From assembly GCA_016490735.1 (NCBI GenBank), contig JAEMWC010000039.1, positions 541,001-605,000 on the forward strand: a DNA stretch of 64,000 nucleotides, read 5' to 3'. Position 1 is the stretch's first letter, and each line of letters opens with the position of its first letter. This document shows positions 1 through 64,000 of this stretch, one piece after another. A program made the translations under genes and the position numbers. A model generated the notes under the pieces. It saw only the letters and a program-made list of their open reading frames with translations. It had not been told where the DNA came from and searched no databases. Origin of the DNA: Pachyseris speciosa. Taxonomy: Eukaryota; Cnidaria; Anthozoa; Scleractinia; Pachyseridae.

Positions 1-409
1 CTGGCCCTGAAATCCACAAAAAGCAAGGAAAGCAAAAGAATTGAGGCGAACGTAGGTTATTGATGATTCATAAAGAGAAACGGGAGATGACAGGCAAATA
101 AAATGATATGGCGTGACATAAATAAAGTAACGAAAATTCGGAATGATGAAAAGGTGCCCCTTGACGTAAACATGTGCATGACTTGACTGGTTAATGGTGC
201 TTCTATAACTCAACAAAGGTGCGATCGTTTTTGTACAGACTATTTTCTTAAGATAGTCAAGAACACTCTGCTGACGACAACTCTAAACAACAGTGAACAC
301 ATTTCATACGGCTTCCTGCTCCCTCAACAGCATTTCATTCTTGATATCCTGGTCATATTTTCCTAACTTTATGCAAACACGAACAGTATTTTTAATGTGA
401 TTTATATAT
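1..409. other. No gene seen (probable intron)
   Basis: AT-rich DNA without a convincing reading frame. It lies upstream of a terminal kinase exon on the + strand, so it is probably intron of that gene. I see no recognisable kinase exon in it. Confidence 0.5.
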
Positions 410-527
410 GAAATAAATCATATATGAACTGCGGGAATGAAATCAAATAAAGAATGGTCCTTGCAGCTGTGAACGCAATTAATGCAATTGCGAAAAGAAG
501 CCTGAAAAAAATGCAGGACTTCAACGG

Positions 528-561
<34 letters not shown>

Positions 562-620
562 TGCTCTAACCAGCTGAGCTATGGAGCCACTGACTTTGGG
601 AGCTTCTTTTCGCAATTGCA
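410..620 (-). mobile_element. tRNA-derived SINE-like repeat
   Basis: On the - strand, positions 590-521 fold like a tRNA: GGCTCCATAGCTCAG start, D stem GCTC/GAGC, a T arm ACGGG-TTCAAAC-CCCGT, and A and B box-like pol III promoter sequences. The acceptor stem has a mismatch and the anticodon loop lacks the usual T33, so this is a tRNA-derived repeat and not a working tRNA. The tRNA part is flanked by inverted copies of GCAATTGCGAAAAGAAGC (about 485-502 and 601-618). Related, truncated copies lie at about 912-1,010 (+) and 47,850-47,975 (-), which shows a dispersed family. The head resembles tRNA-Thr, but that assignment is tentative. Confidence 0.75.
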
Positions 621-638
621 TAAACAGCCCATTTTACA

Positions 639-842
639 GTTGCTTGTTCAGTGACCTGGCCTCTTAGTGGAAGGGGAAGTGTTTTGATACAAACCTCTCT
701 GTCTTTCTCATGGAAATGTGGACTAGCTAACTTGAGAATAGCATGGTTTACACGAGAAAAGCAGTGAGGTCTGTATCAAAACAAGGTCACCGCCAGCCTC
801 ATTTCCATTTATAGGCCAGGTCACTGAGCATGCAACTGCAAA
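639..842. repeat. Imperfect inverted repeat (foldback remnant)
   Basis: The segment starting CAGTTGCTTGTTCAGTGACC near 639 is matched in inverted orientation by the segment ending near 842 (GGTCACTGAGCATGCAACTG). Both arms carry a CCTCTTAGTGG/CCTATAAATGG-like stretch and a TTTTGATACA block. It looks like a decayed foldback element beside the SINE. Confidence 0.6.
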
Positions 843-911
843 AGGGACTATTCCATTCACGCTAATTTCTTTCACGGGAACATATGAACCCACAATTGAC
901 CTGCTCCCAAC

Positions 912-1010
912 GGCAGTGGCTTCATAGCTCAGTTGAATTGGGTTCAAACCCCGTTGAAGTCCTGAATTTTTTTTTCAGGATTCTTTTTTGCAATTGCATA
1001 AATTGGGTTC
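912..1010 (+). mobile_element. Truncated tRNA-derived SINE
   Basis: This carries the same tRNA-like head (TGGCTTCATAGCTCAG) and the same B-box segment and tail as the copy at 410-620. The anticodon arm has been deleted, so the D arm runs straight into TTGGGTTCAAACCCCGTTG. The orientation is opposite to the first copy. Confidence 0.65.
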
Positions 1011-1090
1011 ACAACTTCGAAGATGATTCTTTATTGATTTGAGTGTTTTTAATGTTTTAAATCACATATTCATTATCTTCAACAGGTAAG

Positions 1091-1320
1091 CGGTTATGCT
1101 TGAGTGTTGGAGGGACGATCCACGTGAACGTCCATCGTTCGCAGAACTGATAAAAACTTTGGAAAAAATGATGACAGTGGACGCTCCTTATTTCGACCTC
1201 AATCAATACGATTAAAGTGAACCGTACTACAGTAGCACAGCTGCCGTTACTGAAAGTAAAACAGTCGAACCGGAGGAAGACATGACAATTGCTTTTAACA
1301 CTGCCGATAACTTCGATTAA
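1091..1320 (+). pseudogene. Last exon of a receptor tyrosine kinase
   Basis: The exon encodes the end of a protein tyrosine kinase C-lobe (subdomain XI): VMLECWRDDPRERPSF followed by AELIKTLEKM, then a tail containing APYFDLNQYD. This CW-x-DP-x-x-RPSF signature packs the last helices of the domain. The splice acceptor is probably the AG at 1,089-1,090, because a stop lies in frame just upstream. A TAA at 1,213-1,215 ends the frame, but the same frame stays open for 34 more codons to a TAA at 1,318-1,320, with an acidic, Ser/Thr/Tyr-rich tail (starts SEPYYSST, ends NTADNFD). This suggests a nonsense mutation that truncates the tail, or a short natural tail. Earlier exons would lie left of the window. 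The exon cannot belong to the RTK at 23.6-46.0 kb, which lies downstream, so two neighbouring RTK genes are implied. Confidence 0.8.
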
Positions 1321-1673
1321 TAGTTTTAACAGATACTTTTGACGCGTTGAGGTCATCTGGCCGTGAATATTGGTCAAATTGTTTATTACATCATATATCT
1401 CACTCGTGTCGCTGGTCTGACCAGTCAGTGCGTACATGGAGGATGTTCTTTCAGATTTGTTGTTCGCCCTTGTGAGGGAAGATAAGCACCAACGAGACAG
1501 GAATAATGAACAATTATTCACCTTAGTGTCGGTAAATATCCACGACTTTCACCGACACTGAGGTGAATGATTGTTTAAGTACAACTTTTTAAGGTTATGA
1601 TAACCACTGCAAAAACTGTGTACGATCAAAGTTGCTTTACGTTGGATCTTAGATAGATCGTGACCACTCAAAA
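1321..1673. other. Probable 3' flank of the RTK exon
   Basis: No coding sequence is seen. There is a short inverted repeat near 1,520-1,575 (CACCTTAGTGTCGGT... and ...ACCGACACTGAGGTG). The stretch ends where the DIRS-element repeat begins. Confidence 0.4.
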
Positions 1674-2165
1674 AATAGTAATCTATTCCCAGTGGACGCT
1701 CGCTTAATAAAGGCCTAAGGACTCAAGAGTTGAATTATGGGACATGCGAGTCCTTATTTCTGAGGCGAAAAGACTAGACCAAAGATGAGTTAAAAATTTG
1801 AGGGGAGGGGAAGGGAGGGGAAATAAATCGAGCAACTACAGAAAGACGGATGACAAGCAGAACCCCTCCCCCCCCGCCCCTAACGAGAGGGCGTTCGTTT
1901 CCGCGAGAATCCATCTTTCCTGCGCTTGCTGCTAAACTGGACAAATTCGCCTTTACACGTGTTTATTTACATACAGAAAGCTATTCCCAAAGGGGATAAT
2001 CAAATACACGCCGGAATTAATACTCTAGAAAGTGATAGGCATGAGATTATAGCCTGTATTATGCGAGCGAGCATTGGGAATAGTAATCTATTCCCAGTGG
2101 ACGCTCGCTTAATAAAGGCCTAAGGACTCGAGAGTTGAGTTACGGGACATGCGAGTCCTTATTTC
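1674..2165 (-). repeat. DIRS split direct repeats B2-A2-B1
   Basis: B2 (1,674-1,760) and B1 (2,079-2,165) share AATAGTAATCTATTCCCAGT followed by the same block ending GGACATGCGAGTCCTTATTTC, with a few substitutions. A2 (about 1,924-2,081), starting GCTTGCTGCTAAACTGG, matches A1 at 7,581-7,731 closely. A G-run and C-run rich spacer (1,776-1,923) separates B2 from A2. The A2/B1 junction is the near-palindrome GGGAATAGTAATCTATTCCC. Confidence 0.85.
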
Positions 2166-2277
2166 GAAGGCTAAGACAATCCTAGATGAAACGTATGGAG
2201 AACCCAACCATCCCGCCCCAAAAAACCCGTAACTTAACTTCCGAAACCCAAAACTAAAATCCAAACAAGCGCAGAAC

Positions 2278-3588
2278 TTAGACAAAAGCTAAAGGGAAAC
2301 CAGAAAGAATGTTGCATTCACGGAAAGTATTTCCCAGATGCTCTGCAGGGGAACCGTTGCCATTGTCAATCGTACTGCGAGCCAAGTCATCTGAAACCGC
2401 GGTCGTGTTCATAACTTTCTGAACTTGTGTATAATAGTCGACCAAGGCAGTGGATTTCCAGCCAATGTGCCTCGCTACTTCTTCTTTGGACACGCCTAAA
2501 AGTCTTAGAAGAATGGAGTTTCCGGCTCTAAAACCATGGACTGATGCACCCTCATTAATGCCAAGGGGGGATAGGTACTTAATAAGCCTGGCTTGAGCGG
2601 TAGAAGCACGAAGGGGAGCATTGAGAATATCACCTTTCTTGGACGTGGGGCGGAAAAGAAAGCCAGCAGAAAGGTCGAAGTTCATAGCCGTACACAAGTT
2701 GACGAAAAACTGCAAATTCCTAACAAGGCAAATAGCGGGATTACCCGTTTGTTTAACTGCAAAAGCTCTTGAAAGCTTCCCTCTTAACGTTTTACCCACG
2801 CGTTGGTGAAACAGAAGACTAGAACCATCAGGGTGTTTTAAGACATCAATCGTCTTAATTCTGCCAAGGTCGGAAGCTCTGTCGCCAGAGAAAAAGTCGA
2901 GCGAGAAAAACGCCAGGTCACGGGCACAAATGTAACGTTCAGAAGGAGAGATGCTTTTACTTAACAGGAGACTCCTTAAGTGGAATACAATTTTTTTTTT
3001 AATTTATCAAAAAATACAGGGGTCGCTTGCTTTGGAGTAGTCTAGCCTGAGCCTGTTCTGTCTGAACAGATTTGAGGTATTGTTTAACTGATAAATGCGA
3101 GGCAGGATTTCCAAAACCGAAACGATCGTCCCAGTCACCAGAACGACCCAAGGCGTTACAAATAGAGCGTAATTTCCCGATGAGAGAATCCACTGTGCCC
3201 GCAGATAACCGAGTAGGACAGTTACAGGTTTGTTTTCCCTGTAAACCAAGGAACTGACACGAGTTAAAGTGCACCATTGTTTAGCCTTTCCCATCTTTCC
3301 AAACTAGAAAACGGACGATATCCTTGAGGTAGCCGAAAATAAAGTCTTCTACGGTTGAAAAGAAGCCAGAAAAGAGGAAAGTTCGGACTCCAGTTGCGTT
3401 TCTTGGCGTTGGTAAGCCCTAGAAGCTCTAGCGGAATCGAGCTCCTTAATCCTGGCGTCTATATGTGCAAGGTCAATCTTAAGCCTTTTGGACGCGTGAC
3501 CGGGGATACGAGAAAATCTTTGAAGTCCACACCGTTGGCAGAACTGAAAGCAGTCGTCGTTTGGATACGAACACTCACTACACTGCAC
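2278..3588 (-). pseudogene. DIRS tyrosine recombinase (broken)
   Basis: The C-terminal catalytic half (2,799-2,278) has the tyrosine recombinase hallmarks: HGFR (the HxxR box), HIGWKS and the terminal DYYTQ containing the nucleophile tyrosine. The N-terminal end (3,588-3,349) opens with paired CxxC motifs (MQCSEC...FCQRCG), a zinc-binding start. The middle, about 3,294-3,007, continues the protein in a different frame (GTVDSLIGKLRSI..., a core-binding-like segment), and 3,000-2,800 contains several stops. The enzyme would recombine the circular DNA intermediate into the genome. Frameshifts in the middle make it non-functional. Neighbours are RNase H upstream and the B1 repeat downstream. Confidence 0.8.
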
Positions 3589-5563
3589 GGCTGGGCGTCA
3601 AACTCGGGGAACCGAGAAGGTGTCCTAAACGGAAAAAGTCTGAATTAGGGAGAAACTCTAAATGCCCAAAGGTCCCAAGGCAAAGGACGAGGAAGGAATA
3701 TTCCTGTTGACGTGGGAATAAAAGTACATCGTGGTCACCCAAAACACCGAGGCGGACAAAATCTTGAGCACGCCTTGAGATAACAGGCCACCAGTAACGC
3801 CGAGGAAAAGGGTCAGGCACAATAATGGTGAACGGGCAGGACTGGGAGTCCAAGAATCGCAGCAAAATCTCGGTTAAAGCCAATGGAGGAAACACGTAGG
3901 CGTTGTCTAAATGATGGAGAGTTTGGAAAAAAACGTTAATCCCGGCGGAGTTTTGAGTTGGCCAGGGGGTAAAATGTTTCATGGGGTGGCCTTGAGCATT
4001 CAAAGGTGTATTTGAATCCAGGGTCATTAAATCGACGGAGTGGGGGCCCCAGCGTTTCTCAATGTCCATCCAAACACGAGATGACAGCATACAATCACTG
4101 GAAGAGAGAGCCCTGGAGGGGGCATCAGCGAGATTACCCTTTGAAGGAACATAAACCAAAGATAGGGCGATATTAAATCGCAAAGAAGTTTCGTAAATAG
4201 CTTGGGGACGTCAGTAAGGGACTTGCTTTTACTCCCTTGATTTGTCCAGGCGCGAACTAAAGGGAGGCTATCAACGTGGGCGTCTACTCGGGAAGCCGCA
4301 AGAGACGCAGCACCAGCCATGAGGGTATTCTTGAGCGCCAAGGCTTCTCTGATGATTATCGGTTGGGAACTATACCCAGATGACCAGTAGTCACGAACTT
4401 GAACGGAATTTCCAGATTTGTCGGAGAAGACACTACCCCAAATTGAGTTCGAGGCATCAGAAAAAGTAGAAATAACTACATGTCTCTCGTCAAACCAGGG
4501 AAGACAACCTTGCCAGTTATCCAGGAATCTCCAATATTGGATTTCTCGTGAAAGATCACCAGCGACGATAAGCGGTTTATGGGTGACTTTGAACCGGACG
4601 AAATAGCAAGAAATGAGGCACGCGTATAAAGTCGAGCAGCGGGGACAGCGATAGAGAACGAAGTGGTTTTGCCAGCGAAACGTTGCAAAGTCTTAAGGTC
4701 CACAGATTCCTGAGATAAAATGAATACTCTCAAAGTCTTAAATTTGAGTTTCTTATCCTCTGGGAGAATGAATGCCATTAAAACAGAATCCGAGAGGTAA
4801 TCCAAGAAACGGACGCGCTGGGAAGGGACAAGAGACGATTTTGACAACGCGAGCGTATAACCCAGTGAAGTGAGAACTGAAACGAGAATAAAAGCAGCGG
4901 CCTGGGCCAATTCAAAATCAGACCAAATTGGAGAGTTTGGATTCCCGCGCACCATAAGCTGGCCTGTATGGCGATCGTCGATGTATTGCGAGCAGGGCAC
5001 GCCCAGAGTTCTAATATAACTAGTCGCCAACAAACCAGTGGAGTGATAAATGTAGGCGCTTGCCTTTCATCCGAAGGGGAGGGTATTATAAACGAAATAA
5101 CAACCTTCCATGAAAGCCCAAAAAGGGTTCTACTAGACGGAGATAGACAAATGTGGTCGTAGCCACTCTTGTCGTCACAGACAGTCTGACAATGACCAGG
5201 ATCAACGTACCTAGGGAGGTCAGATAAGTAAACCAACGAAAAGAGGCAATCCTTAATCCACAAGTTTAAAAACCGTTCGTCGTGGCACATACGTGGTTTA
5301 GTAGGCTCAACAGTTATGGGCATAACGAGATGTGGGGGCTGGCCTTCGCCCACTTTACCCCAAAATATAAGCGAACCATTTCTAAAGCGATCGATAATTG
5401 TGGAGGAGATAAAATCTTCAAACTGGGAACAGATGGGGTTATTAGGAAATTCCATTCTAGGAGGAAACGGCGCGTCGTGAGATTTGCCCGCGAATCTGCC
5501 TTTAAATGGAACTATAAAATCAGCAACGTCGACTTTCTTCCGAATAAGAGAAATTGGCTCCAC
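3578..5563 (-). pseudogene. DIRS reverse transcriptase-RNase H (broken)
   Basis: Read on the - strand, 5,563-5,034 carries reverse transcriptase subdomains (PPHLVMPITVEPTKPR, then CDDKSGYDHI). The protein then shifts frame into 5,033-4,476, which contains the catalytic QYIDDR motif and the thumb. The RNase H part follows at about 4,341-4,130, again in two frames, ending with the typical YVPSKGNLADAPSR. Downstream of that is the W-rich extension seen in DIRS-order Pol proteins (for example PFPRRYWWPVISR). At least three frameshifts break the gene. Its role would be copying element RNA to DNA. It overlaps the start of the recombinase gene by about ten bases in another frame, an arrangement common in compact retroelements. 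Confidence 0.8.
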
Positions 5564-6044
5564 CTGGGAAGGAAATTGTTGTGAGATGTAATCTCACTGA
5601 GCTAAGTTGTTGTGAAGTTGTCCAGGTACAAAAGAGGCCGGGTCTCTAAAAACGTGCAAACTTGGACAGGCGTTAACGAAAAGAGAAGCCACTTGCTGAG
5701 GCGAGGGGAGAGGGCGGACAAAACTGGTGGGCTTGCCCTCCCAATTGCGCCATTTTTGCGTGACAAGAAGGGCTGGACAACTCGAAATAGAGGCAAAAAA
5801 AGAAGGTTTAAATCTCTTGTAAGGAGGCGATCCCTGAAAGAGAACAAACAAAAAAAAAAAAAAAAAAAAGAGCTAAGAGGGAGGCCAAAGAAAAACCCAC
5901 CAGAGTTGCCGGCCTTAAGCAACCTCAGAGAGGCACAAAGGCATTAGACACCCGCACTCAAGGCACGACAAAACTGGTAAAAAAGGGACCAACCACAATG
6001 AAAAAGACAAAAAATACACGAGGCTTCCTTTAATAGCAAATCAG

Positions 6045-6200
6045 CAATGGCTAAAAAAGAAGTACAATTTTTTTTAATGACCCCGCTGGCCACAATTGAA
6101 ACAGATACCACGAGCCCTGGCGCCTCTTCGAGCACCCCTTGGAGAAACACCTCTGGCTCCGAAGTTTTGTGGCTGATTCCACCTAGCATAGGGGTGAAAA
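6045..6200 (-). pseudogene. Gag zinc-knuckle remnant of the DIRS element
   Basis: Near 6,115-6,075 the - strand reads ICFNCGQRGH, the first three ligands of a CCHC zinc knuckle. It is followed by a stop and an A-run; the last cysteine (KKNC) appears only in a neighbouring frame. This looks like an indel in a homopolymer. The knuckle would be part of the nucleic-acid-binding end of the element's gag protein, but the frame between it and the gag exon at 6,550-6,341 is interrupted. Confidence 0.6.
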
Positions 6201-6340
6201 TAGCCCGGGGTGCGTTGTCTTGTCATCTTGGCGATGGAGCTGGTGACATCGCTCTCCTCCTTGCTTCCTAACAGCCGGATAATGAAATTTCCAAAATCTG
6301 GGGAGGAGGAGAGAGGTCTGCTTTGATGGAGAATAGCTTC

Positions 6341-7546
6341 CTATCTAGACGCTGAAGGGTCACCAGAAACTGTAGCTTCGTCTGCAAGCTTCTGAAGGGC
6401 TGCCAGGTTCGCAAAGGGATCCCTAATGTGGAGGGGGGCGGAAGCCAGCTGCCGGACAAGTTGGAGGGTAACAGAAACATCCGTACCTTTGCCAGTTTCT
6501 GCCTTAAGGGTGTTCAACTGCTCTTTGAGGTCAAGAATTTGTTGCGCCAACTAGAAAATAAGATAAGGAAGCCAGCAATCACCGGGAGCCATTGAAAAAT
6601 ACACGAAGGTGAAAACGAGAAACAAACGAACCGAACGATAAAAGAAACAAGGAAGATAAGATAAGATAATAAGATACAGAAATTCATACACAGCCTAAAC
6701 TGAGCATTTATAGTAAAACCTCTCGGCCATGGAAGCTTTTCCTTCTCGGCCACAACCAGCAAAAATGAATCCCATCTCGGCCACAACCGACAGAAATTAT
6801 TCTCTTCTCGGCTCCAACCGACAAAAACAAGGAAGATAAGATAAGATAATAAGATACAGAATTCATACACAGCCTAAACTGAGCATTTATAGTAAAACCT
6901 CTCGATCTCGGCCATGGAAGCTTTTCCTTCTCGGCCGCAACCGGCAAAAATGAACCCCATCTCGGCCACAACCGACAGAAAATATTCTCTTCTCGGCTCC
7001 AACCGACAAAAACAAGGAAGATAAGATAAGATAATAAGATACAGAAATTCATACACAGCCTAAACTGAGCATTTATAGTAAAACCTCTCGGCCATGGAAG
7101 CTTTTCCTTCTCGGCCACAACCGGCAAAAATGAATCCCATCTCGGCCACAACCGAGCAAAAAATTATTCCTTCTCCGGCCACAACCGAGTAAAAAAAACG
7201 AAGCGACGAAACACCACAGAACGGGAAACAGACACTCAGCCACAAGCGAGCGTGTAAGGAAAAACCTCATCGGCCACAACCGATAAACTAATAATAAAAC
7301 CACGGGGAGTCGCAAATTCGTCCACGACAGAAAAACTGCTAGAAAAGGACTTGGGAAAACTAGCGCCACGTGTGAAATTGCCGAATCACACAGACAGCAA
7401 ATTAAAGGAGAAAAATTTACCTCGGCATGCGGAGCGACGACTGCAGCGTCTGGAGGGTTTTCCTCGGCAACAGCAGGAGGAGGAGGCGCCTCGGGAACGT
7501 CAGCGGGTAAAACAACAACTGGGGCGCGGGGTTGTTCATCGGCCAT
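6341..7546 (-). CDS. DIRS gag-like protein, probably two exons
   Basis: Exon 1 (7,546-7,421) starts with ATG and encodes 42 residues rich in Ala, Pro and Val (MADEQPRAPVVVLPAD..., ending APHAE). It ends at a good donor, GAG|GTAAAT. A matching acceptor, TTTTCTAG, lies at 6,551, and exon 2 (6,550-6,341) continues in the same phase with LAQQILDLKEQLNTLKAE, a heptad-like coiled-coil segment, to a stop. The joined product would be 111 residues. The 870-base intron is unusual for such elements and is largely a tandem repeat. The zinc-knuckle remnant downstream suggests that the original protein was longer. Splicing is inferred from site quality and phase only. Confidence 0.55.
6646..7200 (-). repeat. 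About 180-bp tandem repeat in the gag intron
   Basis: Three units begin at about 6,646, 6,826 and 7,009 (periods 180 and 183). Each holds AAGATAAGATAAGATAATAA, a block ending TTTATAGTAAAACCTCTCGG, and several CTCGGCCACAACCG-like motifs on the + strand. The AGATAAG motifs match the binding consensus of GATA-family transcription factors. The array fills most of the putative gag intron. Confidence 0.85.
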
Positions 7547-7580
7547 CTTGGAGTAAACGACGCAAGAATCAAGATTCCAC

Positions 7581-7731
7581 GCTTGCTGCTAAACTGGACA
7601 AATTCCATGTGTTTATTTATATACAGAAAGCTATTCCCAAAGGGGATAATCAAATACACGCCAGAATTAATACTCTAGAAAGTGATAGGCACGAGATTAT
7701 AGCCTGTATTGCGCGAGCGAGCATTGGGAAT
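7581..7731 (-). repeat. DIRS left repeat A1
   Basis: This 151-bp block starting GCTTGCTGCTAAACTGG matches A2 at about 1,924-2,081, apart from an 8-9 base deletion near AAATTCCATGTG and a few substitutions. The gag ATG is 35 bases downstream of it on the - strand, so A1 is where the element promoter should lie. Confidence 0.85.
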
Positions 7732-7822
7732 AATAAAATATAAGAAAATACTGCAATGACTGGTCACAAAACGTGTAAAGGCGTAATTACAATATTTCAG
7801 CTGGCCAACACCACCCTACATA

Positions 7823-7893
7823 TATACATACATACATACATACATACATACATACATACATACATACATACATACTTACTTACTTACTTACTT
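7823..7893. repeat. (ACAT)n/(ACTT)n microsatellite
   Basis: A run of ACAT units passing into ACTT units. It sits at the 3' end of the LINE fragment on the - strand and is probably that element's simple-repeat tail. Confidence 0.9.
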
Positions 7894-8860
7894 TATTTGT
7901 TTATACACGGTAAAATCTTCAGTATATATTACATTAATAAAAATATTAATTAAAACAACACTGTTTTACAAGATTATCTTGTGGGAGGCCGACTGACAAT
8001 TGTTGTAAATTTTCTCAAGTTCCCTTTTAAAATATCCAAGAGAGTCTGATTTTCTTAAATTTACGGGTAGGCTATTCCATAGTAGCGCCCCGCTGTAGCC
8101 CAAGGCACGCTTACAATAGTTCGTGCGTGGCAGACCGGTTAGCTCAGTGGTAGAGCACCGGACTACCATGCGGGAGGTCGCGGGTTCTAACCCCGGCCGG
8201 ACCAACACTCAGGGTCTTAAAAGTAACTGAGGAGAAAGTGCTGCCTTTGTAATGACATCTGCAAATGGTTAGACTTTCTAGTCTTCTCGGATAAGGACGA
8301 TAAACCGTAGGCCCCGTCTCACAGTACTTTCACTTAATCTGATTCTGTGGGACGTAAAAGAACCACTAGGGACGTAACAAAACTCTGGCTATGACCACCC
8401 CTAGTGTCTGTCCTAGATATCTACATTAAGGGGGCACTCATTAGTTACTTCATTAATTGTAAACTGCACTAGCAGTCTGGTCAAGTCCCCCGACCAGTGA
8501 TGTAAACTATCCCTGAAAAGCCCCGACGGGGAGAGAATAAGCATGTATGTATGTATGTATGTATGTATGTATGTATGTATGTATGTATGTATGTATGTAT
8601 GTATGTATGTATGTATGTATGTATGTATGTATGTATGTATGTATGTATGCATGCTTGGGCAGGTTTAGTTTAATCTCAGAATCTTAAGTTATACGGTGTA
8701 CTACGGATGCTAAATAAATCCTGCAGGTATGCTTTGGAAAACCCTTTAATTATTTTAAACATTAACATCGCCTGAAGCTTTTTCCTTTGCGTGGAGAGAT
8801 TGTCCCAGTTGAGCCTATTTAGGAGGAGAGTGGCACTAATGTCATAGCTGGACTTGGTTT
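7894..8860 (-). mobile_element. LINE 3' end (CR1/Rex/L2-like), copy 1
   Basis: The - strand encodes the C-terminal end of a non-LTR retrotransposon polymerase, including NYCKRALGYSGALLWNSLP and KSDSLGYFKREL, the usual motif after the reverse transcriptase domain. It is interrupted by a SINE at 8,131-8,653; the intact equivalent is at 48,982-49,260. The 3' UTR and microsatellite tail lie to the left. Only the last part of the element remains, a typical 5' truncation. Confidence 0.75.
8131..8653 (+). mobile_element. tRNA-derived SINE with (ATGT)n tail
   Basis: The head (8,136-8,207) is tRNA-like: TTAGCTCAGTGGTAGAGC is a good pol III A box and GGTTCTAACCC a near-consensus B box. The body follows, then a long (ATGT)n tract (8,542-8,650). 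The empty site is preserved in copy 2 near 49,118, where CGTGCGTGG is followed directly by CTTGGGCAGG. No clear target duplication is seen. A functional tRNA is unlikely because the body continues as a repeat and the ends do not form a clean acceptor stem. Confidence 0.85.
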
Positions 8861-9999
8861 ATTGAAGGAAAACGCGAGTTTATATGGTATTTATATTTAT
8901 CAGAAATGACATGAAATTACAATAACTACGTGTGCGTCAAAGCTATAGGAAAATAACAAGGCAACTAAAATGATCTAAGTTAATCCCCCCCCCCCCCAAA
9001 AAAAAAAAAAAAAAGAAGTTAGAATAAAGCAAGAAAAGCTGAACATTTCTTCGCGTTTCTTTGGGCCTGCAGGTGCTAGTGTCTTACCTCATTGAATAAG
9101 ACATGTCTCAAGAGCGTTAACTTTGTAATGGGATAAAGTTTGGTGTACAGTTGTTCGAGATGTATCAGGATCATATGATCACTGGTAAAGAAATGTTGGT
9201 AGTGGGATTAAAACTTGAAGGGTTCATAAGGGGCCGCCTATGCTCATTAAAGCGATCTTTAAAAACGACGTTTGGTTTACCCGATATATCGAAGGTTACA
9301 TTTAGTACATTGAATCATATAGATTACATTGAAAGTATCGCAAGAAATGTGCGATTTGATTTTACTAGTATTATAAAATATGTATTGATCTCGGGCATGT
9401 TCTAAATAAGGACATATGGTACTATTGTTAAAGTATATACCACGCAAGTTGAATAATTATGGACTCCGACAATCGAAAATGGCTTATTCAGTGGTGGGCT
9501 TCTCAATTGCCGATCAGCCGCCGCCAAAATAGCGGTAAGCCATTTATTGTTGTTAAAGTTTCCGTCTCGCGTTCTTGCGGATAAGTAAAACTTCTGAATA
9601 CACTTATTTTATTGCCCGGGTGACATTTCTTCAATTGGTGTTTGAAATTCGTCTTGCTGTTAAAACCATACTGCCAAACAGTAAATGTTTCATTTTTTTA
9701 TACTTATTTAAACTGCTTGACAGTTCACGTAAAGTATCGTACCTTTTTTATGCCTTAGAATTTGAGTTTGGAAAGATTAAACAACTTTCCATTAAAATGC
9801 AGTCAAACCAGACTTTGTTGTCATTTTTGTATTTTTCGGAATAGCCCCCTTGTTTATCGATAAAATTTGCTCCATGGTAACCGAGGCGAAACGGGGAATC
9901 ATTTTGTTTTCTCCGTTTTTTCAGAGGTGAATGGTACTTGCTATTCACCTCCGAGCTAATCAATCTGAATGCACGGAAAAAGCTATTCACTTGTGTGGT
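8861..9999. other. No supported gene
   Basis: This segment is shared by both duplicated copies. It includes a C/A homopolymer run near 8,987-9,014 that is absent from copy 2. A possible first exon on the + strand, starting ATGGACTCCGACAATCG at about 9,460 and ending at GCG|GTAAGC near 9,535, is open in both copies, but I could not find a convincing second exon. Confidence 0.4.
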
Positions 10000-10400
10000 A
10001 TATCCTAAACGCAAATGTGGCGAGGATGGCGAAGGATGGAGAAGATTGAAACGGATTACAAATGACATTTTTAAAAAATTGAGACAAAATCCAAAGACCG
10101 TGACGTAGCTCCTTTAACGATGCATACCTGTTTGGCTACAATTTAGGGGACCATTTCTTGATATGCTCTATTTCAGTGCAAATACTTTCTTTGTTTCAGT
10201 AAACCAATATGGCCAGGAGTCACGTGAATGAAAACGATCTATTATCGTTATTGTGTTTTTAAATATATTTTCTGATCTCGTTTGCAATGAGAATTTGGCA
10301 ATGAGGTTTAGCCCTGCCTCAATTTTTTAAAAAGGTCTTTTGTAATCCGTTTCAATCTTCTCCATCCTTCACCATCCTCGCCATATTTACATTTAGTCTT
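10000..10400. repeat. Foldback element, copy 1
   Basis: An arm near 10,015-10,085 (contains GGATGGAGAAGATTGAAACG) is matched in inverted orientation at about 10,320-10,395 (CGTTTCAATCTTCTCCATCC). The arms are some 75 bp with few mismatches, separated by about 240 bp. The same structure occurs at about 50,405-50,800, so it predates the duplication. Confidence 0.75.
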
Positions 10401-10699
10401 GTCTCGTTGGTGCTTATCTTCTTATCTTCCACAAATCAGTGTTATTTCACTGTTACTTGTTATTAAAATGCACTTTTATGTCTCTAATAGTGACCTAGAA
10501 TATAGTGACCGAGCTCCTTTAAAGTCTGTTCGACTGTGCGCACTTAGGTAGATTTGCAGGCGTTTCCAGCTTCACTGCCAACGAACATCCATGCTCAGCC
10601 AGTGTTTACCAAGTGCTACAGGTGTAACCTAATTTGTTTGATGAGCATATCGTAAAGTAACAGTAAAAGAGGACAACGCATTTCTCTGCTGTAAAATAA

Positions 10700-10705
10700 T
10701 TTATT
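10700..10705 (-). promoter_or_regulatory. Poly(A) signal of the secreted-protein gene
   Basis: AATAAA on the - strand, about 145 bases after the stop codon of the secreted-protein gene. The corresponding site is kept in copy 2. Confidence 0.5.
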
Positions 10706-10850
10706 TATAAATCGCTGCTCTACAGTACAAAACCTTTTGGTACAAACTGATCTTTGAGATCATGTTTGGTTTTGGTGGTATGTGGTGATTGTCCATCGCC
10801 TTCACGTTGCTTCTACATTAAATTAGTTATAATTCTTTTCGTTTTCGGTT

Positions 10851-12228
10851 TCAATAACAATCGTACGGCAAAAGCACTGTGGTTGTGCTGGTGTCTGTAG
10901 CGCTGCAACATGTTGAATAGGTAACCACTTGCTTCTTCTGATATCCTGTGCATCCGTTTCCTGTCTTGCAAACCACAAGATCGTACCTGTTGCTGCAGAT
11001 AGTTATGGGGATGATTTTTTCAATACACCTGTTTGATGCACTGGATGGTGCGTATCCAGTTGCGCCAGCAACGATACTTTGCAAAGAAATAGGATTACAG
11101 CTTGCGCCTTGAGACGACGGAGAACTTTGAGGTCTAGCGTCAACAAGTCCAATGAAGCCAACAGAGATAGCCAGGAACAGCGTGACTTTCAAAATTTGGA
11201 TGGCCTAAAGAACAAAAAGGTAAACATGTCGGTTAAATAAAGTGAAAAGTTTACCGCCGCGCATGCTGCGATGGTTAAGGGTTGTTAAATGCACGTAAGT
11301 TAATCAAGATAGTGCATCTTTGAGGTATACTTAAGTCCTTAAAATGTTGATCACTGTTAATTATTGGTCGAAAAATTCTTCCAAGGCGGAAATGTTGAAG
11401 AACATGCATAACTGAAGCACTCTCCACCACCCCACTCCCCTAGGAAGAACCTGATATCCTGGCGGCAAAGAATGAGCAATAACTGTTTCACAAGATAGTG
11501 TGCCTAAAGTTACTTTAGTTACTAAGTTAGTTGCTATTCACTTTCTTCATTTGAATTCCGGAAGATGCCTTCCCTGATCTACGGAAAAATAATTGAAACC
11601 GAATTGGAGATGGCAAGATTCCGCAAGAGGATCATATTAGGCGAGTGTAATTGTGTAACACTTTCTCCATCTCTGATCTGCATTTGGTAAATGACTGAAC
11701 AAACTGGAAAAAATAATTCAGCAGTGACAAATGAATGTATTCCCTGTCAACGAGAAAAATACACAGCACCGTCTCCTGGCGTTTCCAGATTGGGTTAGTT
11801 AACAGGAAGTGATTCGCTCGGATTCTTCGACTAGAAGTTTGAGTCGCATACAGTTCCAGAGACGATCATTTCTCATTCGACGAATATTCAAGCTGCAGCT
11901 GGCTGCCGAAAACGCTAGCTGATATTATCAGTACACATGTCAAGACTTATTTGCCACTCCTGAATTTCTGAATCCATTAAGGCTCTCCCGATCTCCACTG
12001 AAACAGACCACTAGGATGCTGCGACCAGTCCTTTCTTAGTAATAAAAAATACTTAAGGTGACTATGATAGTTAAAGAAACAGTATAAAATAACAATTCTA
12101 AAGCTAAGAATCTAAGTGCTATAAATGTAAAACGGAAACGACAAGCTAAGGAGATGATACAACTATCGCATCAGTAAAAAGTTTCAGAACAAAATTAGAG
12201 AGCTTACCAGCTGAAAGAAGTTCGCCAT
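10851..12228 (-). CDS. Small secreted Cys-rich protein, copy 1 (two exons)
   Basis: Exon 1 coding part (12,228-12,208) is ATG plus six codons (MANFFQL) ending at CTG|GTAAGC. Exon 2 (11,204-10,851) begins after TTCTTTAG and keeps phase. The joined product is 124 residues: a clear signal peptide (MANFFQLAIQILKVTLFLAI, then SVGFIGLVDA) with cleavage likely before RPQSS, a short Ser-rich segment, then a compact domain with eight cysteines, including a CC pair and a final C two residues from the end. The protein is probably exported with four disulfides. I do not recognise the family; a toxin, mucus or skeletal-matrix role cannot be told apart from sequence alone. A TATA box lies about 95 bases upstream of the ATG. 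The intron is about 1.0 kb. Copy 2 at 51,255-52,593 differs by one residue (Ile/Val). Confidence 0.85.
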
Positions 12229-12322
12229 ATTTTCTTGCGTGTTCTTGCAAACGAGTCCTGTGAGATTCTTCTACTTCTTCTAGCCAATAAACTGAGATAC
12301 ATTTCTCTCGAATCGTGAAGCT

Positions 12323-12330
12323 CTTATATA
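12323..12330 (-). promoter_or_regulatory. TATA box of the secreted-protein gene
   Basis: TATATAAG on the - strand, in the context GGGTATATAAGAGC. It is about 95 bases before the ATG, giving a 5' UTR of roughly 65 bases if transcription starts 30 bases downstream. It is conserved in copy 2. Confidence 0.7.
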
Positions 12331-12399
12331 CCCAAGTGAGTCAAAAATAGATTCTATCTTTCCTGTAGTGTGATGTAGACATTAGTTTCATAATTTTTT

Positions 12400-14140
12400 T
12401 TCTGAATTGCTTCGAGAAGAATACTTGGGTATGCTTGACTTACCAACAAAAGCCATTATTTTAATTTCCTTTACAGAACAGTTCAGAATCGAACTTCAAG
12501 CTACAATAGACGGATGTAAATTCTTTGATATACTTGCAACACGGAACCACAGAAGACACATACGTCAGACATTCTAAATTCATTCCTCCTTTAAGGTTCT
12601 TCTATTTTATTCTCTAGTAGAATTTGCTTATAAAGAAACGACTGGCAATTAGGAAGCCCTTCAACTGCTATACTGACTGGTCGTATCTTTGACATATTGG
12701 TCCTGTTAATGCCACCTAAGCATATCAAAAAGGCTTAGCATTGATTTTATGTTAAATAGTCATCGAACCATGAAAAACGTGTGCCGGTTTCAGAGTCGAA
12801 ACAACCGATTAAGCTTAGACAAAGTGCGTTACATATTCTTTCTTTCAATAGGAGTAGGTTTTCCTTCATTATACACCCAGTTTACCCACATCCCAAAAGA
12901 ATCAGAAAGGTTATTTTTTTATCTGTTAATACAATTCAAATTGGCCTTTGGCATTCCAATTTTCTGGCTCTCGACTTTCGCATTGGTAAATATATCCCTT
13001 ATCAAAATGATTGTTTAGCCGTATGCTATTTATTCTATGCGTGTTACGTAATTTGCGCATCATAAGTGATCATGGAGCCGTGGAAATTAAAAGGTTTACC
13101 TATCGATGCAGTGCAGGATTCGTAATCGGAAGGATTGTAACTTTTTTTAACGCTGAAACATGTTGATCAGTCCACGAACTCCTTAAAATGAACTAGGAAG
13201 GTTTAATGTGAGTTAGACAATTCCCGGTCATGAAGTTACGGTTTATTATCAAAGGAAGTAGATGGATAACTTATATGCATATGATTTGTTATCTATATGT
13301 ATCGAGAAGACGTCTGTTCCAGTGGGATTTCTGGAATATTCCTCTGCTTTGATGAGTTTTTTCATGATAGGTTTGTACGTGCGCGTCAGTAGCAAGCAAT
13401 ATTTTCTTGACTGCCAGGGCACAAAATTGTTGGTAAAAGTAGTCCTTGTTTGCATAACAATGACTTCATTTAATACTTCCCTTGGCCAAATCTGTTTCAA
13501 ACTAGAGAAAAGAGGAAAATCGGAGATAGAATAATAGAAACGGGTTGGCATAAAAATGGATGGTAGTGGCTTGACGTTATACACCCCGCTTCATGCTAAC
13601 GTGGATCGTAGCACATTGACCTTATTCAGCTTTATATCTCCCGTTATTCTGTCATTTTTATTTTCTTCGGTAGTCAGCTAACAGAGTTCAAACCGGCCTC
13701 CTGTAAACACCTAAGACGATCTGGAATCCTCAGTAGCGATCTGAGTTCGTACCGGTCTCATGTGGTCTCATGTAATCAGGGCCTAAATCACGGCAAGGCT
13801 GTAGGGCCAACTTTCTATAAAAATATGACCATCGTATCGATTAACTTTGACGCACAAATCGGATCAAAATGATGTGCTCCTCTCGATCGCATACATCGTT
13901 TATGCCGTGTCCGCCATTTCACTTTTAGTTTGGATTCTTTCCCTTTTCACTCGAACTCCGTCTTCCAGGGTCTTAAAAAGTTCTATCTCGGGACGAAAAC
14001 GCTTGGTTATAGCCGCCATTTTGAAAATTTCTCTTTGGGGAATAGTTCATTTCAGTAACGCGCATGCCCGGAGCAATTTTTGGCATGCTAATGCTGTGCT
14101 GTAATGACGAAATCTTGTTTCGTTAAGACCATTCAGGGTC
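12400..14140. other. No supported gene
   Basis: This stretch is shared with copy 2. Short open frames here (for example at 13,584-13,249 on the - strand) show no domain and are not well preserved between the copies. 13,590-13,640 replaces about 400 bp present in copy 2. Confidence 0.4.
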
Positions 14141-14268
14141 GGGCATAATATTCACGAAACAATTTACGTTTTAACACACAACTTACATTGACTATATATC
14201 ATTACCCTGATAGAAGTAACTTCTGTCACGGTAATGATATCTAGTCATTGTAAGTGAATTGTTAATAT
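14141..14268. repeat. Hairpin-forming inverted repeat, copy 1
   Basis: Arms of about 37 bp: CTTACATTGACTATATATCA... and its near-complement ending ...TGATATCTAGTCATTGTAAG. They are separated by only a few bases, so the RNA or single strand would fold into a long hairpin. It sits directly before a LINE fragment in both copies (compare 59,141-59,266). Confidence 0.75.
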
Positions 14269-15034
14269 TTTTTGGATTTGTACTATAAAGTTATATTGCC
14301 TGCAGTTTTATATGGCCTTATCGTGTGGGCAGGAGCTGCTAATGCAGAACAGTTAAACTCCTTGGAAATACTTCACCGTAGGGAAGCAAGGATGATCTAC
14401 AATCTGCCCTACGATATGCCATCAGCTGATGTTTACCGGTATTCCAAGTGGAGTACTTTAAGTCACATGTATAAGCTTCGAGTGATTAAATTATTTTACA
14501 AGGTATTTAGTGACGAAGCTCCCCACGCATTATCTTATTTAGTGAACAAATCTTGTGCTGCTTACGACTTAAGACGGAGTAACAGGATCATAGTACCACG
14601 CTTCAATTCGTACTTCCTTAAAAACCCCATTAGCCATAGAGGTGAAATCTTATGGAACGCTGTCTGCACGTACTACACCGGCTCCCAATTTATGGCTTTT
14701 TATCGTATCGTGAAGAAGGACAGGTATATCAAGGACCTTGATTTTAGTGCGCAGTCAGCTCAGTCGATTCCAATACTTTTTCAAGATTTTAAGTGCTTTT
14801 AGATTTAGCCGGATTTTTTGACTCTTACTGTCATAGTCATTTGTTTAAAATTGAGTCTGTATTTTACCTAATTTAAATCCTATTATCACATCATTCTTAT
14901 TATTCTTTTAACATTATTCTTAAGACATAATTCAGTTTTAACATGTTTTTATTTGATTTTTAATTTGTAATCGTATCCCATATACGCGACCCCACAAGCA
15001 TATGCTTTAAACTTTCATCGTGTTTAAATAAAGG

Positions 15035-15065
<31 letters not shown>

Positions 15066-15136
15066 TGTATGTATGTATGTATGTATGTATGTATGTATGT
15101 ATGTATGTATGTATGTATGTATGTATGTATGTATGT
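14269..15136 (+). mobile_element. LINE 3' end with (ATGT)n tail, copy 1
   Basis: The + strand encodes the post-reverse-transcriptase part of a non-LTR retrotransposon: YYKVILPAVLYGLIVWAGAA, then EILHRREARMIYN, ending at 14,802. An AT-rich 3' UTR and a long (ATGT)n tail (about 15,035-15,136) follow. Relative to copy 2 about 590 bp of upstream coding sequence is deleted, with the junction at about 14,268. The simple-repeat tail fits CR1/Rex/L2-like elements. Confidence 0.8.
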
Positions 15137-15909
15137 CATAATTTTATATTAAGCGGAGAGTAAAAAATCGAGTCACTTAAAACATTTTGGGCACAAGAGG
15201 TACATGGTTTGTGAGAAAGCAAGACGGTCAGAGATGTTTGCCAGTCCGACTAATCATTCCCGGATAAAGTTTCTATATGAAGGGGTAGAATACTTTCAAA
15301 AAGAACGTCGGCAACTGAAAAGCAGGAAAAGGAACCTGAAGGGGCCATGATGCGGCTCGTCAGATGTCTTCACTGAGTAAATACAGTAGCGTCCTGAAAT
15401 CTAAAACAACGAGAGCGATTTCAATTAGCAACAAGCAATTAATAATTGAAAAAGGAAAATTACACTTCGTAGTGAAACTAGTCACTTGAAGAAAGTCAGT
15501 GTTCTTTGGCTCGGTTATTAAACACATTCGTAATCATGATATGACAAAGCCCGGCCTTCCATCTGGTGTTGTCTTATGTTGGCCAGAGGAGAGACTGTAG
15601 TATTATGCAGCATCGACATTTTGAAACGAAGAGTATATAAGCGTGGGACTTCTTCTTAGACTAGTAAGGTTGTTAAATAAGTGGTTGCGGTCGAATTGCA
15701 TTGTCTCAAGATTTATATAACTATTTAAGGCAAAGATTATTGTAGTGTATTAGGACAGCGGTGGTCCACGAATATATCCGAGAACTTGCGGCGTGTGTTG
15801 GAGCGGGAAAGTGAGAGGTGATGTATTTCGTGTGCTCGGACTAAAGCGTATGTTTTTGCCTCTGTGGCTTGCCTTTGTGGCTTCACTACACTACAAATTG
15901 GCGTCGAGG
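15137..15909 (+). other. Gypsy leader/LTR-like region, copy 1
   Basis: No protein is encoded. The promoter-like GAGTATATAAGCG near 15,630 and the position directly before gag suggest an LTR or leader, but I could not define LTR ends or a primer-binding site. The matching region of copy 2 is about 60,646-61,440. Confidence 0.45.
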
Positions 15910-16689
15910 ATGTCGAATTCCGTGGAAACAGCGTTGCCGCCGTTAGATTTAACAGGCTCTTCATCTCAGGTCGCGGAACATTGGCGACAGTGGAAAAGGT
16001 CGTATCAGTATTATATCGATGGCAAGGGAATCACGAACGCCGTTCGGAAAAAGGCTCAATTACTTCATTTAGCGGGTATGACAGTACAAGATATTTACGA
16101 AGATCTTCCATATCCCGGGCCGGTCATTGCCGAGGAGGATAATGTTTTCAACGTGTGTCTTATAAAGCTGGATGCTCATTTTCGAGCCGAGGACAACGTG
16201 CCATTTGAGCGACATGTTTTTCGTCAACTTGCGCCGACATAGGGGGATACCGCTGACAAATTCATTGTTCGTGTCCGTAAACAAGCCCGTCATTGCAATT
16301 TTGGCGAAGCTTTGAGCGAAACCATCTGATTAAAAAGCTCCCTGATGTCGAGTTGAAGAAGAAGCTGCTGGAAGTCAATAATATTACTTTGGAAGCAGCA
16401 CTGGATAAAGTTCGGAAGTGTGAAGCCTCACGTGAGAAAGCAACCAAATTGTCACTCCAGTTCGAGAACCAGGAGCAAGCGCTAATGTGGTTGAGGAAAC
16501 TTCAGGGCATGGATTTAGAGGAAAACGTCGCAAAACATGGTTCAACTGTGTTAAAGAGGGTCACTTTGCTCAAGATAGAAATTGTCCAGCTCGAGGTCGT
16601 AGAAGTGTAGTAATTGCCATACATATGGTCATAATGCTAGCTGTTGCAAATGGGGAAGAAGCCAAAAGCTTGGAAAGCAAAGTACCACC
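15910..16689 (+). pseudogene. Ty3/gypsy gag, copy 1 (broken)
   Basis: The frame begins MSNSVETALPPLDLTGSS and runs to a TAG at 16,240. It then continues in other frames with KARHCNFGEAL-like and LIKKLPDVELKKKLLEVNN segments typical of gypsy gag proteins. Near 16,530 a zinc knuckle reads FNCVKEGHFAQDRNC, but its first cysteine is replaced by Trp (TGG). The same TAG and the same Trp occur in copy 2, so these lesions predate the duplication. The pol part follows after the LINE insertion at 21,938. Confidence 0.75.
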
Positions 16690-16739
16690 CAACAACGGGA
16701 GGTTGGGGGTACTGGGGCTGGCATGCATAGCGAGTAGAC

Positions 16740-17599
16740 GTGTTTTCGAGAGCTCCGCTCTGGTTATTGAGTTATTTTCCTGGCAGCCTGCATTTCTTGT
16801 ATACGGAAACCATCCTTTCTTATTTGAAACGTGCAATATCAGAGAGAAGCAATTCAGATTCGTCTGGGTCAAGTTCTCCGCGGGATAAGCGTTCAAAGAG
16901 TTTAGCCGAGGAAGACGAGGTTCTCCAAGCCTTAAACATGGCCGGTAACGTTAGCGAAAAACTCGATAAAATTCTTGGGGAACTTAAGAAACTGGAGAAA
17001 CTCGATGCAATTGAGGCAACGTTGAAGGATTTAACAAGCAGATTGGGGAACGTCGAATCAACTATCGACAAGATGAAAGAAGACGCACGTGCTGTGGAAA
17101 GTTCGATGAAAGGTATGGATAAGAGTCTTACATATCTCAACAAAGAAGTTGAAGAGCTTCGTGGAACGGTAGAAGACAAGGATAAGCAAACAGAATATTT
17201 GCACACGCAACACCTTTATCTCGAATCGTACAGCAGGAGATAAAATCTGAAATTTTTTGGCATACCGGAAAACGAAGCCAGCGGAAAGATGCGGTTGGCA
17301 CAATTGATGTTTTGTGTGAGTTTCTTCACGATGTCCTTGGCTTTGGGGATCCAAAGAGAAATATGGAGTTTAAACGAGTGCATGGGATCGGTAAATCCGT
17401 ACGTGGAAAGCCCAGGCCGATATTAGCCCGTTTTTTACGCTATCAAGATCGCGAGACAGTGCTTCGTGCTGGGTTTGAATTGAAAGACACTGAGTATATG
17501 ATTTTGCAAGACTTCCCTCAGGAAATCATAGAGAGAAGGCGCAAGCAAATGCCCAAATTAAAGGAAGCTAAAAAAAAGGGGCCAAAAAGTATCCTTTAG
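16740..17599 (+). pseudogene. LINE ORF1 protein (broken)
   Basis: After a Ser-rich start (ERSNSDSSGSSSPRDKRSK) the protein has a long heptad-rich coiled coil (LDKILGELKKLEKLDAIEAT through KEVEELRGTVEDKD). It ends with YSRR and a TAA at 17,241. The RNA-recognition-like part (NLKFFGIPE) and the C-terminal part (17,312-17,599: RVHGIGKSVRGKPRPILARF, then DFPQEIIERRRK) continue in other frames. This matches L1/Tx1-type ORF1, a nucleic-acid chaperone that trimerises through the coiled coil. The stop and at least one frameshift disable it. Confidence 0.8.
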
Positions 17600-18047
17600 T
17601 AAATCGGAACCGGATAAACTCTTTATTGATGGCAAGTTCATTTCTGCGTAAGGGTTATATTATCTGTGACCTTTATTTGTTATAGCAAGGCTGTAAGGTG
17701 TTATCGTTTGGTTATTGTATATTATAACCATGCAGCAAAAGCTCTCTAGGAGAGATGTCGAATTATTTAATTAGTTCCATCCTCAAGGGCAGCGTTAAGG
17801 ATATTTATCTTGCTGCTCTCTTAAGTTTTGTGTTTTTCAGTATTTCGTTGAAATGTAATTTTTTCGTTTTTGCTTTTGTAGATGTTCTGCTTTGCTTTTA
17901 CTATGTTTTTCAAAGCTATTCTGGTGCGTTAATGAGGATATATTCTTTAAAGTTTGAAGGTGCCAAACTGACGCTTAACTTTTCCCACCTAATGAAGTTG
18001 TTTTTCCCTTTGGCGAAGAAGGGCGTAGTAACGTTGATTTTAGCCTT

Positions 18048-21000
18048 TTGTCACTAAATGCTCGAGGGATTCGTACTTTTGAAAAGCGGAAAGCAATTTT
18101 TAGCTGGCTTTTAAATTCTGGAGCCGCTATTTGTTTTCTGCAAGAAACCTACAGTACTCAAGAAGTCGAAAATATCTGGAGAAAACAGTGGAAAGGAAAC
18201 ATGTTCTTTTCGCACGGTAGTAGCCATGGTCGAGGTGTACTTGTATTGGTAAGGGATAACTTAGACTTTCAACTACGATCTATCAAGGTTGATTCTCAAG
18301 GCCGCTATGTTTTCCTAGAGGTTTCCATCCAGGATTCACCATACTTTCTTTTAAATATTTACGCTCCAAACAAATGTAGTGAACAATGTACCTTTCTTAA
18401 AGAAATATCAGAAATTTTGAAAGCTGCTAGAACAGAACAGGATTACCCAATTATCGTCGGAGGCGATTTTAACGTTATACTTGACCCTGACTTAGATGGA
18501 CGAGGCGGAAACAACAGAAAGAAAGACTCCGCAATATTAGTTGAAGATATGCACCTCGATTTCGATCTGGTTGATATCTGGCGTATTAGGAACCCCACTA
18601 CATCACGATTTACTTGGCGCCAAGAAACTCCGGTTGTTCAGAGGCGTTTAGATTTTTGGCTTATAAGCGACAGTTTGCAAGATGAGATAATTTCAGCGGA
18701 GATTAAAACATCAATAAAAACTGACCATTCGGCAATAATGCGGCTTAGATGAAACTGAGAGAGGACCGAATTTCTGGAAATTCAATTCGAACTTAGTGAA
18801 TGACTCGGACTACTGTGAACTTTTAACCACTGAATATGCGAATTGGTTAGAGGAATTTAAAGAAGTTCAGGATAAGCGTGTTTTATGGGATTTAATTAAA
18901 TACAAAATAAGACAGCGAACATTTACTTACAGTAAAGGTAAAGCCCGTGAAAGAAGAGCAAAACTACAAAAGGTGGAGGATAAGCTGAAGGAATGTACAG
19001 AAAAATGTGATATTGATCCAAATAGTGGAAATCTCGAGGAACTGGAGTGCCTTCAAACAGCATATGATCAATTGTACGATTACATTACACAAGGGGCAAT
19101 CATTCGCTCTAGGGCAACTTGGTATGAAATGGGTGAAAAAAACAACAAATATTTTTTGAATTTAGAAAATTCAAACAAAACTAAAAGTAGTGTCCGTAAA
19201 ATCTTAAAAACTGAGGGAGCATTAACTAGCGACCCAAAAAAGATCATGAATGAATTGGAATTATATTACTCTAATCTTTATGATGGTAGAAATTCCGCAG
19301 ACACGCAGACTATTTCTTTATTTATAAATGATCTCACCGAAGTTCCATTTTTAGCCGAGGAGAAGAGGAACGTTTGCGAGGGCATCCTTAGATATGATGA
19401 ATGCTATAATGAATTACAGACCTTCCAAAAGAATAAGTCGCCAGGGAACGATGGTTTAACAGCCGAGTTTTACTTAGCCTTTTGGCCCTTGCTTGGAAAG
19501 TTGGTAGTTGATAGTTTGAACTATGCTTTCGAATACGGTGAACTATCGAACTCACAGAAACAGGTCGTTATCACCTTAATTGAAAAGAAAGGAAAAGACA
19601 AAAGGTTGGTGAAAAATTGGCGTCCAATATCTCTTGTAAATGTTGATGCTAAATTGGTGTCTAAAATTTTGGCAAAGCGTTTGGAAAAGGTGCTTCCTGA
19701 AGTAATTCATTTTAATCAAAACGCGTTTGTAAAGGGGAGAACAATTTTTGATGCCGTCAGAACGATCGATGATGTGATTGAATATGCTAGGTACAAAGAT
19801 ATACCTGGGATTCTAGTAGCCTTCGACTCGCTCAATTTAAATTTTCTTTTAAGAGTATTACATGCATTTAACTTTGGTCCTTCTTTTATTCAGTGGATAC
19901 GAGTCTTATATAACAACGCCTCTAGCTGTGTAATGAACAATGGTTTTACAACAGGACGTTTTGCACTAAGTAGGGGAGTAAGACAGGGAGATCCCCTCTC
20001 TCTCTACCTGTTTATAATAGCTTTGGAGACCTTAGCTATAAAGATAAGAGAAGATGATGGCATTAAGGGCATTACGATACGAGATGAACCTGTTAAACTT
20101 TCCCTTTTCGCTGATGACATGACCTGCTTTATCAAAGATAGTAGTTCATATACAAACCTATTCGTTACGCTGAAGACTTTTGGTGAATATTCTGGTTTAA
20201 AAATAAATAATGAAAAAACCGAAGCCTTCTCTTTGGGAGGGGTATTCTGATATGCCAAATCTTTGTAACACTATTAAAATTCTAGGCGTCTACTTTGGCT
20301 ATGACGTTAAACAAAGAGATGAATTGAATTTTAGGAATACTTTGAAATCACTTAAGAAGACGATCAATTTGTGGAATTGGCGTGGTCTTTCTCTTAGGTA
20401 GAATACAAATTATAAAAACCTTTGCCATCCCTAAGTTTATGTTTAGAGCGTCGGTGTTGCCAATTTCTAAAGACCTTATTAAAGAGGCCGACTCGCTTTT
20501 TTACTATTTTATTTGGAATGGGAAAGATAAAGTAAAACGAAATGTGATGATTTCGGAAGTTGAGAAGGGTGGCTTAAATATGCTCGATATTGATTCTATG
20601 GTTCGTACCAGACGAGTGATATGTATAAAAAAATATTTGGAAGACTATAAAAGTCCGTGGAAAGCTTTTTTAAATGAGATTCTTATCCCCGTTGGTGGGA
20701 ACCCATATTGTATTGTAATTTTGATACTTCTAAATTAAGAATTTATCTACCAAGTTTCTACAAGCAATGTCTCGATGCGTGGTCAGAAGTAAATGCAAAA
20801 ACACCCAGCTCGCTACACGAAATTGCAAATGAAGTTATTTGGAATAACAAGCTTCTCTGCATTAATAAGAAATCTGTGTATCGTAGAGATATTGCAGATT
20901 TAGGGTTTTTAAAAATTTGCGATCTATTTTCAACTAAAGAAAATCTCAATCCTGAACAAGGTTTCTTCATTATGGGTATTATTAACTCTATGCCTGCCAG

Positions 21001-21720
21001 TTGGCGCTTGACAATTAAAAGGGAAACTACTCGGCACCGGTGATTGATCCACTTCCGGGTTCACCTGCTATCCTAATAAGTAACAATTTGGTCCCAATTC
21101 TTGATGCTTCCTCAAAGCAAATCTACCGGCTTTTCCTGGAGAAAAAAGAAACAACGCCTACTGCTAAAGTAAAGTTAGCTGCAAAGTATTCAAACATTGA
21201 TATTGATTGGAAAAGTGTTTATTCGCTATCTTTTCGCACAACATTAGAATCTAAACTTAGAGAATTTCAGTTTAAAATTTTAAACCGTATTGTCTTTACA
21301 AACGAAAAACTGTTTCGTTTCGGCATGGCTGAGTCGGCATCCTGTGCTTTCTGCCAAACAGAGGTTGAATCCGTAAAGCATTTACTCTTTTCCTGTAGAG
21401 TATCATCTAGTTTTTGGAAACATGTCTTGTCCTGGTTGCGCGATAATAACATCTCTGTTGATAACCTTAAAGAAGAGGATGTCATTTTTGGTAAGTTCGA
21501 TATTGCAGAAGATTTTCTCCTGTTTAACCATATTTTGCTTCTGGGTAAGTTTTATATTTACTCTCGGAAATACCAGAATGGTATACCTTCTCTTCAAGGT
21601 TTTATAGCCAGGACAAGGCGTATTTACAACATCGAACATCAGATTGCCAGGAAAAGAGACAAATTAAACAATCATTTTAGAAAGCGGGAAAAGTTAATAA
21701 GCGTTTTTGCGAATAAGTGA
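18048..21720 (+). pseudogene. LINE ORF2: endonuclease and reverse transcriptase (broken)
   Basis: The N-terminal AP-like endonuclease (18,048-18,752) keeps its signatures: LNARGI, FLQETY, GGDFNV, RRLDFWLIS and TDHSAI. After a frameshift the reverse transcriptase runs 18,796-20,250, with SPGNDGL, NWRPISLVNVDAKLVSKILA, SRGVRQGDPLS and the catalytic FADDM. Motif A is shortened: AFD is followed directly by SLNLNF. Further frameshifts occur near 20,240, 20,400, 20,730 and 21,040. The C-terminal piece (21,040-21,720) has a CCHC-like CAFCQTEVESVKHLLFSC. FADD and this zinc motif favour the Tx1/L1 group over CR1-type elements. Confidence 0.85.
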
Positions 21721-21819
21721 TGTTATGATTAATTAAAGTGATGTCATTGTAATTTACATACTAAGCAACTGTATTGCTGTAATACCTTTGTTTAGCTTTG
21801 CATTATTTTGTTTGTACTA

Positions 21820-21855
<36 letters not shown>

Positions 21856-21937
21856 GGTGTGTTTTTCTCTTTCTAAATTTTATTTTGTATGTAAACGTAA
21901 GAAATGCTTTAATTAAAAAATATTAAAAAAAAATCAA

Positions 21938-22725
21938 CAACAACGGGAGGTGGACAGCGGCGATACGTTCAAGGAAGACAGGCCAATTTTGTGGAGGGTC
22001 CTTTTGAAAACTCAGGTGATTATGACACATTTGCTTTTAAGACAGAAGAATAGACTCGTTCTTAATCGACGTCAGCTGGGCCAATGATCTCTGTGAGAGT
22101 CAAGGGATATCACTGCCTTCGCCACCCATGATGGAATATTTCGGTACAAACGTCTAAGCTTTTGTGTAAATGCTGCCCCCAAAAAGTATCAGCATGTCAT
22201 CACCCAGCCAATGGCAGGCCTACAAGGTGTGGCTAACATAGCAGATGATCTTATCGTTCATGATCGAGACACAGAAGAACATGACAAGAACTTACGTAGT
22301 GTGTTGGAGCGACTTAGTGAGAAGGAGCTGACTGTGAAAGCTGATAACTGCACATTCCGGATGAACAGAGTGGTGTTCATGGGTCTTTTGCTTAGCAAGC
22401 TTGGAATTGGGCCGACGGAGGAAAAAGGTGAAGCAATTGTAGAAGCAAGTAAACCACAGACACCTTCAGAAGTTCGTAGCTTCTTGGGGCTCGTTGGACT
22501 TAGTGCCAGGTTTATCCACCGCCGATCCTCTTAGGAGACTTGCGAGGCAAGGAGAACCGTTTGTGTCGGGTAAGGAGCAAGATGAATCATTCCAGAAATT
22601 GAAGAGTCAAGTGGCAAGTGCACCAGTTTTAGCTTACTTCGATAGGCACGCGTCCACCCGTGTAGTTGCTGGCGCCAGTCCGGAAGGGCTTGGAGCAGTG
22701 CCGGTGCAAGAGAAAAATGAAGAGA
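21938..22725 (+). pseudogene. Gypsy pol fragment, copy 1
   Basis: This is the continuation of the gypsy element after the LINE. 21,938-22,096 matches 62,224-62,391, then about 740 bp (end of protease and most of reverse transcriptase) is missing. The sequence resumes at GTCAAGGGATATCACTGCC. The reverse transcriptase catalytic ADDLIV motif (ANIADDLIVHDRD) is intact here, unlike in copy 2. The RNase H start reads VVAGASPEGLG, so the first catalytic Asp has become Gly. Homology with copy 2 stops at about 22,725. Confidence 0.8.
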
Positions 22726-23300
22726 ATGTTACTATTTATAATTAAATTATGTGAACCCCCATCCATTACAGGCAACAAAGATTCTTGAGAAAAACTAAAG
22801 AAAAGAGGAAATTTTGTAACTTTGTATCTACGTGTCAAGTTTTGAACTAGTTTTTTTGGTACCACAGATTGCATTGATCAATTTCAAGAGTTTTTTTTTT
22901 TTCATTTTCACGAAATATAGTGAACCAATACACAAGAATTTTATTGTTACATGTAGGTCGCATATTGACTAGGGGCCAAGATATTAAAACCTTTTTAGGC
23001 ATGATTGCCTTATATTCAGCATAAAATGACAAAAGACGTGGCAAAAATTTAAACTATTTATATTTCTTTTTTTTTTTTTGTTAGCCGCTTAGGTACACGT
23101 CTATTATTTCTATTTCCGTATTGTAACCGTTTTCTCCATTTTTACTTTGCTTCAGTGTTGCCCCTGAAGAAGGTTGGTCATGTCTCACCGTAATATATGG
23201 CATTAAAAGTTACCCTTTTCGACCATCATTTTGTTTCTTTGCCTTATATCTACCTTTTTATGGGATATATAATGATATATTGTTATTTCCGGTTTCACTT

Positions 23301-23352
<52 letters not shown>

Positions 23353-23576
23353 GACTGTACAGCGATTACTTTTGATATATCAGATTGTTATTATAAACAT
23401 TGAAATAGTTTGCCGGCAGGGATTCTTTAAAAGATTTCAAAGTTGTTTGATCTTTAGCTTGAGTGGGAATGCTGTTCCAGTGAACCCCTTAAAAACAACA
23501 TATATATAGTGGTATAAAATACGCAGGAAAAGAAATAGCTCGTATTAACAAATGACTTCATTTTCTCTATGTATAG
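22726..23576. other. No gene; probable intron or upstream flank of the RTK
   Basis: AT-rich, with a (TAA)n tract at about 23,301-23,352. No exon is recognised. It leads into the splice acceptor of the LamG exon. Confidence 0.5.
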
Positions 23577-24107
23577 GTATTCTGGTGGTGTAGAATTCAC
23601 AGGCGGATGGTGCCCTGGTAGCAAGGCCGCGTTCTTCCATAAACCTAAATCCAAAGCTATCCTGCCGAATGTAAACATCACAGACTGCGACTTTACCATA
23701 TCATTTTGGGTAAAGTACACTGGTCACGAGGGCCCAAACATAGCAGTGTGGTCAGACGGTGGAAAACTTACTTACTTTGCAATCGGGGAAAACAGTATTG
23801 AAGTACGTTCGTGGCATACCATTTACACATTGAAAGGGGTTAACGTTACAGTTGGCTATTGGAATCACGTCACCTTAACCTGTGAGCATTTTAACATAAA
23901 GATGTTTATCAACGGCACAGAAAGGGAATTAAAGCAGAAATGGAACCAAATGGCTTCTATAACCTCGCATAGTTACGAATCCTCCTGCATAGTTGGAAAT
24001 GATCTCAAACTGTTACCAAAAGGCCAAACGTCTGAAGGATATGTTTATGGATCTTTATGTAGCTCAATGGGCCTTATCTAGAAATCAAATTTCCAGCTTG
24101 TCCAAAG
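23577..24107 (+). pseudogene. RTK exon: LamG/concanavalin-like ectodomain
   Basis: The exon follows an acceptor (TGTATAG|G) and ends at a donor (CCAAAG|GTAACC). It encodes a jelly-roll domain: RYSGGVEFTGGW at the start, then DFTISFWVKYTG, VGYWNHVTLTCEHFNIKMFI and NGTEREL, typical of LamG/concanavalin A-like folds, with two N-glycosylation sites. Near 24,040 the frame shifts: the expected ending (DLYVAQWALSRNQISSL) reads in the next frame while the main frame stops at 24,081. With the downstream transmembrane and kinase exons on the same strand it most likely forms the receptor ectodomain. Linkage to those exons is inferred from order and strand. Confidence 0.7.
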
Positions 24108-26112
24108 GTAACCTTACAAAGACTACATCTTGTTTGCACCTCCGTGTATGATGAAGTAACGGAAACCCAATGTTTCTACTATTTTAGTGATAGGCCGTCC
24201 CCACCCGGTCAGGGAAATACGTTAAAGACCATCCCTTCAAAAATCCTCCTTTAATGAGCCATATGTTTGACTGCGCAATAAAATGTTCATGGCATTAATG
24301 ATCCGTAGGTAACTAGGAATTGGAAGATATTCCCAGCGTCATCGTTACCAACCTCCACTACTACCACTATTGTCAACCACTGAATCATCAGCAGTGCCGT
24401 CGTGTTTAAATAGGAGCTTAATGATTGTTGCTGTTGTGATATCATCATCACAGTCATCGTCATCATTGTCACCATCACCATCATCCATAGTTACGAGCAA
24501 AGTGCTCGCAATTTTCATCCGATCAGAAAAGTTTACCGCCTGAGAATTCCCCAACATGGAATAGAAAATGTTTGACTGTCCAAACCCTTAATTAAAGCAA
24601 AGTGACGTCAAACCAAAATATAATTACATTCCTAGAAAATTCTCGCGCACCAGATCGAACGCGTAGCGTGTTCCCTGAGCCAAAGTGACAGTCGTGCGGG
24701 TTTTTGTCTGTTCACTAAATCAATCAAATTGCTATTTGCTGTACTTAAGCTGTCGGCACTTTGTTCACACGTGTTCATCAGGGACACCTAAGAGCAAGTT
24801 ATGGTAGACTGTATCTGTTCGTTGGAGGGTAGTTCTCCTTAGGCTTTCGGCGTCGTCATTTTCGGCGTTGGATTTTCGTAACTGACACGTTGGAAAATCA
24901 TAGCCCCTGAGGTTTTTGGAAAGGTCGTAATTGCTGTTTTTGGCAGTCAAAAACGTCAGCTACCATTTTCAGGAAAAAATAGTTCCCAAGAAAGTTCGTG
25001 GGAAGTTCATTTCACCCAGTATTTTCTCAAAGGAAGGTTTTGTTACGTTATTTAGTATATCGATAATCAGGAGAAATCTGCTAAGTTCAGCCCTGCGCGC
25101 ACTATTGGATGCTTTGTTGCTCACTTCGTAGGCCTTAATTCAAAAATTAGTGAGCCAGTTAGCCGTGACGGCCATTCAACTGCGAAAAAAAAAAAAGCAA
25201 CAACAACATGGCGCGCGATTATTTTTTATTTGCACAGTCGAAGCAATAGCCAACAGTACTTCTGAATTCTTCCCAACCGGCCACCGCTTCTCATTACTCT
25301 CTCGAACGGTACACTCAGCTCGGAGACAAACTATTTTATAACAGAGAATACAACTGTACTTAGTAACTTTACCACATGCATGCATTTCAACGGCTCAAAC
25401 CTATCTTTCTCCGGCGGTCGCCATCATTGCTATCTTTGAAAGGGTATGTCATCAAGTCGCGCCATCCTCGGTTTCCCGCCACTTGAATTACCCTTTACTC
25501 AACAGACACTACGTTACATGAATGTAAATTTATGCGTTAAATTCGATGCGCCTGAAAAAATCCGACATCTAAACTCAACACGCTTTTTAGACGTTGTATC
25601 CGTCTGGGCCAGAATTTAATTATGGCAGACGGTTTTATACGTCGCTATTCAGACGAATTTAATTCCTTGCATTAAATTGGTCTCGATTTTTTTCGTCTGA
25701 AATTCGACGTATAAACCACGCCTTTCTTTTGACTTCAGATCTGATTTAGTATAGACACCCCCAGACTTCACTATTATAGGTCAAGATTGGGGAAATCATT
25801 GAATAAACTCGTTAAACAGACTTCAAACACCATACGGTACACAAAATGCTTTTCCACAGCCATTTGGTTGAATTGGCATATGGCCCTTTGGGTGCTCCTA
25901 AATCATTTCAAGGTCAAATGAAAAACACTCAGGTTATCGTTTTGCACAAATTTGTAACTGCGTTGGGGGATAAATAATTATAAATGTAATTGAAAATGTA
26001 TGTGGGAGTGCATAGATATTTTATTATTTACCAAGTAGCAAATTATGAGAAAAAAGAGGTAAGATTTTAAGCAATGGTTAATTAATCTTAATACCACGTG
26101 AATAAAGCAAAC
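24108..26112. other. Intron-like, no gene seen
   Basis: No exon is recognised. There are short simple repeats (CAT/CAC-rich at about 24,430-24,490) and a possible MITE remnant around 25,540-25,740 with repeated GACG/CGTC blocks. Confidence 0.4.
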
Positions 26113-26612
26113 TGTTTTGAAACTGAGCAGTGAAAACGTAAAGCTTGTGGGATGTGGCTGGAGTGACAAGGATATACCTCACAAATGAATGTGATTTGGC
26201 CGAAAAAGCTGTCCATGGCTGCTAATGCTTGGGCTCAATCTTTGCTTTGGTAGATTTAAGGGGTAATGCCCGCTACCTTGTGGCCTTAGTGCCTTTAGAG
26301 TGGCTTCAGCTTACCAAATCACATTCATTTGTGAGGTATATCCTTGTCACTCCAGCCACATCCCACAGGCTTTACGTTTTCACTGCTTGTTTTATGGGTA
26401 TGTGGGTACGTGAGCCTGAGCATTAGCTATGCCATGCTGATGAGGCCTAACAAGGCCGAAACAGCTATCCATGGCTGCTAATGCTTGGGCTCAATCTTTG
26501 CTTTGGTAGATTTAAGGGGTAATGCCCGCTACCTTGTGGCCTTAGTGCCTTTAGAGTGGCTTCAGCTTACCAAATCACATTCATTTGTGAGGTATATCCT
26601 TGTTTTGAAACT
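26113..26612 (+). mobile_element. Hammerhead-ribozyme retroelement (retrozyme/Penelope-like)
   Basis: A 476-bp insertion (26,125-26,600) flanked by a perfect 12-bp target duplication, TGTTTTGAAACT (26,113-26,124 and 26,601-26,612). It has about 1.5 tandem copies of a 256-nt unit, with the CTA triplets at 26,222-26,224 and 26,478-26,480 one period apart. At the left end a 73-75 bp inverted copy (about 26,127-26,199) pairs with 26,314-26,386, with about one mismatch. One complete hammerhead-like motif and one 5'-truncated motif are present. No protein is encoded. Tandem copies, hammerheads, an inverted 5' piece and a short target duplication recall Penelope-like elements and metazoan retrozymes. 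The assignment rests on this architecture. Confidence 0.75.
26412..26492 (+). ncRNA. Hammerhead ribozyme candidate
   Basis: The core is CTGATGA (26,437-26,443), stem II GGCC-TAACAA-GGCC, GAAA (26,458-26,461), stem III CAGC-TATCCATG-GCTG, then the cleavage triplet CTA (26,478-26,480; NUH rule) followed by ATGCTTGGGCTC. That last strand pairs over 12 positions (with G-U) with GAGCCTGAGCAT at 26,412-26,423, giving stem I of a type I hammerhead. The oddity is 13 bases between that strand and CTGATGA; CAT next to the core could pair with ATG instead, leaving one extra G. Activity is therefore uncertain. A second, 5'-truncated motif lies at 26,199-26,236. Confidence 0.7.
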
Positions 26613-28260
26613 AAAGCGTATTCTACGCACTTAAGAGGCAGTCCCGCTAAAAGCGGTCCTCTCGACTTGGCGACCAAAAAAAGTTTTCCTTTATTTTTTG
26701 ACCATGAAAAGGGTTTGGTACACATGTTTAAAAAATGCTATAATTATTTTCCAATTCTTTATTTTTGCGCCGCCACAGGCCCAAATTGAATTTTGGCTCA
26801 CCTGCCCGAACTGATAGCGATCGAAAGTCTAAATTTCACAGATTTTGTCAAGCGCGCTCTGACTGCAAAAATCTAGCTCACTGAATTATATTTTGCTACA
26901 AGTTACAAGGTGTATTCAGTTAGTTCACAGACAAAATGTAGAAACTTACAAGAAAATATTACGTGTTCCAGCGTGATTAGAAGACACCCTTCTCTTGAGC
27001 CTTAATTTGCATATCGAAAGCTAACCAAATGAAAGGAAATAAATCTCAAATGTTTGGTCTAAATCGTGATAAAACGCCACATCAGAGCAAAGTCTATACT
27101 CCAATGAACTGGTATATCGCTTCAAACCGGCGGGTATCACCTTAGCTTCCACACACCACGAGCTCAAAATTGACGAAAATCCATGTGTTTACATAATTAT
27201 CGTTGGTGTCAAAGTCATTTGCATAATTCTAAAAATTGGCGAAAAGATATTTTTTTCCCGTTCAGATTCTTTTACTGGCCTTCTAAACAATGGGTCTTAA
27301 CTTTCTTTAATGATTGTATGCAATAAAAATTTTGTGTTGTGGTAAAACGTTGGATAAATGTGATCAGTCTTTATGGCTTGGGAGACCGACAGAGTAAACA
27401 TTGGCGGTTGTAAGTAGTCTATTGAATAAATTTTGTTAATTCACGTTGTGGACCACGAGATGGAAAATATCAAATTCTAAAGTTAAAGTTTTACAATTTG
27501 GTAATTGTAGATATTATATGCATCTTGAGGGGACACACAAACATAAAATACATTATGCTAATAATTTTGAAACAATACACTCACGGCCTGCCCACGGAGA
27601 AAATGCTCTGAATGCTTCCAACAAACACAAGCGACCCTATTCAATGGCACTACTTTCTGCAATTTTCTTTCCATCATTGATGGTTTTCATGCGGCTACGG
27701 TTTTCAAAGTTTCCAAGCTACAAACTCAACGTCGCGGACCGTTATATTAAACCAACAAGAATAACTTCGCCTGCTGTCTTGCGTTACATTGAACGTGACT
27801 ATGCTAATTGGTTTGTTTGTTGTGTCATGGGAAGGGAGGGGAGGGAACAAAATGTGGGAGGGGACGGAACAAATAAATAAGAAAATTTTCTGTTTTTCAA
27901 TACATGTATAGACAAGTATCTAATTGGTGAATAGCAAAAAAGTAATTCCTTCAATATTGTTTTAGTCCATCACACTGTCTCCAATAATATATCGAACCAG
28001 GGCTCGTGATCGAACACAAACTTGATACTAGATCTGCTATTAAGGTAAAGATTTTAATATCCGTAATCTGGAATTGTTAAACAGAACTTGAAAAGAGATT
28101 TGAAAAGCGGTTGGAAAAGGGTTATGTTGTTTGGAGAAACGATGACAAGCGAAGAAGATGCTGAAATTAGCCAGCTCTCACGACTGCGTGGGAAGCTAGC
28201 TGAAAATTGGAGCGCGAACTACTTACATTTTAAGCCGAAATTGGGAACGACTTCCTATTA

Positions 28261-28409
28261 AGGGAACAAAATGTGGGAGTGGACGGAACAAATTAATAAG
28301 AAAAAATTATTTTTTTGCAATACATGTATAGATAAGTATCTAATTGGTGGATAGCAAAAGAAAAAGGAATTCCTTCAATATTATTTCAGTCCATCACACT
28401 GTTTCCAAT
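28261..28409 (+). repeat. Diverged direct repeat of 27,841-27,990
   Basis: GGGAACAAAATGTGGGAG and the following 140 bases repeat the segment starting near 27,841 with substitutions and small insertions. The left arm ends where this second copy begins. Confidence 0.7.
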
Positions 28410-28606
28410 AAAAGACCTTTTTAGCTTGTAGAATTTGTTTTCCCAATGTAGACCATGTGATTTTCCCAAGGGGGTTTGCCTTTTGTCTTTTCATAAATTA
28501 TGCGTACCCATGCACGTGAATAAGGCGAAATTTCAAAGAAACAGTTCTCTAGGGTAACATCACGTGGTCTACATTGAGAAAACAAAATCTACAAGCTAAA
28601 AAGGTC
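28410..28606. mobile_element. MITE with about 50-bp terminal inverted repeats
   Basis: Ends read GACCTTTTTAGCTTGTAGAA ... and the inverse TCTACAAGCTAAAAAGGTC. The arms extend through CAATGTAGACCA(T/C)GTGA with a few mismatches. It is about 200 bp long, non-coding, and flanked by TA-rich sequence. Confidence 0.75.
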
Positions 28607-28829
28607 TATTATAGTGAACACTAACATGACGCGACTATACAATTCTGTGGTAGGAGTGGCCTGAAGTGACCGGCAACTACAGATGTATGGGCTTTCATTT
28701 TAACGGCATAATTAGCATTTTTCGTTTATTTTAGATACTGTATTGAATATACAGTAATTTGTGGACACGAGGTTTTTTTAGTAGTACCTAACCTTTGTCT
28801 TTTGCAACTCAGTGGAGTGCACATTTTAA

Positions 28830-29837
28830 CCCATTGGGGCCCAGCCGTTTTTACGCAATTTCGGAGTGATTTTCCAGCTATAAACGATCCATAGCATTTC
28901 GTGGCTCTTTATTTCAAACTACCATGGAAAAGGGGTGCTGTCCTAAGGCACTGGAGGCTCAAGGTTTCTGAAAACGTCATTCTGACGTAGCTGTTTTTTA
29001 TACGCGGAGCTAGAAGTACAGCTCAAGTTCGGTTTGCTTGCGATTTTTGCTAAGTTAATTTTTTTACAGCCATTTTTCATCTTTAGTGGCTGCCTGATGA
29101 GCATCGTTAAGCGTGACGGTAGCTAAGAGTCCACTTTCTCAAAGAATAGAGCAAGGTGATGTACTTTGTTGTCGAATTTGGCTTGTTACTCTACGAACTG
29201 GGAATCTGGCCGGTCGGACACATTTTGGACTCGACTATTGATGAATTTCTCGACCTACCGCCGCATATTTTGGAATTTGTGAGCATTGAAGATGACCACA
29301 AGGAGGAATTTTTGGCGTTAGCTCGGAGTGGCTGTATGTGAAAGAATTGGGGGAAGGAACGGGTGCTGTGAAAAATTCTCGTTATTTCTTAGCATCCGGC
29401 AATGCGGTCGAGATGTTGAAACTGGCGGGAAGGCCCGAATGCACTGGAACAAAAGGCTGTATCTACGCTCGGGAGAAGAATATGAACCAAAAATGTTATT
29501 TCTAAGCTAGAACAAGGACTGAATTAGTTTTTGATGGTTGAAGTTTGGGTTTTTGAAGATGATTTCTTTAAAAAACAAAAAGGCAAAAGGGAGCATTTTC
29601 GTCGCCTCTCTTTGACGTTAAAAATGGTCAGTTTCTTTCTTGTCCAAACTCAAAAGGCCATATTTGGTAAAAATCGTTACGTTTCTTGCGTTTATTGGAT
29701 ATCCAAATTTAGAGGACATTCCATTTCGTGCTCACAACTGACAGTTAAGGCAATATTCGTGCCATTGAGAAAATTGCAATGTTTTGAAGCATGGAAGTCT
29801 TGTTCGGCTGGTTTTGGCCGGCACGGGCGCCAATGGG
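28830..29837. mobile_element. Non-autonomous piggyBac-like element
   Basis: The left end TTAA|CCCATTGGGGCCC and right end GGGCGCCAATGGG|TTAA are inverted to each other and flanked by TTAA, as in piggyBac-type elements whose ends often start CCC. The length is 1,008 bp. A 61-codon frame at 29,156-29,341 has no recognisable domain. It is nested in the large TTAA element. Confidence 0.6.
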
Positions 29838-30041
29838 TTAAGGGCACAATTGTTTTTTGCACTTTTCTGCTTATTTCTATTCCTTACTCCTATTCTGCCA
29901 TAGAATAGGTGGATTAAAGATGACAGTGATCTGCCCACAGCTCGTCGCAAAATAGTCTGGATGGAGCAACTGAACCTGTCTTCGGCAGGCCGCGCATAGG
30001 CTCTTACCGATAGTGCTAGCACTTTTTGGCATTAATTCTAT

Positions 30042-33000
30042 TTAACATCGCGGTCTCCGCAATCAGTGCCTGGAAACTGCAAGAACCCCCTACCCTATTC
30101 CTCCATTATTTTCGTTTCCTAGGAATAGGAAGTCGTTCCCAATTTCGGCTTAAAATGTGAGTAGTTCGCGCTCCAATTTTCAGCTAGCTTCCCACGCAGT
30201 CGTGAGAGCCGGTTAATTTCAGCACCTTCTTCGCTTGTCATCGTTTCTCCATACAACATAACCCTTTTCCAACAACTTTTCAAATCTCTCTTCAAGTTCT
30301 GTTTAACAATTCCAGATTACGGATATTAAACTCTTTACCTTTATAGCAGATCTAGTTTTATTTCACTGGATCTTTTTAGTTTTGACCTGTACATGTCAAC
30401 ATGTGTCATAGCCTTTACACAGTTTTGCGGGTCAGGCCAATCCTATCCCACATCAAGTTTGTGTTCGATCACGAGCCCTGGTTCGATATATTATTGGAGA
30501 CAGTGTGATGGACTAAAACAATATTGAAGGAATTACTTTTTTGCTATTCACCAATTAGATACTTGTCTATACATGTATTGAAAAACAGAAAATTTTCTTA
30601 TTTATTTGTTCCGTCCCCTCCCACATTTTGTTCCCTCCCCTCCCTTCCCATGACACAACAAACAAACCAATTAGCATAGTCACGTTCAATGTAACGCAAG
30701 ACAGCAGGCGAAGTTATTCTTGTTGGTTTAATATAACGGTCCGCGACCTTGAGTTTGTAGCTTGGAAACTTTGAAAACCGTAGCCGCATGAAAACCATCA
30801 ATGATGGAAAGAAAATTGCAGAAAGTAGTGCCATTGAATAGGGTCGCTTGTGTTTGTTGGAAGCATTCAGAGCATTTTCTCCGTGGGCAGGCCGTGAGTG
30901 TATTGTTTCAAAATTATTAGCATAATGTATTTTATGTTTGTGTGTCCCCTCAAGATGCATATAATATCTACAATTACCAAATTGTAAAACTTTAACTTTA
31001 GAATTCGATATTTTCCATCTCGTGGTCCACAACGTGAATTAACAAAATTTATTCAATAGACTACTTACAACCGCCAATGTTTACTCTGTCGGTCTCCCAA
31101 GCCATAAAGACTGATCACATTTATCCAACGTTTTACCACAACACAAAATTTTTATTGCATACAATCATTAAAGAAAGTTAAGACCCATTGTTTAGAAGGC
31201 CAGTAAAAGAATCTGAACGGGAAAAAAATATCTTTTCGCCAATTTTTAGAATTATGCAAATGACTTTGACACCAACGATAATTATGTAAACACATGGATT
31301 TTCGTCAATTTTGAACTCGTGGTGTGTGGAAGCTAAGGTGAAACCCGCCGGTTTGAAGCGATATACCAGTTCATTGGAGTATAGACTTTGCTCTGATGTG
31401 GCTTTTTATCACGATTTAGACCAAACATTTGAGATTTATTTCCTTTCATTTGGTTAGCTTTCGATATGCAAATTAAGGCTCAAGAGAAGGGTGTCTTCTA
31501 ATCACGCTGGAACACGTAATATTTTCTTGTAAGTTTCTACATTTTGTCTGTGAACTAACTGAATACACCTTGTAACTTGTAGCAAAATATAATTCAGTGA
31601 GCTAGATTTTTGCAGTCAGAGCGCGCTTGACAAAATCTGTGAAATTTAGACTTTCGATCGCTATCAGTTCGGGCAGGTGAGCCAAAATTCAATTTGGGCC
31701 TGTGGCGGCGCAAAAATAAAGAATTGGAAAATAATTATAGCATTTTTTAAACATGTGTACCAAACCCTTTTCATGGTCAAAAAATAAAGGAAAACTTTTT
31801 TGGTCGCCAAGTCGAGAGGACCTCTTTTTAGCATTATTTTAGCACTTTTTTGGCAAAAAACAAGCACTGCTTTAAGCATTTAATGCTTTTTTTACGAGCA
31901 CTATCGGTAAGAACCTAGCCGCGCAAAGCCTGCATGGAAGGCGCTAGAAAAGAAAATGGAACTGTGGAAGCGGACGCGCGCGCTAACTCCCTCCCGTCCC
32001 GTCGCACTCCGTGCACTTTCCTCTCGCTTTTCCTCTCGCTTTCCCTCTCTAGTTATGCAGCTAGGGGAGAATACCAGATTGCTAAACCTTATTTCTGTCA
32101 TTTTCGAGCGAATCTGCGTTTTCAGTCGTCAGCGAAAGAGGAAAAGGATCTGCCAGCTGCACTTGTTATGCTCCTCTCGGGTTCAGACAACTTCTTGTTT
32201 TTAAACAAAATGTCATCAAAACAGGTAAATTTCCCGTCCTTCATAGCCTGCGTGACAGGCGTAGAAAGTGGATGGGAAGGAAGGGAAAAGGAAGACCTCT
32301 ACGGCCGCCACGCAGGCTAAGTCCTTGAGTATCACTTTGAAAATTTCCAGTTGAGAATAGAACGCTCCGTTCTAATTAACATCGCGGACTCCGCAATCAG
32401 TGCCTGGAAACTGCAAGAACCCCTACCCTATTCCTCCATTATTTTCGTTTCCTAGGAATAGGAAGTCGTTCCCAATTTCGGCTTAAAATGTAAGTAGTTC
32501 GCGCTCCAATTTTCAGCTAGCTTCCCACGCAGTCGTGAGAGCCGGTTAATTTCAGCACCTTCTTCGCTTGTCATCGTTTCTCCATACAACATAACCCTTT
32601 TCCAACAACTTTTCAAATCTCTCTTCAAGTTCTGTTTAACAATTCCAGATTACGGATATTAAACTCTTTACCTTTATAGCAGATCTAGTTTTATTTCACT
32701 GGATCTTTTTAGTTTTGACCTGTACATGTCAACATGTGTCATAGCCTTTGCACAGTTTTGCGGGTCAGGCCAATCCTATCCCACATCAAGTTTGTGTTCG
32801 ATCACGAGCCCTGGTTCGATATATTATTGGAGACAGTGTGATGGACTAAAACAATATTGAAGGAATTACTTTTTTGCTATTCACCAATTAGATACTTGTC
32901 TATACATGTATTGAAAAACAGAAAATTTTCTTATTTATTTGTTCCGTCCCCTCCCACATTTTGTTCCCTCCCCTCCCTTCCCATGACACAACAAACAAAC

Positions 33001-36000
33001 CAATTAGCATAGTCACGTTCAATGTAACGCAAGACAGCAGGCGAAGTTATTCTTGTTGGTTTAATATAACGGTCCGCGACCTTGAGTTTGTAGCTTGGAA
33101 ACTTTGAAAACCGTAGCCGCATGAAAACCATCAATGATGGAAAGAAAATTGCAGAAAGTAGTGCCATTGAATAGGGTCGCTTGTGTTTGTTGGAAGCATT
33201 CAGAGCATTTTCTCCGTGGGCAGGCCGTGAGTGTATTGTTTCAAAATTATTAGCATAATGTATTTTATGTTTGTGTGTCCCCTCAAGATGCATATAATAT
33301 CTACAATTACCAAATTGTAAAACTTTAACTTTAGAATTCGATATTTTCCATCTCGTGGTCCACAACGTGAATTAACAAAATTTATTCAATAGACTACTTA
33401 CAACCGCCAATGTTTACTCTGTCGGTCTCCCAAGCCATAAAGACTGATCACATTTATCCAACCTTTTTCCCACAACACAAAATTTTTATTACATACAATC
33501 ATTAAAGAAAGTTAAGACCCATTGTTTAGAAGGCCAGTAAAAGAATCTGAACGGGAAAAAAATATCTTTTCGCCAATTTTTAGAATTATGCAAATGACTT
33601 TGACACCAACGATAATTATGTAAACACATGGATTTTCGTCAATTTTGAGCTCGTGGTGTGTGGAAGCTAAGGTGATACCCGCCGGTTTGAAGCGATATAC
33701 CAGTTCATTGGAGTATAGACTTTGCTCTGATGTGGCTTTTTATCACGATTTAGACCAAACATTTGAGATTTATTTCCTTTCATTTGGTTAGCTTTCGATA
33801 TGCAAATTAAGGCTCAAGAGAAGGGTGTCTTCTAATCACGCTGGAACACGTAATATTTTCTTGTAAGTTTCTACATTTTGTCTGTGAACTAACTGAATAC
33901 ACCTTGTAACTTGTAGCAAAATATAATTCAGTGAGCTAGATTTTTGCAGTCAGAGCGCGCTTGACAAAATCTGTGAAATTTAGACTTTCGATCGCTATCA
34001 GTTCGGGCAGGTGAGCCAAAATTCAATTTGGGCCTGTGGCGGCGCAAAAATAAAGAATTGGAAAATAATTATAGCATTTTTTAAACATGTGTACCAAACC
34101 CTTTTCATGGTCAAAAAATAAAGGAAAACTTTTTTTGGTCGCCAAGTCGAGAGGACCGCTTTTTAGCATTATTTTAGCACTTTTTTGGCAAAAAACAAGC
34201 ACTGCTTTAAGCATTTAATGCTTTTTTTACGAGCACTATCGGTAAGAACCTAGCCGCGCAAAGCCTGCATGGAAGGCGCTAGAAAAGAAAATGGAACTGT
34301 GGAAGCGGACGCGCGCGCTAACTCCCTCCCGTCCCGTCGCACTCCGTGCACTTTCCTCTCGCTTTTCCTCTCGCTTTCCCTCTCTAGTTATGCAGCTAGG
34401 GGAGAATACCAGATTGCTAAACCTTATTTCTGTCATTTTCGAGCGAATCTGCGTTTTCAGTCGTCAGCGAAAGAGGAAAAGGATCTGCCAGCTGCACTTG
34501 TTATGCTCCTCTCGGGTTCAGACAACTTCTTGTTTTTAAACAAAATGTCATCAAAACAGGTAAATTTCCCGTCCTTCATAGCCTGCGTGACAGGCGTAGA
34601 AAGTGGATGGGAAGGAAGGGAAAAGGAAGACCTCTACGGCCGCCACGCAGGCTAAGTCCTTGAGTATCACTTTGAAAATTTCCAGTTGAGAATAGAACGC
34701 TCCGTTCTAATTAACATCGCGGACTCCGCAATCAGTGCCTGGAAACTGCAAGAACCCCCTACCCTATTCCTCCATTATTTTCGTTTCCTAGGAATAGGAA
34801 GTCGTTCCCAATTTCGGCTTAAAATGTAAGTAGTTCGCGCTCCAATTTTCAGCTAGCTTCCCACGCAGTCGTGAGAGCCGGTTAATTTCAGCACCTTCTT
34901 CGCTTGTCATCGTTTCTCCATACAACATAACCCTTTTCCAACAACTTTTCAAATCTCTCTTCAAGTTCTGTTTAACAATTCCAGATTACGGATATTAAAC
35001 TCTTTACCTTTATAGCAGATCTAGTTTTATTTCACTGGATCTTTTTAGTTTTGACCTGTACATGTCAACATGTGTCATAGCCTTTGCACAGTTTTGCGGG
35101 TCAGGCCAATCCTATCCCACATCAAGTTTGTGTTCGATCACGAGCCCTGGTTCGATATATTATTGGAGACAGTGTGATGGACTAAAACAATATTGAAGGA
35201 ATTACTTTTTTGCTATTCACCAATTAGATACTTGTCTATACATGTATTGAAAAACAGAAAATTTTCTTATTTATTTGTTCCGTCCCCTCCCACATTTTGT
35301 TCCCTCCCCTCCCTTCCATGACACAACAAACAAACCAATTAGCATAGTCACGTTCAATGTAACGCAAGACAGCAGGCGAAGTTATTCTTGTTGGTTTAAT
35401 ATAACGGTCCGCGACCTTGAGTTTGTAGCTTGGAAACTTTGAAAACCGTAGCCGCATGAAAACCATCAATGATGGAAAGAAAATTGCAGAAAGTAGTGCC
35501 ATTGAATAGGGTCGCTTGTGTTTGTTGGAAGCATTCAGAGCATTTTCTCCGTGGGCAGGCCGTGAGTGTATTGTTTCAAAATTATTAGCATAATGTATTT
35601 TATGTTTGTGTGTCCCCTCAAGATGCATATAATATCTACAATTACCAAATTGTAAAACTTTAACTTTAGAATTCGATATTTTCCATCTCGTGGTCCACAA
35701 CGTGAATTAACAAAATTTATTCAATAGACTACTTACAACCGCCAATGTTTACTCTGTCGGTCTCCCAAGCCATAAAGACTGATCACATTTATCCAACGTT
35801 TTACCATAACACAAAATTTTTATTACATACAATCATTAAAGAAAGTTAAGACCCATTGTTTAGAAGGCCAGTAAAAGAATCTGAACGGGAAAAAAATATC
35901 TTTTCGCCAATTTTTAGAATTATGCAAATGACTTTGACACCAACGATAATTATGTAAACACATGGATTTTCGTCAATTTTGAGCTCGTGGTGTGTGGAAG

Positions 36001-36511
36001 CTAAGGTGATACCCGCCGGTTTGAAGCGATATACCAGTTCATTGGAGTATAGACTTTGCTCTGATGTGGCTTTTTATCACGATTTAGACCAAACATTTGA
36101 GATTTATTTCCTTTCATTTGGTTAGCTTTCGATATGCAAATTAAGGCTCAAGAGAAGGGTGTCTTCTAATCACGCTGGAACACGTAATATTTTCTTGTAA
36201 GTTTCTACATTTTGTCTGTGAACTAACTGAATACACCTTGTAACTTGTAGCAAAATATAATTCAGTGAGCTAGATTTTTGCAGTCAGAGCGCGCTTGACA
36301 AAATCTGTGAAATTTAGACTTTCGATCGCTATCAGTTCGGGCAGGTGAGCCAAAATTCAATTTGGGCCTGTGGCGGCGCAAAAATAAAGAATTGGAAAAT
36401 AATTATAGCATTTTTTAAACATGTGTACCAAACCCTTTTCATGGTCAAAAAATAAAGGAAAACTTTTTTTGGTCGCCAAGTCGAGAGGACCGCTTTTAGC
36501 GGGACTGCCTC
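30042..36511 (-). repeat. Three tandem units of about 2,335 bp
   Basis: Units start near 30,042, 32,378 and 34,713, each with AACATCGCGG(T/A)CTCCGCAATC; equivalent positions are spaced 2,333 and 2,335 bases. The units are nearly identical by eye. Units 1 and 2 end with a spacer of about 550 bp (31,827-32,376 and equivalent) that is absent from unit 3, which instead ends at the intact terminal repeat. Such near-identity implies recent amplification, gene conversion or an assembly artefact. Confidence 0.85.
32244..32319. repeat. Short palindromic-ended MITE remnant (in unit 1)
   Basis: TAGCCTGCGTGACAGGCG at the left and CCGCCACGCAGGCTA at the right are inverted to each other. The same 76-bp piece occurs one period later at about 34,579-34,654. 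Confidence 0.55.
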
Positions 36512-36689
36512 TTAAATTTCTATTTTGTCACTATATACAGGGAAGCCGATTATGCCACCTGTAATCACGAGCAATCAAAAGCGGGTGCATCTACAAGTTG
36601 ATTTTAAAGACTCTAAAGCATAAGGTTTTCCGAATCGCTTGACAAATTTCAATTATAATATCATAGTTAAAATCGGATTAATTCTTTGA

Positions 36690-37374
36690 TTTTCCTGAAT
36701 TTGTTAACAAATTTTCAATAACGTAGGTATCACGTTCATTAACGTCAAAATACATTCAATTTTATTAATCGTCGTGCACTTCGTTGTTTTTAAATTCATT
36801 AAGCTTTTTGTTTATATTCGTAAACACGTTTAGGCAACCATTTTAACTATGGGGCAGTCTACAGTGCTAAAATACAAACATTAACGTCGTTTTTAAGTTA
36901 AATAGGAAGAAAAAAAATTTCAATAATGCAAAAGGATTTTCACACTAAATTGGGGTAGAAAAAAACTTGAAATACGAACCTTTCCATTAAGATATGTTTT
37001 GTATAGTGCTGTGTGAACATTTTACTGTTGAGAGCATGCCGACGAAACATGGATGTATTTTGATGTTAATGAGCATGATACCTGGTAATGACCAGGACGC
37101 ACAAGTTATGCACTCGCATCTAATTGGTTTCTAAGCAATGAAACTGAGTGGTCTACGTCACAGCATGCGCCAAACCGTGAAACTATCCCTTTAACTGGCG
37201 AAGAAATCTAGTGATCATGACTTTTTTCCCTAACTTTAATAGTGCAAACATCTATTTAGTGATATGAAAGACATGCACTAAGTTGATGTGTTTGTAGCGT
37301 GACACATTAAATGTTTTGCGTTATTGAACAATTCTCCTTAAAGAACGGTGTTAATATTTGTAGAAGAGGGGGTC

Positions 37375-37408
<34 letters not shown>

Positions 37409-37690
37409 CGGAGCGACGAAGGGCTAACGATCGAAACGTCAGTTAATCGAATCCCTATACGGTGGTCAATTTACATTATCAACTCCGTTGATACACCAAA
37501 TTTTCTTGTTTTTTTATATTTGTATACTAGCACTATAGACTGTCCCATGATGACGTCCTTATGAATACGCAAAAATGGTTAATGAATTTGTAAACAACGA
37601 AGATGAGTGACGATTCGTTAAACTGAATGTATTTTGACGTTAATGAGTGATACCTGCGTTATTGTATTTTCTGGTAATGACGAGCAAAAG
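36690..37690. repeat. Inverted-repeat-ended element, about 1 kb
   Basis: 36,695-36,810 (contains CATTAACGTCAAAATACATT) is the diverged inverse of 37,580-37,690 (AATGTATTTTGACGTTAATG). A third, related direct copy is at 37,045-37,090. At 37,375-37,480 there is a block with GGCGGAGCGACGAAGGGCTA that looks like a further repeat. No coding sequence is seen. Confidence 0.5.
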
Positions 37691-37823
37691 GTGTAAATCA
37701 CACCAGTTCCTCTCATTATTGACACAGCCAGCTTGCAATCAGTTCATGTAGCGTTTACCTTACTAAATTTCTGTTGCAATGAAGATAAAACTTATAGTGA
37801 CTCAATTGTGTTTCTCCTTTCAG

Positions 37824-37974
37824 GTGAGAAGGATTCTACCACGAGCTATATTTCAGTCAACAATACAACAGCCTACTTAATTGCGGGAGTTGCTATTGGT
37901 CTCGTTGTCATGATAGCTGTGGGAATTATGTGCCACAGGCGACGATAATCGAAACGACGCGGAACTCTTGAGAG
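37824..37974 (+). pseudogene. RTK exon: transmembrane segment
   Basis: It follows a good acceptor (TCCTTTCAG|GTGAGAAGG). It encodes a short extracellular linker with an N-glycosylation site (SVNNTTAY), then the hydrophobic helix LIAGVAIGLVVMIAVGIM and the stop-transfer CHRRR. A TAA follows at once; a one-base shift would instead read on as DNRNDAELL to a donor (GAG|GTATGA, or GTAACT eight bases later). A frameshift at the membrane-cytoplasm boundary is therefore likely. Order and strand fit a receptor between the LamG exon and the kinase exons. Confidence 0.7.
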
Positions 37975-38260
37975 GTATGAAGGTAACTTTTCTGTCATTC
38001 TGTATTAAGAACAAGTACTTTAGTATTATGTACACAAGCCATTTAGCCCCTATAGCACAAATCCGTTTTTTTTTTTCCTTTCAAAATTTCAGAAATTTTG
38101 GTTATTTAGCTTATAAACCAATTCAGTAAATCCATATAAAGTAATTACTGAAGTTGCATGCCCTTCCTTACGGCAACGACAGTGACTTGTAATTCCATTC
38201 CTCAAATATTGCCCTTAAATGGCAAAATCACCTTTTCTAACGCGTCCTGTTTGCAATTAG

Positions 38261-38300
<40 letters not shown>

Positions 38301-38310
38301 GTAATAATAA
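38261..38310. repeat. (TAA)n microsatellite
   Basis: A TAA run with one interruption, inside the presumed RTK intron. Confidence 0.9.
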
Positions 38311-38489
38311 TTATCAAGACAGGACTCCTGCAGAAAAAATAGCCTTGCTAGGAACAGCAAGGATTCTGAGAAAGGTTCTTGAAAATTAAACAAGAAGGAA
38401 TGACAAAAAGGACCTTTGGCCATTGGCTATGGCTTGCTTCTTTGGTGTAAATGCGGCATAACATCTGCCAGAGCGTAAGCGTTATGAGA

Positions 38490-38491
38490 AG

Positions 38492-38528
<37 letters not shown>

Positions 38529-39190
38529 CTGTTTATTAAAACTCATTGTAGCAATATACAAAATACAAATTTAAGGCTGAATTACTGAGCTATGTACAAT
38601 ATTATATCATACTAGAGTAAAAATACAATAAATACTAAGATAAAATTACTAGAACTAAATTATGAATAAATCAGTGCAAGTCACTTGATGTACTTATAAG
38701 TGACGAACTCTTGCGTGCGCGTAGTTCTACAAGAAGGACATGTGGTACGGCTAACGCCAAATCTGAGATTGTAATTATGTACCAACTCATCCCGTTTGGG
38801 GAGCATAAGGTGCAAGCGGTGGTTCTCATTCCGGAGTCTATCAATATAAACCTGGCACAGATGGGCGCGCCTCTCGCTTAGTGTTGTTAGATTGAGTGCA
38901 TTTAATGCCTCATTATAATTCATTAACGGAAAAATGATCTTATAGATATTTTGCCACACAGGGGCAGCGTATTCTAGAACAGGACGTACAACGGTTGTAT
39001 AAACCTTTGCTAGAGAACCTGGAGGTGCACCACATTGTCTCTTGTTATCCTTTTTCACAATATGTCCAACATAATGGTTCCATTTCAGGTTATGACTTAA
39101 ATAAACACCTAGCAACTTATATGACAAGACTTCCTCAATTGAATTACCACCAATTACAATGGGATTCACAATAAAATTATGATTGCTCAT
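38490..39190 (-). mobile_element. LINE 3' end with (TTA)n tail
   Basis: The - strand encodes the region after the reverse transcriptase catalytic motif: SYKLLGVYLSHNLKWNHYV, then LAKVYTTVVRPVLEYAAPVW and ALNLTTLSERRAHLCQVY, typical of CR1/Rex/jockey-type proteins. The stop is at 38,681. The 3' UTR ends in a (TAA)n/(TTA)n tract at about 38,492-38,526. It is 5'-truncated. Confidence 0.8.
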
Positions 39191-39202
39191 AAAAGTATAT
39201 GT

Positions 39203-39336
39203 TCATTGGAATTAAGCCTCGTGTTGGCCTTGGTGATTTGGTTATTAGGTGATCAGGTAAACCAGTAGTATTCAAATTGTCTTCCTGCATACTAATAAGT
39301 GGATAGGTATACTTATGAGCGTCACTCTAGTACAAT
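39203..39336. repeat. Left arm of an inverted pair with 43,105-43,250
   Basis: GGAATTAAGCC near 39,211 through GAGCGTCAC near 39,325 is matched, diverged and inverted, at 43,105-43,250 (GTGACGCTCAGTAGTATGCC ... GGCTTAATTCC). This suggests an older element whose interior was filled by the foldback and LINE insertions. Confidence 0.5.
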
Positions 39337-40900
39337 AGCAACAATAGACCTGCCCAAACTAGCCCACCACGGATTGGCCAGTCAACAATCTATTATGTGT
39401 TCGAAATAAATGCGCACCCTCTGTTGGTAGCGTCACTCTTGCAATTCGTTTCCTGGGAAACTTTTCTCCGAGATTTTTAATTCAAGATGTTTATCGCGCA
39501 TTACTGTTAAAATGGCTTGCGTAACCGTTAACGACTTCCAAGTAGCTTTGAACGCTTGTGTATCTGTCTCTCTTGCTTTCCGCCCCATCAGTAACTAGCT
39601 AATTATGCAAACATGCAGTGCCCTACATTTGCATACCAACTCTACAGTAAACAAGCCCAAGGGACAACCTTTTACCATTCAACAACGACAATAGACGACT
39701 TAAGTTGTTTGGAACGATCAATATAAACACGTGAGTAATGTATGACTTCGTTTTTGGGATACAAAATATACTGAATTGAAGTTTTGTCCACACTGCAAAA
39801 AAAAACAAACAAACAAACAAACAAAAAACAAACAACAACAAAAAAAAACATTAAACTTTCCCTCGCCATATATTTTCTAGTAAAGTTATGTTTAGTTATG
39901 TAAACTTTCCCCCTTCTCCTCCTCCTCCTCTTTTCTGTTTTCCCTCCTCCTCCTCCTCCTCCTCATTTCTGTTTTCCCTACTGCCGTGATGGTGGCGGCG
40001 GTGGAGGTGAGGTGGCTTTGGTGGTATAATTGAGGAGGAGGAGAAAGAGGAGGGAAAACAACAGAATTTAGAAGGAGGAGGGAAAACAATAGAATTGAGG
40101 AGGAGGAGGAGGAGGAGGATGACAATAGAATTGAGGAGGAGGAAGAGGTAAAACAATGGAAATACGGAGGAGGAGGAGGAGGAGGAGGAGGAGGAAGAGG
40201 GAAAACAGAAATGATGAGGAGGAGGCGGAAGAAAAACAGAAATGAGGAGGAGAAAGAGGGGAGGAGGAGGAGGAGGAAGAGGAAAAACAGAAATGAAGAA
40301 GAGGAGGAGGAAGGAAAACTTTTACATAACTGAACATAACTTTGCTAGAAAATATATAGCGAGGGAAAGTTTAATTGCTTTTGCAGTAGAGAGAAACTTG
40401 CTTGATTGATTTTTAGTTAGTCTGTATTTTAATCTTTCTGTATTCGCTAATACAGTATATTTTGTCTCCCAAAAAAAGCTGTCATACATTACTAACGTGT
40501 TTATATTGATCGTTCCAAACTACTTAAGGCGTGTATTGTCGTTGTTGAATGGTAGAAGATTGCTCACATGGCTTCTTTACTGCAGAGTTGTTATGCAAAT
40601 GTAGGGCACTGCATGATTGCATAATTAGCTAGTGACTAATGGAGCGGAAAGCAAGAGAGACAGATACACAAGCGTTCAAAGCAACTTGGAAATCGTTAAC
40701 GGTTAAGCAAGTCATTTTAACAATAATGAGTGATAAACTTCTAGAATTAAAAGCCTGGGAGAGAATTTCCTAGCAAACGAATTACAAGAGTGAAGCGACC
40801 AACGGAAAGCGCGCTTTTATTTTGAAAACTTAATAGAGTTTAAACTACACCAATCCATGTTAATTATTGGCGGGTAAGTTTGGGCAGGTCTATTTTTGCT
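39337..40900. mobile_element. 1.56 kb foldback element with purine/pyrimidine core
   Basis: The two halves are inverse copies: the left arm from AGCAACAATAGACCTGCCC (39,337) to about 39,910 and the right arm from about 40,320 to GGGCAGGTCTATTTTTGCT (40,900). The arms are about 565 bp with moderate divergence. The core (39,910-40,320) is CTC-rich on the left and GAG-rich on the right, itself an imperfect inverse. An A/AAAC-rich tract lies at 39,800-39,850 in the left arm only. No protein is encoded. This fits a foldback-type DNA element. Confidence 0.8.
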
Positions 40901-40915
40901 ATAATATTTATAATA

Positions 40916-40927
40916 GTAATAATAATA

Positions 40928-40965
<38 letters not shown>

Positions 40966-41346
40966 AATGATAAATAATAAACTTGCTACTTATATAGCGC
41001 AAAAATTCGTTAAAAATATATGATCTAATGCGCTTTGCAATTATTAAAATCGATAAAATATAATTAAAATTAAATTAACTATGCTAAAAATGTAAAACTA
41101 TATCTTAAGTGCTAATTATATTACAATTACAGAAATAAAAATAACCTCACACAGAAATATAAAATCTAAACATTAAAACATGCTTGCCTAAAGAGATGCG
41201 TTTTGAGCTGTCTCTTAAATGTGATAACGTTATCGATAGCCCTAAGGCTTGGCGGCAAGACGCTCCATACAACTGGAGCAGCAACTGAAAAGGCTCTATC
41301 TCCACTGGTCTTGCCCGATGTTACTGCGGGACGGGAAAGAATATTA

Positions 41347-41380
<34 letters not shown>

Positions 41381-42378
41381 TGTTCTTTAATTACAATTAG
41401 AGTGGTTAAAGATAAAAAGTTGCAAAGATAGGCTGGTGCAAGACCATGAAGAGCTTTATGAATTGTTAAATTGAACTTAAAATTAATTCTTACTTTTACA
41501 GGCAACCAATGAGGCTCTATCATGACAGGTGTGATGTGCGCGTAGTGCGGCGTGTTGGTCAATAACCTGGCAGCTGCATCTTGTACACGTTGCAATTTAT
41601 GAATATATATAGCTGGCAGACCATGTAATAGCGAGTTGCAATAGTCCATATGATTAAAGCTTGTACTAAAGTCTTTGCAGCTTCAAAAGGGAGTTATTTT
41701 CTGATATGCCTAATGTTGTAAAATGAAAAGAAAGCTAACTGGCTCGTCTTGTTTACGTGGTTGTGAAAATGGAGATTACAATCAAACCACACACCTTAAT
41801 TCTTAGCTTCAGTAACTGAAGGTATTGGCGTGTCACCAGCTTAAAGACTATCAGTTCGGATTATACTAAGTCGCTGGCGAGTTCCAATGAGCATGAACTC
41901 AGTCTTCTCTGAATTCAGCTTCAACTTATCTTCGACCATCCACGCCCTCACAGCCCTAATACACCGCTCCATAGCACACTTTGCCCCCGTCTCACTTTCA
42001 GAACTGCCTGGCTTGAACAACAGGTAAAGTTGAGTGTCGTCTGCATATGCATGGACGTTTGGTAGATGGGTCTTAATAACTTCAAACAGCTTACTAGCAT
42101 AGACAGAAAAAAGTAGCGGACCTAGACATGACCCTTCAGGAACACCGAATGATAGGTGAGACTTGTCTGACAGTTCTCCGTTAACCGCAACAAGCTGAGA
42201 GCGGCCAGACAAGTAGGAGGCGAACCACTTGAGAGCATCTCCTGAGACACCAAACGACGTCTCTAGGCGCCGCAGGAGAATGGTGTGGTCCAACGTGTCA
42301 AAGGCTGCCCTTAAATCAAGCAGTACGGGAGAGGCACGTGCTGGCGATTCATGTCAAGCAGGATGTCGTTAACTATGT
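40916..42378 (-). mobile_element. LINE fragment with reverse transcriptase
   Basis: The - strand, from about 42,345, reads LLDLRAAFDTLDHT (motif A), FGVPEGSCLGPLLFSVY (motif B) and HAYADDTQLYL (catalytic motif C) to 41,841. Then VRAWMVEDKLKLNSEKTE follows, and after a frameshift near 41,800-41,650 [11 protein letters not shown] and a C-terminal VWSVLPPSLRAID-like end near 41,190. A (TTA)n expansion (41,344-41,381) interrupts the C-terminus. The 3' end is a (CAT)n tract at 40,916-40,974. It is a 5'-truncated CR1/Rex/jockey-like element. Confidence 0.8.
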
Positions 42379-42379
42379 T

Positions 42380-43040
42380 AATAATAATAATAATAATAAT
42401 AATTATAATACAATACATTTATATAGCGTCTTTTCCCTATGGTCCAAAAACGCTTTACAGGTGACAAATTAAAATTATCTTATACAATATAATCGTTGAA
42501 AAAAAAATTAAATTCCCATCATTATTGCCAATACCTACTAGTACTACTCGATAAAAATCATTGTCCGCATATAAGCCTGTAAAAATAAATGTCTCTTAAG
42601 TTTCTTTTTAAAAGTTTCCACCGATTGCGAATCTTTTATTGACTGTGGAAGATCATTCCAAAGTACTGAGGAAGCCAACGCAAAAGACCGGCCACCATAT
42701 GACTTAAGATTGAACACAGGTTTCATTAAAATATTTTTGGTAGAAGAGCGCAGTGATCTTGAAGGCTTATAGGGTATAAGAAGGTCAGTTATATAACTTG
42801 GAGCTTGCTTGTTAAGTGCTTTAAATGTGATTAGAAGAATTTTAAATTTAATCCGCTGTTCAATAGGTAGCCACTGGAGTTCCTTGAGGAGAGGTGTTTT
42901 GGAAAGATTGTAAAGCATTGTTAAGCAGCGCCGTCTCAGTACTGTGTGATTTCCTATAAGCCTACTGCAATACAAAGAATAGTTCGTTATCCGTAACGTG
43001 TTTGTACACCTGGTCAAATACTGCCTTCTCGGTCATCTTG
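42380..43040 (-). mobile_element. LINE 3' end with (TTA)n tail
   Basis: The - strand encodes KTPLLKELQWLPIEQRIKFK, ITFKALNKQAPSYITDLL and FALASSVLWNDLPQSIKDS, the standard C-terminal module of CR1/Rex-like LINE proteins, with a stop at 42,544. The 3' UTR contains TATATAGCG and AAAACGCTTTACAG blocks and ends in a (TAA)n tract at about 42,380-42,402. It lies directly upstream of the neighbouring LINE fragment in the same orientation. Confidence 0.8.
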
Positions 43041-43104
43041 GATACAAATAATAGATTACTGACTGGTCGCAGGTTCTTCTGAGCAGAGTCCTTGGCGCCC
43101 TTTT

Positions 43105-43250
43105 TGTACAAAAGTGACGCTCAGTAGTATGCCTACCCACTTATTAATACACAGGAAGACATTTTACCTCGGCAGTTTGAATACTAATGATTTAGCTAGG
43201 CTACAAGGCCAAACTAGGCATCAGCTAGGCCAAAACGGGGCTTAATTCCA
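43105..43250. repeat. Right arm of the inverted pair with 39,203-39,336
   Basis: Diverged inverse copy of the left arm; see that entry. Confidence 0.5.
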
Positions 43251-43372
43251 TCACTAACATACAACTATTAGTGGTATCCACAATCTTTCCATTAAACATT
43301 TGGTAAGGTAATTAACTAAGATTACATTCAATCGTTTCTATTAATGGACGTCGTTACTAAGATCCAAGGCAG

Positions 43373-43536
43373 ACATTATTGGTACGGGAAGTCCCACCCG
43401 AGCGTGTCGCCATCATCTTGGTAAAGTACACAAAGGAGTAATGAAGGAACTGCCCGAACGGGAGGAATTTTTCAACCGAGAGAGCTGAGGGTAGGATTCA
43501 GTAAAGGACGACGGGTTGCCATAAAAGTGCCACTTG
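43373..43536 (+). pseudogene. RTK exon: glycine loop and catalytic Lys
   Basis: After an acceptor (AAGGCAG|ACATT) the exon reads IIGTGS, the start of a glycine-rich ATP loop. It continues through LGKVHKGVMKELPEREEFF and FNRES to a stop. One base over, the frame continues RVGFSKGRRVAIKVPL, where VAIK holds the ATP-anchoring Lys of beta strand 3, and ends at CTTG|GTAAGA. About eight extra residues seem to sit within the loop (PTRACRHH). The frame change between loop and VAIK would destroy the kinase. Confidence 0.65.
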
Positions 43537-43828
43537 GTAAGACAAGTAATGATGACTATTATATTTTTAAAAGCGAGTTACTCTTCAAGCGGTAGTGGTT
43601 TTTTCTTTTCATCAAATCAAAGCAGATTTGTTACTTGTCAATGAAACTGCTAATTCCCCTCGAAAACAGCGAAACTATAATTAATGCACAAACATCATAC
43701 GTTTCATTCACTGATCGATTTATATTTTTAAAAGGTAGCTTTAATTAGCCATTTGTATGACAAATGACCCTCTTATCCACTTCTTGAGGCAGCTTCGGAA
43801 ATTGCTTGTTTGTTTGTTTGCTTTTAAG

Positions 43829-44012
43829 AGAGAGCCGGCGTAGAGGAAAGACCGAAATTTCTTCAGGAAATAGAACTCATGCAGGAGATTGGTTGTCATC
43901 AAAATGTTCTAAGCATGCTCGGCTACTGGATCAGATCAGAGCCTATCATGTTAATATCAGAGTATGCCCCACATGGAGATCTCCTTCAGTGGCTTAGGGA
44001 AAAAGGCATCAG
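43829..44012 (+). pseudogene. RTK exon: alpha-C helix and hinge
   Basis: The exon encodes ERPKFLQEIELMQEIGCHQN, where the Glu of FLQEIELM is the alpha-C residue that pairs with the catalytic Lys. It then reads VLSMLGYWIRSEPIMLISEY and APHGDLLQWLREK, the hinge and the helix after it. The acceptor is the AG at 827-828 or 829-830 after a TTTG-rich tract. A donor is possible at ATCAG|GTTAAA, but its phase does not fit the next exon, so this edge is uncertain. Confidence 0.75.
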
Positions 44013-44762
44013 GTTAAAATCTACTTGTATTCAGTGCAAAAGCGGCGTTTGCGTACCGACTAATGCTACGTTTATAACTTTATGGGAACGTGATTAGGAG
44101 AAAAGAGATGAGCAAGGAGATCGTGCGGGGTTGATGCCAATCTGAGCCCCGGTAGCCTATGAATCTTAAGAAACGGTGTCGAGCGCCTACATTGGTTGCC
44201 TTTATATTCACACTTTTTTTAATTGCTCGGCTCCTATTTTCCGGTCGCATCAACCCTTGTGGGCTCCAGATATATATCTCAAAACATTGGCGAATTATCA
44301 GTTTCGCCAGTGCGTGAAAAGAAAATATGCCAACCATAAACCTCTACGACCAAAACTACTATCATAAACTGCCAAATGAAAAAAGAAATCATCAAGATAT
44401 TACAAAAGACTTACGAAAGATAATTATACAGAAGAGTAGAAACTTTTGATAATTTTGTCTTTGATAAACTGAACAGATATTTGTTTTGAATAGGCTTATT
44501 AACGCTTAAATTTGACCCTAAAAGACTTAATCCATGTGTAAAAAGTAGAGTCGCGTTGATCTCTTTCAGTACGAAGGAATCAATAACCATATACTCGCGA
44601 GTAGTATATTTTATTTTATTTTTTTTTTTATTAGCTTCGCCAGAGACCTGGCAGGGACACTACAGCAGCGTGCGCCAATTACTGTAGGCCCGTAACTGCA
44701 AATGCCTCCCCCGTAACCACATTCTAGTAGAGATAATTATGATGTGTATTTTAATTTAACAG

Positions 44763-45377
44763 CTTAAGACAAACAATAGTTTGGATGTTGATATCTTTGA
44801 AGAGCTGGCACGTCCCTTGATTGAGGAAGGAGCTGTTCACCTTGAAAGCTCCAAAATATGCTCAAAAGGAATAAAGAGAAAAGATAGCCCGGAACAAAAT
44901 CCGAATGAGGAGGAAGTACAGGAACAAAATACACAAGATAACAAAGACGAACATCAAGGAACTGAGAACAACAAAGACAAAACTTCAGGAAATCCAAATT
45001 TACCGGCTCAATCTCCATCCCTTGTCTTGGAAGAAGCAGAAGTTATCTTAAGCGATACGGCTCAGCAGCTTATGGAGGGATCCATAAATTCCAAAAGAGG
45101 AAACAAAGGAAAGAACCAGGAGAGCATGTCGACTTTGAATATACCTTTAGTGGAATTTAGCCGTGTCCCACAAAGGAAAGCCGTTTCAACCAAACAAGTT
45201 GCAAAGCAAAAGGAAGAACTGAAGAATACGGTGAAAGGGTCAGTCGCGTCTAATGACGACGGTACGGAGGTTAAGATAACCATCCAAAAGGAGTATGAAC
45301 ATTTTCGCAGTGATGACGATGATGCCATCACCCCAAAAGATACTCTTTGTTTTGTGTGGCGGATAGCTCAAGGAATG
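44763..45377 (+). pseudogene. RTK exon: large kinase insert
   Basis: This is an open exon of 205 codons between an acceptor (TTAACAG|C) and a donor (GGAATG|GTAAGT). It is hydrophilic, rich in Glu, Gln, Asn and Lys (for example EEEVQEQNTQDNKDEHQGTE), and ends TPKDTLCFVWRIAQGM. That last part is kinase helix E and joins in phase to [17 protein letters not shown] of the next exon. The position, between hinge and catalytic loop, is where split-kinase receptors (PDGFR/VEGFR/FGFR-type) carry their kinase insert, but this one is unusually long. This exon itself shows no lesion. Confidence 0.75.
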
Positions 45378-45809
45378 GTAAGTGACAAGCTCTAAATATA
45401 GTCAGAAAGAGTTAGTAGCCTTACTCAGCAGGGCACGTGAATTTAGAGAAACGTCAAATGTGTTTGCTTCTCCTCGATAGTGTTGATGTTGCCCTCCAGT
45501 GGATGGTGCTTTTCTCAAGTCATCTAATGGAGATTAAGTAGTTGTTACCTTTTGGCTCAGTCTTAACTTATCAGCAGACTTAGCGAACCACTAATATGAA
45601 GCATGGGGAAGAAAAGTTACTCACATCTCATGGTGTAGAAGATCTTGCTTCATGTGGTACGAAATTGCAATGGCATTAAAACCTCTCCGTTCCACGCATG
45701 TAGTTGGAGTGCGTGGAGAAGGCCAAAGAAGACTAATTGTTTTAAAAACGTGATGACCACAAAACATGATAAATACACTATTTATCTATGCTAACTATCC
45801 TGTCAATAG

Positions 45810-46024
<215 letters not shown>

Positions 46025-46551
46025 GTAAGTTTAAAGGATACAGTCAAACTGCATGATGGTTGAGTCAATTAGGCTGGCCTAACGGCGAAGCCCGTTCGTA
46101 ATTTTTATGGATGGAGTATTTACTTGGGTTTGTTATATTGGCTGGCGTTTCAGCTTAGGGCGAGCTATATGTACTTGTACTCTTTGCTAATTTCATTCTC
46201 TGTTTTAGCTCGCTCCTGACTTCAGCTGCCGTGATTTTCCGACGAGAACCTTTCAGTCTAATATATAGATTTAGTCAAGCCTAAAAGCGGAGTTACGAAC
46301 AAATGTTAGATTAGATGTTAGATTTAGATGTTAGATTTAGCCACCCCAACCAACAAAACGTGCACAGCCGGTAAAAAGCAACCAAATGAACCACATAAAG
46401 CCGAAATTTCAGCGATGATACGCAAAAAATCTTTCTGTGGACATACTCTGTGTAGCGTTTGGTCAAACATTGCTTGTGCGTTTAGCCACCCAACGTTATG
46501 TTTGACAACTGATGATGTTGGATGAAAATGTGTGATCATTTTTGCCGGGAC
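46025..46551. other. No gene seen
   Basis: The next RTK exon, with the DVWS(F/Y)G motif, would be expected here but was not found. Confidence 0.45.
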
Positions 46552-46556
46552 TTTAA

Positions 46557-46759
46557 TGAGGCCCCGCCAGGGTACCTTCCGACAAGCGACATGGCCGAAA
46601 AAGTAGCGACAGCACATAAAATGAAATCCCGACGAGAGACATCATTCCCGGCAAAATTCCGACAGTGAAATCAAGGCCGAGAATTAACGATTAAAACACC
46701 GACACGGGAGATTTTCAAATTCAGACAAGAGACACCGGAACCCCCGCTGGCAGGGCCTC
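46557..46759. mobile_element. MITE with TTTAA flanks
   Basis: The ends TGAGGCCCCGCCAGG and, inverted, AGAGGCCCTGCCAGC are flanked by TTTAA on both sides. The interior is a degenerate array of CCGAC-AAGAGACA-like motifs. About 203 bp. Confidence 0.65.
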
Positions 46760-46905
46760 TTTAAACCTTAATTTTACGAGGACTCATTGCGATTACGTGT
46801 TAATAAGCTGTAATAAGATAAGGGCAAAAGTTTCTCAACGCTGTTGAGGCACCAAGGTCGAAAAACAATCAGCCAAGCAGAGTAAAAATACTCGTTCGCT
46901 TGCAA

Positions 46906-46980
46906 AAAACAAACAAACAAACAAAAAACAACAACAACAACAGCAACAACAAGAAACAACGCACCAAAACAAACAAACAA
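46906..46980. repeat. (AAAC)n/(AAC)n simple repeat
   Basis: Low-complexity A/C-rich tract without coding potential. Confidence 0.85.
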
Positions 46981-47369
46981 TTCAACTACTTCTTTGCGTC
47001 CAAAACGAGTACAGATGATTGTTATTTATATCCAGTCGACAGAAAAATACAAGTTTCATACCTGAACAAAAGTAACAACGATTAAACCAAATGTTAAGCT
47101 TCAATTTATTTAATTTACCTCACTGTCCTGTGTTGTAGAGGTTTCTACCACTTGAAAATATACGTAAGCTTGTCCACTTTAGCTAGTAAAAACACGCATC
47201 CGCAAAAAGCAGACGGTTTGTCCAAAGAAAAAACTTCTTCCACAGAGTTTGAGCTACTCGTTCCTCCCATTAATTCCGGTGAACTGCTTGGTGAGCTGCA
47301 AGATGCCGCGGTAAAGTGACAGCAAAGCCCTCGAAGCGTTAAATCATTTTTGTTTTCAACCACACAATG

Positions 47370-47788
47370 GATCCAAGTTTGATGCTTTTCCTGAGAAAAA
47401 TCTTTCGCGCTTCCCGGCTTCTTATCACTTACAAATTCACCTTCCGGAGGATCTTTTCACAAGTTCGTAATTGTTATGCTTTTTACGCGAATTAAAAGAC
47501 AAACTTCGATCGAAGAAGAGGAAATTGTTTTGCTCAAAATGAGGAAACCAACCGAATGAACTGAATGTGAAATTTCGAGCCGCGCGGCTGCCGCACGAGA
47601 GAAAGCGCGCGAAAAATTAAGCCTCGTTTTGTTTTGGTGTCTCGTTTTGGTTAAGTTAATCTGTCACGAGCCTGCGATCCAATCGAAAACCAGTACCTGG
47701 TCAGCGGTCAACTTCAGAAAAACAGCTGACCTCGATGAGCTCTGAACTTGAGCCCGCGATATGCTCACGTGATACTGGTTAGCGGATG

Positions 47789-47822
<34 letters not shown>

Positions 47823-47845
47823 GGAAGTCCAACATGAAAGATGTG
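47370..47845 (+). repeat. Dispersed repeat, unit 1
   Basis: A block from GGATCCAAGTTTGATG to about GTCCAACATGAAAGATGTG recurs at 48,116-48,555 with 10-15% differences and several indels. It contains CCAGTACCTGGTCAGCGGTC. No protein is encoded. Confidence 0.75.
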
Positions 47846-47849
47846 CTCA

Positions 47850-47975
47850 AATGAAGAATGATCCTCGCAGTATATGCAATTGTGAAAAGAAGCCTGAATT
47901 CAGGCCTTCAATGGGGTCCATTCATATATGGTTCATATATGGTTCATTTCATATATCATTCACATGAAAGATGTG
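47850..47975 (-). mobile_element. SINE remnant
   Basis: AGAATGATCCTCGCAG, GCAATTGTGAAAAGAAGCC and the CATATATGGTTCATATATGG tail match the 3' half of the SINE at 410-620. The tRNA-like head is missing. Confidence 0.6.
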
Positions 47976-48041
47976 CGCTGTAAAGTAGCTGGTCAGGTAC
48001 TGGCCAGGTGGAGTATGGCCACCACATTGGACTCAAGTATT

Positions 48042-48042
48042 G

Positions 48043-48082
<40 letters not shown>
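48042..48082. repeat. (TTA)n microsatellite
   Basis: ATT/TTA run between the two dispersed repeat units. Confidence 0.9.
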
Positions 48083-48115
48083 GGATATTATTAATTATTA
48101 GGCAACGACATACAA

Positions 48116-48555
48116 GTGGATCCAAAATTTAAGAATTTCCTGAGAAAAATGTTTTCCTCTTCCATTTTATCAGTGAAAAATTCACCTTTCGGAGTATCTT
48201 TTAAGTAGTTCTTGATTTTCATGCCTTTTACGTGAATTAAAAGTTCTTCGACGAAGATGAAGTTGTTGTGCTAAAAATGAAGAAACCAACTGAATGTAAA
48301 ATCTCGAGCCGCAGAAAGCGCGCGAAAAATTAAGCCTCGTTTTGGTTTGGGTGTCCTACACCTGGCTTGAGCCTGCGATCCAATCGAAAACCAGTACCTG
48401 GTCAGCGGTCAACTTAAAAGAAACAGCTGACCTCGATGAGGTGTTAACTTGAGCCCGCGATATAGTCACGTAATACTGGTCAGCGGATACCTTGTTTGAC
48501 AGGTGTCAATTGGCCATAACATTGACGTCCAATATCAAAAGATGTACACAAAACG
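48116..48555 (+). repeat. Dispersed repeat, unit 2
   Basis: Second copy of the block at 47,370-47,845. A short GTACGTAC-rich palindrome (about 48,612-48,645) follows it. Confidence 0.75.
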
Positions 48556-48849
48556 CGGGTTACAACACACAATTAATGGGACATTTCGCATCACATACAT
48601 GGAGGGGCGGACGTACGGTCGTACGTACCACGTACGTACGGTGACCAAAACCAAATTTTCTCGAGGAGATGGGTTACCATATTTTCTTAACCATGGTGCT
48701 CCGCCATAATGAGTAGTATAGTATGCACCGTGTAGGCCCCCGTTTTGGGCAGCAATCTCATTAAGGTGGGGAGGAATACACTAACGCGGGTGACATCATA
48801 GGTTATCGTCTGTATCAAATGAATAAAATGAAGATAATCCTATTAGCGT

Positions 48850-48975
48850 GGTGGTGGAGGAAAAATAGAATTCTGGTGGTGGTGGTGGTAGTGGTGGTGG
48901 AAGAAAACAATAGAATTGTGGGGGTGGTGGTAGTGGAGGTGTGGTGGTGGTTGTGGTGGGGGAGACAATTGTGGA
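48850..48975. repeat. (GGT)n-rich simple repeat
   Basis: Two TGG-rich tracts separated by GAAAACAATAGAATTGTG. It ends where the duplicated segment (copy 2) begins. Confidence 0.85.
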
Positions 48976-48981
48976 GACAAT

Positions 48982-49260
48982 TGACAATTGTTGTAAATTT
49001 TGTCAAGTTCCCTTTTCAAATATCCAAGAGAGTCGGATTTTCTTAAATTTACGGGTAGGCTATTCCATAGTTGCGCCCCGCTGTAGCCCAAGGCACGCTT
49101 ACAATAGTTCGTGCGTGGCTTGGGCAGGTTTAGTTTAATCTCAGAATCTCTTAAGTTATACGGTGTACTACGGATGCTAAATAAATCCTGCAGGTACGCT
49201 TTGGAAAACCCTTTAATTATTTTAAACATTAACATCGCCTGAAGCTTTTTCCTTTGTGTG
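48982..49260 (-). mobile_element. LINE 3' end, copy 2 (uninterrupted)
   Basis: The - strand encodes FKIIKGFSKAYLQDLFSI, NYCKRALGYSGAQLWNSLP and KSDSLGYLKREL continuously. It is the uninterrupted equivalent of the SINE-split fragment at 7,894-8,860. Confidence 0.8.
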
Positions 49261-50404
49261 GAGAGATTGTCCCTATTTAGGAGGAGACTGGCACTAATGT
49301 CATAGCTGGACTTGGTTTATTGAAGGAAAACGCGAGTTTATATGGTATTTATATTTATCAGAAATGACATGAAATTACAATAATTAAGTGTGCGTCAAAG
49401 CTATAGGAAAATAACAAGGAAAACTGAACATTTCTTCGCGTTTGTTTGGGCCTGCAGGTGCTAGTGTTTTACCTAATTGAATAAGAAATGTCTCAAGAGC
49501 GTTAACTTTGTAATGGGATCAAGTTTGGTGTACAGTTGTTCGAGATGTATCACGATCATATGATCACTGATATTATGATCACTAGTAAAGAAATGTTGGA
49601 AGTCCGTAGTGGGATTAAAACCTGAAGGGTTCATAAGGGGCCGCCTATGCTCATGCAAGCGATCTTTAAAGGCGACGTTTGGTTTACCCGATATATTGAA
49701 GGTTACATTTAATACATTGAATCATATAGATTACATTGAAAGTATCGCAAGAAATGTGCGATTTGATTTTACTAGTATTATAAAATATGTATTGATCTCG
49801 GGCATGTTCTAAATAAGGACATATGGTACAATTGTTAAAGTATATACCATGCAAGTTGAATAATTATGGACTCCGACAATCGAAAATGGCTTATTCAATG
49901 GTGGGCTTCTCAATTGCCGATCAACCGCCGCCCAAATAGCGGTAAGCCATTTATTGTTGTTAAAGTTTCCGTCTAGCGTTCTTGCGGATAAGTAAAACTT
50001 CTGAATACACTTATTTTATTGCCCGGGTGACATTTCTTCAATTGGTGTTTGAAATTCGTCTTGCTTTTAAAACCATGCTGCCAAACAGTAAATGTTTCAT
50101 TTTCTATACTTATTTAAACTGCTTGACAGTTCACGTTAAGCATCGTACCTTTTTTATGCCTTAAAATTTGAGTCTGGAAAAATTAAACAACTTGCCATTA
50201 AAATGCAGTCAAACCAGACTTTGTTGTCATTTTTGTATTTTTCGGAACAGCCCCCTTGTTTATCGATAAAATTTGCTCCATGGTAACCGAAGCGAAACGG
50301 GGAGCCATTTTGTTTTCTCCGTTTTTTCAGAGGTGAATGGTACCTGTTATTCACCACCGAGCTAATCAATCTGAATGCACGGAAACCGCTACTTACTTGT
50401 GTGG

Positions 50405-50800
50405 TATATCCTAAATGCAAATGTGGCGAGGATGGCGAAGGATGGAGAAGATTGAAACGGATTACAAATGACATTTTTAAAAAATTGAGACAAAATCCAA
50501 AGACCGTGACGTAGCTCCTTTAACGATGCATACCTGTCTGACTACAATTTAGGGGACCATTTCTTGATATGCTCTATTTCAGTGCAAATACTTTCTTTTG
50601 TTTCAGTAAACCAATATGGCCAGGAGTCACGTGAATGAAAACGCTCTATTATCGTTATTGTGTTTTTAAATATATTTTCTGATCTCGATTGCAATGAGAA
50701 TTTGGCAATGTGGTTTAGCCCTGCCTTAATTTTTCAAAAAGGTCATTTGTAATCCGTTTCAATCTTCTCCATCCTTCACCATCCTCGCCATATTTACATT
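50405..50800. repeat. Foldback element, copy 2
   Basis: Same inverted arms (GGATGGAGAAGATTGAAACG and inverse) as at 10,000-10,400. Confidence 0.75.
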
Positions 50801-51254
50801 TAGTCTTGTCTCGTTGGTGCTTATCTTCTTATCTTCCACAAATCAGTGTTATTTCACTGTTACTTGTTATTAAAATGCACTTTTATGTCTCTAATAGTGA
50901 CCCAAAATATCGTGACCGAGCTCCTTTAAAGTCTGTTCTGTGCGCACTAAGGTAGCTTTGTAGGCGTTTCCAGCTTCACTGCCAACGAACATCCATGCTC
51001 AGCCAGTGTTTACCAAGTGCTACAGGTGTAACCTAATTTGTTTGATGAGCATGTCGTAAAGTAACAGTAAAAGAGGACAACGCATTTCTCTGCTGTAAAT
51101 TAATTTATTTATAAATCGCTGCTCTACAGTACAAAACCTTTTGGTACAAACTGATCTTTGAAATAATATTTGGTTTTGGTGGTATGTGGTGATTTTTCAT
51201 CGCGTTCACGTTGCTTCTACATTAAATTAGTTATAATTATTTTCGTTTTCGGTT

Positions 51255-52593
51255 TCAATAACAATCGTACGGCAAAAGCACTGTGGTTGTGCTGGTGTCT
51301 GTAGCGCTGCAACATGTTGAATAGGTAACCACTTGCTTCTTCTGATATCCTGTGCATCCGTTTCCTGTCTTGCAAACCACAAGATCGTACCTGTTGCTGC
51401 AGATAGTTATGGGGATGATTTTTTCAATACACCTGTTTGATGCACTGGATGGTGCGTATCCAGTTGCGCCAGCAACGATACTTTGCAAAGAAACAGGATT
51501 ACAGCTTGCGCCTTGAGACGACGGAGAACTTTGAGGTCTAGCGTCAACAAGTCCAATGAAGCCAACAGAGATAGCCAGGAACAGCGTGACTTTCAAAATT
51601 TGGATGGCCTAAAGAACAAAAAGGTAAACATGTCGGTTAAATAAAGTGAAGAGCTTACCGCCGCGCATGCTGCGATGGTTAAGGGTTGTTGAATGCACGT
51701 AAGTTAATCAAGATAGTGCATCTTTGAGGTACACTTAAGTCCTTAAAATGTTGATCACTGTTAAATTATTGGTCGAAAAATTCCTCCAAGGCGGAAATAT
51801 TGAAGAGCATACATAACTGAAGCACTCTCTACCACCCCACTCCCCTAGGAAGAACCTGATATCCTGACGGCAAAGAATGAGCAATAATTGTTTCACAAGA
51901 TAGTGTGCCTAAAGTTACTTTAGTTACTAAGTTAGTTGCTATTCACTTTCTTCATTCGAATTCCGGAAGATGCCTTCCCTGATCTACGGAAAAATAATTG
52001 AAACCGAATTGGAGACGGAAAGATTCCGCAAGAGGATCATATTAGGCGAGTGTAACTGTGTAAAAAACTGGAAAAAAATAATTCAGCAGTGACAAATGAA
52101 TGTAGTCCCACTCAACGAGAAAAAATACACAGCACCGTCTCCTGGCGTTTCCAGATTGGGTTAGTTAACAGGAAGTGATTGGTTCGGATTCTTCGACTAG
52201 AAGTTTGAGTCGCATACAGTTCCAGAGACGATCATTTCTCATTCGACGAAATTTCAAGCTGCAGCTGTCTGCCGAAAACGCTAGCTGATATTATCAGTAC
52301 ACATGTCAAGACTTATTTGCCACTCCTGAATTTCTGAATCCATTAAGGCTCTCCGATCTCCACTGAAACAGACCACTAGGATGCTGCGACCAGTCCTTTC
52401 TTAGTAATAAAAAATACTTAAGGTGACTATGATAGTTAAAGAAACAGTATAAAATAACAAGTCTAAAGCTAAGAATCTAAGTGCTATAAATGTAAAACGG
52501 AAAGGACAAGCTAAGGAGATGATACAACTATCGCATCAGTAAAAACTTTCAGAACAAAATTAGAGAGCTTACCAGCTGAAAGAAGTTCGCCAT
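51255..52593 (-). CDS. Small secreted Cys-rich protein, copy 2 (two exons)
   Basis: Same structure as copy 1: exon 1 coding part 52,593-52,573 (MANFFQL, donor CTG|GTAAGC), intron about 0.96 kb, exon 2 51,608-51,255. It is 124 residues with a signal peptide and eight cysteines. The only protein difference from copy 1 is Val for Ile in CNP(I/V)SLQS; by eye exon 2 differs at one nucleotide. TATA box and splice sites are conserved. The TA-flanked transposon is inserted only about 55 bases upstream of the TATA box, so transcription of this copy may have been altered. Confidence 0.85.
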
Positions 52594-52687
52594 ATTTTCT
52601 TGCGTGTTCTTGCAAACGAGTCCTGTGAGATTCTTCTACTTCTTCTGGCCAATGGACTGAGATACATTTCTCTCGAATCGTGAAGCT

Positions 52688-52695
52688 CTTATATA
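52688..52695 (-). promoter_or_regulatory. TATA box of the secreted-protein gene, copy 2
   Basis: TATATAAG on the - strand in the same position relative to the ATG as in copy 1. The transposon end at 52,750 lies about 55 bases upstream of it. Confidence 0.7.
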
Positions 52696-54011
52696 CCCTA
52701 GTGAGTCAAAAATAGATTCTAGCTTTCCTGTAGTGTGATATAGACATTACACAGTAATTTTTAAAGAGTTATTTTAACTCCAAAAGTGGAGTTAAAATTT
52801 TAGGTTAAATATAATCCCTTTTTGGGGGTTATTTTAACTCTCTTTTTTAACTCCTTTTTAAGGGTTATAATGACTCCAGTGTGGGAGTCACTTTAACTCT
52901 GCAAAAGGAGTTATTTAAACTCCATAAGGGAGTTACTGTAACTCCAAATGTGGAGTTAAAATGTTAGGTTAAATATAACTCCTTTTTGGGGGTCATTTTA
53001 ACTCCCATTTTTAACTCCAATTCTGGAGTTGTATTAGCTCCAAACAAGGGAGTCATTTTAACTCTGCCCCATAAAAGAGTAGAGTTATTTCAACTCCATA
53101 ATCAGGGTTATAGTCACTCCAGCATTAGAGGTAAAGTAACTCCAGCACAGTCACCCTATGTAGTTTTAAGATGAAAACAACAGATCACACAAATTGACTG
53201 TAACATGTTTAATTCAATCAGATTTCATGTTCTTATCTGAACACCAGTTTCTTGCATACTATGTATTATCATTGACATTTGAAATGTAAATTTCAATAAT
53301 TATATTGATAAATAAAGAATGTGCAAGTATGCATGATTAAAACATTTAAACACGACAATCTTTCCAGGTATGAAAGTCAAATTTGAAGAACATTTGAATT
53401 TAAACGACTATACAACAAAATTCAATCTGTTTGTTTGAACACAACTCTATCTTTTCTTTAAAAAATATAACTGGCTTATAATTTAATTTTCATAAGGTTC
53501 TATCAGGAACAAGAAAAACATGGTATGTGTACATTAAAAACATTTTAAACTTTGTTTTTGGCTGAAGCCTTAACAGAACACTATCACATAAGCACATTTG
53601 TCAGTTACTCAAATTTAAACTTGAAAAATTCAGTTCGATGTGCCAAATTTTAATTGGCATGGACAAGTTGGCAATGGTTATAGTAAAAAGTTCAGAAACT
53701 CTGGGCAAACATGAATATTTGATTCCTTTAAGAGAGGAAAAAAGAATTGTTAAATGTTTTGAAGTCAACCCATGACAGTGGCCCCTTAAAGAAACATTGA
53801 AATTAGGAGAGGGCAAAGGTGAACTTGTTCACTGCCACTCTCTTTGTTGCTTCTTGGCATCTGTCTTCACAAAATAGAAATACATTGCCACACTCGGTGG
53901 GGTATATATTTAAATATTTACATGTAACAAGCCACATGAAGCCCCACTACAATGCCACGTTGCTTGTCCCCAGAGAAATCACTTCAATTCCCTTCAATGC
54001 AATACACAGCA

Positions 54012-54278
54012 GGGCCCAGTTGTTCAAAGCACGATTAAGCTATGTAATCACGGGTTAGAGCAAACTTTGAGTAAAGTCTAAATTGTAAATACTGGTACAT
54101 GTAATGTTCAACAAAAACATTTCAAAAAGACTTTCATCCTTAAGTTTTGATTGGAATTTAACTTTACTTTAAGCGCACAATTTGATTTACAAAACTTTCT
54201 CAACGAGTGAGATTAAGACTTCAGTTAACTCTTAATCCTGGGTTAGCATTAATCATCTTTCGAACAACCGGGGCCAGG
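54012..54278. mobile_element. MITE nested in the TA element
   Basis: GGGCCCAGTTGTTCAAAG at the left and CTTTCGAACAACCGGGGCC at the right are inverted, with ATTAAG/GGGTTA blocks behind them. About 267 bp, non-coding. Similar GTTGTTCGAA-ended MITEs are, as far as I know, widespread in animals. Confidence 0.7.
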
Positions 54279-54299
54279 TCCTTAAGTCACCAATGCCTA

Positions 54300-56103
54300 T
54301 AATCCTGGAGAGCTTTGGTGTTCCTTGTTTCCACATCAATGGACTCTACATACATCCTACAAAAAGAATGTATTCAGTACTTGAGTATCTAGACATCAGT
54401 TTCTGCATGATTATCTTTTTATGCAAATGTATGCATTGTAAACCCCAGATATGAAATTTAAAAGTTGTCATTATTCCCCACTGTTGCATGGTCTACCTGA
54501 GGCAGCCATTATTAGTGGTCGTCATGCAACAGTGCTCCCTTAGTGTTGTGTCAACCACTAATAATGGCTGTTTGGGAGACTGCACTGTCAGAGTCACTGG
54601 TACGTAGATGTTATGATGCAAACAAACAAAACTGCCATGTCCATTTCAGCGAAAAAGCAACTCAAATATATAATCTGCTTGAAGTTACAGTATATGATCA
54701 CCCATGATTATTATTTTAGAGGAAACATTTACTATTATCCTAAATAGTTGCCAAAGAACTGATCAAACTCAGCCTTCATGTTAAAAGAAAGGAAATATAC
54801 ACATTTAACTATACAAGCTTCTGCCTCATATCAAAAAGACTACAACTTGTAGTTTGTTCTGTGTGATATGAATGAAGTTGCATGAGATTACAAGTACATC
54901 TTAAATGTGAGGTGCCACTAACATAAAAAACACCTAGTCAAACACTCAAATAAATAAATCTCACACAGCCAAATGGCCCTGATTAAAGTGAATAATAATA
55001 ACAATAACAACAGCAGCAACAACAACAACAACATTGCAATTAATTCACTTGTGGCTGTGTTTAACAGGGTTGACTGTCCAAATTTAGCAACACCCAAATA
55101 AAAATATTTCAATTCCTGCATCCTGAGAAATATTTCCTGCACAGCAAGAAACAAGGTTTACAACATTTTCCTTCATTAATAGTCTTTGGAACAAATAGCC
55201 ATGTTTGCCATCTAACCAACAAGCACAGCATTTGTAGTTGAATTATGAAAGGTTCATTTCTTTGCCCTTTTGGATTTGTAGCAGACTTTCTTCAAATTAA
55301 GATGTATGCTTAAATACTTTGTACATGATCATGTAGCCAATAATTGCCACTGTCTCAAAACTTACCTCGTCATTTATAAGATTATCAATGGACTCTTGCT
55401 TATATTAACTGCAGACTGTATTGAGAAATCTTGCTAACTCTTCATCCATCCATGGTTATCTAAGACAAATAACACAAATAACAAGTTTATTTTCCTCCGT
55501 TAGCAATGCAACACTTTGATAAGTTGACAGACATTAACATACATGAAAACGTTTGAAAATAACTGTTCATTTCTTGTTCGGACGCCATACTATTATAAAT
55601 TCAGTGAAACTTCAAACTATTTAGTTAAGTTGAGACTGAATAATCGTCTTTAGAACGGATAGAGATGGATTACAATGTGAACGCTTCGAAGTTTTGTGCT
55701 TGTATTTTGCTACAAAAATCACTCAATAACTCGTTGTGGTTTGCTGTTTCTGCGAAAATTCACTTGAATTAATATATTTCTCTTGGTCTGCGATCGAGGA
55801 GCACTGAATGAAGGCATTTAATCGTGATTTTCGGAAAGGTTTACGGGAGCAAAATCACAACCGTTAAGCTAACACGTTACATGCAGTATTCACCACCGCC
55901 TCCTTTGTCAGTACTCTTACAAATAAACTGTTAAAGCGAGACAAATCGACTAAAAAGAAACACAAGTCTCTAAAACACTTACCTGATAGAGTTTCTTTCG
56001 TACTTAAAGATCCAAAAATGAAGATAAATGCACGCCGATTCAATACAATTTTCAATACCAACCGCCACTGGCGCAAACCTTTGAACGCGAGATCGCTCAC
56101 GTG
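54300..56103 (-). other. Exon-like segments carried inside the TA element
   Basis: On the - strand three segments have good splice signals. A first exon ends at CTATCAG|GTAAGT (55,983). A 94-base exon (55,459-55,366) lies between TTTGTCTTAG and GACGAG|GTAAGT. A third begins after CTTTTTGTAG (54,356). The middle exon has an ATG frame, MDEELARFLNTVCS, then a stop, then YKQESIDNLINDE. The pattern of an L-x-x-FL motif followed by an I-D-N-L-I run weakly recalls a SAM domain. 55,590-56,140 looks like a gene start. This may be a captured host gene piece; function and even coding status are unproven. Confidence 0.35.
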
Positions 56104-57013
56104 TTACATCACGTGTTCTAATCATTTTCTTGTAGGGTAGGGAGCGTGACCAGTGATAAGAGAGTGATTTTTCGTGATTACATTGTACTGCCAATATTTC
56201 ATCCATTTATCCTTCGATCCGTGGGATTATTTTTCTCGAACTTTTCCTTCTTCTCAAACCTGTATTCCCTAGATACAAGGGAAGGGAAGGAAAGCTTCAG
56301 AAACTTACTGGGGTGGGGAAGGAAGAGATAAACAGCATGACCTTTGGGAAGCCGCTTTTTCCACCGAAAACGATGCATTTACAAAAGCTCTTTTGTTTCA
56401 GCGAGCCAATAGTGAATTGCAAAAGGGGACGAATATGGCATACCACTGCAACGTTTTTGTCATGCGAGTGGTCCAAGCTTTCATGTTCTCTATCCCACGA
56501 GCCTTTGAACAGAGTTGAAAATAACAACAGTAAAGCAATGACTCTGTTTAGTTTCAGTTATGCCAGCTCCTATAAATGCATTAATGACTCTAAACGAGGA
56601 GTTATATCCACTCCCTTTGCAGAGGTAAAGTAACTCTATGAAAATAATTCCCCAAATAGAGTTGTTTTAACTCTTCTTGGAAAGTTGCGATCACTCCATA
56701 ATTACTCCCTAAGGGGAATTATACTAACCCCTTAAAAATGACTCCACAAAAGGAGTTTATTTAACTCCACAAACGAGTTAATTTAACTCCACAGAGAGTT
56801 AACTTTAACTCCAATTCAGAGTTACAATAACTCCCACAATGTAACTCCAATTTAGGAGTTAAATTTACTCCCCAGTTAAAGAGAAAACTCTTTTGCTGGA
56901 GTTAAAATAACTCTTTTTGGAGTTAAAGTAACTCCGAACAAAAATAACTCCACCTTGAGGAGTTAGTTTAACCCCACTTCAGGAGTTAAAATAACTCTTT
57001 GAAAATTACTGTG

Positions 57014-59140
57014 TAGTTTCATAATTTTTTTTCTGAATTGCTTTGAGAAGAATAGTTGGCTATGCTTGACGTGTCAACAAAAGCCATTATTTTAATTTCC
57101 TGTACAGAACAGTTCAGAATCGAACTTCAAGCTACAATAGACGGATGTAAATTCTTTGATATACTTGCAACACGGAACCACAGAAGACACATACATCAGA
57201 CATTCTAAATTCATTCCTCCTTTAAGGTTCTTCTATTTTATTCTCTAGTAGAATTTGCTTATAAAGAAACGACTGGCAATTAGGAAGCCCTTCAACTGCT
57301 ATACTGACTGGTCATATCTTTGACAGATTGGTCCGGTTAATGCCACCTAAGCATATCAAAAAGGCTTAGCATTGATTTTGTGTTAAATTGTCGTCGAACC
57401 ATGAAAAACGTGTGCCGGTTTCAGACTCGAAACAGCCGATTAAGCTTAGACAAAGTGCGTTACATATTCTTTCTTTCAATAGGAGTAGGTTATCCTTCAT
57501 TATACACCCAGTTTACCCACATCCCAATAGAATCAGAAAGGTAATTTTTTTTATCTGTTAATACAATTCAAATTGGCCTTTGGTATTCAAATTTTTTGGC
57601 TCTCGACTTTCGCATTGGTAAATATATCCCTCATCAAAATGATTGTTTAGCCGTATGCTGTTTATTCTATGCGTGTTACGTAATTGCGCATCATAAGTGA
57701 TCATGGAGCCGTGGAAATTAAAAGGTTTACCTATCGATGCAGTGCAGGATTCATAACCGGAAGGAATTCTTTTGTAACTTTTTTTAGCGCTGAAACATGT
57801 TGATCAGTCCACGAACTCCTTAAAATAAACTAGGAAGGGTTAATGTGAGTTAGATCATTCCCGGTCATGCAGTTACGTTTTATTATCAGAGGAAGTAGAT
57901 GGATAACTTATATACATATGATTTGTTATCTTGATTTGTTATCTTTGTCAAGAAGACGTCTGTTCCAGTGGGCTGTCCGGAATATTCCTCTGCTTTGATG
58001 AGTTTTTTCATTGTAGGTTTGTACGTGCGCGTCAGTAGCAAACAATATTTTCTTGACTGCCAGGGCACAAAGTTGTTGGTAAAAGTAGCCCTTGTTTGCA
58101 TAGCAATGACTTCATTTAATACTTCCCTTGGCCAAATCTGTTTTAAACTAGAGAAAAGAGGAAAATCGGAGATAGAATAATAGAAACGGTTTCGTATAAA
58201 AATGGATGGTAGTGGCTTGACGTAATACACCCTGTTTAATCGCGCGGTCATCACCGTTAGCGGCATAAACTCATTTTGATAGGGGTTATGTCACATCCAC
58301 ACTCGGTTTTGAAGAGACTGGTATCTAGTGATCATTTTGATGGAAGTTTTTCTTTAGTTGGAGCAATCTGTCTGGCCCAGCCTAGTCCCTAGGCGTTCTC
58401 GGCTCGGGCAAACCCAACCGTCAGAGGTGAAGTCAGCGATAGAGACTCGCCGAGAACGCCTAACAGGTACTGCCATATCCACCATAAATAACATTGAAAT
58501 ATGCACGAGATCGTACGTTACAATAATGGCACAATATACCTTTGAGTTTGCTGTACAAAGGATGGGTGTCCACATGGTTTCGGAATTTGTACTGTTTATT
58601 GTTTTTTCATGACATTGGATTAATTAAAGATGAGATTCTGTCATTTTTATTTTCTTCGGTAGTCAGCTAACAGAATTCAAACCGGCCTCCTGTAAACACC
58701 TCAAGACGACCTGGAATCCTCAGTAGCGATCTGTGTTGGTACCGGTCTCATGTAATCAGGGCCTAAATCACGGCAAGGTTGTAGGGCCAACTTTCTATAA
58801 AAATATTACCATCGTATCGATTAACTATGACACACAAATCGGATCAAAATGAAGTGCTCCTCTCGATCGCATACATCGTTTATGCCGTATCCGCCATTTC
58901 ACTTTTTAGTTCGGATCCTTTCCCTTTTCACTCGAACTCCGTCTTCCAGGGTCTTAAAAAGTCCTATTTCGGGACGAAAACGCTTGGTTATAGCCGCCAT
59001 TTTGAAAATTTCTCGGACATTCGAACTCAGCTGCGCATGGGGAATAGTTCATTTCAGTAACGCACATGCCCGGAGCAATATTTGGCATGCTAATGCTGTG
59101 CTGTAATGACGAAATCTTGTTTCGTTAAGACCATTCAGGG
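57014..59140. other. No supported gene
   Basis: Duplicate of 12,385-14,140. It contains a small copy-specific inverted repeat at 58,385-58,467. Confidence 0.4.
58385..58467. repeat. Short inverted repeat (MITE-like)
   Basis: AGGCGTTCTCGGC (from 58,391) and GCCGAGAACGCCT (ending 58,461) are perfect inverses about 45 bp apart. Present in copy 2 only. Confidence 0.65.
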
Positions 59141-59266
59141 TCGGGCATAATATTCACGAAACAATTCACGTTTTAACACACAACTTACATTGACTATATA
59201 TCATTACCCTGATAGAAGTAACTTCTGTCACGGTAATGATATATAGTCATTGTAAGTGAATTGTTT
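59141..59266. repeat. Hairpin-forming inverted repeat, copy 2
   Basis: Same hairpin as at 14,141-14,268. The arms pair slightly better here because GATATATAGTC replaces GATATCTAGTC. Confidence 0.75.
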
Positions 59267-59279
59267 ATATTTTTTAAGC

Positions 59280-60645
59280 CTGTAGCGGTGAAAATTGGGT
59301 TCTTGGAGTTTCTTTTACGCTGCAGTAAACTTCTCCAACACTCAACAATGTAAGCTCCACTGCTACTTGTTTTGCAATTTTTGCGTAAAAATACAACAGT
59401 TCTCTGCGCTAAACAATGTACTGTTTACCCTTCAATCGGCCCAACACTGTTTGTACTGTACACAAACGACCTGCCAAGTTCAGTTTCCTCTGGCTCCGTG
59501 TTCATGTATGCAGATGAAACCACTGTCTATTATATTGCTGATAATGTGGATAATGCTGTGGCATCTCTTAACGCAGCATAATAAGATTTAAACAGGTGGT
59601 GCCAAGATAACTCGTTAACTCTCCATTTGGGAAAGTGCGAAGCAATGTTACTGATGAAAAAACCAATGTCGGGCCTCTAAACTCGGTGAACATTGGGCAA
59701 GATCGAATCGAGTGGGTTAATCACACTCGTCTCCTAGGCATCATAATTGACGATAGACTTTCTTGGTCACAACACCTTACAGACGTAAAGAAGAGTTTCG
59801 TAAACAAACTGAACCTCATAAAGAGGAGTTCTTTCCTAGGAAAGAAAAACTTTACTGGATTTGTACTATAAAGTTATATTGCCTGCAGTTTTACATGGCC
59901 TTATCGTGTGGGGAGGAGCCGCTAATGCAGAACAGTTAAACTCCTTGGAAATACTTCACCGTCGGGCAGCAAGGATGATCTACAATCTGCCCTACGATAT
60001 GCCATCAGCTGATGTTTACCGGTATTCCAAGTGGAGTGCTTTAAGTCACATGTATAAGCTTCGAGTGATTACAACTAGGTATTTTAGTTAGTGACGAAGC
60101 TCCCCACGCATTATCTTACTTAGTGAACAAATCTTGTGCTCCTTATGACTTAAGACGGAGTAACAGGATCATACTACCACGCTTCAATACGTACTTCCTT
60201 AAAAACTCCATTAACCATAGAGGTGCCATCTTATGGAACGCTGTCTGCACGTACTACACCGGCTCCCAATTTATGGCTTTTTATCGTTACGTGAAGAAGG
60301 ACAGATATATCAAGGACCTTGATTTTAGCGCGTAGTCAGTTCAGTCGATTCCTATACTTTTTCAAGATTTTAAGTGCTTTTAGATTTAGCCGGATTTTTT
60401 GACTCTTACTGTCATAGTCATTTGTTTAAAATTGAGTCTGTATTTTACCTAACTTAAATCCTATTATCACATTATTCTTATTATTCTTTTAACATTATTC
60501 TCAAGAAATAATTCAGTTTTAACGTGTTTTTATCTGATTTTTAGTTTGTATTCGTATCCTATATACGCGACCCCACAAGCACATGCTTTAAACTTTCATC
60601 ATGTTTAAACTAAGGATATGTATGTATGTATGTATGTATGTATGT
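59280..60645 (+). mobile_element. LINE 3' part with (ATGT)n tail, copy 2
   Basis: It encodes IGPTLFVLYTNDLPSS (motif B end), a motif C reading MYADETTVY in which the second catalytic Asp is Glu, IEWVNHTRLLGIIIDDRLSW, and after a frameshift near 59,860 YYKVILPAVLHGLIVWGGAA with EILHRRAARMIYN. The 3' UTR and a short (ATGT)n tail (about 60,617-60,645) follow. Copy 1 lacks the first 590 bp. Confidence 0.8.
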
Positions 60646-61441
60646 CATAATTTTATTTGAAGCGGAGAGTAAAAAATCGAGTCACTTAAAACATTTTGTG
60701 CACAAGAGGTACATGGTTTGTGAGCAAGCAAGACGGTCAGCATGTTTACGAGATGAAGATCACCGGGAGACGCTGTAAGACACTCTCTTCGGCCAGTCCG
60801 TCTAATCATTCCCGGATAAAGTTTCTATATGAAGGGGAACAATACTTTCAAAAAGAACGTCGGCAGCTGAAAAGCAGGAAAAGGAACCTGAAGGGGCCAT
60901 GATGCGGCTCGTCCGATGTCTTTACTGAGTAAATACCGTAGCATCCTGAAATCTGAAACAACGAGAGCGATTTCAATTAGCAACAAGCAATTAATAATTG
61001 AGGAAAGGAAAATTACACTTCGTAGTGAAACTAGTCACTTGAAGAAAGTCAGTGTTCTTTGGCTCGGTTATTGAACAAATTCGTAATCATGATATGACAA
61101 AGCCCGGCCTTCCATCTGGTGTTGTCTTATGTTGGCCAGAGGAGAGACTGTAGTATTATGGAGCAGCGAAATTTTCAAACGAAGAGTATATAAGCGTGCG
61201 ACTTCTTCTTAGACTAGTAAGGTTGTTAAATAAGTGTTTGCGGTCGAAATGCATTGTCTCAAGATTTAGTAGTCCGCGGTCCGGGGTTCGCGGTAGTCCG
61301 CGAATATATCCGGGAACTTGCGGCGTGTGTTGGAGCGGAAAAGTGAGCAGTGATGTATTTCGTGTGCTCGGAATAAAGCATATGTTTTTGCCTGTGTGGC
61401 TTGCCTTTGTGGCTTCACTACACTACAAATTGGCCTCGAGG
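60646..61441 (+). other. Gypsy leader/LTR-like region, copy 2
   Basis: Equivalent of 15,137-15,909, with the same GAGTATATAAGCG near 61,185. LTR ends are not defined. Confidence 0.45.
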
Positions 61442-64000
61442 ATGTCGAATTCCGTGGAAAGAGCGTTGCGGCCGTTAAATTTAACAGGCTCTTCATCTCA
61501 GGTCGCGGAACCTTGGCGACAGTGGAAAAGATCGTATTAGAATTATATCGATGGCAAGGGAATCACGAACGCCGTTCGGAAATAGGATCAATTACTTCAT
61601 TTAGCGGGTATGGCAGTACAAGATTTTTACGAAGATCTTTCAGATCCCGGGCCGGTCATTGCCGAGGAGGATAATGTTTTCAAAGTGTGTCTTATAAAGC
61701 TGGATGCTCATTTTCGAGCCGAGGACAACGTGCCATTTGAGCGACATGTTTTTCGTCAACTTGTGCCGACATAGGGGGATACCGCTGACAAATTCATTGT
61801 TCGCCTTCGTAAACAAGCCCGTCATTGCAATTTTAGCGAAGCTTTGAGCGAAAGTCATCTGATTAAAAAGCTCCCTGATGTCGAGTGGAAGAAGATGGTG
61901 CTGGAAGTCAATAATATTACTTTGGAAGCTGGACTGGATAAAGTTCGGAAGTGGGAAGCCTCACGTGATAAAGCAAACCAAATTGTCACTCCAGTTCGAG
62001 AGCCAGGAGCAAGCACTAATGTGGTTGAGGAAACTTCAGGGCATGGATTTCGAGGAAAACGTCGCTAAACATGGTTCAACTGTGTTAAAGAGGGTCAATT
62101 TGCTCAAGATAGAAATTGTCCAGCTCGAGGTCGTAGAAGTGTAGTAATTGCCATAAATATGGTCATCATGCTAGCTGTTGCAAAGGGGGAAGAAGCCAAA
62201 AGCTGGGAAAGCAAAGTACCACCCAACAACGGGGAGGTGGACAGCGGCGACACGTTCAAGGAAGACAGGCCAATTTTGTGGAGGGTCCTTTTAAAAACTC
62301 AGGTGATTATGACACGTTTTCTTTTAATACAGAAGAACAGACTCGTGCTTAATAGATGTCAGCTGAGCCAATGATCTCTGTGAGCATTGGTGGAGTCAGC
62401 AGCGATATGCCAATTGATTCAGGTTTTTCAAGCAACCAAATTAGCATGGGTTCTTTACAGGAACTAAAACATCAGGGGCTAAAGTTTGTTGTATGCTTAT
62501 GGGGGTCGAGAGCTTGAAGTTTAAGATCAGTTTCAGTCAGAAGTTTCTGTTGCCAAAACAAACATTGTGGCAGATTTTATTGTGGTCAAGACAGAGCGTT
62601 GTTTGTTGGGATACGCAACCGTCACAGATCTTGGAATCCTTCGCGTGGGTCCAGCAGAGACTTTCAATGCAGGGAACTGCAACTCTTTTGATGACACTTT
62701 TATCGGAGAACTCAAGGCAAAATACCCAACTGTTTTTCGGGGAATTGGATTACTAAAGGATTACTAAATGATTATCAGTTGAAGCTACCCATTGATCCAA
62801 GTGTAACCCCAGTTGTTCAAAAGATGCGACGAGTGCCTTTTTCATTAAAAGACAAGGTTACTGCCAAGGTTAATGAACTCCTTGAAAAGGTCATCTTTGA
62901 AAGGGTCGATGGACCTACAACATGGGTTAGCCCCCTTGTTGTTGTCCCAAAAAACATCAGGATACATAAGGTTATGTGTTGATATGCGAAGGGCTTACGA
63001 AGCCATTATTCCTCAGAGGTTGCCAATACCAACCATAGATGAAGAGTTCGAGAGTCTTAATGGAAGTGCTGTCTTCTCAAAATTGGATCTGAGATGGGGT
63101 TTTCACCAGATCGAGTTGGATGTCGAGTCAAGGGATATCACTGCCTTCGCCACCCATGATGGAATATTACGGTACAAACGTCTAAGCTTTGGTGTAAATG
63201 CTGCGCCAAAAAAGTATCAGCATGTTATCACCCAGTCAATGGCAGGCCTACAAGGTGTGGCTAACATAGCAATGATCTTATCGTCCAGGATCGAGAAACA
63301 GAAGAACATGACAAGAACTTACGTAGTGTGTTGGAGCGACTTAGTGAGAAGGAGATGACTGTCAATGCTGATAACTGCACATTCCGGATGAACAAAGTGG
63401 TGTTCATGGGTCTTGCTTAGCAAGCTTGGAATTGGGCCGACGGAGGAAAAAATCAAAGCCATTGTAGAAGCAAGTAAACCACAGACACCTTCAGAAGTTC
63501 GCAGCTTCTTGGGGCTCGTTGGATTTAGTGCCAGGTATATCCACTGCCGATCCTCTTAGGAGACTTGTAAGGCAAGGAGAACCGTTTATGTGGGGTAAGG
63601 AGTAACATAAATCATTCCAGAAATTGAAGAGTCAAGTGGCAAGTGCACCAGTTTTAGCTTACTTTGATAGGCACGCGGCCAACCGTGTAGTTGCCGACGC
63701 CAGTCCGGAAGGGCTTGGAGCAGTGCCGGTGCAAGAGAAAAATGAAGAGAGTCGTGCTGTCTGTTACGCCAGTCGCAGTCTGAGTCAAGTGGAGCGCCGT
63801 TATAGCCAAACAGAGAAGGAAGCATTAGGTTTGGTCTGGGCGTGTGAACGCTTCCACCTCTTCTTGTATGGGCTTCCACAGTTCGATCTTGTAACAGATC
63901 ATGAAGCACTCAAAGTCATTTATTCAAGCAAGTCGAAGCCTTCTGCTAGAGTAGAGCGCTGGGCTCTGCGTGTTCAACCCTACGACTATCAAGTTTCTTA
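61442..64000 (+). pseudogene. Ty3/gypsy retrotransposon, copy 2 (broken, runs off the window)
   Basis: Gag starts MSNSVERALRPLNLTGSS and decays quickly. The zinc-knuckle region has Trp for the first Cys and Gln for the His. The protease region near 62,410 keeps PIDSG. Reverse transcriptase begins KLPIDPSVTPVVQKMRRVPF (62,779) and continues FSKLDLRWGFHQIELDVESR (63,076). A one-base deletion near 63,270 destroys the ADD catalytic motif. RNase H starts VVADASPEGLGAV (Asp intact) and continues AVCYASRSLSQVERRYSQTE and FDLVTDHEALKVIY to the right edge. Integrase is outside the window. Confidence 0.85.

Follow-up and report, generated by a model that had tools for sequence, protein, structure and literature searches.

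The locus at 26113-26612 of the window, by which we mean the whole 64,000-nucleotide stretch of Pachyseris speciosa DNA that was analyzed, raises the question of what kind of element it is and by which machinery it was inserted. Sequence comparison revealed a 12-bp target-site duplication, TGTTTTGAAACT, at 26113-26124 on the left and 26601-26612 on the right; matches of at least 12 bp were found in 37 of 199,347 random site pairs of the window compared with equal slack. From left to right, the first copy of the duplication is followed by a single extra G at 26125, likewise identified by sequence comparison, an inverted arm of 74 nt on the minus strand (26126-26199), a direct arm of 401 nt on the plus strand (26200-26600) and the second copy of the duplication. 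The direct arm comprises 1.57 units of 256 nt, and the direct repeat with a spacing of 256 (26198-26347 and 26454-26603) is identical at 148 of 150 nt. The inverted arm matches 26314-26387 with a single mismatch (73/74). The two arms share GG at their head-to-head junction (26198-26199), and TGT at 26601-26603 is common to the end of the direct arm and the target. When the unit is numbered from the predicted ribozyme cut, with nt 1 at 26214, one complete unit from cut site to cut site (nt 1 to 256) lies at 26214-26469 on the plus strand, the inverted arm runs from nt 174 down to nt 101, and the outer end of the direct arm is at nt 131.

These outer ends fall at two putative RT start sites, referred to below as sites A and B. 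In the first unit, site A (nt 131-134) is at 26344-26347 on the plus strand, where UGU at nt 132-134 can pair with ACA-3' primer ends, and the site B region as defined by the first genomic sample (nt 163-175) is at 26376-26388 on the same strand, within a predicted hairpin loop and immediately downstream of it. No open frame on the 256-nt circle is longer than 66 aa, so that no protein is evident, and the GC content of the unit is 47%. The circle was predicted to be strongly self-paired (z -5.1), with 63% of its nucleotides paired. The sequence-only reading had described a 12-bp target duplication, about 1.5 tandem units of 256 nt, an inverted piece of 73-75 bp at one end and a protein-free, non-autonomous hammerhead retroelement of the metazoan retrozyme kind, and this description was upheld in each part. 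Other copies in the genome carry their own, different duplications, and 31 head-to-head inserts flanked by 10-17 bp speak against its caveat that the 12-bp match might not be a target duplication.

A type I hammerhead was recognized in unit 2 at 26411-26494 on the plus strand by alignment to HH9, by a structural descriptor and by pairing. It contains CTGATGA at 26437-26443 and GAAA at 26458-26461, two boxes that by themselves occur about as often as chance predicts (window, 2 matches; 1.69 expected from shuffles). Helix I is formed by 17 pairs (26411-26427 with 26477-26493) and 6 pairs (26431-26436 with 26470-26475) separated by a small internal loop, and stem II (26444-26457) has 5 pairs and a loop. 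The descriptor, which required paired stems I and II and a cut triplet, found a single site in the window, the hammerhead locus, while any hit occurred in 5 of 300 dinucleotide shuffles, and a hit with at least 4 pairs in stem II and at least 6 in stem I occurred in 1 of 300. In the scan with Rfam models that had been proposed as a check, the window copy gave no hammerhead at gathering score: RF02275 (HH9) scored 28.6 bits against a gathering score of 52, with an E-value of 5.3e-5 for a 651-nt stretch and 0.0052 for the whole window, which is weak by itself as several microRNA-family matches, mostly on simple repeats, have lower E-values window-wide. The check succeeded for the relative at L060, the one of 20 loci scanned that exceeded the gathering score of the type I hammerhead model RF00163 (35.9 vs 34).

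The RF02275 alignment together with GCCAUG/CAUGGC pairing places the predicted cut of unit 2 behind AUC, at 26469, and that of unit 1 behind GUC. The unit 1 triplet (26211-26213, plus strand; predicted cut 26213/26214) has A at position 15.2 and lacks its own catalytic 5' half. Across the family, helix III consists of two pairs closed by the palindrome AGCU, and GAAACAGCTGTC, that is, helix III as GAAAC-AGCU-GUC with the intact pair, occurred in 109 of the 116 family units retrieved with a pattern in which the helix III pair was unconstrained, units with other changes falling outside this count. This conservation supports the cut after GUC or AUC. CTA, which had been listed among the core boxes as the cleavage site, was rejected since it sits within the 3' strand of helix I. 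Of that earlier set, CTGATGA, GAAA and the pairing of stem II stood, and the pairing of stem III did not.

In the window insert, neither unit can form the 15.2-16.2 pair of helix III, which is A.G in unit 1 and C.A, beside the AGCU loop, in unit 2. The two units differ only at 26206/26462 and 26211/26467, which are the partners of a single helix III base pair. Selected cross-unit pairing of helix III was considered as the cause of these differences and dropped, as 109 of 116 units keep the pair. A composite ribozyme made of the unit 2 catalytic half and the unit 1 site would have six pairs and gave -52.8 kcal/mol in a constrained co-fold, compared to -48.6 kcal/mol when that half was folded with the site of its own unit. 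The folding models suggest that one cut is possible in a transcript of the window copy and that two are not to be expected, making this copy an unlikely source of the 256-nt circle; in the predicted transcript fold, 74 of 74 arm pairs of the inverted hairpin were formed, and this hairpin may hinder even the single cut. Because the 15.2-16.2 pair is broken in both units and one composite ribozyme is left, the earlier proposal that this locus could yield a 256-nt circular RNA is doubtful. Judging from its units, the window insert is an odd copy and probably a decayed one.

To place the insert among its relatives, the 983.7-Mb assembly was searched with a query spanning nt 175-134, which gave 98 matches, the best 40 of 230 candidates being scored. 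From these, 38 regions and six wider ones were extracted, and full-unit mapping yielded 39 spans at 38 loci, window included. Removing L044, L066 and L072, whose flanks recur at L040, L059 and L067, left 36 spans at 35 loci (sample 1). Exactly 256 nt was the length of 48 of 70 extracted units. The unit belongs to a dispersed family in its own genome, and this family fits the known metazoan non-LTR retrozymes. Such retrozymes are already known; what is new here is the manner in which the copies are inserted. One locus, C1537:89223-98425, is an array of the 256-nt unit of approximately 9.2 kb, with its right end at site B and no clear duplication.

A duplication of at least 10 bp was found in 23 of the 36 spans (10-17 bp, median 14), compared to 1 of 600 random flank pairs searched as control. 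All 23 duplicated inserts were head-to-head, with one outer end at A and one at B, the left end being B in 12 and A in 11. Thus the search for copies ending at common unit positions, which had been suggested from the window alone, found outer ends that recur at sites A and B. Refined site A ends lay at nt 113-134 (median 131, two at 113) and site B ends at nt 163-175 (median 169), and by subtraction the A-B spacing was 32-59 nt with a median of 40. The A and B windows, which make up 14% of the unit, held 44 of 46 outer ends compared to 3 of 46 inner ends, and the inner junctions were scattered (Rayleigh p 0.25). The arms were 23 to 3092 nt long from A and 50 to 9151 nt from B. Arms longer than the unit indicate that both cDNAs can exceed unit length, which fits a circular or long multimeric template.

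When no duplication was required, 61 of the 65 start-type ends of sample 1 mapped by BLAST lay at A or B (windows covering 23% of the unit); the 4 of 65 that lay elsewhere count against a PLE-type (Penelope-like element) origin of the inserts. Among the 13 spans without such a duplication, L069 and L071 had A and B ends with short or degenerate duplications. Others had no clear duplication, with one end elsewhere in each of L035, L045, L049 and C1537 and a single orientation in L048, L052 and L058, and L059, L076 and L077 (two spans) were complex, nested or single-orientation.

The sample 1 query could favor short inserts ending at A or B, and for this reason a long-run control and a second sample were added. 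In runs of at least 472 nt, where the query phase should not select the end, 23 of 23 ends were at A or B. Sample 2 was collected with an 87-nt hammerhead query lying away from both sites, which gave 40 matches, the best 40 of 84 candidates being scored; 36 loci were new, 30 were independent by their flanks and, after one edge-cut locus was dropped, 29 were usable. Both samples consist of best-scoring copies only, and comparison of flanks found no insert common to the two. In sample 2, 35 of 43 start-type ends were at A or B and 8 were elsewhere. Of its 14 head-to-head loci, 10 were A+B, none was A+A or B+B, and 4 departed from A and B at one end or at both. Eleven loci carried a duplication of 10 bp or more, and the 8 of these that were head-to-head were all A+B, while the remaining three, L101, L105 and L114, were single-orientation copies with the 3' end at A. 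When the two samples are pooled, every head-to-head insert flanked by a duplication of 10 bp or more (31 of 31) joined one A end (nt 113-136) to one B end (nt 163-181).

Single-orientation copies made up 15 of the 29 loci in sample 2; like the 4 head-to-head loci and the 8 start-type ends that depart from A and B there, they count against a PLE-type origin. At L048, L097, L105 and L114, single-orientation copies extend from a 5' end in the vicinity of site B (nt 163-181) to a 3' end at A, which looks as though the first cDNA had halted where the second site is held. L115-L119 contain a one-lap monomer from nt 126 to nt 126, and both flanks are common to four of these five loci, so that these seem to represent one insertion spread inside a larger repeat.

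The sequences at the starts were compared in sample 1. At site A, the primer strand ended in ACA-3' in 9 of 23 inserts, and microhomology of at least 3 nt with the template (UGU, nt 132-134) was found in 11 of 23. At site B, starts were spread over approximately 12 nt, with microhomology of 0-2 nt in 20 of 23. The duplications were 68% A+T compared to 59% in the flanks. An RNAalifold model of 22 units has two consecutive hairpins here, with A at the 3' strand of the first and B within the loop of the second or immediately downstream of it. Covariation was too sparse to support these hairpins, with a double change in 1 of 26 pairs and unpaired cells in 15 of 572. An AC-rich start region resembling that of the Anolis PLE PAc was likewise discarded, as the whole stretch nt 132-174 comes no higher than rank 46 of 256; the 20 nt richest in A+C are nt 135-154, adjoining site A. 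A shared RT signal was also considered between unit nt 110-131 and 9985-10006 (22 nt; 16 nt at 50397-50412), and was dropped because the match is weak (E 0.005) and the two positions are one locus within a 95% segmental duplication. No consistent 3' tail was seen at the retrozyme junctions examined; isolated runs of A or T occur next to L049, L077 and C1537.

A high-copy PLE family with RT and GIY-YIG domains is present in the same genome. In a search for GIY-YIG, the best 150 of 5249 candidates were scored, all 150 being above the cut-off, and 21 pairs within 6 kb occurred among the 150 matches listed, 20 of them minus-then-plus and 1 plus-plus. Four inserts (L080 and L089-L091) were mapped; because they were picked as minus-then-plus pairs, the head-to-head arrangement they show does not count as independent evidence. 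In every one of them a long end is paired with a short end, the two being approximately 90 nt apart, and the duplication measures 12 bp in three and 11 bp in L080. L089 contains a 680-aa open frame with RVT_1 and GIY-YIG, for which no solved relative was found by sequence. No sequence shared between the retrozyme and the mapped PLE family was detected (best E 3; one family, represented mostly by 3' half stretches), and the PLE ends are spaced approximately 90 nt apart vs 32-59 nt (median 40) between A and B. The absence of detected shared sequence and the different end spacing mean that the mapped family may not be the donor.

Published accounts of PLEs, as far as the available portions go, describe comparable inserts. 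The protein of PAc from Anolis cuts and extends both strands and uses two adjacent internal RT start sites, the distance between which equals the 30-40 bp tail (PMC11167929). The available text also states that PAc initiates without homology to the target (PMC11167929), and the 3-nt matches at site A count against a PLE-type start in this respect. In the A. vaga Penelope, according to the parts of the report at hand, an inverted pLTR and direct pLTRs lie in a 9-bp duplication, one of them with an optional 31-bp tail (PMC3846280).

The reading that probably best accounts for these data is a metazoan non-LTR retrozyme mobilized in trans by PLE-type machinery that primes on both target strands. 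The inverted piece and the end positions recurring across the family, which the sequence-only reading had overlooked, suggest PLE-type insertion. Transcripts of tandem copies would self-cleave after GUC, and would probably do so for the most part through ribozymes formed across units (dimer-type), because helix III of the family has only two pairs and a palindromic AGCU loop. By analogy with published retrozymes, the monomers would then be closed by a host ligase. A PLE-type RT with a GIY-YIG endonuclease would make a staggered cut approximately 14 bp wide with 3' overhangs, and both target strands would prime on retrozyme RNA, one with its 3' end at nt ~131 (site A, often as ACA-3' on UGU at nt 132-134) and the other at nt ~163-175 (site B). 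Each cDNA may run more than one lap of the template, and the two cDNA ends would be joined, often with a 1-2 nt overlap, to give a head-to-head insert in a 10-17-bp duplication. The end positions, the layout, the duplications, the ribozyme sequence and a PLE family whose mapped inserts have the same layout were observed; we infer a PLE as donor of the enzyme, which PLE it is, the order and strand of the cuts, the circular template and all RNA steps. The direct arm of the window insert runs uncut across both ribozyme cut sites, and its two unit differences argue against a single circular template unless RT error or later mutation is invoked.

Independent choice of starts does not explain A+B in 31 of 31 inserts because it would give A+B in approximately half, and this suggests that one complex holds the two start sites at once. 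A stronger model, for and against which we see about equal odds, is that metazoan retrozymes are trans-parasites of PLEs and that a single PLE ribonucleoprotein, perhaps acting as the dimer predicted for it, primes both target strands, top and bottom, simultaneously on two neighboring sites of one RNA circle made by the ribozyme. Each complete head-to-head insertion would then carry exactly one A end and one B end.

Three other explanations were weighed against trans-mobilization by PLE-type machinery. In LINE-type retrotransposition with twin priming, a LINE nick would start the first strand on retrozyme RNA and the second nicked strand would prime elsewhere, creating a 5' inversion. Twin priming also yields head-to-head inserts with target duplications, and frames with LINE RT, endonuclease and zf-RVT domains lie in the window itself at 17979-21720. 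It predicts one fixed and one variable start, whereas both starts were confined here, with one A and one B in each of the 31 duplicated head-to-head inserts. The junctions examined lacked the consistent 3' tail to be looked for after LINE twin priming. The 15-bp duplications of Nematostella repeats, which in the available text of PMC4918200 are likened by the authors to LINE ones, add some weight to this explanation, which we nevertheless regard as improbable.

A shrunken PLE, in which a pLTR-like piece with ribozyme and RT start region has lost its ORF and is still moved by the parent PLE, is somewhat less improbable, although we still consider it unlikely. In layout, paired end types and duplication length, the retrozyme inserts match the PLE inserts mapped here. 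The pLTRs of PLEs contain type I hammerheads of the minimal form (PMC6155905, PMC7761336, as described in the available portions), and helix III of the retrozyme is of the weak type. Against this, the retrozyme has no similarity to the single PLE family tested, mostly over its 3' half, and the helix I internal loop with a 5-pair stem II is the layout of HH9, unlike the published minimal PLE form. A plain satellite or tandem duplication, in which the 12-bp match arose by chance, could draw on the existence of tandem arrays such as that of ~9.2 kb at C1537, but the copies are dispersed inserts with recurring element ends and different duplications of 10-17 bp, a kind of match found in 1 of 600 random flank pairs. 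The other genomic copies refute it, and we give it practically no credence.

Elsewhere in the window, 8000-12384 and 48982-52749 form a segmental duplication of approximately 95% identity with a 3387-nt main alignment and an 82-nt inverted pair per copy. A direct duplication at 31500-35055, with a spacing of 2334-2336 nt and 98-100% identity over 300-nt pieces, is either a recent tandem duplication or an assembly artefact. The LINE frames at 17979-21720 were noted above; among the 120 homologues listed for their RT, 4 are named as Oculina patagonica, a stony coral, and one as a bacterial MAG, which suggests an anthozoan host, probably a stony coral. On the minus strand, 2278-5593 contains a Phage_integrase-like (tyrosine recombinase) match (E 2.4e-5, under the Pfam cut-off), and the long frames neighboring it had no Pfam match; we presume that this is perhaps a DIRS-type element. 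In viral contig and genome contig collections, the retrozyme patterns gave no match, and the general hammerhead pattern CTGATGAGGCC-N6-GGCCGAAA was found in 26 viral contigs (L001-L026).

The two confined ends and the one-A-one-B rule constitute genomic evidence for PLE-type mobilization and name the RNA region to test. The rule also bears on how PLEs make their own head-to-head inserts because, as a substrate, an RNA of 256 nt is less complicated than a PLE. No title or abstract reporting such ends for retrozymes was found in a literature search that lay mostly outside subscription journals.

Compared with known systems, the family resembles plant LTR retrozymes in being a hammerhead-bearing non-coding retroelement, but according to the available portions of PMC4918200, those have a type III ribozyme, a 4-bp target-site duplication, an LTR, a PBS and a PPT, and here the topology is type I and the duplications are 10-17 bp, 12 bp in the window insert. 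With the satellite-type retrozymes of newt and axolotl, it shares a very short helix III, a palindromic tetraloop and the expectation of better cutting as dimers (PMC7229834 and PMC6155905, in the parts available); it differs from them in size and host, and the likeness is one of description. The agreement with metazoan non-LTR retrozymes is closer. As set out in the available text of PMC7229834, these combine a type I hammerhead with short tandem units and no long ORF, and those of Acropora millepora measure 225-245 bp. Their tandem non-coding units of ~150-450 bp, from dimers to long multimers, compare to 256 nt and the ~9.2-kb array in P. speciosa; the type I hammerhead is seen here in the HH9 alignment, the descriptor and L060; and duplications of more than 4 bp correspond to 10-17 bp with a median of 14. 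A GC content below 50% (47% here), a coral-like host and a strongly self-paired predicted circle are further likenesses to the same account. In contrast, metazoan retrozymes are described there as tandem copies, and neither head-to-head inversion nor a pair of fixed ends is mentioned in the portions of PMC7229834 covered; helix III is here the weak palindromic-loop type of the axolotl HHR_Amex1, not the stable type that these portions give for most invertebrates.

In layout, the inserts resemble those of PLEs. They have a head-to-head inverted partial copy within one short target-site duplication, two adjacent RT start sites and one longer end or 'tail', as reported for PAc (PMC11167929) and the A. 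vaga Penelope (PMC3846280) in the portions available. Moreover, the start region lies downstream of the hammerhead cut in both, at 85-92 nt in PAc (by subtraction from the same partial source) and at 131 and 163-175 nt here. Unlike PLEs, the family has no RT or endonuclease, a canonical rather than a minimal hammerhead, ACA/UGU microhomology at A and ORF-less tandem units of 256 nt. The element is not a PLE because no enzyme is encoded, the unit having no long frame; it works like an insert from PLE-type two-strand priming, and its identity is that of a retrozyme.
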